Shown: positions 1 to 64,000 of the stretch, in pieces | How positions within the stretch are numbered: the stretch's first letter is position 1 | Layout: each line of letters begins with the position of its first letter | NCBI GenBank assembly: GCA_006503475.1 | Contig: RSEH01000107.1 | Coordinates: forward strand, 85,385 to 149,384 | DNA length: 64,000 nucleotides | Direction: 5' to 3' | Source: Stentor roeselii | Taxonomy: Eukaryota; Ciliophora; Heterotrichea; Heterotrichida; Stentoridae | The notes under the pieces: model-generated | What the model saw: the letters and a program-made list of their open reading frames with translations, nothing else | Databases searched by the model: none | Told to the model about the DNA's origin: nothing | Made by a program: the position numbers and the translations under genes

Positions 1-2
1 GT

Positions 3-344
3 CGTAAGTCTCTTTCAACACTCGCAATTCCTTTACCAATAATACAAAAAACCATTCACGACATTTCATCTCGAGCTTCGAGTTTTGACTTCCAAGTTCC
101 TATTTTTCCTAAGAGAGAATTCGGGAATTCTACTAAAAGTCAAGATTTTACTCCAAAGTTCGAGTCTTTGAAGAACTTTGCACATGATCAGGCCATTCTT
201 GAGATGAAACTTGAAGCTGGAAGAATCAGAAAAACACAGAAAAAAACGCAGAGGAAAAGGTTTGAATTTTTGGATGATTTAAATCAGCTTAATAGTGAAA
301 AAGCTATTAAGAGGTTGAAGACTGTTTATTTAAATACTGAGTAA
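3..344 (+). CDS. 3' end of an unrecognised gene, cut by the window edge
   Basis: An open frame of 113 codons runs in from the left edge and ends at a TAA at 342-344; the start codon lies outside the window. A frame this long without a stop is unlikely by chance in such AT-rich DNA. The visible part is Ser/Phe-rich at first (about residues 1-60), then charged and helix-prone, with a basic cluster near RIRKTQKKTQRKR and a final Leu/Asn/Lys-rich helix. No family motif was recognised, so no function is proposed. The same frame continues beyond the stop into a MORN-like stretch (345-473), so the two could be parts of one damaged gene. Confidence 0.65.
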   Translation, partial: RKSLSTLAIPLPIIQKTIHDISSRASSFDFQVPIFPKREFGNSTKSQDFTPKFESLKNFAHDQAILEMKLEAGRIRKTQKKTQRKRFEFLDDLNQLNSEKAIKRLKTVYLNTE

Positions 345-473
345 TGCAATTTTAAAGGTATTGGGAAAACTTGAATATTTAGTAATGGTCATGAGTTTGA
401 AGGGTACCTGGATACTACCAGAAAGACCAAATTGAAAAATTTCATGAAAGGTGGATTAGAGAAAATCACCTGA
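345..473 (+). pseudogene. MORN-repeat-like coding remnant
   Basis: In the same frame as the gene that ends at 344, this stretch reads KGIGKT, a TGA, then IFSNGHEFEGYLDTT and about 17 more sensible residues to a TGA at 471-473. The pattern G-x-G-x(4)-F-x-NG-x-x-x-EG-Y fits a MORN repeat. No 15- or 16-nt GT...AG intron removes the stops, so I read it as a decayed fragment and not a live exon. From about 480 to 708 the + strand is rich in A and C and nearly free of G; it is the 3' flank of the uL14 gene, and no gene is seen there. Confidence 0.3.
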
Positions 474-708
474 AATACCATTATAAATAAAAAAGTTATC
501 AAAAAGTATTCAAACCTTCCGTACTCCCAAACCAAATTCTTCATAACCAAAAAAATCCACCTCCACACCTCCAAAAATCCTATTTCAACAAACCTAAAAC
601 CCAAAAATCCTCCACCTAAACCCTCATTCTCCGAAATCGTTCAAACCTTCAAAACCCAAAAATAATCCTTCAACATCCAAATGATCTTCACCTCTGATAT
701 AAACTTAT

Positions 709-1131
709 CTAGACTATAGCTCCAGCATGAGCAGCAACCCTGGGCCACAAGTCCGCACATTCTTTAGTCACAGGTCCAGAAACACCAGAGCCCTTCATTT
801 CTCCCTTCGGGTTAACGATGACCCCAGCGTTATCCTCGCAACAAATAAAGACGCCGTCAGCCCTTCGCCAAGCTTTGCGTTGGCGAATGACGACTGCCGG
901 CATGACCTTCTTCCTCAGTTCAGGCTTTCCTTTCTTCACTGTCACAAGGACCATGTCGCCGATGGTCGCCGCTGGCAGACGATTGAGGCGAGCCCCGAAG
1001 CGAGTCACGGCCATGATGTACAAAATCTTCGCACCTGTGTTGTCAGCGCAGTTTATTCTTGCACCTACGGGAAGAGCTAGTGTTATACGCATTTTAATGC
1101 CTGTTGCTCCAGTCCTTCCTCTTTTGCTCAT
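709..1131 (-). CDS. RPL23: 60S ribosomal protein L23 (uL14)
   Basis: Structural protein of the large cytosolic ribosomal subunit, near the factor-binding region and intersubunit bridges. The 140-residue product starts [11 protein letters not shown] and keeps the universal uL14 blocks [46 protein letters not shown] and [13 protein letters not shown]. Length equals the animal and yeast homologues (about 140). I chose the ATG at 1129-1131; extending upstream needs a TTG and adds seven residues absent from the family. It ends in TAG. The 5' flank (1132-1330) is A/C-rich on the sense strand and the 3' flank is G/T-rich, a pattern seen at other genes here. No intron is seen. The family call is near certain. 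Confidence 0.98.
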
Positions 1132-3135
1132 ATTATTTCCATTCAATTTCAATGGATCTGGAATTTAAAGAGTTGGGTTTAGGTGATTGGGCTGATGGTG
1201 CGGTTTTTTAAGGGGAATTTTTTAAGGGGTTTTAGGGAGTTTTTAGGGGTTTTTAGGGCGTTTTGGGTTTGGATGGGTTTATTAAGGTTGGGGTTTTGGG
1301 TTGGATTTGGTTATAGTGGATTTTTATTTGGGTATAGGATTATTTTTAGGTGGGGTGTTTAAATGATTTAGATTTTGGATTGTTTTGTAGAGATCTTGAG
1401 ATATTTTCTTATTAGGTTGATTACTCTGGTTATAGGATTATTCTTTAGGTGGGTTGTTTTTAATGATGTAGATTTTGAATATGTTTGTAGAGATCTTGAG
1501 ATATTTTCTTGTATGGTTGATTACTATCTTATTATGTAAGAAAGTCAATGAATCTAATTTCCTTAAAGTTAAAGCAGAATAAATGGCCAATCAAGATAAA
1601 ATCTCAGCCTGTCGAGCTTTCTTTTACAAGTAATTCGAATCTTTAGCACTGGGATGATTTCAATTCCTGGGCCTAATTGAAGTGAGGAATTTAATATGGT
1701 TTATTTAGATAGTTTCACTCTCACTGAGCCCATGCAGTAAAGACCATCAGAAGAAAGGTTATTCATGACGTCAATCATAATTCTTCTGCTATACGAAACT
1801 CAGGAGACAATCATTTGTTTATTGTTTCCAGCAGGGTAATCAGTCCTTCTCACTGCTTACTCAGGTATTTTCAGTAATTCACAGGTCTTAACCATCCCTA
1901 TCATAATCAACTGCAATATTTATTAAGATTCAGACTATTTAGGAAAATTCCTGCTGATAAAATTATGGTTTTTTCTACTTGTATTACTCATTATTTCTTC
2001 TGTCCTTGTATTTGCTAAACTTAAAGAAAAGACCTGGTTTCAAATTATACTCGATTTTATGAAGCTTTTTCATTTGCTTATTGATGATTGTCACTTCCAT
2101 CGTCGCTCTAATTCCAGATCAAAATGGATGATGATAAAAAACAATGGAAAACTAAGATTTTTTATATTTCGGTCACTAAACTGCTTTTCTTATCATTTTA
2201 CTAACAAATTATTATTATTATTGTTTCTTACCAACGGTGTTTAGTTCTTTGAATCAAGGAAAACTAATTCAGTTTAGTTCTTCACTCTGGAAATATTATG
2301 TGAATATTTTAATATCAACTTCTATGCTTTTTTCTTATAGTTGCAGTTATGATGTTCAAAAATGGTAACTTTAGAGTTGTTGGGTTACATAGGAGGACAT
2401 TAATAGAAGTCATGGTTTCTCATCATTTTATATCTAATTGTCCTTTTTCTAGTTTTTAACATTGTTCCAGATTTTCCTTTGGTAGCTATCAATATTTCTA
2501 TGATATCTTTTTAATTTTCATGAAACTAAAGGGAATAGCTGCAATTTTTACTTTTTCGAATCATTTTTCTTGTTTTTCCTATCGGCTGCTCAGTTTATGT
2601 TTATAATATTGGGATTATCAATGATGTTGAGGGTATGCTTAAAATGATAAAGCAAGAGATTTTATAAATTTTGAATTTTTAGTAATATAAAAATATCCAG
2701 CTTTTCAAAAAATTAAAGTTCAGAATACAGTCATGAAGTTTTTCTTTGTGAAGTTAAGATAGAGAGTAGATTCAAAAGATTTTATAATGCAAAATATTTG
2801 TTAATTCTAAAGTTGTTAAAGAACCAAAAGTTTGAGAAAAGATTTCTTAACATAAATTAAAATTTAACATCGAATCAATAGAGTTAGGATAATTTAGAGT
2901 ATTTTGGAATATGCAGATTTGGAAAGTGAAACATAATCTCCAAAGACTAAACAATACCAAATTAATAATAAAAATACTTAATAGGCGTAAAACTTAAATC
3001 ACTTTAAAATCACATAAAAAACCATGACAATAAACTATGAATAAGTAAAATTTTATAATCATATTCAAATTCTATCCAAACAATAAAACCCTTCAAGCCA
3101 GATCTAAATCAACCTTAAATTGAATACTTATCTAA
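1132..3135. other. 2-kb stretch without a recognisable gene
   Basis: The first 200 bases are the promoter side of uL14 and are G/T-rich on the + strand. An imperfect tandem duplication follows at 1333-1529. From about 1550 to 3135 the DNA is very AT-rich and T-rich on the + strand, with stops in all frames at about the rate expected for its composition. A frame opening at an ATG at 1583 gives membrane-protein-like text only if every stop is read through, so I do not call it. The last 200 bases form the 3' flank of the V-ATPase gene. In such a compact genome this gap is exceptional and could hold a non-coding RNA or an old pseudogene. Confidence 0.6.
1333..1529. repeat. imperfect tandem duplication, about 98-bp unit, two copies
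   Basis: Unit 1 (1333-1430) and unit 2 (1431-1529) both open with TATAGGATTATT, share GTAGAGATCTTGAGATATTT in the middle and close with GGTTGATTACT. They differ by scattered substitutions and one or two single-base indels. Neither is coding in any frame. Confidence 0.85.
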
Positions 3136-4962
3136 CTAGGCATAAGAATCTTCAATCTTTCGGAACTCAGAAACGATTTCATCACACAAATCCGAAAAGT
3201 ACCTCTTGAAAGCATCATCGCCTGCATCAGGAGGAATAGCGACTTTCATCTGACTGATTTTATAGACATACTGTTCAAGCTGAGTCATGATGGTCTTGCA
3301 AGCGACTTTATTGGTAGCAGGAGATTCTTTAATAACTTTGAGTCCTTGTTCATAGAAAGTGACGATGGCCCTCATCATTCCGACAGTCTTGAAGAAGGGA
3401 CACATGTAGTCACCTTTCGAGAAAGCGTTTTGCTGCAAAAAGTCTTCTCTGATCATTTTAGCAACTTCTAACACGAGCTTCTGGTCCTCACTGATACTGT
3501 CTACTCCCACAAGTTGTACTATTTCTAAAAGGTCTTCTTCCTCGGTTAGAAGTTCTTTGAACCTTGTTCTTAGACTTGAGAATTCTGCGTCTTGTGAATC
3601 GAAGTATGGCTCCACTTGCTTTTCGTAGTTACTGAAGGATATTGACCAGTTTACACTTGGGAAATGCTTTCTTTGGGCTAGCTTTTTGTCTAAGCCCCAG
3701 AAGACCTGAACGATGTTTAGAGTAGCTGTTGTGACTGGGTCATTCATATCTCCACCAGGAGGGGAGACAGCTCCAACAATACTAACAGATCCTTCTCTAT
3801 TAGGAGATCCAATACAAGTAACTCTTCCAGCCCTCTCATAAAACTGTGCAAGTTTCGATCCCAAATAAGCGGGATACCCAGCAACTGCGGGCATTTCAGC
3901 CAGTCTTCCCGAGATTTCTCTCAAAGCCTCAGCCCATCGAGAAGTAGAGTCAGCCATCATACTAACAGCGAGCCCTTGATCTCTGAAGTACTCAGCCAAA
4001 GTAATACCTGTGTAAATCGAGGCTTCTCGTGCAGCGACAGGCATGTTGGATGTGTTGGCGACAAGACAAGTTCTTTGCATGATACTTGCTTCTCCTCCTT
4101 TGTACTTCCTTGTTAACTCTGGGAATTCTGTAAGCACTTCAGCCATTTCGTTACCTCTTTCACCGCATCCTACGTAAATGATGCAGTCTGAATTTGAGAA
4201 TTTGGATAAAGCTTGGGAAATGCAGGTCTTTCCACACCCGAAGGCTCCTGGAATTGCACAGGTTCCACCTAGACAACTGGGGAATAATGCGTCGAGTACT
4301 CTTTGGCCAGTTAACAGCGGAGTCTTTCCCTGCAACTTCTCAACATACGGTCTAGGTATACGAACAGGCCATTCATGATACATAGGGAACCTTTTCTTCT
4401 CGCCATTAAATTCGATTTCAATGACTTCTTCATTAACCGAGTAATGTCCACTAGGAGCGATCCAAGAGACTCTTCCCTGTGCTTTAGGTGGTAACATGAT
4501 CCAATGATTTTCAAACAATTCATTTTCATGAACAAGTCCAAAAATATCTCCTCCTCCAATCATCGACCCGATCCTGATATTCTGCGGGTTGAACTCCCAT
4601 TGTTTAGTAAAGTCCAAAGGATTCACATCAATTCCACGAGGTACGAAGACTGAACCTCCACTTTCTTCAGCAATTCGCTTCAAGGGACGCTGGATCCCGT
4701 CGTAAATCGTCTCCATGATGCCAGGACCTAAAGACACTGAGAGCAGGTTCCCCGTTCGCAGCACTGGGTCTCCAACAGTCAGACCGGAAGTGTCTTCGTA
4801 GCACTGGATACTTGCATTGTCAGCTTCTAGCTTGATTATTTCACCTACCAAGCGATGCCAGCCCACTCGCACTAACTCGTACATTTTGGCTCCTGCCATG
4901 TTGTTGGCTACGACAAGTGGCCCTGCGACTTTGTATACGGTCCCGTACTTCTTCTCAGCCAT
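3136..4962 (-). CDS. ATP6V1A: V-type proton ATPase catalytic subunit A
   Basis: Catalytic A subunit of the V1 sector, which hydrolyses ATP to pump protons into endomembrane compartments (contractile vacuole, food vacuoles and lysosomes in ciliates). The 608-residue product has the N-terminal beta-barrel (about 1-75), the non-homologous insert (about 110-200, with the conserved PRGI...L block), the P-loop GAFGCGKT (239-246), then [15 protein letters not shown], the [16 protein letters not shown] region and [21 protein letters not shown]. The helical C-terminal domain follows. Length matches animal homologues (about 617). Start is the ATG at 4960-4962 (MAEKKYG), preceded by ATAAATA. No intron is seen. 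Only 28 bp separate this start from the next gene on the other strand. Confidence 0.98.
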
Positions 4963-4990
4963 TATTTATACCCATTAAACCTTAAGATAA
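4963..4990. promoter_or_regulatory. 28-bp divergent intergenic spacer between two starts
   Basis: The V-ATPase A start (leftward) and the next ORF start (rightward) face away from each other with only 28 bp between. If both starts are real, both 5' untranslated regions and any core promoter must overlap coding sequence. An internal ATG of the right-hand gene at 5036 would widen the gap to 73 bp. Confidence 0.45.
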
Positions 4991-5719
4991 ATGCTCAGCA
5001 AGCGAAGTCTAAAACACTTAAGCTACTTGTGGAAGATGGAAGAAACAAACTACTCTAAACTTGAGCCATTCTCCTTAGAAGGGGTGAACTCACCAGTGAA
5101 AGGGTTTTTAATTAATCGGTACAAAAGCTTAGCAGCAGCTTATAATTCAGGTAGTCTTTCAAGTCTGAAAGAATGGGTCGAGCCGAACCTTTATTCAAGA
5201 ATGTTAGAGGACTTTGCAGCTTTGAGTGAAAAAAACATGAGATTTGAATTTGAAGTTGAAGATCTTGATGTTAGCTTCTTTAATCAATGCGTCTTCATTG
5301 GTGTGAATATCAAAAGATCGGAAAATTTAGAAAGCTCGAAGTATTTGGATATTATTTCGGGAAAAGATATTTATAAGGATAATCATGATTTGAATGAAGC
5401 TGATAAAGAATTCATGAAGAATACTATATTTTTCTTTCACCCTGAAGCGCCTTGCAATGTTATTACAGGTATCTCAATGAGAATAGCAAATCCAGTAAAG
5501 CTCATCCAAAACAACAAAATCCTCTCATCATCCACAAGCCACTTGCTCCAATTCGAATGCGAGTTACTAAAAACCCGTATTCAACGAGAAAGTTTCACCT
5601 CAGGCGAGTTCCAAAACATGTTAAAACTTCTAACCACCGAGGAGCCATCACTAATAAGAGAAGACTGGCACCTGACAGACATAGACGAGTCCTTATCCGG
5701 TAACCCTCACACAACCTAG
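4991..5719 (+). CDS. unrecognised protein, possible Tim44/mL45-like domain
   Basis: A 242-residue product with no motif I can name securely. The first 16 residues (MLSKRSLKHLSYLWKM) are basic, Ser/Leu-rich and free of acid, as in a mitochondrial targeting sequence. The next block has a helix with YKSLAAAYNSGSLSSLKEWV, then ENMYSRM-like and beta-rich segments. This is reminiscent of the Tim44 / mitoribosomal mL45 fold, in which a helix ending in a Leu-x-x-W/Y-V step precedes a curved sheet. That link is weak. The start at 4991 follows TAA directly; the next ATG (M16) would remove the putative presequence. It ends in TAG, 77 bp before a kinase gene on the same strand. Confidence 0.7.
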   Translation: MLSKRSLKHLSYLWKMEETNYSKLEPFSLEGVNSPVKGFLINRYKSLAAAYNSGSLSSLKEWVEPNLYSRMLEDFAALSEKNMRFEFEVEDLDVSFFNQCVFIGVNIKRSENLESSKYLDIISGKDIYKDNHDLNEADKEFMKNTIFFFHPEAPCNVITGISMRIANPVKLIQNNKILSSSTSHLLQFECELLKTRIQRESFTSGEFQNMLKLLTTEEPSLIREDWHLTDIDESLSGNPHTT

Positions 5720-5796
5720 ATACTAACCATCTTCTAATCAAACCCCAGTAATTTATGGAGTCCCAAAAGGTAACACCCAGCTAGATCACAGTGATA

Positions 5797-7041
5797 ATGA
5801 ACGGTAACATCGAGAAAACCTGTGAAGTTCTTGTACACAAACACAAAACCCTCGACGACTTATTTTCCGAATGCAAAGAAAAACTGAAAATCGCTTCTCA
5901 TGTCAAATGCAAAATGTTTGACTCAGCAGGTGGAGAACTATCAGATGACGACGTCGAGTACATGAATGAAGACGAACCGATTTTCATCAGTCAAGGCGAA
6001 GACTTCTTGAAAAGGTCCAGTCTCGCCATTTACACCCTGAAGCATGCCCTGGGCGAAGGAGGCTTCGGCTCAGTGAACCTTTACGAGCACAAGTTAACCA
6101 AGCACCTTGTCGCCATAAAATTCGTTGACTTGTCAACAATCGTCAGCCCTGAAGACGTGAACCGTGTTTACAGTGAAATTGGAGTCCTCAGAGGACTGAA
6201 GCACCCAAACATTGTTCATCTTATCGACACTTTCGACTCAGAAGGAAAAATCTGCTTTGTTATGGAATACTGCAGCGGAGGTGAACTCAAAGACTACATC
6301 GACAACAAGTTCCCAATGACAGAAGACACTGTTTATGACCTCGCCTGTCAAATCGCTGAAGCCATTCGATTTTGTCATAACTCGAAAGTGATTCATAGAG
6401 ACTTGAAACTTGAAAATATTTTATTCGCTTCTAAATCCAGCAGTCAAATAAAAATCGTCGACTTTGGAATTTCAGGAATGTTTGCTGGAGGGTCGAATGG
6501 AGAAAGAAGCGATGCTGGGTCTTTGTTGTACATCGCACCTGAAGTCCTTTCAGGACTTGATAATCGAGCTAATCCGGCTTTGGATGTTTGGAGCATGGGT
6601 TGCATTTTTTATGCTTTGTTGATGAAGGACTTGCCGTTTATGGCGGAGACTCAGGATGAGGTGATTAAGAAGATATTGAAAAGTGAATACCCGCCTCTTA
6701 GTGCGAAGATTAGCAAGCCTTGGCATAAACTTGTGAAAGGAATGCTCAGGGTCCAGGCGAATAAAAGGTGGGGAATGAATCGGATCACTGAGCATTTGTT
6801 TAAGTTTAAGTATGACCCTGATGCCTGTGTTAGTGATGAGTCTCAGGAGGAAGTGGAAGAGGTGAAGACTGCTGTTAAGAAAGGACCTCCGAAAATCGTT
6901 ACAAAACTCAGCAAGTCTCCTACGAAGACTGAGTAAGATTTAAATAGTTCGAAAATCAAACCGAGACAACCTGCGAAAAGTCCTCTTATTAGCAGGTCTC
7001 CTGTTAAACCTCCAGGACCTGAGAGGAAGAGAGGTAAGTAG
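5797..7041 (+). CDS. Ser/Thr protein kinase with N-terminal KHA- or doublecortin-like domain (one 15-nt intron)
   Basis: Removing the intron at 6933-6947 gives 409 residues. Residues about 8-70 form a small ubiquitin-like region (LVHKHKTLDDLFSECKEKL, then a DD and a D-E-P-I-F-I strand), like KHA or doublecortin domains. The kinase domain (about 80-345) has the glycine loop GEGGFGSV, VAIK Lys (about 108), EYCSGGEL, HRDLKLEN (about 200), DFG (about 222), IAPE and DVWSMGC, so it should be active; the set resembles the CAMK/AMPK group. A basic, Pro/Ser-rich tail follows and runs into the second exon (RSPVKPPGPERKRGK). Without splicing the frame would end at 6936. I chose the ATG at 5797; the frame extends upstream only to a GTG. 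Confidence 0.88.
6933..6947 (+). other. 15-nt spliceosomal intron
   Basis: GTAAGATTTAAATAG interrupts the kinase frame after the first two bases of a codon and carries the in-frame TAA. Removal joins the frame to 31 further basic, Pro-rich codons ending in TAG at 7039. The candidate branch A is position 10. Confidence 0.8.
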
Positions 7042-7285
7042 ATAAATTTATAATTGTTTTAAAGAAGGTAGTAGTGTGAAGAGGTTTTTTGTGAGAGTTA
7101 TGGTTTGAAACTTGGAGAATTGAAATAAAAATTTGTTTGTTATGAAGAATTAAATTTTTTGAATAACGGTGGGGTTTAATTGGCTACTTTAGGTGTTTTT
7201 TTTCTTTGATTTTGTATCATTGAACTTGAAACTACCTAATGAATACTTTATTGAATTTAATCTTAGACCAGGCCAGTCACTATAA

Positions 7286-8317
7286 ATGGGAGCTAAGCAA
7301 GGAAGAGGCCATATATTTATAAGTATAGACAACTCAACCGTAATAGCAGGAAAAAGCATAAACTGCACAGTTCATCTTCTTCTCAACGACAAAATCAAAT
7401 CACCTGACCTCGAAATTACTTTCCAAGGAAAAGAGCAAGCATCATTCCAAGGCGACGGTCTAAAGAGAGGTAAAAACTCAATCATTCATTTTAATAAATC
7501 ACTTCTAGACTCACCTCCACGAATATTAGACTCAGGTGCTTATTCTTTTCCTTTTTCCCTTGAAATCCCTTCAGATATTCCAGGATCATTTAAAGCAACC
7601 ATGAAAAGGTTTGAAGCAAGCATCGAGTATTCAGTGAAAGTCGAGTTAAAAGAAGGAAGAGAGTTTATTTGTAAGAATAAAACACTTGTTACTATTGAAC
7701 AAGTTATTGACTCATCCAGACAGTCTATTTTAAAGACGCATACTGAAGGGATAGTCTGCTGTGATTGTTTCAGTAAAGGAAGCTGTAGAATCAGTGCTCA
7801 TGTAGATAAAAATGCTTATTTACCGGAGGAAACGGCAAGACTTTGTATTAATGTCGATAACTCTAAGTCGAAACGAGATCTTAGTAATGTTGGAGTCATG
7901 CTTTGGAGGGTCATAAGACTAATAAGCAAAGAAAGAGAAGTAGGTTTATTCAAGAAATGCATTTTTAACACAAGTGTCCGAGCAAACATCCCAGCAAATC
8001 GAAAAGCCCTAAACGATAGAGAGATCTCAGTAGACATCCCGATATCATCAAAAGATTCCGCGATTGAGCAATGTGTGACAACGATCGGTAAGACAGTCCA
8101 ATGCAGGTATTACCTCGAAATAACAACTGACTTCGGCAAGTGCATGAGTCGAGTAGTGGAGTTTGAAATACCTTTAATAGTCGCTCCAAAAGCAGTTGCA
8201 GTGGCTTTACCAAGTGCACCTGAAGACTGGAACCCGATAGAAATGCCTAAAAGTTCGATATGTGTGCCTTGCCAAGAAACAAACGTCATAGATAGGTCGA
8301 GCCTAAGTTATACTTGA
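7286..8317 (+). CDS. arrestin-fold (arrestin domain-containing) protein
   Basis: Arrestin-fold adaptors (the ARRDC / Vps26-related superfamily) bind membrane cargo and link it to ubiquitin ligases or coats. The 343-residue product shows the two-sandwich layout. The N-domain (about 8-150) opens with GHIFISIDNSTVIAGKSINCTV and contains the signature turn YSFPFSLEIPSDIPGSFK, then IEYSVKVELK. The C-domain (about 160-300) begins near GSCRISAHVDKNAYLPEE and contains paired strands such as VQCRYYLEITTDF. The tail is short and cysteine-containing, and I see no clear PPxY ligase motif. Start is the ATG after TATAA; it ends in TGA. Which subfamily it belongs to is open. Confidence 0.85.
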   Translation: MGAKQGRGHIFISIDNSTVIAGKSINCTVHLLLNDKIKSPDLEITFQGKEQASFQGDGLKRGKNSIIHFNKSLLDSPPRILDSGAYSFPFSLEIPSDIPGSFKATMKRFEASIEYSVKVELKEGREFICKNKTLVTIEQVIDSSRQSILKTHTEGIVCCDCFSKGSCRISAHVDKNAYLPEETARLCINVDNSKSKRDLSNVGVMLWRVIRLISKEREVGLFKKCIFNTSVRANIPANRKALNDREISVDIPISSKDSAIEQCVTTIGKTVQCRYYLEITTDFGKCMSRVVEFEIPLIVAPKAVAVALPSAPEDWNPIEMPKSSICVPCQETNVIDRSSLSYT

Positions 8318-8404
8318 ATATAAACTTTTAAGATTTATGTGAAAAACTGAAATTTTATTAATTTCAAGAAAATAATGGTTTTTTTATATTTTTTGTTTAT
8401 ATAA

Positions 8405-8848
8405 ATGAAGATTCCTTACAAGTATCCTTATCTTTCGATGTTTATTATTGGGTATTACTTCTTGGAACATGAAGGATATTACTATAAAATTAGGAACTAT
8501 TTTGGATATTCACTTGAAACCAAGGTCAATTATATCATGTCGCTGACTGATGAAGCTTTACAAAATCTTACTAGTACCAATGGCAGGAAAGCTTTGGTTT
8601 TGTATTGGAAGGAAAAGGATGAGGCTTATATGGATAATTATATGAAACTTGCTAGGCACTTTAAAGAAAAATATAGAAGTCCTATCATGTTTACTGAAAG
8701 ATTTTGCAGTGAAAATGACCTGGTTTGTAAAGAAAACACTTCACCTTTTTATGTGACAATGAAAGATGGACAAATTTTAGAAGTGCTATCAGGCCAACTA
8801 GACAAAAAAAGCTTCAAAAAAAAACTTCACGAATTAACTAAGTCATAA
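8405..8848 (+). CDS. thioredoxin-fold protein without CxxC, possibly membrane-anchored
   Basis: The 147-residue product starts with a short hydrophobic stretch (about residues 7-19, YPYLSMFIIGYYF) that could be a signal anchor. Residues about 60-147 follow the order of a thioredoxin fold: strand KALVLYW, helix YMDNYMKLARHFKEKY, a strand, then a Ser-Pro step (SPFYVTM) at the usual cis-Pro site, strand KDGQILEVLSG and a final helix LDKKSFKKKLHEL. The usual WCxxC site is absent (the sequence there is WKEKDEAY), so a redox role is unlikely and binding or chaperoning more likely. Its stop is 17 bp from the stop of the convergent gene. The fold is inferred from pattern only. Confidence 0.7.
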   Translation: MKIPYKYPYLSMFIIGYYFLEHEGYYYKIRNYFGYSLETKVNYIMSLTDEALQNLTSTNGRKALVLYWKEKDEAYMDNYMKLARHFKEKYRSPIMFTERFCSENDLVCKENTSPFYVTMKDGQILEVLSGQLDKKSFKKKLHELTKS

Positions 8849-8865
8849 AAATCTCCGACTACCTT

Positions 8866-9690
8866 TCAATATTTATCTAAAATTTCTTCATACCTTTCCA
8901 TCACTTCAGACTTTCCATCATATTGAAGTCTGTGTTGCAATTTATCCAAAACTTGTTTTTGAAGAGATTCCAAACAAGATTTACGTTCAGAGTTTCTCAT
9001 CTTAGCAGCAAGGACCTGATCCCTTAGCCCTTGAACAACCCTCTTAAGACTTTCACTATTTTTTCCTTACTTTTCTTCTTTAATAGTGCTTTCTTCACTC
9101 TTTTCCTTGACCTCTTCAAAATCCTGCTTTAAACAAGAAAGTTCATTAAAAGCTAAATTTTTTTCTTCAAGGACTTCATCCATCTTGTTCTCCAATGCCG
9201 CAAGTTCGTTTTTAGTATTATTCAAACGATTCAACAGTTCATCTTTATCAAGTTCATCATTTTTTTCACTGTACCTTGTTAGAACTGAAATAACAAGTTT
9301 TAGGTTTTTTTCGTTGCACTCTTTCAAAATAAACTCTTTTTCGGTCACAGGACTTGAAATGTAATCACTTAAGTTCAAAGTCACCGACGCGAAAGGCTTC
9401 CAAGACTGCCCTGATCCTATCATTATCTGTAATTTTGCCTCTTTTGGCAAAAAACCTGAAGATTTCTTGTAAATCGTGTTTTGCATCGTCAAGGTTTCGT
9501 TTATTTTCAGGTCTTCAGGAGACAGGAAAAATTCTCGGGTTTCTGATATTTTTTTTCCTTTTTAAGTTTTACTCCTTTTCCAGATTACTTTAAAAGCGCT
9601 TGGCTTTTGAAGGGTTCCTGTGAATGAATGAACTGTGATGTAAAATTCGTGTTTTGACTTTTGACTTCCAAGACGCTTGAAGAGTGACAT
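8866..9690 (-). CDS. NT-C2 domain (EEIG1/EHBP1-type) coiled-coil protein, two 15-nt introns
   Basis: Three exons join to 264 residues once 9558-9572 and 9056-9070 are removed. Exon 1 (MSLFKRLGSQKSKHEFYITV...) carries the first strands, and exon 2 continues with KKISETREFFLSPE, LTMQNTIYKK, LQIMIGSGQSWKPFASVTLNL and a later strand. This matches the N-terminal C2 domain of EEIG1, EHBP1 and plant PMI1, which tethers proteins to membranes in endocytic or organelle-movement roles. From about residue 145 the sequence is a charged coiled coil that crosses the second intron and ends DKYEEILDKY-like at a TGA at 8866-8868. Without splicing only a 141-codon middle piece is open. Confidence 0.85.
9056..9070 (-). 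other. 15-nt spliceosomal intron
   Basis: On the minus strand GTAAGGAAAAAATAG splits a codon (AA|T) in the coiled-coil part of the NT-C2 gene. It supplies the premature TAA. After removal the frame runs 62 more codons in the same coiled-coil style. Confidence 0.8.
9558..9572 (-). other. 15-nt spliceosomal intron
   Basis: On the minus strand GTAAAACTTAAAAAG separates exon 1 (42 codons from the ATG at 9690) from the rest of the C2 domain. It contains an in-frame TAA. Joining gives WKRRKKISETREFF, which fits the charged turn usual at this point of NT-C2 domains. Confidence 0.85.
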
Positions 9691-9871
9691 TTTGTTATTG
9701 GAATAAAAGGGGATAATTAGAGTTTTGTAAAGTGAAGAAAGTAGTTTAGACTTTTTTTTAGAGGAAAATTTGAATGTTTCTATTTTTAGATAAAAAAATC
9801 AATAAATTGAGAAGTTTGAAGGTTTAAGAATGAAAACAATTTATTTTGATGAATACTAATATTTGGATTAA

Positions 9872-11134
9872 TTACACAAAGGTTTTAACAACCCATTTTG
9901 AATTCTGAATATCATTTAAAGTGATGCGTTTTTCAGGATTCTTCTCGAAAATACCAGAGAAGAGTTCTTTTAATTCAGTACTGAAACTCTCAGGAATTTG
10001 AATATCTCCGAACTTTACTTCAGTGAATAATTCTTGGCTTCTTTCACTTAAATAAGGCAGTTTTCCTTTTACCATACAAAAAAGAGTTAATCCGAGGGCC
10101 CATATATCAGCCTTATCAGGTAAAATTCTGCCTCCATTGAACGCTTCAGGAGGCATAAAAGCATAAGTCCCACTAAGTACATTTTCCTTAGAAATCTTCG
10201 AAGCTGAAGCAAACCCAGTAATTTTTAAATTATCACCAGAGTCAATCAAAAAATTCTCAGGTTTGAGGTCTCGATGAGCGATTTTACAGTTAACATGCAA
10301 GAACTGAACAGCCTCAATCATCTGTTTAAAGTACTTCTGAGCTAAGACCTCATTAACTGGGAGTTTTCTATCAAGACTTCCACCATTCAAGTACTCTTGA
10401 ACAACATAAAACTTATGATAAAAAGGCTGTTCAATGATTTCAAGTATCTTGACGACACTAGGATGCTTTAAAGTCCTAACCAGTTCAATTTCATCTAAAA
10501 CCTGGCCAAGTGCATTTTTCGATTTGCTGACCCATCTGGCTTTTAAAAGTCTTTTATTATACACCTTGACAGCTACAAGTTCCCCAGACTCATTCTCAGC
10601 TTTAAAGACTTTTCCATAAGTTCCACAAGCAACAAGTCCCAAAGTACGATACTGGTTCAGTTGACTTTCGCCGTTTTCTAACTTTTTTTTTTCTAGAGTT
10701 TCGACACGTGATAAGCCTGAAAATCTTGACTCGAGGTTCAAAAACTTGGTTTGGCTGTTTTCGGTATTTGGAGTTTCTTCTTTGAATGATGACTTCCAAT
10801 TCAGTGGAAGACTCAGGTAGGATGTTGAACGGTCTTTTAGGTCTGTTGAATCGTTTCGTAGTCCTGATGATGAGTTTAATAGAGAGCTTGGGTCTTGTAG
10901 GGTTGGAATTTTTTCTGGTTTAGGCCTTAGGGTTGGGTTGTGGAAACTTGAGGATTTGGATAGGGTTCCTTGGTGAGAGTCGTGGAGGACGTTCGAGGGA
11001 AGGACTCGAAGGTACTTTGATAGGTTAGAGCCTTTTAAATGAGGCGAACTTTTGAGATTTGATGATCTGGAAACTTCATTTTGCGACTTGGAAATGATTC
11101 CTTCTCTTGTGTTTTTCGGATTAATACAGCCCAT
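9872..11134 (-). CDS. CaMKK-like pseudokinase with lipid-anchor N-terminus (DFG changed to TGF)
   Basis: A 420-residue protein starting MGCINPKN, a myristoylation-plus-palmitoylation type N-terminus. Residues 9-155 are Ser-rich and probably disordered. The kinase fold (about 160-418) most resembles Ca/calmodulin-dependent protein kinase kinases: NKRLLKARWVSKSKN insert, EIELVRTLKHPSVVKILEI, the YVVQEYLNGGSL hinge, and YAFMPPEA. The VAVK lysine (K190) and HRDLKPEN (H287-N294) are kept, but the metal-binding DFG reads TGF (306-308), and the glycine loop is weak (GLVACGTYG). Loss of the DFG Asp usually abolishes normal catalysis, so a scaffolding or regulatory role is likely. Start is the ATG at 11132-11134. 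Its stop is 182 bp from the start of the NT-C2 gene on the same strand. Confidence 0.88.
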   Translation of the reverse strand: MGCINPKNTREGIISKSQNEVSRSSNLKSSPHLKGSNLSKYLRVLPSNVLHDSHQGTLSKSSSFHNPTLRPKPEKIPTLQDPSSLLNSSSGLRNDSTDLKDRSTSYLSLPLNWKSSFKEETPNTENSQTKFLNLESRFSGLSRVETLEKKKLENGESQLNQYRTLGLVACGTYGKVFKAENESGELVAVKVYNKRLLKARWVSKSKNALGQVLDEIELVRTLKHPSVVKILEIIEQPFYHKFYVVQEYLNGGSLDRKLPVNEVLAQKYFKQMIEAVQFLHVNCKIAHRDLKPENFLIDSGDNLKITGFASASKISKENVLSGTYAFMPPEAFNGGRILPDKADIWALGLTLFCMVKGKLPYLSERSQELFTEVKFGDIQIPESFSTELKELFSGIFEKNPEKRITLNDIQNSKWVVKTFV

Positions 11135-11605
11135 TATTAAATGTTTATAAAAAGCTAATTTTTCCGGCTTTTTGATATGGACTTAAAGATTTTTCAAGAA
11201 AATGACTTCAGTACTGACTCGAATTCCGAATTTAAATAAATATTAAGGAAAATGCATTCAAAAGGTACTGAATAATTTAGATGATAAGTTTTAAGTTAAT
11301 CAGGTCTCAATTGATCTTCGAAGCATTTTTCATAACTACTAAATAATATACTTAATAACATGATATCAAATTTAATTACTCAATAATCAAAATTTTATAA
11401 ACTTTATCTCAAACTTAAAAACAAAGGACTGTTGAACATTCTTTAATACTTAAGGTTTATCTAATAACAGGTAGCTTCTAGTCTCTTCATCAAATTTTCC
11501 ATTTTCAATAAATCTTTCAAAATCAACTCACTGAAAAATTCCTTAATTTCATGAGCACTGAGCTAAATTTTATCTAACCCTAATTTAATCCTACAGAATC
11601 CATAC
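11135..11605. other. intergenic, with a short coding-like tail on the minus strand
   Basis: AT-rich DNA between the pseudokinase start and the lipase stop. On the minus strand, 11562 to 11461 reads 33 sensible codons (FFSELILKDLLKMENLMKRL in the middle) to a TAG, directly after a 16-nt GTTAG...TTTAG that could be an intron. I could not join it to a start or to the lipase, whose own TAA comes first. Confidence 0.45.
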
Positions 11606-12577
11606 TTAAGGATAAATAATTTCATCATCTTTCAGCAAATCCTTGATGAAAACTCCTGAATTAATCACTTTCTGAGCATCGCTATACCCCATGTCAATCA
11701 TCTGATTAATAAACTGACTCGTGAAGTTCAAAGCATCAGTCTTCGGCAAAGCCACAGAAGGTTCAACATAATACCTGAAGTTAACATCAGGAAAAGCCTT
11801 AACAGCATAATTCAACGATTTAATCCCTCCAGTATTCCCCCTAATTTCAAACCCCCTAAGTAAAACATCAATAGTCTTCATTTTACTCGCTTCATCAGGC
11901 AAAACCTTCCCAAAACAATTGAGAATATCTAAAAATATCTCCTTCTGGTCCTGAGTCACTTCCAAGCACCTTTCAACAGCTTTTCCAGCATCGAAATTCT
12001 GAAAAAGTCCTCCATCACAATAAACCCCCTTGTTAAACTTCTGGTTCTCAAACACGACAGGAATTGCAGAGCTGCACATTCCACTTTCAAGTAAATCACT
12101 GAACGCAAGACTTTCATTATAAGTCCTGTAAAGTCCTGAGTTGATCTCAACAGTGCCGACTGAAAGTTTTCTTTGAGGAGCCGTCGTGATTTTTTGACTC
12201 AGAAGTTTTCTTTCTGGACTCGTGCTGAAAAGACCTGACTCGAAAAGAAGGCCTTGAAGGTAACCTCCTGGCCATTGCTCGAAGACTGAACTAGAACCGT
12301 TGAGACTTCGCCAGACTGATAAGATGTAGTCGCTTGCTGCTTTTTCTGAACCTGGAGGGTATTGAGCTATCGCCATTGAGTTCAGGGAACCTGAAGAGAT
12401 TCCTACTATTGCGGAGTAGGTCGAGGATGATGTTGGAAGAAGGTCTATGAAGGCTTTGAAGGCACCGGCGGAGTGGGAACCTAGAGAACCACCTCCTCCG
12501 AATACGATCACGTTGCAGGTTGAGGAATGGGTCAGAGAAAGGGATGATAGGAGAAGTAATTGAAGGACTATCTGCAT
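11606..12577 (-). CDS. secreted patatin-like phospholipase
   Basis: Patatin-like serine lipases cleave acyl chains from lipids with a Ser-Asp dyad. The 323-residue product has a signal peptide (MQIVLQLLLLSSLSLTHSST, cut near residue 20), so it should be secreted or vacuolar. The catalytic parts are all present: oxyanion loop FGGGGSLGSHSAGAF (about 26-40), nucleophile elbow GISSG (Ser about residue 62), and the acid motif CDGGLFQNF (Asp about 188). Length suits the family. Start is the ATG at 12575-12577. It ends in TAA at 11606. The upstream 120 bp are A/C-rich on the sense strand. Substrate and exact compartment cannot be read from sequence. Confidence 0.92.
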   Translation of the reverse strand: MQIVLQLLLLSSLSLTHSSTCNVIVFGGGGSLGSHSAGAFKAFIDLLPTSSSTYSAIVGISSGSLNSMAIAQYPPGSEKAASDYILSVWRSLNGSSSVFEQWPGGYLQGLLFESGLFSTSPERKLLSQKITTAPQRKLSVGTVEINSGLYRTYNESLAFSDLLESGMCSSAIPVVFENQKFNKGVYCDGGLFQNFDAGKAVERCLEVTQDQKEIFLDILNCFGKVLPDEASKMKTIDVLLRGFEIRGNTGGIKSLNYAVKAFPDVNFRYYVEPSVALPKTDALNFTSQFINQMIDMGYSDAQKVINSGVFIKDLLKDDEIIYP

Positions 12578-12992
12578 TTTTTTATTTAAGGTCGAGGGAA
12601 TTAGGGTGGAGTCGCTTTGAGGGTTGATGGGGTTTGGAAATGGCGTTTTATGGGATTTGAAGAGTTTTGGATTTTTAGAATTTTTTGTTATTTGATTGGG
12701 GTTTTTTCCATATTTGATTTGATTATAATTATTTTGTAATGATGAACTTTTCTCTGCCGATCATGAGGTATTTACCATCTTTCGTCTGATATATAATCAA
12801 CTTAGCTAGCTTATATTTTGAAATTCTCTAGAGGGAAAATGACTAAGATAGTCTTAACTAAATCTTACTTCTCAAAAATCATGAATCTAGAAATTTTCAT
12901 ATGATTCAAAAAGTAATCGAATCTTTCCAAATAAGGAATCGAAAATTCTAAATTAATCCAATAGAAAGATTTCAGCATCAAAAAGTAGTTAA
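12578..12992. other. intergenic with coding-like traces
   Basis: The first 140 bp are the A/C-rich (sense) promoter side of the lipase gene. On the minus strand, 12836 to 12729 reads a coding-like tail containing LIIYQTKDGKYLMIGREKF to a TAA, but upstream it meets a TAG and I cannot attach a start. I see no tRNA or repeat here. Confidence 0.4.
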
Positions 12993-13199
12993 CTATTGAT
13001 TTGCTTTATGTTCATCTGGATCGTAATTTGGGTCATTTGGATCGACAACTTCTACCCCGTCATCTCTTCCAGCAACTCCCCAGCCTCCATGTCCACCTTT
13101 CTTCGGATTAGGGTCAAGTCCAGTACCAGAGTGTCTATCATGTCTTACATCTTTTTCTTTTGGTCCATCTGAGTGTCTTTTGTGGTCTTCTTTGTCCAT
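12993..13199 (-). CDS. small acidic/basic protein with GGHGGWG and DPNDPNYD motifs
   Basis: A 68-residue hydrophilic protein. After a charged start (MDKEDHKRHSDGPKEKD) come RHSGTGLDPNPKKGGHGGWG and then VVDPNDPNYDPDE. A Gly-rich W-G element followed by DPNDPNYD occurs in PDCD4/MRF-type translation regulators, and the R-H-S-G-T-G...KKGG element recalls Stm1/SERBP1-type ribosome-binding tails. The resemblance is short-motif level, so I propose only a small disordered, possibly ribosome- or RNA-associated protein. Start is an ATG directly after TAA; it ends in TAG. It stands alone, 270 bp from a gene on the other strand. Confidence 0.7.
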   Translation of the reverse strand: MDKEDHKRHSDGPKEKDVRHDRHSGTGLDPNPKKGGHGGWGVAGRDDGVEVVDPNDPNYDPDEHKANQ

Positions 13200-13470
13200 T
13201 TATAATGGAAATATAGCATCATGATATTATTGTGTCTTCATTTCAAACCGATCTATAATCAAAGATCAGCTGAAATTTTTCAGTCATGTTTGAGCTAATC
13301 AGGACTAGAAAAACGAAAATCTTCCCCAAAACTTCCTAAAACAATTATCTCAAGAAAAAAGGCAAAAAAATATATATCTTGTAAATAGCCTTTATCAGCA
13401 CCGAAGAACCTTGCAAAAGTATGAATTTTTCATATAATTTAAATTATTATTACTTATATGGTATATAATT

Positions 13471-13962
13471 ATGGAATATTTCTCAAGCGAAGAAAGATCG
13501 ACTCCAGATTCATGTTCGACTTCGGATTTTAGCTCACATGGAGACCTAATTGGCTCAGTTTCGAAAACTTCCAAAATAAACTTAAGAAAGAAACATAAAA
13601 AAATCACCAAAGATATCTTTAACATACTAAAATCCCAGTATTTTCACTTATCAAATGACTCTTTCGAGTTCAAATTGGCTGTCAATCAGATTTTTATCGA
13701 AAATTCTTGTGAAAACTTAATGGAAAAGTTTAAGTTTCGATGCTGCAAAAACGAAGAACATTGCATTTATTGTGAGAAAAAATGGCAAAGGATCAGAGAA
13801 GATCTACTAGATATGGCCGATGAAGAACTCAAATCTTCAAAAGATGTTTTTGTTATTCGCAAAAAACGATGTTCTAAGTTTGGAGTGCTTCTCAATGCTT
13901 CTCAACCTTCTTGGATACACAGAATTATGGTACAAAATTTATTCAATTCTAGTAATAATTAA
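13471..13962 (+). CDS. unrecognised 163-residue protein with a Cys cluster
   Basis: No family recognised. The first 35 residues are Ser/Thr/Asp-rich, followed by a basic stretch (LRKKHKKITK) and helical segments. The centre has FRCCKNEEHCIYCEKKW, five cysteines in 16 residues plus a His, which could bind zinc or form disulfides. The tail ends SQPSWIHRIMVQNLFNSSNN. There is no signal peptide, so a cytosolic or nuclear zinc-binding protein is more likely than a secreted one. The ATG at 13471 is the first in frame; the stop is TAA. Between it and the minus-strand gene at 13199 lies a 271-bp AT-rich divergent spacer. Confidence 0.72.
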   Translation: MEYFSSEERSTPDSCSTSDFSSHGDLIGSVSKTSKINLRKKHKKITKDIFNILKSQYFHLSNDSFEFKLAVNQIFIENSCENLMEKFKFRCCKNEEHCIYCEKKWQRIREDLLDMADEELKSSKDVFVIRKKRCSKFGVLLNASQPSWIHRIMVQNLFNSSNN

Positions 13963-14100
13963 TTGACTATTGTAGAATTATAGGAAAAACATAATCATCG
14001 TAAGAGTTAATCAAATAAACCCAAAACCTAAAAAGAAAATCCCAACAACCCATCTCCTCCTCCACCAAAATCTAAAATAAACCCTCTAAATAATCCTAAT

Positions 14101-14721
14101 ATGGGAGACGGAATGCTTGTAACCCCGATGCCGAAGTACAAACTAGTCTTCTTAGGAGACATTTACGTAGGAAAAACTTCAATAATCAACCAGTTCATGT
14201 ACGAGAACTTCGACATCAACTACCAAGCAACAATAGGAATCGATTTCCTATCAAAAACCTTAACAATCGGTGAAAAATCAATGAGACTTCAACTTTGGGA
14301 CACTGCAGGCCAAGAGCGCTTCAGAAGTCTTATCCCAAACTACATCCGCGACTCTTCCGCTGCCATCATCGTTTTCGACGTGACCAACAAACAAACTTTT
14401 ACAAGTCTTGAAAAATGGGTCGAAGATGTCAGGAATGAAAGAGGCACAAGTGTCGTTGTTGCTATTGTTGGAAATAAAACTGATAAAGATGATGAAAGAT
14501 GCATTCCACAAGAAGAAGCTGAAGAAAAGGCTAAACAACTTGGAGCTGTTTATCATGAAACAAGTGCAAAAACTGGAAATAATGTTAAAGAGTTGTTTGT
14601 GAAAATTGCTTCGGAAATTGGGAATGATAAAAATACACCGGTGGAAGTTAAGAAAGGAATTCATCTTGCGCCTCAGAATGATCCTACACCTAATGGCAAT
14701 CAGGTCAAGAAGTGTTGCTGA
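14101..14721 (+). CDS. RAB6: Rab6/Ypt6-family small GTPase
   Basis: Rab6 controls traffic through the Golgi (retrograde and exocytic carriers). The 206-residue protein has G1 GDIYVGKTS, switch I YQATIGIDFLSKT (the Rab6 signature), G3 WDTAGQERFRSL, then PNYIRDSSAAI, EDVRNERGTS, G4 NKTD and G5 ETSAKTG. It ends KKCC, a prenylatable double cysteine. Against animal Rab6 the match is strong across the whole G domain, with an ordinary length (about 208). The ATG at 14101 follows an A/C-rich, G-poor flank of about 90 bp, and the 3' flank is G/T-rich. It ends in TGA. A Dopey homologue, from the same trafficking step in animals, lies 19 kb away, without any operon link. Confidence 0.96.
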   Translation: MGDGMLVTPMPKYKLVFLGDIYVGKTSIINQFMYENFDINYQATIGIDFLSKTLTIGEKSMRLQLWDTAGQERFRSLIPNYIRDSSAAIIVFDVTNKQTFTSLEKWVEDVRNERGTSVVVAIVGNKTDKDDERCIPQEEAEEKAKQLGAVYHETSAKTGNNVKELFVKIASEIGNDKNTPVEVKKGIHLAPQNDPTPNGNQVKKCC

Positions 14722-15070
14722 GTTAGGTAGAGTTTTACTAAGTAATGCGATTGGATGGACCTGGGAAGTATAGATTTGAGATTTAGATAGGAAGAGGTTT
14801 TTTAGATTTTTTTCATCTGTTTAGTCAAGTTGTCTGGATTTTTTATATTAATGGGATTTTTTGATTCTCATTGTTTGAAGGCACTCTAGATAAATATATC
14901 ACTATCAATTTTAATACACAATAAAAATTTCTTTCTCTTCTATTATTACTAAGACCCCCAATAAAAATGAATCCATACTCCTAGTCCCAAATAAAAACAT
15001 TTCCAAAAATAAAAAATCCCTTCAACCTAAAAAAAAATCAAAACCATCCATAATTTCTAATGCCACATAA
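14722..15070. other. intergenic, compositional switch
   Basis: The left half (3' flank of Rab6) is G/T-rich on the + strand and the right half (5' flank of the next gene) is A/C-rich, with the change near 14890. No gene, repeat or RNA is seen. Confidence 0.7.
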
Positions 15071-15484
15071 ATGGTGAAAAACAAGAAAAACCCTTCAAGC
15101 GAAGAAAAATTTAAAAAAAGTTCAAACGACCCTTCAAAATTGTCTTCAACTCCCAAGTCAACAAAATCCACTAAAACCCCTACACTTGAATTCGACCTCT
15201 CCAGCATACCCCCACCCAAGCCTCTAAACCTTGACTTTTCCTCCTCCTCTAAAAAGCGTTCAAAACCCAACCAAGAAGACGACCAAGAAGCCCCCGACCG
15301 AATTTCAAAGCCAGGTCAAAAACATCCAGAGCCAGGTCTCGACGACCCTCTTCGAGCATTTTACGAAAGTCTTTACGAGCAAAACCCAAAAAGTCAAATG
15401 GCTCAAAAGTACTGCCTTGAAAATGGTCTCTTATCAGAAGAAACAGCCCGGAAGTTACAAAAGCTTCGATTAAAAAAAGGTTAA
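15071..15484 (+). CDS. unrecognised protein with a conserved-looking C-terminal helical segment
   Basis: The 137-residue product has a low-complexity first part (Lys/Ser/Pro/Thr-rich, about residues 1-85) and an ordered end: GLDDPLRAFYESLYEQNPKS followed by QMAQKYCLENGLLSEETARKL. The second part reads like a small helical domain in which a short chain of helices packs around DPLxxFYxSLYEQxPxSxxA. I cannot name the family and no enzyme motif is visible. The first part is probably disordered. Start is the ATG after CATAA; it ends in TAA. The convergent neighbour stops 42 bp away. Confidence 0.7.
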   Translation: MVKNKKNPSSEEKFKKSSNDPSKLSSTPKSTKSTKTPTLEFDLSSIPPPKPLNLDFSSSSKKRSKPNQEDDQEAPDRISKPGQKHPEPGLDDPLRAFYESLYEQNPKSQMAQKYCLENGLLSEETARKLQKLRLKKG

Positions 15485-15526
15485 CTAGTTATTTTACTGA
15501 AATTTTTAAATTTTTTATTTTATTCA

Positions 15527-17350
15527 TTATTTTGAATTTTTCGTCATTTTCAAGATTTTTTCCATTTGTAAAAATTTTTGATGAGTTGAAAGTCCTAAAC
15601 AATTCGAAACTTTTGTGAAGTTTAAAGATGGGTTTGAATTGCAAGCCATTAAAACATTGAAAGAGTAGATATTTGTGGAAGAGTCTTTAGTTGAAAGCAT
15701 CACGTCACTGATTTCTTCTTGGACTTTATTCCAGGTATCAACATCTTTGATAGAATCGATGTAGTCACTCAGAGAACGGTTCAAAAAATTAGAAATTTCT
15801 CGAATTTCTGTGATTTTTATTAAAATGCAGTAAATTTTTGAACTTCGCAAGGACTCAGAGTACATTTCTAGGTATTTTTGGGTATTCTCATCGTAAGACT
15901 CCCTGGAATGCACGTAAACAAGCAGGACTGAATCGAAAAGAACGAGTTTTTCATGAAAGGTGTTGATATAAGCCTTTATTGTTTTATAATTTTCTATTCT
16001 CCTATTAAAAATAAACTTTACCGCCGTTTGCCAAGTTAAAATCATGTCGACTGAGTCCATCAAATCTGAATGAATTTCCAAGCCTATTATATTCAATCTT
16101 TGCATGTTCAATGAGTTAATTATTTTTCTTGAAAGGCTGCAGTTTATGTCGATATATATTTTTACTAAAATCTTTGGGTTTTGGACAAAGTTTTCAGGTT
16201 TCGAATAAGTCGTAAGTTGGTTTTTCTCAGAAAATGAAAGAATTTTTGAAGAGTTTTTTAAATCTTCAGAACAATTGATAAATGTGAGTTTCAACCCGTT
16301 GAATTCTTTTGGTTTATCGTTTGAGGTCTTGTCTTGAGAGGTGGTTTTTAAAATTCCTTTTTTTGTAAAATCGTTTTTTTTGTGTTGTTCGAATTCAGGT
16401 TCGGTGAAGGTTTCTCTTTTGATGAGATTCAGATTTTCATTGTTTATTTTTAATTTTAGGGTATTTTTTACTGGGCTTGAAAAATTAGTTTGATTTTCAA
16501 GGCAGGTTTTAGGATTTTCCAGACAGGTTTTATTTCTGAGATGGTCTGGACTTGTTGAAATGTTTTTTTTCCTGTTTAGAGAAAATGGCTTTTCAGTGGA
16601 GTCATTAAAAATATTTGAGTTTTCATTTTTTATTCTTATTTGATTTAAGCAGCTTTTGTCTATAATAATTTTATTTTGAATGGAATTATCTTTGATGCTA
16701 TTTTGGTCTGGTTTAATGGGTAGTCTGATGTCTTTGATAGTACTGACCATAGGATCGCATATCAAAGAAAAGTCCAAAACCTCTCTTCGATTGAAATTTT
16801 TTAGTTCAGTAGGCTCAAACTCAATTTTCAAATCATCAATTTGAAACAACTCAACCTCTTCTTCAAAGTAAAATTTTTCATCAAAAATTTCATCAAAACT
16901 CTTAAAACTATAAAAAAATTTTTCTTCAACATTCTTAAAAAATTCTTTAAAAATTTTCGGTTTTTCCTCAATATTCAAATCATTTAACCCAACCTTTTCC
17001 AACTTAATTTCTTCCTCAACTTCAAGAGACCCTTCTAAAAACTCAATCAAATCAACATCCAAATCTTCAAAATTCCTAATCCGATGAATAACAGAGCTAT
17101 TTTGATTATTTTCAACAAGTAAATTCATATTAATCCTTTTAAGTTCACTTTTCCCATTCAACCCCTCAACAACTTTCCGAATTTCCCAAATTTCCATGAT
17201 TTTCAACTCAACTTTTCCAAAAAAAATTTCACAATTTTCTTGATTTTTTCTTGTCATACAAACAAGAGAGTCCTTCAAATCAACATCAAACTTTTCCCGA
17301 AAATCTTTAAAGACTTTTCTGATTCCCTTAAACCTAATCACAGGAAACAT
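15527..17350 (-). CDS. unrecognised 607-residue protein, C-terminal alpha/beta domain
   Basis: The first 400 residues are rich in Glu, Lys, Asn and Phe with few motifs. A folded-looking region begins near residue 395 (PKILVKIYIDINCSLSRKI), with alternating hydrophobic strands (NIIGLEIH, VKFIFNRRI, LVLFDSVLLVYV, KIYCILIKI) and helices, then a helical tail with FNVLMACNSNPSLNFTKVSNCLG. An inactive XPF-like nuclease fold followed by a helix-hairpin-helix, as in SHOC1/ZIP2 meiotic proteins, would have this order. That is a guess: no ERKxxxD signature is present. Start is an ATG at 17348-17350, 47 bp from the divergent neighbour. It ends in TAA. No intron is evident. Confidence 0.75.
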   Translation of the reverse strand: MFPVIRFKGIRKVFKDFREKFDVDLKDSLVCMTRKNQENCEIFFGKVELKIMEIWEIRKVVEGLNGKSELKRINMNLLVENNQNSSVIHRIRNFEDLDVDLIEFLEGSLEVEEEIKLEKVGLNDLNIEEKPKIFKEFFKNVEEKFFYSFKSFDEIFDEKFYFEEEVELFQIDDLKIEFEPTELKNFNRREVLDFSLICDPMVSTIKDIRLPIKPDQNSIKDNSIQNKIIIDKSCLNQIRIKNENSNIFNDSTEKPFSLNRKKNISTSPDHLRNKTCLENPKTCLENQTNFSSPVKNTLKLKINNENLNLIKRETFTEPEFEQHKKNDFTKKGILKTTSQDKTSNDKPKEFNGLKLTFINCSEDLKNSSKILSFSEKNQLTTYSKPENFVQNPKILVKIYIDINCSLSRKIINSLNMQRLNIIGLEIHSDLMDSVDMILTWQTAVKFIFNRRIENYKTIKAYINTFHEKLVLFDSVLLVYVHSRESYDENTQKYLEMYSESLRSSKIYCILIKITEIREISNFLNRSLSDYIDSIKDVDTWNKVQEEISDVMLSTKDSSTNIYSFNVLMACNSNPSLNFTKVSNCLGLSTHQKFLQMEKILKMTKNSK

Positions 17351-17397
17351 ATTTTATAAGAAGGTATCTATAACTGAACTAAGATACCCCCTAATAA
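17351..17397. promoter_or_regulatory. 47-bp divergent spacer
   Basis: Two genes start back to back with 47 bp between their ATGs. The right-hand start is preceded directly by TAA. Both transcripts must have very short 5' leaders or overlap. Confidence 0.5.
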
Positions 17398-17811
17398 ATG
17401 AACATGGAATTTGTGTGTGGAGGCAACCCGGTCCTTATGGCCAAGTTGCAAAAGCTCGGACATGACCCTGAATCACTTCATTACATCAGCAAGGACTACT
17501 TCGAGCTTTGCACTAATCTTGGCCTTTCTGCGAAGGACACTGCTGAGATGTTCATTCGGATCAAAAAGGCGGTAGAGGCTAATGCCACTGGCCAGGACCC
17601 TAGTTTGACTTTATATGAGAACAACAGGTATAACCCTACAAGACTCAGTGTTGTTCAGAAGACTACTGGAAAGACGCTTTTCTTTAGAATCGTCGCTGGT
17701 CAGACTATGGCTGAAAAAAAAAATATTTTGTACTCTTGTGAAAACTGTGCTAATGATGTTTGCATCAAACGATCTGAGACTAAAGAACATTTCATGTCTT
17801 TTCATCAGTAA
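17398..17811 (+). CDS. small protein ending in a C2H2-like zinc finger
   Basis: The 137-residue product starts MNMEFVCGGNPVLMAKLQKL and has a helical first half, a central beta-like part (PTRLSVVQKTTGKTLFFRIV) and, at the end, CENC...HFMSFH: Cys-x2-Cys, 13 residues, His-x4-His (about residues 116-136), spaced like a C2H2 zinc finger. No other domain is recognised. It is probably a nucleic-acid- or protein-binding small protein. The C-rich synonymous codons in the first third resemble those of highly expressed genes here. Stop is TAA; a GT...AG of 14 nt follows but is one base too short to be a usual intron, and the gene needs none. Confidence 0.75.
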   Translation: MNMEFVCGGNPVLMAKLQKLGHDPESLHYISKDYFELCTNLGLSAKDTAEMFIRIKKAVEANATGQDPSLTLYENNRYNPTRLSVVQKTTGKTLFFRIVAGQTMAEKKNILYSCENCANDVCIKRSETKEHFMSFHQ

Positions 17812-18169
17812 TATTTAAGAGATTAGATTATTTAGGATTATGGATTGAGATTGGAATTTCATATGTTATGTTGAAGGATATTTAGTTTGAATGGGTTTAG
17901 AATACTGGAATATGATGAGAATTGATTGGAATGAAGAATTGAGAAGATTAAGATGATTCTATTTTTTTATGTTCAGGGCATTGTGGTGCTTTTTATGAAA
18001 TTTTTATCTTGATAAATCAAACTATTGATCAATCGTTTTTTAAGCGATAGTTGAAAAAAATTCCCTATCATTTCAATTCCTCTTAAAAATAGAATGTCAT
18101 AATGATATTCAACATTAATCGATCAGCTTTTATTTAAAAATTCAAAACTGCTCTTTTAATAACCCTTAA
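17812..18169. other. intergenic, nothing recognised
   Basis: AT-rich. G/T-rich near the zinc-finger gene, A/C-rich near the next start. No open frame of note, no repeat and no RNA gene seen. Confidence 0.7.
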
Positions 18170-19534
18170 ATGGAAATCTCTGACATTCATCGTCCAACAA
18201 CATCATCAATCACGATCCCTTTCCAACAAGCCAAAAGTGCGAAAATTTCCCGAGTGCCGTCAAGTCGCAGCAGGATCAGTATCAAGTCATCAATAAGCCA
18301 ACGCACCCTTAAAGGAAAAACTACATCATTAGCATCAGTTCTGACTCCAAAATTTAAACCACAGTCTCTTCTAACAGTCCCTGATCAATATTCTGATGAA
18401 AAATCACTTGATTTTCCGAAGTGGCTAATGGAAAGAAGTGATTTCAAGTCATGTCTCACTAGCTATAGTCAGAAATCAGATATTGTGAAGATTTGTTCGA
18501 AGCCTTTTAAACTTAGAGAAGTTTGGGAGGTTAAAGAATTGAAAGCGTATATCAAGTCGTGTGTCCTTTTTAAAGACTTGACTGATTTTACTTGTTCGGA
18601 ACTTTGTGAAAAACTAACGACGGTAACTTTTTCTGCTGGAGATATCTTAATTCGCCAAGGTGAAGTTGGAGATAGCATGTTCGTTATAGTAGCAGGAAGA
18701 GTTAGCGTCTATCTAGGATCCACACTAATCGACCGAATATCAGACAAAAACATAGTAGGTGAAAAATCTCTAGAAAGCAACCTTCCAAGAAACGCGACAG
18801 TAATCGCAGACACCCACCTAGAAGCTCTTCAACTAAAAAAAGACGACTACCGTCACATAGTCCTGCGAAACAAGCACAAACAAATCTTCCACATCGTAGA
18901 ATTCCTAAAAACCCTCTCATTTTTCAAAGACTTACTCAACGCAAAGCTAGAACTTCTGGCATTCAACATGATCGCAGCCTATTACAAAGAAAACCAACAA
19001 ATCTTCCTTGAAAATCAACCAGCAAACAGTCTTTACTTCGTAAAAGCAGGTTCAGTAAAACTCTCAATGTCAGTAACTCTTGTAAACAGAAGAAAAATCC
19101 CAAACCTTAAAAAAGAAACTCGCGTAGAAAAGAAAGTTTATGAAAAAACTTTAAAATTTTGTAAAAGTGGAGAATTTTTCGGAGAAGAAGAAATGATTGT
19201 TCATGGACTACGACTTTGTAATGCTGTTTGTGTCAGTGAATGCGAAATTTTTATATTGAAAAAAGAAAATTTAGAAGAAATTTTAAATGAAAAGGAAATT
19301 AGTGATTTACTTAAAACTAATCAACTTATTCCTGATCGATTTGAAGCTGCTCGGATTGTTAGGAAGTCTATTGGAGAGAAAAGTAATAAAATCAAAGCGA
19401 TTTATGATGCTTGTGAACAGTGTCAGTTTGGAATTGTGAATGGAAGGAAAAGTAAAGCTGATGGAATTTTTAGAACTTTTCAGAAAAGTGAAAGTGATTT
19501 ATGCTTGTTGGAGTCTGAGAGTTATTTTGAGTAG
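18170..19534 (+). CDS. protein with two cyclic-nucleotide-binding domains
   Basis: A 454-residue protein. Residues 1-90 are Ser/Arg/Lys-rich and disordered-looking. The first cNMP-binding domain (about 130-235) has AGDILIRQGEVGDSMFVIVAG and the phosphate-binding cassette GEKSLESNLPRNATV, keeping the Glu and Arg that contact cyclic nucleotide. The second (about 250-380) has ENQQIFLENQPANSLYFVKAG, an insert, then GEFFGEEEMIVHGLRLCNAV, a divergent cassette. There are no transmembrane helices and no kinase. The layout resembles a PKA regulatory subunit, but I see no clear RRxS inhibitor or docking/dimerisation segment at the N-terminus. Start is the ATG after TTAA; it ends in TAG. Confidence 0.88.
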   Translation: MEISDIHRPTTSSITIPFQQAKSAKISRVPSSRSRISIKSSISQRTLKGKTTSLASVLTPKFKPQSLLTVPDQYSDEKSLDFPKWLMERSDFKSCLTSYSQKSDIVKICSKPFKLREVWEVKELKAYIKSCVLFKDLTDFTCSELCEKLTTVTFSAGDILIRQGEVGDSMFVIVAGRVSVYLGSTLIDRISDKNIVGEKSLESNLPRNATVIADTHLEALQLKKDDYRHIVLRNKHKQIFHIVEFLKTLSFFKDLLNAKLELLAFNMIAAYYKENQQIFLENQPANSLYFVKAGSVKLSMSVTLVNRRKIPNLKKETRVEKKVYEKTLKFCKSGEFFGEEEMIVHGLRLCNAVCVSECEIFILKKENLEEILNEKEISDLLKTNQLIPDRFEAARIVRKSIGEKSNKIKAIYDACEQCQFGIVNGRKSKADGIFRTFQKSESDLCLLESESYFE

Positions 19535-19578
19535 TTACTGTAGAGTCTTTATATTGTATAACGAATTAAAATATTATT

Positions 19579-21339
19579 TTAACTAAGGTAAAAGTGTTTA
19601 GGTCTCAATTCAAAAAACTTTGGAATTCCTACACAATATCCTCCTACTTTCGCTGTAAAGAACCGAACCCATTCACTAAGTGACGTCTGTAAAGGACTTG
19701 CAGTGAGTTGAGCAGGTTTCAAAACAACAGTGATTTCTTCTCCTTCACCAGATTCATCAATTCTTTCGACAGGAGGTTCATTCCTGCAAGGATCACAAAC
19801 TAATAAGCAAGTTATATGAGTCCCTCCACCTCTACAAACAATTTCTTCTACTCCATTAGTAGTTTCAATAATATCATCATCCTCTTGAATTCTATGATAT
19901 TGAAGTCCAGCTTCATTGATATACATTTCATGAACAAACTCTTCTGTTTTCGCTCTTCCCATATCAAGTTGTTCTTCCTTCAACTTATACCTAACAAATC
20001 GATGACAAAACTGAATATCCGAATACGCAATTTGCAATGTAAAGTCAATCCTAACAGGTACTTCAAGTTTACTCGTAAATCCCGAATAATCCTCTTCCTG
20101 CAAAACAGAAGCAAACTCAATTCTCTGATCACTGCTCATTTCCAAAGGCAGAGGTGAAGGTGGTTCATAGTCCCTTCTGACAGTCTCAGAAGGATCAAGT
20201 AACGCCCAGGAATGATTTCCTCCAGCATAAATCCTTTCCACATTTTTCGGTCCAAGTGCAGCAACATGAGTAAAAATCGTTAAAGTCTGATCATCTCCTA
20301 CTCCAAGTTGTCCAAAAGACCCATACCCACAAGCGAAGATATCTCCTCGTTCAGTGAGTAAAAGTGTATGATTCCATCCAGCAGCTATGGACTTCACCGG
20401 CTTGGTCCTCATGTCGGAGACCAGCTGTGGCTCTGACTGATTCACCGTGTTTCGAAGGCCGAGTTGACCATGTGAGGCGAAGCCGAACGAGAAGACCAGG
20501 CCTTGCTCAGTGAGAACGATTGAATGGTGACCTCCTGCTGAGAGTTCTTTTATTGTTTGCTCCTCGGACATGCGCTTCACCCAGGGCATAAGGACGAGTT
20601 TAGGGGAGTTGGTATTGAGGAACTCCCCGTAACCACATTCACCGTATAAGCCACTTCCCCAAGCGAATATTTCGTTGTTTTGGGTTAGAGCCAAGGTGTG
20701 GTAACCACCGCAGGAGACTTGGATTACTCGCTTGTTTGAAATGCCTGGCACTGGAGAAGGCTCAAGAATGTCTTTCATGTGACCGTGACCGCATTGACCA
20801 CGGTTGAAAAAATTACCACCTCCTCCCCAGGTGTAAACTTTTCCGTCTTGCGTCAAGGCGACTGAGTGAAAGTCTCCGCATCCGACGTAGATTACTTCTT
20901 TTTCGCTTAGACCTTGGACTAAACCTGGACGATTCATGGCTTTTCCGGATCTTTGACCTAGTTTCTTGTGCAGCGTACCACCCCAGGTGTAGACGCTTCC
21001 ATCTTCTAATAAACAAAGAGTATGATAATCTCCGCAAGCCACCTGAATCACAACTTTTTCTTTAAGACTTGGAATCAAAGTGAATGCAGGAAGGTTCACC
21101 GTTGTCAAGTCCTCAATTCCCAACTTGCCATGGAGATAAGATCCACAGATGTATAAATGGCCTTGACTGTCAATCGCTGCTGAATGCTGACCGCCTGAAG
21201 ATACATGAATCAGGTTTTTTCCTTTTATTCCTTTGACCGGAATGGGAAGATAAGAGTCTTTATTGCTGCCCACTGACAGTTCTCCGTCTTTGTTCTTTCC
21301 CCACGCGTATACTGTTGGCTCATTTGGCACTCGAGACAT
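19579..21339 (-). CDS. RCC1-repeat (beta-propeller) protein
   Basis: The 586-residue product begins with an RCC1-type seven-bladed propeller (about residues 8-390). Blades repeat VYAWGxNxxGxL, V.QVACGDYHTLCL, VYTWGGG, GYHTLALTQ, AAGWNHTLLLTERGDIFACG and YAGGNHSWALL. RCC1 propellers act as nucleotide-exchange factors or protein scaffolds. The C-terminal 190 residues are not RCC1 and contain strands such as VPVRIDFTLQIAYSDIQFCHRF and VEEIVCRGGGTHITCLLV, reminiscent of the HECT-like tail that follows RCC1 repeats in HERC-type proteins. No catalytic HECT Cys motif is recognised. Start is MSRVPNEPTVYAWG; it ends in TAG. Confidence 0.92.
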   Translation of the reverse strand: MSRVPNEPTVYAWGKNKDGELSVGSNKDSYLPIPVKGIKGKNLIHVSSGGQHSAAIDSQGHLYICGSYLHGKLGIEDLTTVNLPAFTLIPSLKEKVVIQVACGDYHTLCLLEDGSVYTWGGTLHKKLGQRSGKAMNRPGLVQGLSEKEVIYVGCGDFHSVALTQDGKVYTWGGGGNFFNRGQCGHGHMKDILEPSPVPGISNKRVIQVSCGGYHTLALTQNNEIFAWGSGLYGECGYGEFLNTNSPKLVLMPWVKRMSEEQTIKELSAGGHHSIVLTEQGLVFSFGFASHGQLGLRNTVNQSEPQLVSDMRTKPVKSIAAGWNHTLLLTERGDIFACGYGSFGQLGVGDDQTLTIFTHVAALGPKNVERIYAGGNHSWALLDPSETVRRDYEPPSPLPLEMSSDQRIEFASVLQEEDYSGFTSKLEVPVRIDFTLQIAYSDIQFCHRFVRYKLKEEQLDMGRAKTEEFVHEMYINEAGLQYHRIQEDDDIIETTNGVEEIVCRGGGTHITCLLVCDPCRNEPPVERIDESGEGEEITVVLKPAQLTASPLQTSLSEWVRFFTAKVGGYCVGIPKFFELRPKHFYLS

Positions 21340-21392
21340 TTTGAATTGAAATATGAAGCTGGGAATTTAGAGGGTGTTAATGGGTTTCGATG

Positions 21393-21545
21393 TTAGGAGT
21401 AAATTAGTTTTGCTAGCTCTTGAACTCGCTGGTTCAAGTCTTTTACTTTTTGCTTCAGGAATAATCGCTCTTGAGTGTCTTTTGTGGTTTCTTCTTCGAG
21501 TTTTCGCATTCTGGAGAGAATGTTTTCTAACTTTTTATCAGACAT
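21393..21545 (-). CDS. 50-residue coiled-coil protein
   Basis: A short open frame from an ATG directly after TAA to a TAA encodes 50 residues in one amphipathic helix: MSDKKLENILSRMRKL, then EEETTKDTQERLFLKQKVKD and LNQRVQELAKLIYS. Leu/Ile/Met/Val occupy a and d positions over about six heptads, so it should form a coiled coil. It sits between the RCC1 and processing-peptidase genes, all on the minus strand. The antisense frame (21374-21736) is a shadow. No homologue is named; short coiled-coil subunits of prefoldin, centrin-binding or dynein-linked complexes look like this. Confidence 0.68.
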   Translation of the reverse strand: MSDKKLENILSRMRKLEEETTKDTQERLFLKQKVKDLNQRVQELAKLIYS

Positions 21546-21612
21546 TTATGATACTCCAGACTGATAAACATTATGCTATGATTATTTTTAGAATCCAAAC
21601 AAACAAATTCAA

Positions 21613-22992
21613 TTATGACTTACTTAACTTCTCTAAACTCTTCTTAATAACTCTCTTAGGTGCCCTTATAGCAACTGCTGCATTATCCTTAGTGCAATAC
21701 TTTTTGAAAATCTTCTTAAGTCCTTCCGCATCATAATCAGCAACCCGTTTAGCGATTTCACTTCTAGGAACAAGTCGATTCAAATAAATCAATTGTGCTC
21801 CAATAGTTTGAGTTATATCACTTCCCAGTTCAATATTAAGCAATTCATTAAAAATCCTATTTTTCCCACAAATAACTTCAGTATCTTCCAAATCCTCCAC
21901 AAAATGAAAAAAACTTCTATAAAGTGCATTAGCAGCCAAATGAGCATTTTCATGAACAACCGACAAATAATGTCCAAAAACTCCAACATCCTTATAAGGA
22001 ATATAAAGACACTCATGTCTCTTAACCCCTCCAACCAAGTCAAGATCCTTATAAACTTTGTTATTCTGAAAGCTCGGGTCATCAATCCTCATAATTTTCG
22101 CCGAGCTATAATCCCCAACAATTCTCTGAAGTAACAAAAACGCCCAATAATCCGAGTCATTCCAATTAGGAGCCGGCATAAACAACGAAAAATGCGAAAA
22201 TTCCGCACTTTCATCTTTCGTGACAACAATTCCAGGCGTATAAACCGCTGAATGTTCCCCATCCCTATCATTCAAACTAGTTGAAGGAACATTTCCAATG
22301 AAAGTATTAGCCATGCTCATAAGTTGTTCATGCTGAATATTTCCAACTCCGAGTACCACAATCTTAGGAGCGAGATAATGAGTTTCAATGAATTTCTTAA
22401 GTTGCATTTTGTTGATTTTCTTGATGGACCGGGTGTATCCTAAAATCGGTTGACCTAAGATATGGTTGCGAAAAACAACATTATGCAAATTTTCAAGTAA
22501 AGTCTCTCTCATGTCTTTCGCGACTTCTTCTTCTTCTCTTAAAATCGTGTGTCGCTCTTGAGAGATGTACTCATCAAGATATGTCGAGTTTAACAGCTGG
22601 TCACTGATTATGTCTAAGGCGTTTGAACAGCTTTCTTTTAAGACTTCTATGAAAAATAAAGTTGTGTCTCTTGATGTGAAGGCGTTTAAAGCTCCTCCCA
22701 TGCTTTCTACTTCGATTTCTAGCTGGTCTTTTGTACGTTTCTTGGTACCTTTGAAGTGCATGTGCTCTAAGTAGTGAGCCACTCCGGAGTTGTGAAGGGT
22801 CTCGTTTCGAGAACCTGCCTCGATCATTATACCGATGGTCGCTACTGGACCGTCCCAGTATTGACTTGCGACTCTGACCCCGTTTTTAAGAGTGCTTAAC
22901 TCGATTTCTCGGTTGAAGTTTAAACTTTTAGGAAATTTTCCCACTTCCCAACGGAGATTAGAGGTAAATCGCTTTGAAAACGTTTTCAGCAT
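21613..22992 (-). CDS. PMPCB: mitochondrial processing peptidase, beta subunit
   Basis: Catalytic subunit of the M16 metallopeptidase that removes presequences from imported mitochondrial proteins (and may be a core protein of complex III). The 459-residue product has an N-terminal presequence (MLKTFSKRFTSNLRW). The zinc site HYLEH (73-77) is intact in GVAHYLEHMHFKGTKKR, with the third ligand in the Glu run about 76 residues on (EEEEVAKD, 153-160), followed by LHNVVFRNHILGQPILG. The second M16 domain (about 240-459) follows. Length equals the family norm. Start is MLKTF at the ATG at 22990-22992. No intron is seen. It ends in TGA or TAA-rich DNA 67 bp from the small coiled-coil gene. Confidence 0.97.
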   Translation of the reverse strand: MLKTFSKRFTSNLRWEVGKFPKSLNFNREIELSTLKNGVRVASQYWDGPVATIGIMIEAGSRNETLHNSGVAHYLEHMHFKGTKKRTKDQLEIEVESMGGALNAFTSRDTTLFFIEVLKESCSNALDIISDQLLNSTYLDEYISQERHTILREEEEVAKDMRETLLENLHNVVFRNHILGQPILGYTRSIKKINKMQLKKFIETHYLAPKIVVLGVGNIQHEQLMSMANTFIGNVPSTSLNDRDGEHSAVYTPGIVVTKDESAEFSHFSLFMPAPNWNDSDYWAFLLLQRIVGDYSSAKIMRIDDPSFQNNKVYKDLDLVGGVKRHECLYIPYKDVGVFGHYLSVVHENAHLAANALYRSFFHFVEDLEDTEVICGKNRIFNELLNIELGSDITQTIGAQLIYLNRLVPRSEIAKRVADYDAEGLKKIFKKYCTKDNAAVAIRAPKRVIKKSLEKLSKS

Positions 22993-23100
22993 TATATTAG
23001 ATGAAATTTTTTTTAGAATTTTTAGGTTTTTGAGAAGGGTGTTGGTTAATGCTTGGAAATTTTGAGATTTGCAGGAGTTTTATGAGATCTTTTATTATAA

Positions 23101-24156
23101 ATGATTATGGAACGATTTAGGTACAAAGGCCTTCAGAACAGAGGCGAAAACAACTGCTTTATAAACGTAGTAGTCCAGTTATTTTGGTGTATTAAAGACG
23201 TTCAAGAAAGTCTAATATCTTTATCCCATTCCCACGAGATGCAAACCTTTTGCATAACCTGCGAAATTTCAGTAATTTCCAAAAAGTCCCTATTCACCCA
23301 GATGCGATATTCAGAAAGTTCCAACTTTTCAACATCATCTCTCAGAAAAACTCTTCAAAATTACATTCAAAAAACTCCTGATTTCGAAGAACAAAAAATG
23401 GGTTGCGCAGTAGAGACCTTCGAGCACATCCTTTCACTAATCCACGACGAAAACCTTTCCTCAGAAAATCAAATTTGTGACTGCCCAACTCACAAGTTTT
23501 TTACATTTAATTACTTTCAAGAACAGTACTTTTTATTCAGTTTCTGCTGTGAAACTTCTTCAATTGAGCTGAAATCTGACCATCTTCTTAGAATTTACTC
23601 AAGAGACTTAGAAGATTTTCATTCAATGAAAGGAAAAAACAACCTACTTGACTTAAATGAAATTTTTTCTCATGCTTTGAACCAACTCGACGACGGGCAA
23701 AAATGTGAAAAGTGCTCAGAAGAGAAAATATTAAAAAAATGGGCAAAATTTTCACAGGTTTTAGGAATTTCAATTGTTTGGGACCCTGAAGGTTGGAAGT
23801 TTTTTTCAGTTGTTTTGAGGTCTTTGAAAGAAATTTTAGAACTACGGATTTTTGATAGAGATTTAAGTGAAAAGTTCATTTTAAGAGGAATTGTTTGCTT
23901 TGGGTTTAATCATTACTCAGCTTTTGTTTATGAAGTTGAGGAAAATAGTTGGTACCAGGTCGATGATCACCTGGTTCGGAAGATGAGAGGATTGGGAAGT
24001 GTTGTCCAGTTGATGGAAAAAAAGAAAAGTTTGCCAGTTCTGTTGCTTTATGAGTTTTTTAGCGAGAGTTATCAAAATGTTTATATTAAAAATCAGGATA
24101 TTGAATTTTTCGAGGATTTTAATAATACTCAATGCTTTGACTGCTCACTGCTTTAA
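23101..24156 (+). CDS. ubiquitin-specific protease (USP), USP53/54-like
   Basis: Cysteine protease removing ubiquitin from substrates. The 351-residue product is essentially the catalytic domain. The Cys box is GLQNRGENNCFINVVVQLFW (Cys19), closest in feel to USP53/USP54 (G-L-x-N-x-G-x-N-x-C-F-x-N). A zinc-ribbon-like CEKCSEEK pair lies near residue 202 with an earlier CITC. The His box is GFNHYSAFVYEVEENSWYQV with DDH (His271, Asp288/289). All three catalytic residues look present, unlike vertebrate USP53/54, long regarded as inactive. Start follows TAA directly; the second ATG, two codons on, is an alternative. It ends in TAA, 44 bp before the next gene on the same strand. Confidence 0.85.
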   Translation: MIMERFRYKGLQNRGENNCFINVVVQLFWCIKDVQESLISLSHSHEMQTFCITCEISVISKKSLFTQMRYSESSNFSTSSLRKTLQNYIQKTPDFEEQKMGCAVETFEHILSLIHDENLSSENQICDCPTHKFFTFNYFQEQYFLFSFCCETSSIELKSDHLLRIYSRDLEDFHSMKGKNNLLDLNEIFSHALNQLDDGQKCEKCSEEKILKKWAKFSQVLGISIVWDPEGWKFFSVVLRSLKEILELRIFDRDLSEKFILRGIVCFGFNHYSAFVYEVEENSWYQVDDHLVRKMRGLGSVVQLMEKKKSLPVLLLYEFFSESYQNVYIKNQDIEFFEDFNNTQCFDCSLL

Positions 24157-24200
24157 GCTATCCTCAAGTTATCTGGCAAGATTAATTAACTTGAATAATT

Positions 24201-25139
24201 ATGGATGATGACTGGCAGGTCTGTATTAAAGATCAGGAAAAATACGTCAAGGTTAATAAAAGGATCGTTAAAAAATCTCCTAAATGTAGAGTTTCTGAGG
24301 AAATTGTAAAATCAGAAAGGTTTTCTTTTCAAAAGGAAACTATTTCTTCTAAACTCAGAAAATTGGATAATTTTTCAGGATTTAAACTGGAATCTCAAAA
24401 AAAAACTGAGAAAAGTTCAAAAAAACCTCAGGTTTCATCGGTGGTTGGAAAATTTTCGAAGAATTTGGAAAAATCTTCTGGAAACTTTAAACAAAGTAAA
24501 CAGATTGAACGGAAAAATTTTTCACCTGTGAAAATTTCGGATTGTTGTGAGGGGGTCTTGAGGAAAAAGAGAAATTCAGAGAAAATTTCAGGTTATCTTA
24601 AGAGAGAAGTTTCGTGTAATAGTTCTAGATTGTTTTTCCCTGTTAATCAAAAGCCCTTGCAATCAGAAAGACAAGAAAGTCCATACGACCCAAAACAACA
24701 AAGAAAGAAAATCTTCGAAGATTCATTCGAATTCAGTGACTCTCAAAGTCCAGTAAAACTTTCAATCACTCCATCACTACTCACTGAAGGAGAAGTCACC
24801 CAAAGAGCCCGTCCTCAAACAGTAGATCTAAAACCTGTCAGAAATTATTTCAACCAAAAAGAAATTATTGAAATTTCAATGTTCAACATTCCTGAAGAGT
24901 TTTCAAATAACGTGATTCAAGAACTTCTTAAATCTTTTTCTATTTTTTCAGTGTCACTTGATGGAAAAAATAGAAATTCTGGAGTTTTGAAGACCTTTGT
25001 AAGAAAAGATGTGGAAGGAATCATAATAAAACTAAGAAAATTTGGAATACTAGCTCAGGTAGACCTGAAATCCTTTAAAGAAAGAAGCCATTTCACAGAT
25101 TTTTTTACAGAAAACGCTAAAACTTTAGCAATGACTTAA
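24201..25139 (+). CDS. unrecognised basic protein, possible RRM-like C-terminus
   Basis: A 312-residue Lys/Ser-rich protein. Residues 1-215 look disordered (repeated KSSKKP, SKNLEKSSGN and SPVKIS type stretches; several Ser-Pro sites). Residues about 220-300 alternate as strand (EIIEISMFNIP), helix (NNVIQELLKSF), strand (IFSVSLDG), strand (SGVLKTFVR), helix (VEGIIIKLRKFG), strand (ILAQVDL): the beta-alpha-beta-beta-alpha-beta order of an RRM-like fold. RNP motifs are not visible, so RNA binding is unproven. Start is an ATG at 24201 (MDDDWQV); stop is TAA. It is convergent with the next gene, with 59 bp between stops. Confidence 0.72.
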   Translation: MDDDWQVCIKDQEKYVKVNKRIVKKSPKCRVSEEIVKSERFSFQKETISSKLRKLDNFSGFKLESQKKTEKSSKKPQVSSVVGKFSKNLEKSSGNFKQSKQIERKNFSPVKISDCCEGVLRKKRNSEKISGYLKREVSCNSSRLFFPVNQKPLQSERQESPYDPKQQRKKIFEDSFEFSDSQSPVKLSITPSLLTEGEVTQRARPQTVDLKPVRNYFNQKEIIEISMFNIPEEFSNNVIQELLKSFSIFSVSLDGKNRNSGVLKTFVRKDVEGIIIKLRKFGILAQVDLKSFKERSHFTDFFTENAKTLAMT

Positions 25140-25198
25140 AAATAGTTCTACCAATAACTTAAAATTTAAGTAATTAACTCCCTGTCTTCTATTCACAC

Positions 25199-25933
25199 TT
25201 ATTTAAACTCCTTATCCTCAACTCGATACTTTTCCACATTTTTCAAAGTTTCATCCATATACTGCCTGATTTCATCAGAAGTTTTAAGATTTGAAAGAAT
25301 TCTGGTTTTACTTTCTTGTCTCACAATGACGTTCTTCATTTTCTCCAAAATTCCTGACCGGGAGTTTTTCATAAAAGCGCTTTCCTGGCTTCTCTTCAGC
25401 AAGACTTGACTTGTCGCGATTCTAGTTAACTTGGGTATTTTTTGTTCACTATTCAAACCTTACATCATCGAAGTTTCTACTGATAAAAGGCTTTCTTCTC
25501 GTGCTTTATTCGCTTTGCTACTCATGATTCCGATTCGATTCATGCTGTCAACTCTTCGATTTAGACGGTTTTTTGCTCTGTGGATTTCGGACGTTAACTG
25601 TTTATCTATGATTTTTTTTATTTCTTGACTTTCTACGTTGGTCAGCATGTTTAGAGGAATTTTCCTTTCTTTAGTACTGTCGAATCTTTTCATTGAGGGA
25701 CTGGTTTTTAGAACTGAAACTCGAGAAGCTTTTAAGGGTTTTACTGCTGGAGAAAAGCCTGGCTTTGATTGACTTTTCGACTTTTGGGATTTCAGAAAGT
25801 CTTGCATATCTTCTGGGATCTCGTATTTAAGTTTTGGAAGATATTTTTGTCTTGTTGAAAAGCGGTTCAGTGAATGCTTTTTTAAGATCCTGATGTGAGG
25901 ATGGTTGTAGTCTGGTGTGTGTTTCTGATTCAT
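25199..25933 (-). CDS. unrecognised basic protein with one 15-nt intron
   Basis: Two exons join to 239 residues across 25449-25463. Both parts share the same style: Lys/Arg/Ser-rich with short helices (QEIKKIIDKQLTSEIHRAKN, NRRVDSMNRIGIM; then KLTRIATSQVLLKRSQES and IRQYMDETLKNVEKYRV). The joined product reads SVETSMIEQKIPKLTR across the splice. No domain is named; a microtubule- or cortex-associated linker would look like this, but that is only style. Start is the ATG after CTAA at 25931-25933. Without splicing it looks like two adjacent small genes. Confidence 0.75.
25449..25463 (-). other. 15-nt spliceosomal intron
   Basis: On the minus strand GTAAGGTTTGAATAG follows ATGAT and carries the premature TAA that ends the upstream frame. 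Removal restores frame with the 85-codon downstream piece. Confidence 0.8.
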
Positions 25934-26211
25934 TTAGATAGATTTATGAGCTTGGATATGAAATTTATTATTTTAGGAATATTTATTTGGAAGTTTATTA
26001 ATGGAATATGATTTTAAGGACCACTTTAAAAAGTCACCTAATCTATAATAACCAAATGCCAGCTTTATATTTGATCATAAAATGAATAAATTCTAAATTA
26101 ATCTCATTAAACGACTTCAAACTCCTTATATTCTTCATCATTACAATAATTAAAACAAAAACTATAATCAACCTAACTATAGTCTAATTATTGTAAATTT
26201 TCCTGTCTTCA

Positions 26212-28326
26212 TCAAAGAAACTTTTTAACAATCATTAGTATCTCTTCTCTAGGTGAAGGTTTCGGTAAAAAGTGAATCATTCCCGCCTCATAGCACCGAT
26301 TCACATCTCTCTCATCAGTAAAAGCAGTATACCCAATAATCATAGGAAAAAATGATATTTTCCCTTGACTATAAAGTTGTTTAATGATCCTGCAAGACTC
26401 CCAGCCATCCATGACTGGCATATTCAAGTCCATAATAATAACTTTAAAAGGAAGTCTCATTTGATCATTAAGAATGACTTTATCAACAGCATCTTTTCCA
26501 TCAAAAGCTTCAATACACTGAATCCCTTCAGACTTGAAAATATTTCTAAGACACATGCGATTGAATTCATGGTCATCGACAATCATCAGTCGAGGATTCT
26601 CGTTATCGAAAAATCTGATACTCATTTTTCGTATTCTCGACCTTGACTCTGACTCAGTTGGAACTTCTTGGGCTTCTTGGACTTCTGGGGCTTGAGGTTC
26701 TTCTATTGTGAAAGACTTTCTTGATTTCTGGATAATGGGAAGATCAAAAGAAAAAATAGACCCTTTGCCTATTATTGAATAAATTGAGAGGCTTGAATTT
26801 AACTGTTCTAGAATTTTTTGACAGACATGTAATCCCAGGCCGCTTAAAGAAGATTCATTGTCACCTCTGAACATGGTGTTTATATATTTCAACCTTTCTG
26901 ATGGGATTCCGACTCCAGTGTCTTTAACTCCAATTAAGACTCGGTTACCTTTAAGAATAGAAAAAAGTTTTATTGTGCCTTTGGAAGTGTATTTAAGTGC
27001 ATTTGTCAGCAGATTAACTACTATTTTTTTTACTCTGTATTCATCTGTTAAGATTTTTGATGATAGTGCCTCGTCGAGATCGCTCTTTACTTGGATCCCC
27101 TTGTAACTAGCTTGAAACTTGATTAATTCTAAACATTTTTCAAGTTCTTGATTTAGGTTTACCTCTGAATCATATCTGAAGAATCTATTTGAGGTTAAAT
27201 CAGAGTAGTCTAGAATATCATTCAACTGATAAAGAAGAAGTTGAGTGCAAGTTTTAATCAAATTTACCTTTTCTTTGATATCTTGTTGCAAATCTGTATA
27301 AAAATCATCGATTATCATATTGATACAGTTGATAGGTGTACGAAATTCATGTGAAATCGACCTGATAATCAAATTTTTAGAGTTTATTTCAGCTGAAACT
27401 CTTTCAAACTCGAGGATTTTCGTCACATCTCTTAAACTTAGCATTATACAAATTTGGTCATCCCAGGTAATTTTATGTCCTCTCCATTCGAATTTACTTG
27501 ATTCTATTGTACTGACTCCGAAAGAGGCGTAAGTCTGACTCTTATTATTCAGAAAGTCTTTCACCAATTCAAGAACTGAGACTTGATTCTGACTGACTTT
27601 GAACAAGTACAGCTTTTCTGATAATGAACACTTTTCTTCTGATAAAAAAGTGGAAATTGAGTCGTTTTGGAACTTTATTATAAAATCTGAATCGAAAATC
27701 ACCAGGCCGTCTGGAAAAGCTTTTAAAATTTGTAAAAGCTGGTCATGGGCTGCTTGGCATTTTTCTGTCGATTCATGTTTTGATCGAAGATTTTCTCTTT
27801 TGTAGGATTCGAAGTAAAATGCAAGAAGGATTGAAATGAGACTAGTCATTCCAACGATCGCTTCTTTCCCATTGAAATCCTTCTTCAAAGAAAAATTTTC
27901 GAAGTCAATCAAGACCCAAAGGAAAATATGTTTGATCATCAGGAAAATCATAGAGACGCTGTTTCTGAAGACATACGACTCAAAGAACAAAAGCAGGACA
28001 GTTGAATGAATGCAAAGTGGAACCTCTGCATTCGGAGCAACTTTGATCGACAAGAACCGATTATTGATTGAAAAAAACTGCATCAATATGAAGAAGTAAA
28101 CTTTTTTCAATGTAATCGGAGCCTTTTCAAGGAAAGCAAGAACTGAGATCCCCAAAACAACTACAGTCATGATATAAAGCTGAGAATTTCCAAATGCTGC
28201 TTCGAATGATACTGAAATAGCTACGATAACTCTGATTGTAAGAGCTAGGCTTGTTATCATTAGGCAGAAATTCTTGATTACTGAGTATTGCTGGTTAAAA
28301 CCTTCATCCCACCATTCAGAAGACAT
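26212..28326 (-). CDS. membrane-bound hybrid histidine kinase, copy 1
   Basis: Two-component sensor combining kinase and receiver. The 704 residues contain an N-terminal membrane part with about five to six hydrophobic segments (about 18-175), a PAS-like linker domain (about 185-310, LKAFPDGLVIFDSDF), HisKA with the phospho-acceptor in ISHEFRTPINC (His326), HATPase with N-box NLLTNALKYT, G1 DTGVGI and G2 GLGLHVC, and a C-terminal receiver (about 578-704) with VDDHEFN, MDLNMPVMDGW (Asp633) and a KPSP lysine. All key residues are intact. It has a close tandem paralogue at 30163-32277 of the same length. No separate response-regulator gene is nearby. Start is MSSEWW after TTAA. Confidence 0.95.
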   Translation of the reverse strand: MSSEWWDEGFNQQYSVIKNFCLMITSLALTIRVIVAISVSFEAAFGNSQLYIMTVVVLGISVLAFLEKAPITLKKVYFFILMQFFSINNRFLSIKVAPNAEVPLCIHSTVLLLFFESYVFRNSVSMIFLMIKHIFLWVLIDFENFSLKKDFNGKEAIVGMTSLISILLAFYFESYKRENLRSKHESTEKCQAAHDQLLQILKAFPDGLVIFDSDFIIKFQNDSISTFLSEEKCSLSEKLYLFKVSQNQVSVLELVKDFLNNKSQTYASFGVSTIESSKFEWRGHKITWDDQICIMLSLRDVTKILEFERVSAEINSKNLIIRSISHEFRTPINCINMIIDDFYTDLQQDIKEKVNLIKTCTQLLLYQLNDILDYSDLTSNRFFRYDSEVNLNQELEKCLELIKFQASYKGIQVKSDLDEALSSKILTDEYRVKKIVVNLLTNALKYTSKGTIKLFSILKGNRVLIGVKDTGVGIPSERLKYINTMFRGDNESSLSGLGLHVCQKILEQLNSSLSIYSIIGKGSIFSFDLPIIQKSRKSFTIEEPQAPEVQEAQEVPTESESRSRIRKMSIRFFDNENPRLMIVDDHEFNRMCLRNIFKSEGIQCIEAFDGKDAVDKVILNDQMRLPFKVIIMDLNMPVMDGWESCRIIKQLYSQGKISFFPMIIGYTAFTDERDVNRCYEAGMIHFLPKPSPREEILMIVKKFL

Positions 28327-30162
28327 TTAATATTTCAAGGTTGGGTAAACTAGTTTTTTAAAAATGTTTGGAAGGGGCTTTTATTAATGACTTCCAGTTT
28401 TGAAACCATCTTTAAAGAGAAGCTGTATTGTTTTCGCTGTTTTAGGTGATATTTTTAAAAGAAATCGAGAATTTTACATCAGGATGAATTTTATTCAACT
28501 TTAATTGTTTTATGCTATTTAATTTTATACTTTATCTGTATGGTAAATATGAATGAAATGGATAGTTTTTATGTTTTTGATTTTCGTTTTTGGTGTTTTT
28601 TTAAGAAAATCTATTAATTAATCGAAAATACATAGCATAGAACTAATGCTACATCTAAAACAGAGGTAATTCCAGCTCATAATTAGAGTTTTAGATAAAT
28701 TCTCGGAGATTTTCATAGGATATTAATTTCAGAGTAATCAGATAGCATGTAAAATATTATATAATCCTTGATATTAAGAAATTATTTCTAGGGAATCATA
28801 TATTATCATTTTTTCTAGATGATAAATTAAAATGATAAAATTTGAAAAACTTGGAATTGATAGGATATTGTTCTGTAAATTTTTAGTTAGAGAAATTCTA
28901 AGTTTTACTCATCGAAAGATAAAGTTTTATTTAAATCAAAAAGCGCTTTCATCCTAACTTAAACATTTTATTTCATCGATTCATTTTTAAAGATATATAT
29001 ACACTGTTGAGCATCAAATATTTTATATCAAACCACTCTCTCGAGGAATAGATACCCTAATATATTATCAAATGATTAATTTAAATTCATCAAAAATCCT
29101 TTCATTGAGCAAGTAACCCCACAGGACTTCCAATCAAAATCAAATCCAGATAAATTTAAATCCTTCAATAAAATCTCCGATCAATACAAACTTTCTACAC
29201 TCTAAAATTTACAAACCTAATTTTCCAAGTCAATCTCTCCCAACAAATAATCCTCATCCTTTCCAGTTAAAGTTAAAAGTAAATATGTCAACCAGGCTAT
29301 TAATTCTATCCAATCACTTATCCTCAAGGTTCCCATCAGGTGAATTCTGCCATCTCTTGACATCTGGGGTGAAAAGTCATCTAATCTAAACCAAAAAGCA
29401 TAAGGAGTACCTATTGCCATACCACGAGTACATCCAAAAAATCCAAGATTAAATGTAAAGTTCCCATCTAACTACCAAGAAGACATGGCGTCTTCAACTA
29501 ATATTCAATCGATTCTTTATCTAAAATGCAAGAACTGGTAGGAAAAGCCGTCAACATTACTTAAATCTGAAACAACACCCAAGTTCTTCGTTGCAAGAAC
29601 TCTCTAAAAGCTTCTCTGAACTCGTCATGTTGAAAAAATCGCAACAATGGCTGAAGGCGTCGCGAATAAAGACCGTAGACTGGTAAAGTCTTTTAAAAAA
29701 TCAGGGATTTGGATGGATTTTTTGTTCTTGATAAATATTTCAGCGCTTTGGTCGTGTTGGATATAATTTCGTTCATTGAAAAGTGTTTAGGATTGGATTA
29801 TTGAACTTTGTGAAGGGGTTGAAGAGGTTTCTGTTGGGGTTATCGATGCTTTCGCGCATTCTGATAGGGTTTGTGCTTGAATATTGGAAGCTCTGATGAA
29901 AAGATTTATTAAAGGATTATTGATTGACTTAGAATTAACTGATGTTTACTCTAGTCCTTACTGCCTACCTACTCTGAAATTAGAGGGGCTGGGAAATAAG
30001 GGTAGAAATAGTTAGAATTAATTTAGCTGATTTTTTGGTATTCTTAACATAATTCAAAGTACCAATACCATACATTTAAAAACTCATAAAAATAACTAAA
30101 CCTTCAATCCAATATCATATCTCCAATTATCTAAAATTATGATAACTATTAATTAACCACCC
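28327..30162. other. 1.8-kb spacer between the histidine kinases
   Basis: 28327-29090 is AT-rich without features. 29090-29460 becomes A/C-rich on the + strand and 29700-29880 G/T-rich, as if it once held a + strand gene; see the pseudogene at 29470-29990. A minus-strand frame at 29217-29420 is open for 67 codons but is probably chance. The last 150 bp are the 3' flank of copy 2. Confidence 0.5.
29470..29990 (+). pseudogene. decayed gene, resembles the C-terminal part of acyl-CoA oxidase
   Basis: Reading the + strand in the frame of position 29701 gives protein-like stretches broken by stops: TRHVEKIATMAEGVANKDRR (about 29620-29670), then FLINISALW, and after shifts IIELCEGVEEVSVGVIDAF with AHSDRV (about 29797-29870). 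The order, a helix ending in an A-H/V-E step, an LW segment, then ELC...VxxxxVxxVDAFxxxDxV, is that of the helical C-terminal domain of peroxisomal acyl-CoA oxidases. At least five stops and one probable frameshift interrupt it, and no intron explains them. Identity is tentative. It lies between the two kinase copies. Confidence 0.35.
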
Positions 30163-32277
30163 TCAACCTCCACTCTTTAAAAACTGTTTAACGATTCTAA
30201 CAATTTCATTTTTCGGTGAAGGCTTCTGCAAATAATACACCATTCCAGAGTCATAGCACCTTCTGACATCATCCTGCTGAGAAAAGGCCGAATATCCAAT
30301 AATCGCTGGGAAATACGATATTTTTCCCTGACTATAAAGCAGCTGAATGACACGACTAGCTTCCCATCCATCCATGACAGGCATATTCAAGTCCATAATA
30401 ATGACTTTAATAGGTTTTTTCACCTGATCATGCAAAACGACTTTATCAACAGCGACTTTTCCATCATTAGCTTCAACAAACATGATCCCCTCAGCCTTCA
30501 AGACATTTGTGAGACACATTCTGTTAAATTCATGATCATCGACAACCATCACCTGAGCCATTTCACTTTCAAAGATCCGAATATTCATGTTTCTGATGCT
30601 TGTACTTGAAAAGGACTCAACTGGAACATCGATTTCTTCATGTGAAACTTGCTCATTCGTGTTGATTTGCGAAGTATTCAAGTCTATCGGCAGGTCAAAG
30701 CTGAAAGTTGAACCTTTACCTGCTCGTGAGTCAACTTTTAAACTAGATCCGAACTTTTCTAATACTTTTTTACAGACTTGAAGACCTAGACCACTTAGTG
30801 AGGAATGGGAAAAGTCTTTGAACATTTCTTTGATGTGATTTAGACGCTCTTGAGGAATTCCGATTCCGGTATCTTTGACTCCGATGTTTATTGATTTTCC
30901 TTTATTAATGGCGAATAGCTCTATTGAACCGTGAGGAGTGTACTTTAAAGCGTTACTTAGAAGGTTTACTACTAGCTTCTGGATTCGATAACTGTCTAGG
31001 AAGAGCTTATCTGGAATCAATGGGTCGATTTTTATGATTGATTTTAAACCTTTGTACTGAGATTGGTACTTTATTAATTCAATGCAGTGCTGCAGTTCTT
31101 CCTTCAAATTAACTTCGAAATCATAACTCAAAAATCTATTCGAAGTTAAATCCGAATAATCCAGTATATCATTTATCTGGAAAAGCAACAATTCAGTATT
31201 CGTTTTGATAATTCTGATCTTTTCTTTTATATCACTTTCAACAACAGGTAGTATTTCATCGATGATCAAATTAATGCAATTAATCGGTGTACGAAACTCA
31301 TGAGAAATCGACCTAATGATCAAATTTTTCGACTTAATCTCAGCCGAAACCCTTTCAAATTCTAAAATCTGCGACACATCCCTTAAACTCAACATGACAC
31401 AACTTTGCCCTTCCCAAGCAATTTTATGCCCTCTCCATTCAACCTGATTCCCATCGACACAACTGACCCCAAAAGAGTCAAAACTTTTAATCTTATCCTC
31501 AAGAAACTCTTTAATCATTTCAAGAACAGAGACCTGATTCTGACCAACTTTAAACCTGTAAAGTTTTTCAGGTAAAGAACACTTTTCCCCATTCAAAAAC
31601 TCAGAAATTGAATCATTTTGGAACTTGATCTTGAAATCCTCGTCAAAAATAACGAGTCCATCAGGAAAAGCTTTTAAAATCTGTAAGAGTTGGTCATGAG
31701 CTGCCTGGCATTTTTCAGTCGATTCATGTTTTTCTCGAAGGTTTTTTCGTTTATGAGATTCGAAGTAATACGAAAGAAGAATCGCGACAAGACTAGTCAT
31801 TCCCACAATGGCTTCTTTTCCGTTGAAGTCCTTGTTGATTGAGAAGTTTTCGAAATCGATCAAGACCCAGAGGAAGATGTGCTTTATCATCAGAAAAATC
31901 ATGGAAATGCTATTTTTGAATACGTATGATTCAAATAACAGCAGCAGGACTGTCGAGTGGATGCATAAAGGAATCACTGCCTTTGGAGCGATTTCTAATG
32001 ATAAGTATCGACTATTCGCTGAAAAAAACTGCATCAGGGCGAAGAAATAAACTCTTTTCACACAAAGAGAAGAGTTTTCGAGGTAGGATAAGATGCTTAC
32101 TCCTGTCATTGAAGCAAGCATTATGAAAAGTTGAGAGTTTCCAAATGCTGCTTCGAATGACACTAAAATTGAGATGATTACTCGAACTGATAAGGCTATA
32201 CTTGTAAGGATTATGCAAAATTGCTTAATCACTGAATATTGTTGCCGGAATCCTTCATTCCACCACTCAGAGGACAT
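30163..32277 (-). CDS. membrane-bound hybrid histidine kinase, copy 2
   Basis: Tandem paralogue of copy 1, also 704 residues and aligning without gaps through the kinase core (His326 in ISHEFRTPINC falls at the same number). In the first 50 residues 38 are identical to copy 1. The domain order is the same: hydrophobic N-terminus, PAS-like region LKAFPDGLVIFDEDF, HisKA, HATPase (NLLSNALKYT, DTGIGI, GLGLQVC) and receiver (VDDHEFN, MDLNMPVMDGW). Differences concentrate in the acidic linker before the receiver (about 535-570) and the linker after the PAS domain. I set the start at the ATG giving MSSEWW, matching copy 1; the frame extends four codons upstream only to a TTG. It ends KSGG after the position where copy 1 ends. 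Confidence 0.95.
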   Translation of the reverse strand: MSSEWWNEGFRQQYSVIKQFCIILTSIALSVRVIISILVSFEAAFGNSQLFIMLASMTGVSILSYLENSSLCVKRVYFFALMQFFSANSRYLSLEIAPKAVIPLCIHSTVLLLLFESYVFKNSISMIFLMIKHIFLWVLIDFENFSINKDFNGKEAIVGMTSLVAILLSYYFESHKRKNLREKHESTEKCQAAHDQLLQILKAFPDGLVIFDEDFKIKFQNDSISEFLNGEKCSLPEKLYRFKVGQNQVSVLEMIKEFLEDKIKSFDSFGVSCVDGNQVEWRGHKIAWEGQSCVMLSLRDVSQILEFERVSAEIKSKNLIIRSISHEFRTPINCINLIIDEILPVVESDIKEKIRIIKTNTELLLFQINDILDYSDLTSNRFLSYDFEVNLKEELQHCIELIKYQSQYKGLKSIIKIDPLIPDKLFLDSYRIQKLVVNLLSNALKYTPHGSIELFAINKGKSINIGVKDTGIGIPQERLNHIKEMFKDFSHSSLSGLGLQVCKKVLEKFGSSLKVDSRAGKGSTFSFDLPIDLNTSQINTNEQVSHEEIDVPVESFSSTSIRNMNIRIFESEMAQVMVVDDHEFNRMCLTNVLKAEGIMFVEANDGKVAVDKVVLHDQVKKPIKVIIMDLNMPVMDGWEASRVIQLLYSQGKISYFPAIIGYSAFSQQDDVRRCYDSGMVYYLQKPSPKNEIVRIVKQFLKSGG

Positions 32278-33153
32278 ATTGTTAATCAAATCTAGAAATC
32301 ATAAAAAACTTGCCCATTTTAGTAAGAAAATTTGCCCTTTGAATGGACTTTTTTATCAACTCTTAATTTTGTAACCATATTTTAGTTAAAAAGGGTGAGC
32401 GATTTGATTTCAATTTATTTTTCGAATCAGTTTTTAACCTAGATCAAGGTTTTTTTATTGTTTTGAAGATGTTTGGATACTTTAGATTGGTTTTGTGAAA
32501 GTTATTAGAGATATTTGATTTGCTTACATCTGATTGTTTTGGCGAAATAAAAGATTTCATAATAAGGAATTTTTTGTATGGAAGAAGGAAAATTTATCAG
32601 TTATTCAATATTTTATAATCAGGTGGATAAGATTGAATCAATAGAAACAATGATGTTTAGTGGCAAGAATTACAGATAATTATTGAATTGAATATGATTG
32701 TTTTAACAAAAATATTATATCTGATGCCAATATTTAGTTAAATGGTTAAATATTTTGGTTAGATAAAAAATTTGTATATTAAAATATGCTGAGATTAATG
32801 TTTATTAGAATATAATCACCACGAGTATTATTTTCCATTTATATGAAAGGTTACCAATATCTCGGACTAAAGCTAGCAATATATATTGAACAGAAAGTTA
32901 ATCCATGAATCTCATTTCTAAAATTTTTGATTGCCATATGAATATAATGAGAAGTGCATATAATTTTATCATCATCAAATCAATATCAAAAAAGGTTAGA
33001 ATTGTTCTTTAATAATCAGAAGTACTCAAGTTAATATTATTTCACCTGATAATTTTCTTATATACTTAATGATTTAAAGATTTATAAACTATACAATGAA
33101 CAATTTTTACCTAGTTCTCTTAGATGTTATTATGAAATCTTTATTAAATATAA
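32278..33153. other. intergenic, nothing recognised
   Basis: Very AT-rich, with stops in all frames and no repeat or RNA gene seen. 32278-32500 is the promoter side of histidine kinase copy 2. The right end leads to a TAA-ATG start at 33154. Confidence 0.65.
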
Positions 33154-33471
33154 ATGCTATTTTTTTACATTCTTCTTTTCGGGCAGGTTTTAAGTTTATG
33201 TGAAGTAAGGTGTTGCTCTGATATTTGCCTTCCAGTCTGCAACCAAGACCTCGATTCCTTCAAATGTTCAGTCCTAGGATTTCCAACATCAAGTGCATCC
33301 TATCAATGCATGCAAGGTTTTCTAGTAGCAGAAACAGAGCTTCGTTTATTATTCTACACAATAAAATTCTTTACCTTAAAAGAAATCCTACCCCAGCTGA
33401 TAACAGTTCTAAAGCAACTTCCAACATTTCATGCCGATTGTTTCTTATTCATGCAGCAACTCTTCTATTAG
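33154..33471 (+). CDS. small secreted cysteine-containing protein
   Basis: A 105-residue product with a clear signal peptide (MLFFYILLFGQVLSLCEV, cleavage near residue 16-18). The first half of the mature part holds cysteines at close spacing (CCSDICLPVC, then FKCSV, YQCMQ), as in disulfide-stabilised secreted proteins. The second half is Leu/Phe-rich and helical (LRLLFYTIKFFTLKEILPQL) with one more Cys near the end (DCFLF). It starts at an ATG after TAA and ends in TAG, 75 bp before the Dopey gene. No family recognised. Confidence 0.55.
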   Translation: MLFFYILLFGQVLSLCEVRCCSDICLPVCNQDLDSFKCSVLGFPTSSASYQCMQGFLVAETELRLLFYTIKFFTLKEILPQLITVLKQLPTFHADCFLFMQQLFY

Positions 33472-33546
33472 TTAACCTTAAAAACCATAAAAATTCCCCA
33501 ATTCATTCTTTTAAATCCTTCATTCAAATGATAAAACAACCAAGAA

Positions 33547-36500
33547 ATGGAAGAAGACTATCAAAATCGCCTTGCAAGCCAACTGATTATCTTCGAAAAG
33601 AATTCAAAAGAATGGGAATGGTCCGACCTCATCAAGTGGTTATCAGGTCTAAAGCAAATAATCGACAAGTTCTCAATTCCAGTCCCCGCAGACCTTCTTA
33701 ACACCCTTTCCAAACGTTTAGGTCAATGCTTGTCAGCAAGTCTACCTCACGGTCTTCATTCAAAAGCTCTTGAAATTTACAGTACATTACTTGCGACTTC
33801 TTCTTTTTACCAGATGACTCTTCTTTCGACAGGGCTTTTTCCTCATTTTCAGTTCTGTGCACCTCAAAACAAGCCACAGTTCCTGGAGTTGATAAGACTT
33901 AGGTTTATTGATAGGTTCGATGAAACTAAATTTATTTTAAAGGCTCTTCTTGCAAGTCTTTTGCAGGGCGCGAATGAGACTCCTGATACTTTTTTAAAGG
34001 TTTCTGAAGTTTTAGAAAGGTGTGAAGGTAAAGATCAAAGACTTTTATATGAGATTGTTTGGTGGTTTGTGTTGAAATCGTCTTGGCATCGACTTGCAGG
34101 ACTTCAGTTTATGTTGAAAAGAAATGATTTTTTAACGTTGCCGTTGAGGATTCATTGTGCTTTGTTAGAGGCACTTGATGATGAAGTTGTTGTTAATAGG
34201 AGAAATGCTTTGGATTTTATTAGGAGTAATTACTTGATTGACAAACAGATTGATGGGATTGTTAGTATTGCTCAGGGGGTTTTGAGATTGCTTAGGCTGA
34301 AGGATCATACTGTTTTGAGAAGGATTTGGGAATGGATCTTTCCAAATGATTTTGATGAGAATCAAGCAAGTTTCATAGAAGAAGTAATAAGACCAGCCCT
34401 CCTTCTAATATTCAAAGAAACCCATTCAAAGCTCATAAACGGTGAAGGAGACCAATCAAAAATCGACAGTATAAAAATAATCGAAAACCTTTGCGAGCAC
34501 GATCAAATGGGTGACATCCTAAGCAAAGTAATAATAATCGACATCGTAAAACACACAATTGAAGACGAGCTCTTCTGGGTAAACGAAAAAGTAGACAACC
34601 GTGTAAAACAAGTAGTTATAAACAAAGGTCCAGATCTTTTCTGGTCCTGTCTTGAAACTAAACTAGAATCATTTCTCGAGGCAGACCAAGAAATGTTATT
34701 AAAGATCATGTGGTACGCAAAACAAAACTTCAACCAAGACCATTCAATTCCCACCAAAATAATAAAAAAACTTTTCTCCTCCCTTCCCGAGATCCAAAAC
34801 CAAGTCCTTGCCCTAGACCTTCTAATTTCCTATTCTTCCGACCTTGAACTAGACTCAGAAGAGATCGATCCAATCCTTTCCCTCTTCAAGCACCATTTAA
34901 AATCTTCCAATCTCGAAGCAATAAAAAAGTTTGGAATTCTTTTCAGCAAGTTGAATTCTTCAGGACTGAAAACAGCAGCAACTGTAAAGCTGGTGAAAAA
35001 GACTTTAAAGAGAAAGTTTAGAATTGGAGTAATTTCAGCTGTAAAGTTCAAATCGATATTAAATCATGAACTTGTTTTGAAAATGTGGCAAGAGTTTGGA
35101 ATGGATGAACGGGATGAAAATGAATTGATGTTAGAAGCTTTCAGTGCAAATAAAAATGACTGGAATTTAGCGACTAATAATTTTTTAGTTGGATCTGAGC
35201 AGGAACTTGAAGAGGCTTCGATGAGGAAGTTTATAAGGTTTTGGGATTATATGAATAAACAACACCCTGGGTCTTTGCATTCTATCAGTAAAAATACGAA
35301 AATTATTTATACCTTGGTTGATATGATCGCTTCTGAAGACCCGGTTTCGAGACTTATGGCGGAAGAATGGCTTTATACTGCTCAGGTACATATTGGAAAT
35401 GTTTTTGATCCTGTTTTGAAGATTTTACTTAGGGAATCTGCTGTTAGGGATATCAATAGTGATGGAATTTATCAGTGTGTTAGAGGATTTGACTCGAATA
35501 TTGTAGAAAAATCACTTAAATTTGCACAACTTGTTATTTCTTGTGGAGGCAAGGATTTGATTTTGAAAATGGAAAAATGTCCGCTTTCTTATTATTGCCA
35601 GGGTAAGTGCTCTAAACATTCTTTTTTTAAGAATAGTTATTTAGAGTTACTTATACAGCTTTCTCTGTCGTACCTTCAAACTGCAGTCACTCCTACATAT
35701 CTAGAAAGTCCTACTAGATACAACCCATTACAAGTTGTTAGCAATATACAGGACCTAGCTTCTGATTTGCTTATTCTGATTACTAAAACCTCATCAAAAG
35801 CGATTTGTGAATTTGCTTTGTCTCAGATTTCAGAGATTTTTTACAAATTCATCAACATAAAAACTCGACTAGATATTTATCTCCTTCAAGTTATCGAAAA
35901 CATGTTTTTATTCAATAAGCCCGATTTCAAACTACCTTCAACCTTCGCTGATTGCCTTGTTCTAGGTCTAAGAAAAGATAGTAAAAAAATCAGGTTGAAA
36001 TGGAATAAAATAATAAAAATGATCTTACCGTTGATTGTTTCCAGCTGTAAATTAGATGAACAATTATCACAAAAAGATGACTCATATCTTTTTTCTATCT
36101 TTGAAAACTACTTCGAGGTGATGATCAAGCTGAAAGACTTTTCTCTCATTGAAGGACTTGTTCATCTTGTCAATACTTGTCTTGGGATTAACTGTAAAGA
36201 ATCCTCTTCGATTTCTAATCAAAACTTAAAAGCTGTAGTTAAAAGACATACTAGTCAGGTTGTTAAGCTTACTTTTGTGTTTTACCTTGAAAAGATGAAA
36301 GATATTAATTTGATTAACCAGCTCGTCATTCCAATAAAAAGTGTATTCATCAGCAGTTTCATCAAATCAATATACCGTCTCTGGAAAAGTTTCATAATTC
36401 CCAAGACTCAATCACGTGAAACCGAAACAATAATCTCCATGATTCCCAACCTTCAAATAACAGCCGAAGAAATCCTAGACTTCCTTTCAAAATCAATGGA

Positions 36501-37914
36501 AAAGCAAAAAAATCCATTAGAAGAGATCCACATGTGCAACTTTAGCCAACAAATCATTTCAAATCTCGAAAAGTTCAAAATTCCAGTGACCAACACATTA
36601 CTCTGGACACGAGTTTTAAACCTTCTTCGAAGACTTCAATCAAACGACCTAAAAGAGTCCCACCTGACATCAATCAACATTCTTTACACGATAACAAGAA
36701 AAGTACCAGTTGACCCTAAAGTATTAAAAGAAGTTCAAGAAATAGTAAAAGTTCTGATAATTGATAACTTTTCAAACCTAGTGCAAATAAAAGACCTGCC
36801 TTTGAACTCTTTTTACTTCTCAGAGGCCAGTCCTGAGCAGCTAGGTTTGAAGTACTTGAAGAGTATTCACGAGCGGGGGTATGTCTTGTTTGAAGCAGTT
36901 TGGCCAGCGAAACAAGAAAAAGACAAGAACAGTTGTTTAGTCACTCTTGTGAACAACTTGTTTCTTTCTCTTCACCATCTTCAAGAAGGAGTCGAAATCG
37001 TCTGTGACTTGATTTTTTACTTTCTTAAAGACCCAGGGCAAGGCTTTTGTGAAGGGGTTAAAAAAACCTTATTCGACTTCTTGAAAAACTCTTTAATGAC
37101 CTTTATTCACCGTTTTCCGAAAACGTTTAAATCTTGGAAGTCCATCGCGAATCGAGCAGCTTTTCACTTCTTCCCAGATAAATCTTCTCTGATGCTTGAC
37201 TTGATGTATGAATTCGACCCCGGCTTTTTAGGTTCTTTTTGGAGTAACTCTTCATTGATCAGCAACTTATTCAACTCCGCAGGGCTGATGTGCTTCATGG
37301 TTTTCAGTGGGTCTAAAGGAATGTACAGCAAAGTCCTTCAAGGAATCACGGAAAAAATAAGAGAAATCTTGAAACATGAGGAAAATCTTCATTTGCAGAA
37401 GGTTTTATTGTTACTTTGTAAAATTTTATATCTTCGATTAAATCCTCCTGATTTTCAAGTTGTTTGGAGAATTGCTTGGCCCAGTTTAAGTTGTTACTTT
37501 TCTAGATATTTGAATAAGGTGGATAAAGGACATACCTTTGAAGTCCTGAAGTTCTTTGATTTTGCACTTGCTACTAATTTTCATGAATATTGCGCATTGG
37601 GGTTCTTTTTTATTGACTTGCCTGAATTTGTGATTGTTACTGAAGAAAGTAATCAATTTCAACCGGCTTGTATGAAGTTTCTTAATGGCTTTAGTGCAAG
37701 GCAGGCCAGAACGCAGAAAGATGTTTTTAGTGATAATTCCATGCGTGAGAAGAAACTTATTTTAACTGGAAGAAAACCGGAAAGTGATGAGGATATTGAA
37801 AACTTCGGGAAGAGCTTGATTCAGTATTCAAGTTGGTACAGCTCTGAGCACCTTGAAACTGATTTTAATAGCATTGAAAATGACTTGGAAAAAGAGTTAG
37901 TTGAACTAGGATAA
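33547..37914 (+). CDS. DOP1: Dopey/DOP1 family protein
   Basis: Large cytosolic helical-repeat protein that works with the Arf-GEF-like protein MON2 in endosome-to-Golgi traffic and organelle positioning. The N-terminal 200 residues carry the Dopey signature: KNSKEWEWSDLIKWLSGLKQ, PADLLNTLSKRLGQCLSASL, P-x-G-x-H-x-KALEIYSTLL, then GLFPHF and LLYEIVWWFVLKSSWHRL. The remaining 1,250 residues are helical repeats, ending in a Leu-rich C-terminal region. At 1,455 residues it is shorter than yeast (about 1,700) and animal (about 2,400) homologues. Start is an ATG at 33547; no intron is evident over 4.4 kb. Synonymous codon choice alternates between C-rich and T/G-rich blocks along the gene. Confidence 0.9.
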   Translation: MEEDYQNRLASQLIIFEKNSKEWEWSDLIKWLSGLKQIIDKFSIPVPADLLNTLSKRLGQCLSASLPHGLHSKALEIYSTLLATSSFYQMTLLSTGLFPHFQFCAPQNKPQFLELIRLRFIDRFDETKFILKALLASLLQGANETPDTFLKVSEVLERCEGKDQRLLYEIVWWFVLKSSWHRLAGLQFMLKRNDFLTLPLRIHCALLEALDDEVVVNRRNALDFIRSNYLIDKQIDGIVSIAQGVLRLLRLKDHTVLRRIWEWIFPNDFDENQASFIEEVIRPALLLIFKETHSKLINGEGDQSKIDSIKIIENLCEHDQMGDILSKVIIIDIVKHTIEDELFWVNEKVDNRVKQVVINKGPDLFWSCLETKLESFLEADQEMLLKIMWYAKQNFNQDHSIPTKIIKKLFSSLPEIQNQVLALDLLISYSSDLELDSEEIDPILSLFKHHLKSSNLEAIKKFGILFSKLNSSGLKTAATVKLVKKTLKRKFRIGVISAVKFKSILNHELVLKMWQEFGMDERDENELMLEAFSANKNDWNLATNNFLVGSEQELEEASMRKFIRFWDYMNKQHPGSLHSISKNTKIIYTLVDMIASEDPVSRLMAEEWLYTAQVHIGNVFDPVLKILLRESAVRDINSDGIYQCVRGFDSNIVEKSLKFAQLVISCGGKDLILKMEKCPLSYYCQGKCSKHSFFKNSYLELLIQLSLSYLQTAVTPTYLESPTRYNPLQVVSNIQDLASDLLILITKTSSKAICEFALSQISEIFYKFINIKTRLDIYLLQVIENMFLFNKPDFKLPSTFADCLVLGLRKDSKKIRLKWNKIIKMILPLIVSSCKLDEQLSQKDDSYLFSIFENYFEVMIKLKDFSLIEGLVHLVNTCLGINCKESSSISNQNLKAVVKRHTSQVVKLTFVFYLEKMKDINLINQLVIPIKSVFISSFIKSIYRLWKSFIIPKTQSRETETIISMIPNLQITAEEILDFLSKSMEKQKNPLEEIHMCNFSQQIISNLEKFKIPVTNTLLWTRVLNLLRRLQSNDLKESHLTSINILYTITRKVPVDPKVLKEVQEIVKVLIIDNFSNLVQIKDLPLNSFYFSEASPEQLGLKYLKSIHERGYVLFEAVWPAKQEKDKNSCLVTLVNNLFLSLHHLQEGVEIVCDLIFYFLKDPGQGFCEGVKKTLFDFLKNSLMTFIHRFPKTFKSWKSIANRAAFHFFPDKSSLMLDLMYEFDPGFLGSFWSNSSLISNLFNSAGLMCFMVFSGSKGMYSKVLQGITEKIREILKHEENLHLQKVLLLLCKILYLRLNPPDFQVVWRIAWPSLSCYFSRYLNKVDKGHTFEVLKFFDFALATNFHEYCALGFFFIDLPEFVIVTEESNQFQPACMKFLNGFSARQARTQKDVFSDNSMREKKLILTGRKPESDEDIENFGKSLIQYSSWYSSEHLETDFNSIENDLEKELVELG

Positions 37915-38106
37915 CACATTGATAGTTGTATTCTTTAATAAATCCATTAATTCACTTCTAAGTAAAACTTGTCTTTTTATATAAATCTAGTAGTTCTTAT
38001 CTTTTTCTTAAAAATCTCTAATCAAACACTTTCCACCCTCATAGTTCCTTAAAACCCTTTAATGCCTTAAAGTTCCCTAATCCATCTATATGCTATAATT
38101 GTTGAC

Positions 38107-38562
38107 ATGGAACTCGTCAGCCAAAAACTCGTCTTACGAAAACAACAGATCTCAGACATGACAAGCCAACTCAATGATATCCGCACAGAGACCTTAAAAA
38201 TCACTAAAGACTTAAAAGAACTCAACTTGATTTTGTCTAAACTTGATTCAACATTCAGAGAAAAAGATGAAGAACTTAAGACTCAATTAGAAATCAAAGA
38301 AAAAGCTCTCAACAAGCTACAAGAACTAGAATATTCCATTGAAGGACACAAAGAAATAGAAGAGCCTGAGAAAAAAAAAGACGTCTCCACAGCGAACATT
38401 GAATTTTACACCAAAAATGTTCAAAGTAAGCCAATGTTCAAGAAACTTCCTGAATTTTCGGAGTCTCCTGAACCTTCTTCTCCACCTACCATGAATGATG
38501 ATGAACTTGATGAAGAACTGAAGATGCTGGGTCTTTCGGATGTCCTTAAAAAATATAGCTAA
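38107..38562 (+). CDS. coiled-coil protein, unrecognised
   Basis: A 151-residue product. Residues 5-85 form one long coiled coil (KQQISDMTSQLNDIRTETLK onwards to ALNKLQELEYSIEGHKE), followed by a Ser/Pro/Glu linker and a short helix at the end (DDELDEELKMLGLSDVLKKYS) that looks like a docking peptide. No family name is justified. It starts at the ATG in TTGACATGG and ends in TAA. Its 192-bp distance from Dopey on the same strand is ordinary for this window. Confidence 0.72.
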   Translation: MELVSQKLVLRKQQISDMTSQLNDIRTETLKITKDLKELNLILSKLDSTFREKDEELKTQLEIKEKALNKLQELEYSIEGHKEIEEPEKKKDVSTANIEFYTKNVQSKPMFKKLPEFSESPEPSSPPTMNDDELDEELKMLGLSDVLKKYS

Positions 38563-38842
38563 TGTAAATCCAGATAATGTTAAGTCAACCTAAGTTTTCA
38601 ATGTTTTTCAACTGTTTATCCTTTAAATACCTGAAATTATTTAAGTATAAAATTTTTACTTTTGTTGTTTTTAAGAAAAAATCTTGAAATTTTTCATTTG
38701 ATGAGACAAAAGATTTTTATCTTATAGAAAGTTAACTCAAATACTTAAAGGTAAAGGAAATTTAAATATTTTCTCTTACCCGGGAAGATACCGTTTGAAT
38801 AAATGGACAGAAATTTAGAATAAAATATAATACTTATATACT

Positions 38843-39028
38843 ATGAGCGTAAGAAGATTGAATTTTGGCATCGTCGAAGAAGCAGAAGTCAATGATTTCA
38901 TTGGTTTGATGAAGAAAGAACTTGGATTAGAGCTTGGACAACTGAGAAGGACTTACCAATTCGACTTTGAAGTTGACAAACCAATCAAGAATGGGTCCAT
39001 TCTCTGGATCGATGAGCGGGTTGCCTAA
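38843..39028 (+). CDS. 61-residue CIP/KIP-type CDK-inhibitor domain protein
   Basis: A tiny protein that lines up over nearly its whole length with the kinase-inhibitory domain of p27Kip1 and plant KRP proteins. RRLNF (4-8) matches the cyclin-docking RxLF step and FGIVEEAEVNDFI (8-20) the start of the linker helix (p27 has FGPVDHEEL). After a helix, YQFDFEVDKPIKNGSILWID (38-57) matches the CDK-binding strand (W/Y-N/Q-FDF-x-x-x-KP-x-x-x-G-x-x-x-W). Spacing agrees within a few residues. It would bind a cyclin-CDK pair and block it. It has no tail for phospho-control. Start is the first ATG; stop is TAA. The fit is by eye and rests on one short domain. Confidence 0.6.
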   Translation: MSVRRLNFGIVEEAEVNDFIGLMKKELGLELGQLRRTYQFDFEVDKPIKNGSILWIDERVA

Positions 39029-40150
39029 TGATTTTAAATAACAAAGTTTCATGCAGTAAAATATTTTTTTTGGATTTAGATACTTTATGTTTTGGTTTGG
39101 ATTAATACTTTGATTAAGACTAACTCACCGAAGAGCCTCGAAATTAAAATTATAATAAACATATCTTGTATCATTTTCAGATGGTGTGTGTTCATCAAAA
39201 AAATGTCATTTGGAAATTTATCTAAGTATTTTAATAGTGTCTTGCAAGTAACTTTGAATGTTTTTCGAAACCACTTAATACAGACGAAAAATTCTAGAAA
39301 TGATGAAAGGGTCGTCTTGAGATTTTTTTTTTTTTGGATTTTAGCTTTAGAGGGTTGAATCTTGAAGGCTTTCTTTGCATTTGTGTTGAAGATAATGATT
39401 TCGTGGATTTTTAAGAAAATTCAATTTGAAGATGAGTAGTGGTTGAATCAGAGTTGATAAATATAGACTTGATTTAAGTTCTTTAAACTAGAGATTTTCT
39501 TGAGAGTTTTCTAGATGATGATTTCGAGGATCAAACTCTAACGATACACTACCATATTTGGTATAATACAGTGCGGAATATTTTGTGAAAATTAGTTAGT
39601 ATTGATATTGTTATTTAAACTTTCTTGTTAGTTGAGATCAAGCTTAATTACCAAACGATACACTCTAATAATAATAAATCTAAGAAATTCTTCAATCAAC
39701 TTATATAACAAGTTAAGAAAACCATATTTTCATAAGACCTCTTTTTGAATATAAGTCAAATTATCATTCTAGAATTTTATCTTGACGATAACTTATCTCT
39801 AAGAATAAGTATTCAAAGTAAAAACTACCCAAATACAAATAATTCATTAAAAACTTTTCAATCATCCTAAGCTAATCAACATCAAAGCACATCAAACATC
39901 AAAACCCAACAAAACCTAAAATCTCCATCATTCATCCAACACCCTCCAAAAACACTTTTCAAATCATCATAAAAAAATCCCTAAAAAATCCCCACATTTT
40001 TCAAGTCCAACTGCAAAATACCTTAAAAAATGAAAGAAAAACCCTAAACCCTAAAACCCAATCAACCCAAAAACCCATTCCCATCAAATCCGAAGTCACT
40101 TTTCCAACTCTTCATCTTATTCTGTTGCCATCCGCTGACTTTCTAAATAA
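39029..40150. other. 1.1-kb intergenic region
   Basis: 39029-39700 is G/T-leaning, 39700-40150 increasingly A/C-rich and almost G-free before the next gene, the usual pre-start composition here. Two adjacent CCCTAAA units at about 40042-40055 look telomere-like but lie in this biased tract. A frame at 39092-39358 has only a TTG start and is not believed. Confidence 0.6.
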
Positions 40151-43100
40151 ATGGCTGAGGATAGTAAGGTGCGACTTCTGGCAAACAACTACGACGATGA
40201 AGGAAAAACGATAAGCATGAAGGTTTCCTCAACAGACCCGCTGAAGCAAGGCGACATCGAAGAGATATACGGAATGAAAGACGACTTCTCCAAGCTGACC
40301 AATTCCATCAAAGAGCTGAAGCCCGTGATGATCGACACTCCATTCAAAGGAGCTTCTCTTGTAATGTCCCAGGACGAAAGGTACTTCGTCTTCGGAAGCA
40401 GAGAAGGAAGACTAGGCGTCGCTGATAGAGAAACCAAGCAAGTTATTCTTGACAAGGACTTAAAACAAAAAGCGATTTACTCAATGGCGATTATTCAAAA
40501 CGGCAGATATATTCTTGCTGGAGGTGCTGCAGGATCGATTATCAAGCTCAATTATCCTGACCTTAGCGAAGCTGACAGGTTTGAAGGACATACTGATGAG
40601 ATAAACTTTGTAACAGTGTCGAAAGATGAGACTTTTATGTATAGTTCTAGTGATGATAGGACTGTCAGGCAATGGGATTTGAAAGCTGGAAGTTCTGCAG
40701 AATCTAAAGAATTATTCACACATGATAGTGCGGTTTATTGTGTAGATGTCAGTTCAGATGGCCTTCATGTGGCTTCAGCATCAGCGGATTACTCAGTAAA
40801 GGTTTATTCTCTTGAATCAAATGAAGTTGTAGGGCACATGGCAATCTCCAATGATTATTTTTGGTGTGTCAAGATCTCAACAAAAAAAAAAATGATTTTT
40901 GGAGGAACTCAAGGGTCGATTATTTTTGTCTGGGAATTCGGAACTTGGAAAAATCTCAGAAAGTTAACAGGTCACACTTCAAGAGTTAGAAATTTCGACA
41001 TTTCTTATAATGATGACATCCTGATCAGTGCAGGACTTGACCATACTATTAAAATCTGGGACTTGAAAGGGTTCAGGAAGGAAATCACTCTTAAAGGACA
41101 TACAGATTGGGTAAAATTCGCTTTGTTGAGTAAAGACCAAACTCATATATTTTCATGCAGTGATGATTGCAAAGTAGCTGCTTGGAAAATCCCTGAATTC
41201 GAGAAACAGCTTTCATTTCCACATGAACATCAGTTTGAAAGACTTGACTCTCACAACGGGATCGGCTATGCAAGGGTAGAGACTGGAATTTTAGGTTTAA
41301 GTCTTGTAGATGCGAGTAGAAAAGTTTTTATTGACTTATCAGAATTGGATGTTGTTTATTATAAGTTCAGTGCTGATAGTAAGAAAGTTTTCGTTGTTAT
41401 TGATAGAGGAAACCAGGAAGATCAAGGAGATGGAGTGGTTCTTTATGGGTACTCTTTAAAGGTTTTTGATATTTTAAGTGGACATGAGCTTTTTGTCAGT
41501 AACTACACGACTGAAAGAGTAACTGCAACTCTTATCTTACCTAATGAACAGAAAATCGTCTTTGGACATCACGTAAGAGTCAGTGTTCTTGACTTGGAAA
41601 CTGGAAAAGAATATTATAAATTCAGAAGTCATAAAGAAACTGTCACTGCTTTGGCGTGCTCAAGGGACTCTAACGTTTTAATTTCAAGAGACTCGGAAAA
41701 TACTGTGAAAATGTACAACTTAGCTGAAAAAAAAGAAACTTTTATTATTGAAGCTAGTGGAAATGTTAGGTTCATGGAAGTTTCTCTTGATGACGATTAT
41801 TTATTTTTGGCTTATGAAGACGAAACTTTAGAGGTTTTTTCAATGAAAAGAAGAATTTCAATAAAAAAAATAAAAGACTTCAACTCAAAAAAAATCCATT
41901 TTCTAGTAGATGGAAAAACAATTTCTTTTCATTCAGAAAACGAACTTTGCTTTATGGACTTAAGAAACTTTCAACTGATCACTAAACTTCACTTCACCAA
42001 CAATATAAACCACTTTTCCATATCAGAAGATGAGGACTTGATCATGTTCACAAGTGGAAAGTCCAGCACGATTTTACCAAATCCTTTTCATTGCAAGACT
42101 TTCACCATTTTTGGAGACTCTGAAAGAAACTTGGAGTATGTTGAATACGTTTGCAGTTTGATGACTTCCAAGCCGGAGCACAAGCAAGAGTTTGACAATT
42201 GGGTTGTTGAACCTTTTCATATGAATACAGTTCATTTGTATGCTCATTTCAATCATCCTGAAATATTGAAAGCAGCGGTTTTGGCTCATTCGCCTTTTTA
42301 TAACTCGAGAACTCGTCATACTCCTTTAGAGATCGCTATTGAGAAAAAGTTCATGGACTGTGTTGAATCGGTTTATACGGCAAGTAAAGAAAGACTTGAG
42401 AAAGAAGGCGATGAACATGCGTTTTATTATTTTGGAGACTCTTTGATTGCTTTGAATTATTCTGGGTATGAGAATTTGGATGAAATTTATAATTATGCAT
42501 TGCTTAAGTCGACTGATCATAGTCTTCCGAAGTTTGTTGATGAGAATATTGAGATACCTCTTGAAATTAACTCGAATAGCCCTATTGTTGATCCTGATGA
42601 GTTTCCTGAGAATACTTTTGTGAATGAAGGGACAGCCATAGTCTTCGCACGAAGTTCTTTCAGAATAAGTCTGAACATGGGTTCTCAAGACAGCACCGAC
42701 CTTCTTGAAAGTTTGATCGCATGTCCAAACGAAGATATTTACGGCACAGTCATGGTGCAGAACATCTTAAACAGCAAATGGAAAGTAGTGAAAAACTTTT
42801 TAATATTCCAAGCATGTGTTTACGCTGTTTACTTATCGTTGCTTTCCATTTATTCAACGGTATTCTACGAAGATAAGCTTTTCTTCATGTTTCCTCTGGT
42901 TCTAAGTTGCTTTATGTTTATTTATGAAGGAATGCAAATCTTCTATGATGGGCTGGAGTACTTGGAAGACCCTTGGAATTATGTTGATATAAGCAGAGCT
43001 TGTTTGACGTTTTGGTATTTCGCTGACTTTTACTTTTCTATTAATTATTACCAGAGAGAGACTTTTATTATTTTAGTACTACTTTCTTGGCTTAGAGGAA

Positions 43101-43714
43101 TTTCCTATTTTAGTATTATAGGAAAAACCAGGTATTTGATTAAATTGATTATTGAAGCTACTATTGATATTGGATCGTTCTTCGTGATTCTTTTTTACTC
43201 TACTGTTGCTTTTGCTTTGACTTACCAGTCTCTTCACAGATACAACAACCCTGAAGGTCTTGAATTCTGGGATTATTTCCTAAACGCTTTCAAGTTAAAC
43301 CTCGGAGAACTCAACACTGAAGAAGCACAAGGAATAATGGGATGGATCCTTTTCATCATTGTCAGTATCATCAACCCAGTCATCATGCTTAATTTACTCA
43401 TCTCAATCATGGGTGATACCTATGGACGTGTCAAAGAAGGCAAAGTCGTTGCTGACGCTAGACAACTTGCGAGTATGATCCTTGAAGTTGAAGGCATCAT
43501 GGGATGGAAAAGACTTCTGAATGAAAAGTTTTACATTAAAATTGTTTGTGAAGAAAGTTATTTGACTGGAATTAGTGCCTCTTTAGGTGATAAAATTGGG
43601 GAAATTTCGGAGAAGGTTAAAGAAATGATCAAAAAATTTGAAACTTTCAGGGATGAAACTATTCAGAAAGTTAGAGACAATAAGTTTGAGATTTTGAATA
43701 GCTTAGATAGATAG
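40151..43714 (+). CDS. WD40-propeller / TRP-like cation channel fusion
   Basis: An 1,187-residue fusion. Residues about 65-345 are WD40 blades (FEGHTDEINFVTVSKDETFM, DRTVRQWDL, ASADYSVKVY, LTGHTSRVRNFDIS, DHTIKIWDL, LKGHTDWVKFALLS), and more divergent blades continue to about 620, so two propellers are likely. Residues about 690-750 look like an ankyrin-type helix pair (TPLEIAIEKKFMDCVESVY). Then comes a six-helix ion-transport domain: S1 882-902, S2 908-930, S3 about 950-965, S4 about 970-990, S5 about 1000-1025, pore loop near KLNLGEL (1048-1054), S6 with PVIMLNLLISIMGDTYGRV (1076-1094), which is TRPV/TRPA-like. A coiled coil ends the protein. It should be a cation channel with a large scaffold domain. 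Start is MAEDSK after TAA. Confidence 0.88.
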   Translation: MAEDSKVRLLANNYDDEGKTISMKVSSTDPLKQGDIEEIYGMKDDFSKLTNSIKELKPVMIDTPFKGASLVMSQDERYFVFGSREGRLGVADRETKQVILDKDLKQKAIYSMAIIQNGRYILAGGAAGSIIKLNYPDLSEADRFEGHTDEINFVTVSKDETFMYSSSDDRTVRQWDLKAGSSAESKELFTHDSAVYCVDVSSDGLHVASASADYSVKVYSLESNEVVGHMAISNDYFWCVKISTKKKMIFGGTQGSIIFVWEFGTWKNLRKLTGHTSRVRNFDISYNDDILISAGLDHTIKIWDLKGFRKEITLKGHTDWVKFALLSKDQTHIFSCSDDCKVAAWKIPEFEKQLSFPHEHQFERLDSHNGIGYARVETGILGLSLVDASRKVFIDLSELDVVYYKFSADSKKVFVVIDRGNQEDQGDGVVLYGYSLKVFDILSGHELFVSNYTTERVTATLILPNEQKIVFGHHVRVSVLDLETGKEYYKFRSHKETVTALACSRDSNVLISRDSENTVKMYNLAEKKETFIIEASGNVRFMEVSLDDDYLFLAYEDETLEVFSMKRRISIKKIKDFNSKKIHFLVDGKTISFHSENELCFMDLRNFQLITKLHFTNNINHFSISEDEDLIMFTSGKSSTILPNPFHCKTFTIFGDSERNLEYVEYVCSLMTSKPEHKQEFDNWVVEPFHMNTVHLYAHFNHPEILKAAVLAHSPFYNSRTRHTPLEIAIEKKFMDCVESVYTASKERLEKEGDEHAFYYFGDSLIALNYSGYENLDEIYNYALLKSTDHSLPKFVDENIEIPLEINSNSPIVDPDEFPENTFVNEGTAIVFARSSFRISLNMGSQDSTDLLESLIACPNEDIYGTVMVQNILNSKWKVVKNFLIFQACVYAVYLSLLSIYSTVFYEDKLFFMFPLVLSCFMFIYEGMQIFYDGLEYLEDPWNYVDISRACLTFWYFADFYFSINYYQRETFIILVLLSWLRGISYFSIIGKTRYLIKLIIEATIDIGSFFVILFYSTVAFALTYQSLHRYNNPEGLEFWDYFLNAFKLNLGELNTEEAQGIMGWILFIIVSIINPVIMLNLLISIMGDTYGRVKEGKVVADARQLASMILEVEGIMGWKRLLNEKFYIKIVCEESYLTGISASLGDKIGEISEKVKEMIKKFETFRDETIQKVRDNKFEILNSLDR

Positions 43715-43803
43715 ATTATTTTAGATTTTTAGAGTTGTGATTGGTTTTATTGACATGATTTCGATTAACATCTCATCTAAATCAACATTCCTTCTATACA
43801 AAA

Positions 43804-46698
43804 ATGGCAACTAAGTCATCAAGACCGCAAGACCTGCAAGAAAAGTCGGAAGGTCCGCAAGTCCTTCTAAGCAAAAGTCACCTTTACATGGAAAACTACT
43901 CCGGCACACCAGCCAGTAACGATTTGATTGTGACTAACACAGGAACCTCAGCCGTTTTTTACGAATGGAAGAAGTACCCTCGTTCAGATTCAATAAAATC
44001 AAAGCGTCCAGACATTGTAACTCGTTTTTACTGCCACTATAGTAAAGGCATGCTTTTGCCGGGCGAATCAAAACGTTTTCTCTTCACATTTATTAGCAAA
44101 AAAGTAGGAATTTTCACGGAAGCTTGGGATTTGCATACTGATCCTCTTGTGGTTAAAGCTATTCCTCAGCTTATTCTCACTGGAAGGGCCTTTGAACCTG
44201 ATAAGATGATTGCTCAGAGATACTTCTTTGAGCAGGAATTCAATAAACGGATTGTCTTGCATACCGCTGAAGAAATTTTGACTGATGTGGTTAGAAGTGT
44301 CAGAACGCCCACTCCCCCTCCTCCTGACCTATCAAACTCAAAAGAATGCCAAGAGCAATTCGAATCCAAAAACCTCTCCGACCAAGTCTGGCACACCGAC
44401 GAGATAATCCTTCTTTTCCGTGAACTCGAGCAAGAAGTCCGTTCCCACCTTCCTCCATCCGACCAAACCGAAATTCAAGACCCTTGGGACTTAAAACTAG
44501 AAAACCTGCGAAAACTAATAAACAAACTTTCAAAGCCAGAACTTCGAGAAGACAAGCAAAAGCGACTGAATTTTTTAATAAAACTTTCAAAAGCCAAGCC
44601 CCCGACCCGTAGTTTATATTGGCCTGAAGCACGAAAAGTTTTAGTCGACTTGACAGAAGCAGTCCCTGGGATCTCCTCAGGGCTGAGAACAGAACTTGAC
44701 TTGGAAGACTACCGCTTCCGACTTCCTTGGGAACTGACTCAAGAAGAACTTGACAAAATCCAAAAGGAAAAAAACGACAAAGAAGCCGCAAGGGCAAAAC
44801 TCGCGAAAGGAAAAAAAGGGAAAACTGAAGATGATATCGGAAAAGATAGAGAAACTTATAAGGAAAAACTCTTTCAACTCACTAAACATTCACTTATCGA
44901 CCTTCTCTGTCGAGGAATAGATGAAGAAAGGTTCATCGTTCAATGGAACCATCTTGAAACCATACAAAAAACAAAAGACCTGCCGAAAGTTCTTCAAAAT
45001 ACAAATCGCCTTAATAAACACATGAAAAACTCTAATATTGCCAATTATGAACTTGCTAGAAATAAAATCGCGCCTTTAAATACAGTGAACTTGGGAAGTC
45101 TCTCAAGAAAATTCGGACTCGCCGATGCGGACCTGGAAGGGAAAAAAGTCATGATTCGAGTTAATTTTAATGTACCGCTCAGTGAAGAGGTTTGGGAAAC
45201 TGAAGAAGTCGACGTTCAGACTGACCCTGACCTTGAACCTATCATGGTGCATGAAAAGCACTGCTTGTTAAGGGAAGTCGTTGATTCTAGAGCTTTGATG
45301 GAAGTTGTACCGACTATTAGGTATTGTCTTGATCATCTTGCGAAATGTGTTGTTATTGTTGGAACTTTAGGACCAAATGTTGGAGAAATTAGAGAAGAAT
45401 TCAGTCTTATGCCTATTTTGAACTTCTTGCAAGAAGAACTTGATAATGAAATTCAGTTCTTTGAAGATGTTGATATTGATAACTTTGAGGAAAAAATTGA
45501 AGATTTACCGGAAAATTCGATTATTTTAATTGAAAATCTGGCTTTTCATCCTTGTGAAATTGGAATTTCAGCTAGTAGAGATGGGGTTGTTAAACATGTT
45601 GATCTTGATAAAATCAGGCAGTATCGAGAGAAATTATGCACTTACTGCGACATATTCATAAACGAAGCCTTTGACGACAAGCACATGAGAAACCTAGGAA
45701 ACGATTCCTGTTCAAACGTAAATCCAGGTTGTTCATCTTTAAACTTTCTAGAATGTGGCTGTGAAGGAGTAATGGGTTTAAAACTAGAAAAAGAGATAAA
45801 AGTTCTTTCAAGTACTTTTTTCGAGCCAGAACATCCATTCGTAGCAATGATTGGAGGAAACAGCCAAAGTAAACTAAGTCACCTTGACAAGCTCGTCATG
45901 TCTTACGCCTTTCTTGACGTAGTCGACGTTTTATTCATCGCAGGCGACTTAAGCCAAATAATCCAATCAGTCCAAAACGGCCATTCAGGTCACGATGCCC
46001 GACTTGACCGTTTTGTGAAGCTTTTCCTTAACCAGGTTCAAGAAAGCAAGAAAAAATTAATCCTTCCAGAAGATTTTATTTACAGTAAAGAACCTCTTGT
46101 CCCTTCAGAGTCTTCTTTTTCTTGGGGACACTTCGCAAGTCTTGTTGTTCCTGCTTCAAATGATGAGATTTCTGCGGAAAACTTGAAAATTGTTGGATTT
46201 GGTGAAAAAACTCGTGAAAAACTTGAAGTTCTTCTTGGACAGTCAAGAAGGTTCTTCTGGTGTGGAAGTCTTGACCTTCATTTTTCTGATAGAAGTGAAA
46301 TTGTGCCTTTGAATAAAACTGCTGTTGAATTTTTCAAGGCACATAAAGAGACTAAAGAACTTTTTGTTACTATTCAAGATGTTGAAAGTTCACTTCTACC
46401 TTTTTTTGAAAAGGAAGAAGGAAGAAGTCCTGAGAAAATCGAGGAAAATGAAGGGTTTGAAGAAGAGGAACAGTCGAAAAGTGAAGAAAGTGCACAGGGT
46501 GAGTCCATGATTGTTCCTGCGGATAATTCACCGGAAGAGAACTTGGAGAAGTTCTTTAGTAACAGGCTTGGGTTGTATCAGTTTGTTGTTGATATCTTGC
46601 AGGCGAAGAAGGTTAGACCGGTTGAGTTGATTAAAGAACATCCTCCTCCTAAGCCTAAGTCGGTGGAAGAAGACACCAGTTATTTAGAAATAATCTGA
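43804..46698 (+). CDS. MYCBPAP-like axonemal protein fused to a degenerate phosphoglycerate kinase
   Basis: A 964-residue fusion. Residues about 20-430 match MYCBP-associated protein (the FAP147-type component of the ciliary central apparatus): NDLIVTNTGTSAVFYEWKK, LLPGESKRFLFTF and VGIFTEAWDLHTDP. Residues about 436-875 follow phosphoglycerate kinase: LEGKKVMIRVNFNVPL (447-459), VVPTIRYCLDHLAKCVVIVG, GTLGPN (520-525) where PGK has SHLGRP, IENLAFHP (577-584) for LENLRFH, IFINEAFDDKHMRN, and MIGGNSQSKLSHLDKL (682-697) for LGGAKVSDKI. Substrate Arg residues and the terminal GGGDS loop are missing, so it is probably not an active enzyme. An acidic tail follows. It starts 89 bp after the channel gene. 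Confidence 0.88.
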   Translation: MATKSSRPQDLQEKSEGPQVLLSKSHLYMENYSGTPASNDLIVTNTGTSAVFYEWKKYPRSDSIKSKRPDIVTRFYCHYSKGMLLPGESKRFLFTFISKKVGIFTEAWDLHTDPLVVKAIPQLILTGRAFEPDKMIAQRYFFEQEFNKRIVLHTAEEILTDVVRSVRTPTPPPPDLSNSKECQEQFESKNLSDQVWHTDEIILLFRELEQEVRSHLPPSDQTEIQDPWDLKLENLRKLINKLSKPELREDKQKRLNFLIKLSKAKPPTRSLYWPEARKVLVDLTEAVPGISSGLRTELDLEDYRFRLPWELTQEELDKIQKEKNDKEAARAKLAKGKKGKTEDDIGKDRETYKEKLFQLTKHSLIDLLCRGIDEERFIVQWNHLETIQKTKDLPKVLQNTNRLNKHMKNSNIANYELARNKIAPLNTVNLGSLSRKFGLADADLEGKKVMIRVNFNVPLSEEVWETEEVDVQTDPDLEPIMVHEKHCLLREVVDSRALMEVVPTIRYCLDHLAKCVVIVGTLGPNVGEIREEFSLMPILNFLQEELDNEIQFFEDVDIDNFEEKIEDLPENSIILIENLAFHPCEIGISASRDGVVKHVDLDKIRQYREKLCTYCDIFINEAFDDKHMRNLGNDSCSNVNPGCSSLNFLECGCEGVMGLKLEKEIKVLSSTFFEPEHPFVAMIGGNSQSKLSHLDKLVMSYAFLDVVDVLFIAGDLSQIIQSVQNGHSGHDARLDRFVKLFLNQVQESKKKLILPEDFIYSKEPLVPSESSFSWGHFASLVVPASNDEISAENLKIVGFGEKTREKLEVLLGQSRRFFWCGSLDLHFSDRSEIVPLNKTAVEFFKAHKETKELFVTIQDVESSLLPFFEKEEGRSPEKIEENEGFEEEEQSKSEESAQGESMIVPADNSPEENLEKFFSNRLGLYQFVVDILQAKKVRPVELIKEHPPPKPKSVEEDTSYLEII

Positions 46699-47101
46699 AC
46701 TATTAAGGTAGTTATTGTGAAAATATTATAAGTGTTTATTCGATTTCTTTTGAAAAGTGAATTTTTGGGTTTTGATTAGGTTTTTTTTGTTTTGATTGTC
46801 GTTTCTTATTGAAAAGATGAATTTTTCCGGATTTGATTTGTTTCTTTTAAGCTTTTATGGTTTTTTGATTAAGGTCAACACATGAATTTTTCATTCGAGG
46901 ACTTTATGTAGATTAGTGTAGGCATTTGATGATTTTTAGACCTTTATAGGCTTGAAACTCCTCAAAACACTCAAACCCCCATCTGAACCCAAATCCAAAA
47001 AAACTATCCCTCTTCTTTAAAATCTCGTAAAATATTGGTTAAAAAGTATCCATATCTACTATTTCCCAGTATAAATAATCACGTCAAAAATTTTTTCATA
47101 A
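46699..47101. other. intergenic; H2A promoter side
   Basis: 46699-46930 is G/T-rich (3' flank of the fusion gene); 46940-47101 is A/C-rich and G-poor before the H2A start, with ATAAATAATCACGT shortly upstream. No gene or repeat is seen. Confidence 0.65.
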
Positions 47102-47503
47102 ATGTCAGGCAAAGGAAAAGGAGCAAGAGGAAAAGCAGCAAGTGCAACAAAGACTTCCAGGTCTCAAAAGGCCGGTCTTCAGTTCCCAGTAGGTAGAATA
47201 TCAAGATTCATGAAACAAGGAAAATATGCTGAAAGAATCGGAGCCGGTGCCCCAGTCTACCTGGCGGCTGTCTTAGAATATCTCGCCGCTGAAGTCTTGG
47301 AACTCGCTGGAAACGCTGCCAAAGACTATAAAAAGACCAGGATTGTCCCCAGACATATCCAACTCGCTGTTAGAAACGATGAGGAACTCAATAAACTCAT
47401 GGCTAATACCACTATCGCTAGTGCTGGTGTCACTCCATTCATTCATAGTGCTTTGTTACCTGATGGAGTTAAGGAGAAAGACGATAATGCTCAAGATCTC
47501 TAA
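47102..47503 (+). CDS. histone H2A
   Basis: Core histone packaging nuclear DNA as an H2A-H2B dimer. The 133-residue product starts [20 protein letters not shown] and has the canonical blocks [60 protein letters not shown] and [18 protein letters not shown], then [17 protein letters not shown]. It is the canonical type: it has the full acidic patch and no macro or Z-type changes. The tail ends [10 protein letters not shown] and lacks the SQ-acidic-hydrophobic motif of H2A.X. Start is the ATG after CATAA; there is no intron. No H2B partner lies next to it, unlike in many genomes. No histone stem-loop was seen in the 3' flank. Confidence 0.98.
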
Positions 47504-47951
47504 AATTAATTCAAGATAAGTAATTTTTCTTCTTTTGAAATGTTTTTTAAGGATGGGTTTTGGGGTTTTTTTGGTGGAAGTGATTATGGATTGATGGCTT
47601 GTTGGGAGAATAAAGGATAGGAAGGTGTTGATTGAAGGATTTTTTAGTTTGGGGTAAAAGTTGAGTGATTCTTTATTCATAATTTTAACACTTGTAAAAT
47701 CCACGAAAAAAGGAGTAGGAAGGTGTTATTGAAGGATTTTTGATGAAGGGTTAAAAGTTGAGTGATTCTTTATTCATAATTTTACCCCTTTTAAAATCCT
47801 CATAAAAATCTGTTGATTTTACCTAACATGAAATAAAAATCTTCTTAAACATCACTAAAACCATGCAAACTCCTCATTCTCTCTAAAATAATCCTTCTTT
47901 CCAAAAAAAACTACTCAAAAAAGATTTTTCCCTCAGTTGTACAATTAGAAA
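47504..47951. other. intergenic with a tandem duplication
   Basis: G/T-rich after H2A, then the two-copy repeat at 47620-47805, then an A/C-rich stretch before the BTB gene. No gene is seen. Confidence 0.65.
47620..47805. repeat. imperfect tandem duplication, about 98-bp spacing, two copies
   Basis: Copies begin at 47620 and 47718 with GGAAGGTGTT, share ATTGAAGGATTTTT and then AAAAGTTGAGTGATTCTTTA followed by TTCATAATTTTA, and end in TAAAATCC. The second copy lacks several bases of the first. Non-coding. Confidence 0.85.
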
Positions 47952-48671
47952 ATGGAAAATCCTGAGAACAGCGATCGAAAAATCGAGGTAATAATCCGCT
48001 GTATCCATCCAAACCTAAATTGGACACCACAAGAAGGTCCAGACTACAGTACTTTCTACCCAGCCATGACCACCCTAGTCGAAGATTTTCGTGCAAGAGT
48101 CCAAAGCAAGATCCTATTCAGGTCAGCTTTTTTCAAAGCAATCCTCGAAAAAGACATTCAAGTCTTTTCAAAAGGAAAAGCAATAGAAGTAAAGCTGACA
48201 TCTCGAAAGCATCAAGTAAGTGTTGAGTCAATGTTGATGTGTTTAGACTACCTCGACCACCTGAGTCTTTTCGAAATCGACATTCACAGAAAAAACATGC
48301 TGGCTTTACTTGTCACTGCAAATTTCTTGAAAATTGAACAACTTGAGAATTATTTTGCCGATTTTGTGGGGAATAATTTAAAGTCTAAGCATGTTATTGA
48401 TATTGCGAATATTGCAAGTCAGATTAAAAATTTTAGATTGTTGGACAAGGCTTATGTGTAATAAACAGGCAGATTTATTAGAATGATTATTTTTTCTAGA
48501 TTTGATCAGATGAAATTGCCTGATACTATGCGGGATGATAAGGATTTAGTGTTTAATCCTCCGTTTATGGAGTATACGAAGACTGGATCTAAGGTTAACT
48601 TAGAGATTTTTGCTCATAAAGCTGATGAAATTCAAGCACAACGACGGATTTTTCATGTGAGGGATATTTAG
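47952..48671 (+). CDS. BTB/POZ-like protein, one 15-nt intron
   Basis: Two exons join across 48458-48472 to 234 residues. The pattern of residues about 55-165 resembles a BTB fold running into a BACK-like helix pair: LFRSAFFKAILEKD (the S-x-F-F-x-A step), KAIEVKLTSRK, SVESMLMCLDYLDHLS (for the 'fe-LL-yiYt' helix), NMLALLVTANFLKIEQLENY (for 'll-AA-lqi-L'), FADFVGNNL and VIDIANIAS. BTB proteins dimerise and often act as Cul3 adaptors. The N-terminal strand that swaps in dimers is not obvious. Exon 2 adds a Met/Asp-rich tail with no motif. Start is the ATG at 47952; stop is TAG. Confidence 0.7.
48458..48472 (+). other. 15-nt spliceosomal intron
   Basis: GTAATAAACAGGCAG follows TATGT and contains the premature TAATAA. 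Removal joins AYV to FIRMIIFSRF in frame with the downstream 62-codon piece. Its 3' half is less A/T-rich than the other four introns. Confidence 0.75.
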
Positions 48672-48746
48672 GAGGTTACAAATCAATATAATATGATGTG
48701 AAAAGTATTTAGGAGAATTGAAAGAACACGTGCTGAAGAAAGTATT

Positions 48747-49343
48747 ATGGGTAATGACTACCCTCACACCTACCGTTTAATCCGAGAACACGATTCAGTA
48801 AGTCTCTTATACGCTGAAAGATGGAGCGATTCAGGAAACTTCACAATCTGCCGAAGTCAAAGCCACGCATTTTCAGACGAATACGTCGGTGTGATAACAA
48901 ACAACTTCTTAGGCCACGAGTTTAAAATCTACGATCACGGTGTAGAAGAAAAGTTATTCAAAAAGCTTCCAACAGGATTTATAAAAAATCGTGAACAAAA
49001 AATGCACATCAAGTTCGAAACAAACATCTTAGGAGAGAATCCCCGAACTTTAAACGTAAACCTGGTCCATGAAGAGACAAAAGAAAGTTTTAAACTAAAG
49101 AACCTTCCTCCGAAGTGGAATCAAAGGACTGAGTGTTACACCCTGAACTTCTATGGAAGGGTCTCAAGAGCTAGTGCGAAGAATTTTCAACTTGTGACTC
49201 CAGGTGACTCAGAAACTGTTTATTTGCTATTTGGAAAGATTGGAACTGAAAGCTTTCATTTGGACTACCGCGCGCCTTTGACGATGTTTCAGGCTTTTTG
49301 CATTGCTTTGTCAAGCCTTGCGAGAAAAAGAGTTGTTTCGTAG
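48747..49343 (+). CDS. minimal Tubby-domain protein
   Basis: Tubby domains bind phosphoinositides and, in TULP proteins, deliver membrane cargo into cilia. The 198-residue product is little more than the domain: YVGVITNNFLGHEFKIYDHG, KFETNILGENPRTLNVNL, LKNLPPKWNQRTECYTLNFY, GRVSRASAKNFQLV, then LLFGKIG, FHLDYRAPLTMFQAF and the closing IALSSLARK. The family's long N-terminal extension with the IFT-binding helix is absent. The start MGNDYPHTY could be N-myristoylated, which would replace the usual membrane contact. It starts at the ATG at 48747; the stop is TAG, 20 bp from the stop of the convergent phospholipase D. Confidence 0.93.
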   Translation: MGNDYPHTYRLIREHDSVSLLYAERWSDSGNFTICRSQSHAFSDEYVGVITNNFLGHEFKIYDHGVEEKLFKKLPTGFIKNREQKMHIKFETNILGENPRTLNVNLVHEETKESFKLKNLPPKWNQRTECYTLNFYGRVSRASAKNFQLVTPGDSETVYLLFGKIGTESFHLDYRAPLTMFQAFCIALSSLARKRVVS

Positions 49344-49363
49344 TTAGGATGTATGAAGTTATA

Positions 49364-52318
49364 TTAAACAAAGCTTTCGTCTGGGATGTAGTATTCTTTG
49401 CTGAATATCTTTAAACGTAGGTCTTCGAAACAAAGGAATTCTAAAGGAAAATCAACGATAAAACCTCGGATCTCGTTTTTTTTTCTTGAGTATTCGTGAA
49501 GATTTGATTCTTGTTGGAAAGTTTCGATTTCTCGAAGATGTTTCACGTCGTTGTCTGGAATGCATCGGAAGATTTCTTTGAAGATCTCGGTGTTGTTGCT
49601 GGCTGTTGATTTTAAGTAGTTTTCGAACTCGGGGGATAGAGGGTCTTTTAGGATTGATTCGTCACTTGTGCCTAGGATTTCTTTAAAGATGTTGGTCCTT
49701 AACGTAAAAGCAAATTTCGAAACAGTAACATTATTCCCCCCAAGAACACTCATAATTTTTTCATTATCTTTAACAACCATAGCAATTTCCGAATCATGAT
49801 ATCCAAGTAAACTCCTATCATTAATATTTGCACTTCCCACAAGTACAGTAGTATCATCAATAATCATAAGTTTACTATGAACATAAACAATTTCAGTGAC
49901 AGGTTTCTCATTAATAACTCCATGAGTACGAAGTCCATAAAACTGAATATAATCCAAAGGATGAGACACATTCGCATCCTCATAAAGTTTATTAAACACA
50001 GAAGTCCTTCCTTTCGAAATCGTCTCATAAAGCCAATGAAGTTGAACTCGAAGTACAGAAGCTGAATTATCATCAATAGCGCCAGTGAAACCTGGAAGAA
50101 GTGGAAGAACAACGATTACTTTAAACTTTTCTTTTTCAGCTGCAGCGATTTTTATTCTTCTGACAATGGCTTCTGCAATTTGATTTTTGACGAGACTTCC
50201 AGCAGTGCCTGAGACAAAAAACTGGTTTTCGATGTAAATGAAGTGGTTGGACTCGTCGATTAGGTGAAGGTAGGCGTCGTATATTGAACTTTCCGTTTCG
50301 TCTACTCCTAGTGACCAGGTTGATGCACTTCGAATCACTTGGCAGTCACATTTTCCTCTTTCGCCTGGATCTTTTAAGTTGGGCATTAAAAGGTTCTTGT
50401 TGAATGCTTCGTCACCTTCTTCGAGGTCGGCTTCTAAAGCGACTTTCATTTTTGTCTCTTCTTCGGTTTCTAACTTTTCCCGTTTTAATCTGGATTGCCA
50501 GTCTCTTGGCTGCGTCATTGATCTTCGACCGATTAAACCTTTGTTGCTATCCAAACTATTCGTATCAGAGTCCATCTGAACACTGGCATTCCGAAATTCA
50601 CGTCGAACCCTCTCAGGAGCTTGTTCAATATGAATAGCTTTATTTTCATCATATTTTTTCGGTGAAGCTTCCTCAACCTTCAAAACCAGATCTTCAATAT
50701 GAATCCTTCCAGAAGCTTCAGTATCTCCTCTTTTAACTTTATTCTTCGAATTAACTTGAGACATGCTTCTTCTCGTCAAGTTCAACGCAGAGGACCTTGA
50801 CAAATTAACATCATCAGATTCAATGCAAAGGGGATGTCCTCCAGTTGGTTCTAAAATAATTTTATTCTTGTGATAGTTACTCGTGATGTCAGTCATCACA
50901 TGATTCCACAACTCGATGAAGTGAAGAGCCACGTCTGAGGCCACCTTTCCGACTGCCTTTATTCCTACGTCGTGCCATGGCATTCGAGGCTGCTCGTGTC
51001 GGTCGAGACTGTCAGCTGTGTAGTTTTCTACGTTTGAGAAATCTGCGATTCGCACGTTTGAGTAGTCGATTCCATTCCAGAAAAATGGAGACTCTTCGTC
51101 TGACAGGCGGTGCTCACTTGTATCCATTCTACCGAAACAAAGGTCTAGACCTCCGATGAAAGCGATTTCTTGGTCTATGCAGATTATTTTCTCGTGATGA
51201 CTCCATAAAAACTCTCCACCTGCTACTGATCTATGAGGATGTCTAATAACCTTAATATTTTCATGTCTATTTTTCAGTGTCTTCTCAGTATGCAGACTAT
51301 TAAGTGTCAAAGCAAAACTAACTTCTTTATAAACATGCACATAAACCGCAACCCCCCTATCAGCAAGATTCCCTAAAACTTCCACAACCTGAGACCCAGG
51401 AAACCTAATCGAAGGTCTTTTCAAGAAAAGTTCAGGACTAAGCCACCAGTCACTAATAAAAACCTCTCTCTTCGCCGCTAGTAGTGAATCATAAACTTCA
51501 TTAAAATAATTCAATCCATCAACAAACCAGTTGACTTTATTGCAATATCTCATAGGAAAAGAAGAGTTATATCTAAATTCCTCATCAGCCCATTCAGAGA
51601 TTCCTTTTGCATCTTGAATTTCTTTATACCACTCTTCCATTTTAAACTGACTTCCAGCGCGAAAGTAAAATTTTCTATTCTGAGTGATAATAAGTATACC
51701 ATCAGGGTACCCAGTGTCTTGAGTTCCTTTAAGTACTTCAAATTTTCCTTTAAATATCAGAACTTCATGAAGACTAGTTTTCGTGTGATTTGTGAGATAC
51801 CCGACCATGTTCTCTCTTACAATCAGCCATCGTTTTTGAAGTCTTTTACAATGTTTAGTGCAGTTAAAACACCTTTGCTCGTTTCCTACTCGGCCTCCAG
51901 TTCTTTTATTCACGTAGCCCTCCTTGCGTTTTCGGTCTGTGTCTTTGAAACTCAAGGCACTCACTTCTATGAACTCCAGGTACTCTGGAAGACTGGAAAT
52001 TTCAGGGTTTGATGAAAGACTTTGAAGGTATCTTGAAAGGATTCGCAGTTGTTCTTCACTTTGAACTGATTTTAATTGGTTTGGATGGGGAAAAGGCTCG
52101 AAATAGCCAAGGTTTCCTTTTGATTGGGCTCTTGAAAGGTTTTGGTTTAACTCTTCAAATTCTTCGAAGGATCTTGTGATGTGCCAGATGTATTTACCTG
52201 GAGATGTTATTGAAATGATGAAAGTGAATAGTTTGTTTTCGATTGTGTCTAGTTTTTGCTTTGTTTGGATCGGACGAAATGAATGATCTTCTATTGTTGG
52301 GTCGATTTTGAAGTTCAT
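49364..52318 (-). CDS. PLD: phospholipase D with PX and PH domains
   Basis: Hydrolyses phosphatidylcholine to phosphatidic acid at endomembranes or the plasma membrane. The 984-residue protein has a PX-like domain (about 28-120), a PH domain (about 132-242, with a Cys/Lys-rich entry CFNCTKHCKRLQKRWLIV), and two HKD half-sites: HEKIICID (His375, Lys377, Asp382) after GGEFLWSH, and YVHSKLMIID (His814, Lys816, Asp821). Between them a 250-residue charged, Ser-rich linker replaces the usual loop of PLD1. GSANINDRSLLG follows the second HKD. Both catalytic sites are intact. Start is MNFKIDPTIED at 52318; it ends in TAA or TGA-rich DNA at 49364. Decayed copies of its 5' third occur at 57420 and 62430. 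Confidence 0.95.
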   Translation of the reverse strand: MNFKIDPTIEDHSFRPIQTKQKLDTIENKLFTFIISITSPGKYIWHITRSFEEFEELNQNLSRAQSKGNLGYFEPFPHPNQLKSVQSEEQLRILSRYLQSLSSNPEISSLPEYLEFIEVSALSFKDTDRKRKEGYVNKRTGGRVGNEQRCFNCTKHCKRLQKRWLIVRENMVGYLTNHTKTSLHEVLIFKGKFEVLKGTQDTGYPDGILIITQNRKFYFRAGSQFKMEEWYKEIQDAKGISEWADEEFRYNSSFPMRYCNKVNWFVDGLNYFNEVYDSLLAAKREVFISDWWLSPELFLKRPSIRFPGSQVVEVLGNLADRGVAVYVHVYKEVSFALTLNSLHTEKTLKNRHENIKVIRHPHRSVAGGEFLWSHHEKIICIDQEIAFIGGLDLCFGRMDTSEHRLSDEESPFFWNGIDYSNVRIADFSNVENYTADSLDRHEQPRMPWHDVGIKAVGKVASDVALHFIELWNHVMTDITSNYHKNKIILEPTGGHPLCIESDDVNLSRSSALNLTRRSMSQVNSKNKVKRGDTEASGRIHIEDLVLKVEEASPKKYDENKAIHIEQAPERVRREFRNASVQMDSDTNSLDSNKGLIGRRSMTQPRDWQSRLKREKLETEEETKMKVALEADLEEGDEAFNKNLLMPNLKDPGERGKCDCQVIRSASTWSLGVDETESSIYDAYLHLIDESNHFIYIENQFFVSGTAGSLVKNQIAEAIVRRIKIAAAEKEKFKVIVVLPLLPGFTGAIDDNSASVLRVQLHWLYETISKGRTSVFNKLYEDANVSHPLDYIQFYGLRTHGVINEKPVTEIVYVHSKLMIIDDTTVLVGSANINDRSLLGYHDSEIAMVVKDNEKIMSVLGGNNVTVSKFAFTLRTNIFKEILGTSDESILKDPLSPEFENYLKSTASNNTEIFKEIFRCIPDNDVKHLREIETFQQESNLHEYSRKKNEIRGFIVDFPLEFLCFEDLRLKIFSKEYYIPDESFV

Positions 52319-52574
52319 TTTAGTTGGATTATTGAGGATTGTTTATTTTTGATTATTGTGGGGTTAGTTTTTTTGGGTTTGGGATTTTAGGGTTATGATA
52401 AGGTTTGATGTAAATTCAAAGTTTTAAGCCGATGATTTTGGGAGATTTTTTGAATATCAGGATGTTGTTTAAATAATATTGTAATGCATATTATATATTT
52501 AAGCGATAAATATCAGCTTTAAATCTGCTCTAGAGTCCTTTTTGAGATTTCTTTCTAATAATTATCTAACTATT

Positions 52575-55500
52575 CTAATCATCACTGTGACTTCTAATTT
52601 CATTTTCTGATGAGTTGGGCATTCTGTAAATATAACCTAAATCTCTTGCATATACTTCGTTATCTTTAAAAAACTGAAACAAAAACAGCAGCCCAATATC
52701 AGACCCTTTCTTGGTTTGAAGTGGATTCGGAGTCTTATAAATGAAAAAGAGTCCAGCAATAATAATAATCAAGAATCCCAAAGGGGTGATGATTGCCCAA
52801 ACTATAAAAATCTTGAATTCTCTAAAAATTGAACTTGTGAAAACAATCCAAAACGAAAGACCAAGACTAGTTAATTGCGTAATATTTGCGTGCGCATAGT
52901 TATAAGGTTTGAACTTCGCAGTCACAATCACCAATAATCCTATAAAAAGAGCACAAACTAAACCATGAGCGGTCTGGTCACTTTTTTTCAATGTTTTGCT
53001 GAGACATACCAGAATCACTTGAAAAACGCTCAAAATCGACAAATACCAAGATTTTGTCCTGATCATCAAACAAGTTTGAACGTTTTCCCAATAAGGTCTA
53101 ATGAAAGTTGATAAGCTCACGTAAAAAACAAGGAATATAAAAGTCAATATTGCAAAAGACTTGTGATTATCAGAGTAACAAAAGGTGTAACAGTCAGAAT
53201 CCAAGAAAAGGTCAGAAAAATTATCACCAATACTTTTTCTGCATAGAAACAAATTCATCATCATTGAAATCACTGGCATAAAAGTAATGCTCGAAATTAA
53301 TGGTAAGAGAAATTCATTTAAAATTTTCAAGTTTTCTAGAAGCCAGTTATTTTTAACTTTTAGTACATATTTTAAAACTATGAGACAAAGAAAAACTGTC
53401 CAGGAGATGCAGAAGGTTAGAACAAAGTAGTAAAATTTCCAGAATTTATCCTGACTTAAGCTGTAATATTCTTTGTAATTCAAAGATACAAATATATTCA
53501 AATCCTTCAAAGTTTGATCAAAATAAGCAAGATTCGGGCCTAAAATCACAATTTGAAAAAACTGAAAAAAGAAACTAGCAAAAAACGCTTTATCTGAAAA
53601 ACTCGCTTCATAAACGCCTTCAATTTCAAAATAAGCCGAATCAAATTTTTTCCAAGACCAAAAAGCACAAAAAACTGACACAAGGATTAAAACAAAACAA
53701 AGGGGGAGTAGCACAATTAACCCTTTATCAGAATCTTGTATTTGTTTCTCCTCAAATGGACAATCGAATTCATCTATAAAATTGTTTGGAATGGAATCCT
53801 CAGGCCATTCAATCTTATTTTCATACACAATAAAAGTATCTGAAAGTTTGTCTAAAGTTAAAATCGCCTTTTGAGTAATATTTCCACTATCTTCCACAAA
53901 TAATTGAGAGATCTCAAATTTCGCTGAAGCAATGTTGTTATTGTCACGACTAAGATAAATATTTCCCATGCAACCTTTGACTTTGATGTCTCTGATGATT
54001 TTCATAATTTCAGCTGGGTTTTCGATGTCCTTTCCTTGTGCAAGGGCATAATTTATCGCAGCAGTTGCAAGATTAACAGTGTCATAACACATACAAAAAT
54101 ATAAGAGGTTTTCGAATTTTTGGTTCATTTCTTGATAAAGCTGCTGTCCATTTGATCCAATCCATTCTTTATATCCTATTAAGAAGGTTCCAGAAAGTAA
54201 TTCAATCAATTTCTTTTTATGGTTTGAGTCTTTTTCGGTATTGAAATTATCGATAATGCCTATATCTGATACGGTGTATATTTCTCCTTTTCTTACACCT
54301 ACATCATAAAGTCCTTCATAAATCAAGTTACTTCGCCAATTAAATACCATAAAAAACCGGCAACGAGTTGCTTTCGCTACTTCAAAATATTCTCTAAACT
54401 TCGGGAAATCTTCTCTAGTATAGTTCCCTGGAATCACTCTTAAATGCTCTGGGTTCATAATATTAATTCCTCTAATTTTGCATATACTTTCAAAGGCAAG
54501 GTAAACATCAGTATATGCTTCATCATCCGTTCCAAACGCAACAACTGATTTCCATCCAAGTGAAAATATAAAATTCAATCCATTTGTAATATAATCATAT
54601 TCAGAAACAGTCATTTTAACAAAAAAAGGTAAATTTTCCTTACTTTCCACCTTTTTATTTTGAGCAAACGGAGAAATTTGAGGTATTTCCATGTTTAAGT
54701 TCTTTAAAGTAATTGCGTTGCCAAGAGCGCTCTTATACCAGTAACTAGTTAAGTAAAGAATCGGAAGAGGCTTGTAGAGTACTTCATAGAGTTTCTGGGT
54801 GTACCAAGGCGGATCGTACCAAAAAATCCCTGTATCAGTCGGCCTGAGAACAATTTTGAATCCAGGGATCAAGTTTTGCGAGTTGACTTTCGAAACAGCA
54901 TAAATAGCTGCATTGAAGATATGACTAAAAATTGCAGTACTAGACCAATTATAAATCTCATTCGTTCCATTTGCGATAAGAAAAATTAACTCTTTGGTTA
55001 TTGATGTATTGATTGAATTCACGCCTCCTGGATAAAGAATCTCACCAAAAATCAAAGCATCTTCATTAATAATTCCTATGTTTACAGCTTGACTATTTTT
55101 CAAGTTCAATACATAAAAACTTTCACTACTAACTTTTCTTGATTGAATAGTTCTTAAAACTGAGTGATAACAGTAGTTTGAGTAACTTGTACTCGTCTCT
55201 AGTCCAGTTTGGCTCAGAATAAGACTACCTTCAATCAAAACCTCACCCATAGAAAAAGATGAAAAGATGAAAAGTGCTCCAACATCGTTAACCCTCTTCA
55301 TAATCAGGCTGTTTTGAATGATAGCCAAGCTGGGTCCTTGGTCAATAATAATGAAATATTTAAGACCTAATTTTTTTACTTCTTTTTGAATTAAGTTCAT
55401 CCCTCTTTGCAGGTCTAGGTTTTCATCATAAGTGATATGCTTTAAAACCTTACTTTTCAGTCTTGAATAAACCAGATCAGCGAATTTAAGTACCTTGGCG

Positions 55501-55904
55501 GAACTGGAGCTGAAAATAATTAAATTCTTTAACTCGAGCTTTAAAACTAACTTTTCTATGGCTTGAGATTCTGATTCTGTTGATATAAGTGAATAAATTC
55601 GTCTGCTTGATTCTTCGGAATTGAAGTTGGATTCTAAGGTTATGTAGAAGTAACTTGATGACAATGCTAGCTGGTCGAACAAGGGAAGCGCAGACTGCTT
55701 TAGAGTCAAATCTATGAATACCGGCCATGACGAAATAGAAACGTCTGGAAGGGCAGGGATTTCTGAGGACCTTATTACAGCCTTGCTGGGAAATAAGTAG
55801 AACTCAGTAAGAAGGGAAGATGGAGTTTCTTCCGAAAAGAAGACTGGGATCTCATAAAAAGTCTTTTGAGCTAAAACTGAAGCTATTGTTAGAATCAAAG
55901 ACAT
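52575..55904 (-). CDS. large membrane receptor, periplasmic-binding-like ectodomain plus about nine TM helices, copy 1
   Basis: A 1,109-residue protein. The signal peptide is MSLILTIASVLAQ. The ectodomain has an N-terminal lobe with strand-helix order (KNLIIFSSSSAKVLKFADLV, YFIIIDQG, VGALFIFSS) and, from about residue 300 to 690, a type I periplasmic-binding / ANF-receptor fold: FNAAIYAVSKVNSQNLIPGF, IPQISPFAQN, FSLGWKSVVAFGTDDEAYTD, and FAxYDTVNLATAAINYALAQ-like helices. The membrane part (729-1060) has about nine hydrophobic helices, starting LIVLLPLCFVLILVSVFCAF, with a Cys-rich loop DSDCYTFCYSD and KFKPYNYAHAN. Ligand-binding fold plus helices recalls class C GPCRs, but nine helices are too many. 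Ligand and output are unknown. Confidence 0.85.
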   Translation of the reverse strand: MSLILTIASVLAQKTFYEIPVFFSEETPSSLLTEFYLFPSKAVIRSSEIPALPDVSISSWPVFIDLTLKQSALPLFDQLALSSSYFYITLESNFNSEESSRRIYSLISTESESQAIEKLVLKLELKNLIIFSSSSAKVLKFADLVYSRLKSKVLKHITYDENLDLQRGMNLIQKEVKKLGLKYFIIIDQGPSLAIIQNSLIMKRVNDVGALFIFSSFSMGEVLIEGSLILSQTGLETSTSYSNYCYHSVLRTIQSRKVSSESFYVLNLKNSQAVNIGIINEDALIFGEILYPGGVNSINTSITKELIFLIANGTNEIYNWSSTAIFSHIFNAAIYAVSKVNSQNLIPGFKIVLRPTDTGIFWYDPPWYTQKLYEVLYKPLPILYLTSYWYKSALGNAITLKNLNMEIPQISPFAQNKKVESKENLPFFVKMTVSEYDYITNGLNFIFSLGWKSVVAFGTDDEAYTDVYLAFESICKIRGINIMNPEHLRVIPGNYTREDFPKFREYFEVAKATRCRFFMVFNWRSNLIYEGLYDVGVRKGEIYTVSDIGIIDNFNTEKDSNHKKKLIELLSGTFLIGYKEWIGSNGQQLYQEMNQKFENLLYFCMCYDTVNLATAAINYALAQGKDIENPAEIMKIIRDIKVKGCMGNIYLSRDNNNIASAKFEISQLFVEDSGNITQKAILTLDKLSDTFIVYENKIEWPEDSIPNNFIDEFDCPFEEKQIQDSDKGLIVLLPLCFVLILVSVFCAFWSWKKFDSAYFEIEGVYEASFSDKAFFASFFFQFFQIVILGPNLAYFDQTLKDLNIFVSLNYKEYYSLSQDKFWKFYYFVLTFCISWTVFLCLIVLKYVLKVKNNWLLENLKILNEFLLPLISSITFMPVISMMMNLFLCRKSIGDNFSDLFLDSDCYTFCYSDNHKSFAILTFIFLVFYVSLSTFIRPYWENVQTCLMIRTKSWYLSILSVFQVILVCLSKTLKKSDQTAHGLVCALFIGLLVIVTAKFKPYNYAHANITQLTSLGLSFWIVFTSSIFREFKIFIVWAIITPLGFLIIIIAGLFFIYKTPNPLQTKKGSDIGLLFLFQFFKDNEVYARDLGYIYRMPNSSENEIRSHSDD

Positions 55905-57419
55905 TTATAAAATTTTGAATCCATTCATTCAGAAAAACAAAACTTAGGTTTAACGATATATTTTTTGCTAGGATTTATATTGGCTTGGTATTAGTTAAAT
56001 TTAGTTATATTTTAATAGAGTTAGAGTATTTATATAGGAATTTCCTGTCTTGAAAGTTGAAATTTTCCTGATTAGGATGAATTTATTTCTATACTTCACA
56101 ATATGATTGGAAGTTCAATAATAATGAGAAGAATTCATTAAAGTAGATAGAGGAAATCAAGGCCCATCTAGTTTATCTCTCTATTTAAAAAATTGATTGA
56201 AATTATCTGTGTTATCTGGTTATAGATTTGCCTTATTGTCTCCATGTGAAATAAATAAAATCTTGAAAATCATTCACGATTCAGTTTAAAATACTTCTTT
56301 CTAAATTTTTACTTTATTCTTGATCAAAAGTTTTCAATATTTTGAGTGTGGATATTTTATCATTTTAATATTCAAAGTTATCTGAATGAATTTTCACTTG
56401 ATGAGTGTAAATTCCATTATGAATAGTTTCAAATTTCATTATATGATGCCCTACAATCGCTGAAATTATGACTACCGGGCAGATTCCATTCAATTATCAA
56501 AGCTTATAAAATTTCTTTTGCCCTATTTTTAACAGTGTGAAGAAAACAAAACCCAAAATCTCTTTCTACGCCGCCAAATACCCACTTTCGCTTCTATATC
56601 TCCCTATGCTAGATTTTGTCTTTAAAAAGTAAGATTTGTTTTTTTACACAATTATTGATGATAATTTTCATCTATTCTTCCTATGAATTGCTGATTGTAG
56701 TCTAATGCGATTACGAATATATCTTGAAACCAACTAGCTACAGTAGTTCTACTAATCTAAATCTCATGTTCGGCATATTTTTGCAAATATTCATGAGTCA
56801 AAAGAGTATAAAATATATAATTGACTTATCTTCAAATTTGAATTTCAATGATTGACTGATTTTTAGTCCTTTTGCTAATATTACAAAATGGCATCTCCAC
56901 AGATACTAATCATAATTCCTAGAATCTTTGTCAAAGATAAATCTCCAAATTTTTGCATTTTTTAATTTCTTAAATTTTTCTTTTTGGACAGTAAGTAAGT
57001 ATCTAATCTTGTGTAGTGAATTTTGCGACTAGTAACTGAGTGTCCTTTTTTCTGCCGTACTATTTTAATATTAAGGATATCTCTGGTTGTAACAATAACA
57101 ATAAGAATTATTTTTCTTCCGACCAGTCATATTTGAATTTAAATTTATAACTATGAAGTTCAATCAACATGAAATATTGTAAATATATTACTTTTTGAAG
57201 TTTTCCCTCTCTGATAATTTTTTCGAGATTATTTTGAAGAATACGGAATATTTTGAGTATTTAAAGATGCTTTAAGCGAATACTATTTATATGTGAAAAG
57301 TGGTATTTATGAGATAGATGTTGTTCAGTTAAAAATTATTTACATTTTGACACAAATCTCTATAAATACATTTCAACATTATAATTAAACAATAAAGACA
57401 TATATCTGTATCGAAATCC
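55905..57419. other. 1.5-kb spacer upstream of receptor 1
   Basis: Promoter side of receptor 1; 55980-56060 aligns loosely with the flank of receptor 2. Most is AT-rich with no feature. At about 56460-56640 the + strand reads sensible codons on both sides of one stop (SIQLSKLIKFLLPYF, then QNLFLRRQIPTFASISPY), perhaps a trace of an old gene. Confidence 0.5.
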
Positions 57420-58010
57420 CCCATTAATTGATTAAGAAATTCCTTTAGAGTAATGAATTTTATAATATGATTATTAATTTTAAACTGGCTTCCAGTGAGG
57501 AAGTAGAATTTAATATTCTGAGTTCCTATGAGGATACTATCCGAGTACCCAATGTCCTGAGTTTATTAAGGACTTTGACTTTCCTATAAAAATGAGGACT
57601 TTTTAGAGACTGGCTTTTTGTGATTCTCGAGAAAATCGAGCAGTTTTTTTTACAATAAGCTATTGTTTTGAAATTTTTTAATGTTTGGTACAGTTAAAGC
57701 AACTCTTCACCTTCCTCCTCTGCTTCTGTTCTTTATTTATGTAGTCTTCCTTGGTTTTGGTCTGTATCTTTAAATTCAGCAATCACTTAAATGAACCCCA
57801 GGATTTCTTGAAGACTGAAAATATCCGGATTTGATTTAGACTTTTAAGATTCAAGATATTTTGAAGGATTTCCAGCTGCTCTTTGCTTCAAACTAATTTT
57901 AAATAGCTCTACTGTTGAAAAAACTCAAAAAAGTTTATATTTTCTTTTCATATGGCGCTTGAAAGGGTTCAACTCTTAAAATTTACAAAGATTCTTATAG
58001 TGATTCATTT
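57420..58010 (-). pseudogene. decayed 5' fragment of phospholipase D (copy A)
   Basis: Aligns by eye with PLD positions about 51580-52180, the PX-PH encoding part. Shared landmarks in order are TTTTAAACTG.CTTCCAG, GAGTACCCA.TGTC.TGAGTT, GTACAGTTAAA for GTGCAGTTAAA, TTCTTTATTTATGTAGTCTTC for the matching PLD stretch (20-base core shared with changes), GGTCTGT.TCTTT, and GAAGGATT. Many frame-breaking indels and stops are present and no HKD part remains. It lies directly 3' (minus strand: downstream of receptor 1's upstream flank) between receptors 1 and 2. Confidence 0.8.
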
Positions 58011-58464
58011 TGATTAAAGTGAACAAGAAATTTGATGATTAATAATAAAACAGTTACTATTATAGTATATAAAGTAACCTTAAAAATATTGATAAGAAAT
58101 TTGTAGTTTTTGAATATTGAATTCTTTATTTAGATTTAGATCAAATACTCTGTCACTAAATGTATTGCTTAAGTTTGAGATTTTCAGCAGGGATTAATGA
58201 ATAATACAAATATATATTGTGGAAGTTATTAAATTATGATAATATAATTTATTGATAGAAGAAAAAAATTTTAGTAGTTTTATTAACAGAGATTAGATTA
58301 AGGATTAACATTAATTGTTACAGCTTGCTATGATTTATAGATTAAATATAACTCATACCTCTAATAGTTTCAGTTATTCAGGTTAAATCAAAATTTTTCC
58401 CATAAGCTTAAAAACTATCCGAGATTCCTTATAAGCATTTCTAACTAATAATTATCTAACTATT
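58011..58464. other. spacer between PLD fragment A and the receptor 2 stop
   Basis: AT-rich. The last 130 bp align with the 3' flanks of receptors 1 and 3 (AAGCTTAAAAACTA, then the shared CTAATAATTATCTAACTATT). No gene seen. Confidence 0.6.
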
Positions 58465-61400
58465 CTAATCATCATTATGACTTCTAAGTTCAATATCTGA
58501 TGAGTTGGGCATTCTGTAAATATAACCTGAATCTTTCGGGCTAATTTCGTTTTCCTTAAAAAACTGAAACAAAAACAACAACCCAATATCAGACCCTTTC
58601 TTGGTTTGAAGTAGATTCGAAGTCTTATAAATGAAAAAGAGTCCAACAATAATAATAGTCAAGAATCCCAAAGGAGTGATGATTGCCAAAGCCATAAAAA
58701 TCTTGACTTCTCTAAAAATTGAAATTGTGAAAACAATCCAAAACGAAAGCCCAAGACTCATTAATTGGACAATATTTGCATGTGCATAGTTATAAGGTTT
58801 GAACTTCGCAGTTACAATCACCAATAATCCTATAAAAAGATCACAAACCAAACCATGAGCAGTCTGGTCACTTTTTTTCAATGTTTTGCTGAGACATACA
58901 AGAATCACTTGAAAAACGCTCAAAATCGATAAATACCATGATTTTGTCCTGATCATCAAACAAGTTTGAACGTTTTCCCAATAAGGTTTCATGAAAGTTG
59001 ATAAACTCACATAAAAGACAAGGAATATAAAAGTCAATATTGCAAAGGACTTGTGACTATCAGAGTAACAAAAGGTGTAACAGTCAGAATCCAAGAAAAG
59101 GTCAGAAAAGTTATCACCAATACTTTCTCTGCATAGAAAAATATTCATCATCATTGAAATCACTGGAATAAAAGTAATGCTCGAAATTAATGGTAAGACA
59201 AATTCATTTAAAATTTTCAAGTTTTCGAGAAGCCAATGATTTTTAACTTTTAGTACATATTTTAAAACTATGAGACAAAGAAAAACTGTCCAAGAGATGC
59301 AAAAGGATAGAACGAAATAGTAAAATTTCCAGAATTTTTTCTGACTAAAGTTATAATATTCATAATAATTCAAAGACACAAATATATCCAAGTTCTTCAA
59401 AATCTGTTCAAAATAACCAAGATTCGGCCCTATAATTACAATTTGAAAAAACTGAAAAAAGAAACTTGCGAAAAACGCTTTATCTGAAAAACTCGCTTCA
59501 TACACATCTTCAATATCAAAATAAACCAAATCAAATTTTTTCCAAGACCAAAAAGCACAAAAAACTGACACAAGGATTAAAACAAAACAAAGAGGGAGTA
59601 GCACAATTAACCCTTTATCAGAATCTTGTATTTGTTTCTTCTCGAACGGACAATCAAATTCATCTAAAAAGTTTTTTGGAATTGAATTCCCAGGCCATTC
59701 AATATTATTTTCATACACAATAAAAGTATCTGAAAGTTTGTCTAAAATTAAAATCGCCTTTTGAGTAATATTTCCACTATCTTCAAAAAAGAATTGAGAG
59801 ATCTCAAATTTCGCTGAAGCGATGTTGTTATTGTCACGACTAAAATAAATATCTCCCATGCAGCCTTTGACTTTAATGTCTCTAATGATTTTCATAAGTT
59901 CAGATGGGTTTTCGATGTCCTTTCCTTGTGCAAGGGCATAGTTTATCGCAGCAGTTGCGAGAGTGACTGTGTCGTGACACATACAAAAAAATGGGACACT
60001 TCCGAATATTTGGGTCATTTCTTGATAAAGTTGTTGTCCATTTGGACCAGACCATTCTTTATAACTTATTAAGAAGCTTCCAGAAAGTACCTCTCTCAAC
60101 TTCTTTTTTTGGATTGGGTCTGGTTCTCTGTTGAAACTCTCGATAACCCCTATATCTGATATGGTGTATATTTCGCCTTTTCTTACACCTACATCATAAA
60201 GCCCTTCATAAATGAAGCTACTTTGCCAATTGAATACCATAAAAAACCGGCAACGAGATGCTTTCGCAACTTCAAAATATTCTCTAAACTTCGGGAAATC
60301 TTGTCTTGTATAGTCATCTGGAATCACTCTTAAATGTTCTGGGTTCACAACATTAATTCCTCTAGCTTTGCATAAATTTAGAAAGACAAGGTACATGTCT
60401 GCATATACTCTATCATCTGTTCCGAACAAAACAACAGATTTCCACCCAAGTGACAATATAAAATTTATTCCATTTGCAACATAATCATATTCAGAAACAG
60501 TCATTTTAACCAAATAAGGTAAGTCTTCCTTACTTTCCACCTTTTTATTCTGAGCAAAAGAAGAAATTTGTGGTATTTCCTTGTTTAAGTACTTTAAAGT
60601 AATAGCGTTTCCATAAGCGCTACTATACCAGTAACTAGTTAAGTAAAGAATAGGAAAAGGCTTATAAAGTACTTCAGAGAGTTTTTGGATGTACCAATAT
60701 GAATCGTATGAAAAAAGTCCTGTATTTGTCTGCCTGAGAACAATCTTGAATCCAGGGATCAGGTTTAGCGAGTTGACTTTCGAAACAGCATAAGTAGCTG
60801 CATTGAAGATATAGCTAAAAATTGTTGTACTATACCAATTATAAATCTCATTCGTTCCATTAGCAATGAGAAAAATTATCTCTTTGGTCATTGAAGTACT
60901 GATTGAGTTCACACCTCCTGGGTAAAGAATCTCTCCAAAAATCAAAGCGTGTTCATTAATAATTCCCACGTTTACAACTTGATTATTTTTCAAGTTCAAA
61001 ACATAAAAACTTTCAGTATTAACTTTTCTTGATTCAATGGTTCTTAAAACTGAGTGATAACAGTAGTTTGAGTAGCTTGAACTCGACTCTAATCCAGTTT
61101 GACTCAGGATAAGACTACCCTCAATAAAAACCTCACCCATAGAAAAAGATGAAAAGATGAAAAGTGCTCCAACATCGTTGACTCTTTTCATAATCAAGCT
61201 GTTTTGAATGATAGCCAAGCTAGCTCCTTGGTCAATAATAATAAAATATTTAAGACCTAAGTTTTTTACTTCTTTTTGAATCAAGTTCATTCCTCTTTGC
61301 AGGTCTAGGTTTTCATCATAAGTGATAAACTTGAATACTTTGCTCTTCAGTCTTGAATAAACCTGATCAGCGAATTTAAGTACCTTGGCGGAACTGGAGC

Positions 61401-61794
61401 TGAAAATAATTAAATTCTTTAACTCGAGCTTTAAAACTAACTTTTCTATTGCTTGAGATTCTGATTCTGTTGATGTAAGTGAATACATTCGTCTGCTTGA
61501 TTCTTCGGAATTGAAGTTGGATTCTAAGGTTATGTAAAAGTAACCTGATGACAATGCCAGCTGGTCGAACATGGGAAGTGATGGCTGGTTTAAAGTTAAG
61601 TCTATGAATACCGGCCATGACGAAATAGAAGCGTCAGGAAGAATAGGGGCTTTAGTGTAGCTTATATACTCCTTGTAGGGAAACAAGAAGAATTCATTTA
61701 GAAGGGAAGGCGGAGTTTCTTCTGAAAAGAACACTGGGATCTCGAACAAACTATTTTGAGCTGAAACTGAAACTACAAACAAACTCAAAAGCAT
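58465..61794 (-). CDS. large membrane receptor, copy 2
   Basis: Same length (1,109) and layout as copy 1. In the last 381 residues I count 45 differences from copy 1, about 88% identity. The signal peptide differs (MLLSLFVVSVSAQ). Changes cluster in the ectodomain part likely to face a ligand (for instance SYDSYWYIQKLSEVLYKPF and SSFAQNKKVESKEDL against copy 1) and in the C-terminal 30 residues. The first TM helix, the helix pair around DSDCYTFCYSDSHKSF and KPYWENVQTCLMIRTKSWYL are nearly unchanged. The frame is intact from the ATG after AATAA to the stop, so it should be functional. No introns are seen. Confidence 0.85.
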   Translation of the reverse strand: MLLSLFVVSVSAQNSLFEIPVFFSEETPPSLLNEFFLFPYKEYISYTKAPILPDASISSWPVFIDLTLNQPSLPMFDQLALSSGYFYITLESNFNSEESSRRMYSLTSTESESQAIEKLVLKLELKNLIIFSSSSAKVLKFADQVYSRLKSKVFKFITYDENLDLQRGMNLIQKEVKNLGLKYFIIIDQGASLAIIQNSLIMKRVNDVGALFIFSSFSMGEVFIEGSLILSQTGLESSSSYSNYCYHSVLRTIESRKVNTESFYVLNLKNNQVVNVGIINEHALIFGEILYPGGVNSISTSMTKEIIFLIANGTNEIYNWYSTTIFSYIFNAATYAVSKVNSLNLIPGFKIVLRQTNTGLFSYDSYWYIQKLSEVLYKPFPILYLTSYWYSSAYGNAITLKYLNKEIPQISSFAQNKKVESKEDLPYLVKMTVSEYDYVANGINFILSLGWKSVVLFGTDDRVYADMYLVFLNLCKARGINVVNPEHLRVIPDDYTRQDFPKFREYFEVAKASRCRFFMVFNWQSSFIYEGLYDVGVRKGEIYTISDIGVIESFNREPDPIQKKKLREVLSGSFLISYKEWSGPNGQQLYQEMTQIFGSVPFFCMCHDTVTLATAAINYALAQGKDIENPSELMKIIRDIKVKGCMGDIYFSRDNNNIASAKFEISQFFFEDSGNITQKAILILDKLSDTFIVYENNIEWPGNSIPKNFLDEFDCPFEKKQIQDSDKGLIVLLPLCFVLILVSVFCAFWSWKKFDLVYFDIEDVYEASFSDKAFFASFFFQFFQIVIIGPNLGYFEQILKNLDIFVSLNYYEYYNFSQKKFWKFYYFVLSFCISWTVFLCLIVLKYVLKVKNHWLLENLKILNEFVLPLISSITFIPVISMMMNIFLCRESIGDNFSDLFLDSDCYTFCYSDSHKSFAILTFIFLVFYVSLSTFMKPYWENVQTCLMIRTKSWYLSILSVFQVILVCLSKTLKKSDQTAHGLVCDLFIGLLVIVTAKFKPYNYAHANIVQLMSLGLSFWIVFTISIFREVKIFMALAIITPLGFLTIIIVGLFFIYKTSNLLQTKKGSDIGLLFLFQFFKENEISPKDSGYIYRMPNSSDIELRSHNDD

Positions 61795-62429
61795 TTATTT
61801 TATCGCTTCCTTTTTATTCACAGATTGAAAATAATTTCTGTTCAAGTCAATATTCATCTTAGAGTATGCAATTAGGCTTGATATTTTAAATAAATTCATA
61901 ATTTTATAGAGTGTCTAATTCGGCTTGATATTTTTAAATATATTCATATTTTAGATAAAGTTAGATAATTATATAGAAATATTTTTGTCAAAAAATTTGA
62001 AATGCTTCTTGATTTAGTTGAATCAGGCTTTGATAATTCTTGACATTATTTGGAGTTAAGTAGTAGTTAGAAAGCTTAATTAATAGTAATTGAAATTTTT
62101 GATAAAGATTCGATTGTTCTTTGACTTTTTAATCATTTAATAATGCTGCATCTATTCTAGCTTTCAAATCCTCTAAAAAACTTGTTTTTTAACAATCCCA
62201 AACTTCGAATAATCTCGATTCTTTAAATTCAAGACATTCTTATTCATAAATTTCTTAATTTGGTACAGGTATCATAATAAAAGTGAGTTTTTGATAGGAA
62301 TAAATAACAGAAGTATTTCAATTAACTTACGAAAATCATTATAAAAAATATTATTCAAATGAACTTTGAGTTTCTTTCTTTCTGAAACTGAATTAAATAG
62401 AATTTTTTTTAATAGTTCAATATTAGTAT
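61795..62429. other. spacer upstream of receptor 2
   Basis: Promoter side of receptor 2, carrying the short tandem repeat at 61872-61968 and homology to the flank of receptor 1. A minus-strand frame at 62272-62454 is not supported. No gene seen. Confidence 0.6.
61872..61968. repeat. short tandem duplication, about 47-50 bp units
   Basis: Two copies of GGCTTGATATTTTAAATA and the following AT-rich bases start at 61872 and 61919 in the receptor 2 upstream flank. The corresponding receptor 1 flank has a single GGCTTGGTATTAG copy, so the duplication is later than the split of the two receptors. Confidence 0.7.
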
Positions 62430-63060
62430 AGTAATCAGCTCCTTGAAAATTCAATTAGTATAATGAGCTGACTTTATTGAATATCTAATCAGAAAAAAAT
62501 GTAAGATTAAATTCCTCATCAGCTCATTCAGAAATTTCTTCAGTGTCATAAATATCTATTAAGTAAATTGCTCATTTTAACTGACTTTCAGCGGAAAGTA
62601 GAAATTACAGTTATGAGTGAAGATGAGGATTTCATCCGAATACCCAATATCCTGAGTTCTTTTAAGGACTTCAAACTTTAATTTAAAGATAAGAACCTTT
62701 TTAAGACTTGTCTTTGTGATTTTTAAATACCCGATCATATTTTCTCTGATAATCAATTTTCATTTCGCAATCTTTTGGAATTTTGTTCACTTAAACCTAA
62801 TCTTCTTTGCTGCTCAATTTTTATTCTTTTATTCAGTGTCTTTGAAACTCAAGGTACTCATTCATGAACTCTGGAAAACTGCAATGTCAGGTTTGATGAA
62901 ATATTATGAATTAGTCGTAGCTAATTTTCTTTTAAGACTAAATTCACATAACTTTGGGGTAAAAAGACTTGAATTAGTCAAGGGTTTCTTTTATTGATGC
63001 TTGAGAGGTTTGTTCAACTCTTCGAATTCTTGAGGGCTCATAGTAATTTCTTTTAATATA
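62430..63060 (-). pseudogene. decayed 5' fragment of phospholipase D (copy B)
   Basis: Aligns by eye with PLD about 51510-52180, slightly longer than copy A. Landmarks: GACTTTATTG, ATTCCTCATCAGC.CATTCAG, TTTTAACTGACTTTCAGCG, TACCCAATATCCTGAGTTC, GTGTCTTTGAAACTCAAGG and GAGAGGTTTG.TTCAACTCTTC. It preserves GTGTCTTTGAAACTCAAGG exactly, where copy A has changed, so it is the less decayed or was copied from PLD separately. Stops and indels break every frame. The + strand frame at 62716-62997 is an antisense shadow. Confidence 0.82.
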
Positions 63061-63376
63061 AGATTGAATAATTCTTAGTAGTTTCATCGATAATGATTTT
63101 AATTGGCTTGTTAAGATGTCAAATTCTATAAATAATAATTAAAGAACATGAACATAATTATAGATTCGAAATTCCTAATATTTATTTTAATTCGATTAGA
63201 TATTGCATAGGTTTCTTTAAATGTTATACTGAAGCTAATCAATTATATTATACATCATTCATCTAATAGTTCAAGTTATTCAGTTTAAACTCAATAATTT
63301 TAAATATATTTCCCATAAGCTTAAAAACTACTCTAGAGTCCTTTTTGATATTCTATCTAATAATTATCTAACTATT
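63061..63376. other. spacer between PLD fragment B and the receptor 3 stop
   Basis: AT-rich. From about 63300 it matches the 3' flanks of the other receptors (CCCATAAGCTTAAAAACTA shared with receptor 2, CTCTAGAGTCCTTTTTGA shared with receptor 1). No gene seen. Confidence 0.6.
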
Positions 63377-64000
63377 CTAATCATCACTAAGACTTCTAAG
63401 TTCATTTTCTGATGAGTTAGGGATTCTGTCAATATAACCTAAATCTCTCGCATATACTTCGTTATCCTTAAAAAACTGAAACAAAAACAACAACCCAATA
63501 TCAGACCCTTTCTTGGTTTGAAGTAGATTCGGAGTCTTATAAATGAAAAAAAGTCCAGCGATAATAATAGTCAAGAATCCCAAAGGAGTGATTATCGCCC
63601 AAGCCAAAAAAATCTTGACTTCTCTAAAAATTGAACTTGTGAAAACAATCCAAAACGAAAGACCAAGACTCATTAATTGGGCAATATTTGCATGTGCATA
63701 GTTATAAGGTTTGAACTTCGCAGTCACAATCACCAGTAATCCTATAAAAAGAGCACAAACCAAACCATGAGCGGTCTGGTCACTTTTTTTTAATGTTTTG
63801 CTGAGACATACTAGAATCACTTGAAAAACGCTCAAAATCGACAAATACCAAGATTTTGTCCTGATCATCAAACAAGTTTGAACGTTTTCCCAATAAGGTT
63901 TCATGAAAGTTGATAAACTCACGTAAAAGACAAGGAATATGAAAGTCAATATTGCAAAAGACTTGTGACTATCAGAATAACAAAAGGTGTAACAGTCAGA
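63377..64000 (-). CDS. large membrane receptor, copy 3 (C-terminal 207 residues, cut by the window edge)
   Basis: The frame is open from the right edge (first codons SDCYTFCYSDSHKSF) to its stop at 63377, covering the Cys-rich loop, TM helices 5-9 and the tail. It begins beyond the window. It is a mosaic of the other copies: FMKPYW, QLMSLG, EVKIF and LTIII as in copy 2, but VCALF, TSSIFR and NEVYARDLGYI as in copy 1. The frame is undamaged here. I expect about 900 more residues upstream with the same ectodomain. Confidence 0.88.
   Translation of the reverse strand, partial: SDCYTFCYSDSHKSFAILTFIFLVFYVSLSTFMKPYWENVQTCLMIRTKSWYLSILSVFQVILVCLSKTLKKSDQTAHGLVCALFIGLLVIVTAKFKPYNYAHANIAQLMSLGLSFWIVFTSSIFREVKIFLAWAIITPLGFLTIIIAGLFFIYKTPNLLQTKKGSDIGLLFLFQFFKDNEVYARDLGYIDRIPNSSENELRSLSDD

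Follow-up and report, generated by a model that had tools for sequence, protein, structure and literature searches.

Close to the end of the window, i.e. the whole stretch of 64,000 nucleotides analysed here (C12:85385-149384), lie two complete receptor-like genes, R1 and R2, and part of a third, R3 (Table 1). As the window ends at the last base of the 149,384-base contig C12, the contig end cuts R3. The initial annotation had described at least three adjacent genes, each encoding a signal peptide, an ANF-type ligand domain and about nine membrane helices. This architecture is confirmed for the two complete genes, while the third is present as its 3′ end only. By eye, R1 and R2 both begin with a sequence resembling a signal peptide. 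Position 52319, given previously as the start of the array, falls inside a neighbouring open reading frame (49364-52342). By reading of its sequence, the neighbouring frame is phospholipase-D-like.

Table 1. Receptor-like genes and their parts at the end of the window (VFT, flytrap domain; TM, membrane helix).
Feature	Position	Strand	Basis or remark
Gene R1	52575..55904	-	1,109 aa, single unbroken frame, stop TAG
R1 signal peptide, residues 1-13	55866..55904	-	sequence; boundary placed by eye
R1 VFT1, residues 18-305	54990..55853	-	profile link to VFT1 of L052-L054, which matches ANF_receptor and GluN1 ATD
R1 VFT2, residues 306-716	53757..54989	-	ANF_receptor match; ends in linker with C715
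R1 membrane part, residues 725-1060, TM1 and eight-helix module (TM2-TM9)	52725..53732	-	hydropathy, profile comparison
R1 tail, residues 1061-1109, taken as cytoplasmic	52578..52724	-	sequence; membrane side inferred
Gene R2	58465..61794	-	1,109 aa, single unbroken frame, stop TAG
R2 VFT1	60880..61743	-	alignment with R1
R2 VFT2	59647..60879	-	ANF_receptor match
R2 membrane part, nine hydrophobic segments	58615..59622	-	alignment with R1, hydropathy
Gene R3, last 207 codons only	63377..64000	-	3′ end of gene; rest beyond contig end

The ANF-type ligand domain is borne out by Pfam in both complete proteins (R1 residues 331-667, E 1e-9; R2 residues 331-665, E 5e-10), and ANF_receptor (PF01094) was matched at E≤1 by 28 of 28 family members, with a best value of 3.5e-24. 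What had been taken for an extra N-terminal lobe is actually a whole second flytrap. Five stronger-matching paralogs carry two ANF_receptor matches each, all over cut-off and covering both halves of the ectodomain, and by our own count 15 further frames have two matches, the second being under cut-off in 2 of these. Two ANF_receptor stretches were likewise found in all three proteins scanned, L052-L054. Among its best 60 PDB matches, VFT1 of L052 hit the amino-terminal domain (ATD) of GluN1 (E 7e-8) and VFT2 hit GLR3.4 (E 1e-20), followed by CaSR, T1R and mGluR; for VFT2, the family profile also matched T1R2 (E 6e-8). The VFT1 profile of the family aligned with VFT1 of L052-L054 over nearly the whole domain (profile probability 98.2), and VFT1 and VFT2 of L052-L054 matched each other (93.8). 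When the family VFT1 was compared directly by profile with a VFT2, no link emerged, either to that of the family (4.6) or to that of L052-L054 (0.7). The identity of VFT1 as a flytrap goes through VFT1 of L052-L054. Judged by this chain of profiles, the first domain is a diverged VFT, and the ectodomain comprises two type-I periplasmic-binding domains in tandem, of the iGluR-ATD/class-C type. Both flytraps finish, by eye, in an ..I.(W/F/Y)PG-like motif as in iGluR ATDs.

Nine hydrophobic peaks were evident in the hydropathy profile of 30 family sequences, those of TM2 and TM6 being weak. These counts come from our own hydropathy script rather than a trained topology predictor. The proposal of about nine helices therefore holds for the family profile, but 14 of the 30 single sequences score fewer than nine segments (9 in 16, 8 in 13 and 7 in one). 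The structure prediction that had been suggested as a check was run with AF2 on window-only alignments of three sequences, the third partial. It returned about nine helices in a low-confidence model, and mean pLDDT values of 39.7 and 30.8 are too low for reading a fold or a pore from it. Foldseek with the full low-confidence model gave no match at E≤0.001; maleylacetate reductase, an enzyme without relation to these proteins, ranked first (E 0.009), and flytrap receptors and binding proteins were among the next.

The N-terminus is probably outside and the C-terminus inside, where the tail of R1 after the last helix comprises 49 residues without an enzyme match. Against this topology counts the predicted outer loop 969-977, which is as rich in K and R as the inner loops. 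C715, C888, C905, C909 and H914 are present in 30 of 30 aligned receptors; the four cysteines sit in the linker and the loops, C715 being the one invariant cysteine of the linker between VFT2 and the membrane. Conserved motifs, RPxWE..L.I.TK and KPYNY, occupy loops predicted inside and, together with a VFT ectodomain of the kind that class C GPCRs carry and the same presumed N-out/C-in sense, are what one would expect of a diverged or independently evolved serpentine receptor whose inner loops couple to a cytoplasmic partner, be it a G protein or another. We consider such metabotropic signalling rather unlikely. The outer loop motif DC..FCY.G.H equals the inner loops in conservation, there are about nine helices, and the eight-helix portion belongs to another multi-helix family as well (see below). 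Moreover, the Pfam families listed at E≤1 for the 28 members (25 of 30) do not include the class C membrane domain 7tm_3 (PF00003), nor do the Pfam matches of R1-R3 and L052-L054, and the organism's own genome contained no 7tm_3 match over cut-off. One protein with a weak 7tm_3 match under cut-off, L051, was rejected as a relative of the membrane part (profile probability 1.9 and 0.2). Finally, an exon-by-exon search of the genome, the assembly of which is of unestablished completeness, yielded no G-alpha match that reached the cut-off of 48.8 bits, the best scoring 43.1 bits. In a genome-wide GPCR survey of 27 ciliates, Luo 2023 (PMC9960496) reports no receptor of family C.

Searches of the membrane part against known families were similarly unproductive. 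Apart from ANF_receptor/Peripla_BP_6, no Pfam family occurred in more than 2 of 28 members (25 of 30 families listed), the best remaining match among the families listed being Bax1-I (best E 0.0026, 2/28), with weak matches to 7TMR-DISM_7TM (2/28, best E 0.24), Na_H_antiporter (1/28 at E 0.13) and the ABC-transporter family PDR_CDR (2/28, E 0.15 or weaker). The membrane part of L053 alone matched nothing in Pfam and no solved membrane protein in the PDB up to E 10; with the membrane profile the PDB gave 8 chance matches, to photosystem II J (best E 0.53), and kinship with a solved membrane protein was dismissed. NCBIfam returned nothing for the three proteins scanned. No known channel family was matched by the membrane part in Pfam or the PDB, and Lig_chan in particular was absent from the Pfam matches of R1-R3, L052-L054 and the 28 members (25 of 30 families listed); Lig_chan matches exist elsewhere in the genome in frames of 454-675 aa. 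Multi-helix Ephrin_rec_like proteins of the same genome were rejected as relatives (profile probability 0.3, 13 of 20 used), and none of four pattern matches to the L053 membrane part in viral contigs was confirmed. No Pfam match to a Cys-rich domain was found between VFT and membrane in R1-R3 and L052-L054; GABA-B receptors also lack this domain (PMC12716839). A receptor with this domain combination was not found among the best-ranked entries of the open-licence PMC literature. The earlier statement that no named family has this combination is therefore supported as far as tested, i.e. in Pfam, NCBIfam, the PDB and the literature.

A relative was found within the same genome. The membrane part consists of TM1 followed by an eight-helix module common to a separate multi-helix family, mostly of 1,350-1,550 aa. 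Its profile matched that of the second-family module with a probability of 98.7 over columns 76-371, and the kinship was recovered in both search directions. On this profile evidence, TM2-TM9 of the receptors are homologous to the module of the second family. Equivalents of C888, C909 and H914 occur in 11 of 11 second-family modules, with no third cysteine between them (C...C-x4-H loop). C888 and C909, shared by both families, may thus form the core disulfide of the module; C905, paired with C715 in receptors only, would tie the VFT2 linker to the TM4-TM5 loop. The module ends a very large family of multi-helix proteins. Its occurrence there would also suit a receptor-transporter or nutrient porter, in which the VFTs capture a solute and pass it to an eight-helix carrier, much as VFT-fold proteins supply ABC transporters in bacteria. 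This is improbable, as no transporter family reached cut-off among the Pfam/NCBIfam matches of the proteins scanned and the VFTs are closer to receptor domains than to solute-binding proteins (best 60 PDB matches).

Genome-wide counts and searches refer to this organism's own assembly as the only eukaryotic genome covered. The membrane part was counted at 75 loci on 47 contigs, a number of them fragmentary, and 32 of the 75 have another family locus within 12 kb. In 351 paralog pairs conservation was highest in VFT2 and lowest in VFT1. For R1 and R2, the described pattern of near-identical membrane parts and more variable ectodomains is correct in terms of identity (89.9% in the membrane part vs 87.1% and 80.0% in the ectodomain parts). 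The likeness does not go beyond synonymous change, since nonsynonymous/synonymous counts do not differ significantly between ectodomain (138.5/101.5) and membrane part (38.7/34.3; Fisher p=0.59); VFT2 alone compared with the membrane part gave p=0.25. Synonymous divergence was smaller for the membrane part (dS 0.19 vs 0.28; p=0.06), and omega ranged from 0.24 to 0.37. Given no excess ectodomain change in this pair, the suggestion that the chemoreceptors diversify their ligand side fails for R1/R2 by the dN/dS check. Gene conversion between R1 and R2 is likewise not demonstrated: the longest run free of synonymous changes, 35 codons, was matched by 2503 of 5000 shuffles. In another array, L006/L007, gene conversion accounts for the near-identical membrane parts. 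High variability of VFT1 across the family and dozens of paralogs, many in arrays, would also fit surface-coat, adhesion or mating-type proteins with flytraps binding partners instead of small ligands. We give this little credence, as a coat protein would presumably have no need of a multi-helix membrane part whose helices and loops are both conserved.

Known systems resemble the present proteins in parts. Ionotropic glutamate receptors (GluN1, plant GLR3.4) share the ATD-type VFT and head the PDB matches of the two flytraps of L052 (best 60); their membrane part has three helices plus a re-entrant loop, whereas the present proteins show about nine helices and no Lig_chan among their listed matches. 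Class C GPCRs have seven helices, those of the mGluR/CaSR/T1R type with a Cys-rich linker. These receptors, GABA-B included, also combine a VFT ectodomain with several membrane helices. The proteins described here differ in having a second VFT and about nine helices, and in matching neither 7tm_3 nor a Cys-rich domain. Receptor guanylyl cyclases have an ANF-type extracellular domain, and Venus kinase receptors an ANF-type/VFT one (PMC2680970). Both differ in having one helix and a cytoplasmic enzyme, where the present receptors have about nine helices and end in a tail of 49 residues. Two VFTs in tandem are found in BvgS-type sensor kinases (PMC4352136), the membrane and output parts of which are different; the present proteins have no kinase. 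Insect OR/GR and protist GRL proteins, large families of multi-helix chemoreceptors that function as ion channels (PMC7746228), offer a functional analogy only; with seven helices and the N-terminus inside, they are set apart by description.

A flytrap ectodomain in a large tandem family makes a chemosensory role likely. Our preferred reading, for which we see not quite an even chance, is that of plasma-membrane chemoreceptors in which VFT closure is passed via the tethered linker to the membrane module, most likely a ligand-gated ion channel. A small solute, the putative ligand, would close VFT2, while VFT1 may modulate the response or hold a dimer. Closure would pull on the disulfide-tethered linker and in this way, via TM1, act on the eight helices of the module. 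The module itself is proposed to give the output, hypothetically as a ligand-gated channel, since no kinase, cyclase, long cytoplasmic domain or G-alpha over cut-off was found. By altering the membrane potential or Ca2+, such a channel would in turn influence behaviour.

More tentatively, and in our estimate with the balance tilting against it, the family might constitute a receptor class outside all those described. Tandem ATD-type flytraps would gate an eight-helix module, with one additional helix as its anchor, as a new channel or signalling core operating without heterotrimeric G proteins. It would have about 75 loci in a single protist, and in at least one array gene conversion would keep the membrane half homogeneous while the sensing half diverges. 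If true, the flytrap sensor known from GPCRs, glutamate channels, kinases and cyclases would have been joined to a further type of membrane core. The movements of ciliates are guided by chemical cues. If this single-celled organism is a ciliate, as is probable, the family provides it with numerous flytrap receptors that sit on another kind of membrane part, and so with concrete candidates for chemoreceptors.

The initial annotation had proposed at least three adjacent receptor genes, and two complete genes, R1 and R2, together with the 3′ end of a third, R3, are indeed present on the minus strand of contig C12, of which the window covers 85385-149384 (the assembly searched comprises 44.39 Mb in 522 contigs). 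The source is presumably a ciliate and probably a heterotrich. The standard code suffices for the long ORFs of the window, and TAG is the stop codon of all three genes. R1 and R2 share 84% protein identity. At the DNA level, 52532-55885 resembles 58422-61775 (R1/R2, 89.7%) and 58341-59088 resembles 63242-64000 (R2/R3, 91.1%), and this likeness ends at most about 130 bases from the coding ends. A truncated paralog, L004, breaks off after residue 789 where contig C118 ends; its orientation is compatible with R3, and the two may be halves of a single gene split by the assembly.

Receptor genes and other ORFs discussed (window positions)
Feature	Position	Strand	Description
R1	52575-55904	-	1,109 aa, frame unbroken
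R2	58465-61794	-	1,109 aa, frame unbroken
R3	63377-64000	-	final 207 codons only, gene cut by contig end
Kinase ORF 1	26212-28326	-	presumably a membrane histidine kinase with receiver domain (sequence reading, from motifs)
Kinase ORF 2	30163-32298	-	presumably the same; adjacent paralog of ORF 1
WD-like ORF	40151-43714	+	single ORF; WD-like repeats, then multi-helix segment resembling an ion channel (sequence reading)
PGK-like ORF	43759-46698	+	single ORF; unrelated N-terminal part, then phosphoglycerate-kinase-like second half (sequence reading)

Pfam recognises a single ANF_receptor domain in each of R1 and R2, a family matched in 28 of 28 aligned members (E≤1), whereas the N-terminal region, previously described as an extra lobe, is matched by no Pfam family. 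Searching the genome with PF01094 returned 82 matches. Each of the five strongest-matching genes (on C156, C472, C15, C213 and C61), termed less derived on match strength and not on a tree, carries two separate matches, all above cut-off; by our count 15 further frames have two, the second being below cut-off in two of them. L052-L054, three of the five strongest genes, contain two ANF stretches each. Among PDB sequences, the first stretch of L052 matched the NMDA receptor subunit GluN1 in its amino-terminal domain (E 7e-8) and the second Arabidopsis GLR3.4 (E 1e-20), followed by CaSR, T1R and mGluR. The profile of the N-terminal region of the receptor family aligned over almost its full length with the first flytrap of L052-L054 (probability 98.2), in which the first and second flytraps are themselves linked (93.8); direct comparison of the two regions within the family gave no link (4.6). 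The double matches, the PDB matches and these alignments show the lobe to be, as judged from homology, an entire second flytrap (VFT1) preceding the recognised one (VFT2). A low-confidence full-length model, in which residues 111-190 alternate between strand and helix and form the top-scored stretch (block means 51-74), agrees with this prediction.

The nine or so membrane helices initially claimed are reflected in nine peaks of mean hydrophobicity over 30 sequences (residues ~740, 781, 835, 874, 926, 959, 987, 1018 and 1045), with weak peaks for TM2 and TM6; two shoulders, near 882 and 1053, were merged into neighbouring peaks. Counted singly, 16 of 30 sequences have nine segments, 13 have eight and one has seven, with L024 scored as nine by inclusion of a tail peak while TM2 is missing, and with the second peak of L017 displaced by about 20 residues. 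The low-confidence structure model also contains nine long helices. Under an N-outside model, the density of K+R is modestly higher in inside loops (~0.17 per residue) than outside (0.12), the outer loop 969-977 running against the trend. The claim that no named family has this combination held in the searches made: only ANF_receptor (28) and Peripla_BP_6 (5) hit more than two of 28 members among the 25 of 30 families listed, Bax1-I (best E 0.0026) and 7TMR-DISM_7TM (best E 0.24) hitting two each. The membrane part of L053 alone had no Pfam match up to E 10, and PDB sequence searches gave none or chance matches only.

Searched against the genome, the L053 membrane part produced 86 matches, 75 at E≤8e-11 and 11 weaker ones that were set aside; the 75, some of them fragments, were counted as the receptor family on the strength of the membrane part, irrespective of flytraps. 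Eight of the weaker matches belong to a second family of 11 loci (L055-L065 on C71, C20, C64, C494, C92, C62 and C508). As the C-terminal modules of all 11 align with receptor TM2-TM9 (probability 98.7) and the reverse search recovers receptors (best E 1.5e-6), the receptor membrane part is, on this alignment evidence, TM1 plus a predicted eight-helix module common to both families. C715 in the VFT2 linker, C888, C905, C909 and H914 are invariant in all 30 aligned receptors; equivalents of C888, C909 and H914 occur in 11/11 second-family modules, with no cysteine between the first two. The simplest pairing would make C888-C909 a core disulfide and C715-C905 a receptor-specific tether from the linker to the TM4-TM5 loop.

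Second-family frames mostly span 1,349-1,547 aa (two are shorter, 430 and 1,066), and numerous helices precede the module in the full frames, those of L055 and L056 only, neither of which matched a Pfam family at cut-off. Four of the loci lie inside 20 kb of C71. L066 (C228) is a remoter relative (probability 97.0). The genome also encodes a large Ephrin_rec_like-repeat family (L031-L050; fetched frames 822-1,149 aa with a few helices, several in tandem), which profile comparison of 13 members found unrelated to the receptor membrane part.

The proposed diversification of the ectodomain was not reflected in dN/dS. Between R1 and R2, omega (Nei-Gojobori) was 0.24 for VFT1, 0.37 for VFT2, 0.26 for the membrane part and 0.36 for the tail, and the nonsynonymous/synonymous ratio showed no ectodomain excess over the membrane part (p=0.59; VFT2 alone, p=0.25), nor did it differ between ectodomain and membrane part in any of five pairs tested. 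dS likewise did not differ at 0.05 in four of the five pairs. The exception is L006/L007 in the C476 array (40426-47516), neighbours with almost identical membrane halves and ectodomains strongly diverged at synonymous sites (0.576 synonymous differences per site against 0.080, p=1.5e-37). Residues 783-970 of L006 include 180 usable codons without synonymous change (0/5000 shuffles); these membrane halves (residues ~661-970) are homogenised by gene conversion. R1/R2 have no unusual run of this kind (equalled in 2503/5000 shuffles). Across 351 paralog pairs of the family alignment, L004 excluded, conservation of VFT2 exceeded that of VFT1 in 339, and the membrane part was more conserved than VFT1 in 300 and than VFT2 in only 57. 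The 75 loci are spread over 47 contigs, 12 of which carry at least two; for 32 loci the nearest other member is no more than 12 kb away. L022 (C502) and L029 (C214) have one in-frame stop each (TAA and TAG, respectively), and are either pseudogenes or sequence errors.

Ligand binding would close VFT2, with VFT1 as modulator or dimerisation domain, and the motion would be relayed by the tethered linker and TM1 to the eight-helix module. An ion channel is our tentative first choice of output because cytoplasmic enzyme matches are lacking, the tail is short and no G-alpha in the genome exceeded cut-off (the best of 19 matches scored 43.1 bits, the cut-off being 48.8). The majority sit around positions 160-262, and we read them as small GTPases. 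Metabotropic signalling, our second choice, seems rather unlikely; the G-alpha result is suggestive at most, since introns can conceal genes and the assembly may be incomplete. Lig_chan gave 10 genome matches (three above cut-off; frames of 454-675 aa on C521, C391, C92 and others), none at the site of a PF01094 match, in a comparison by site that exon splits could affect. The sole 7tm_3 match, L051 (C446:125496-126143, 450-aa frame), lies below cut-off (31.2 vs 33.5 bits) and has no ANF match among the PF01094 matches listed.

Luo et al. 2023 (PMC9960496) surveyed 27 ciliates with Pfam models of 7TM domains, admitting proteins with three to eight helices, and reported no family C GPCRs; such criteria would overlook this receptor family. 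An eLife 2025 survey (PMC12716839) describes non-metazoan glutamate-family receptors with diverse ectodomains and takes the 7TM signature as definition. Tandem flytraps joined to this membrane part were not found described among the open-licence PMC papers listed, which is weak evidence of absence, and such proteins may well be present in databases as hypothetical entries. Flytrap receptors are a known kind, here carrying a membrane module that is possibly new in kind.
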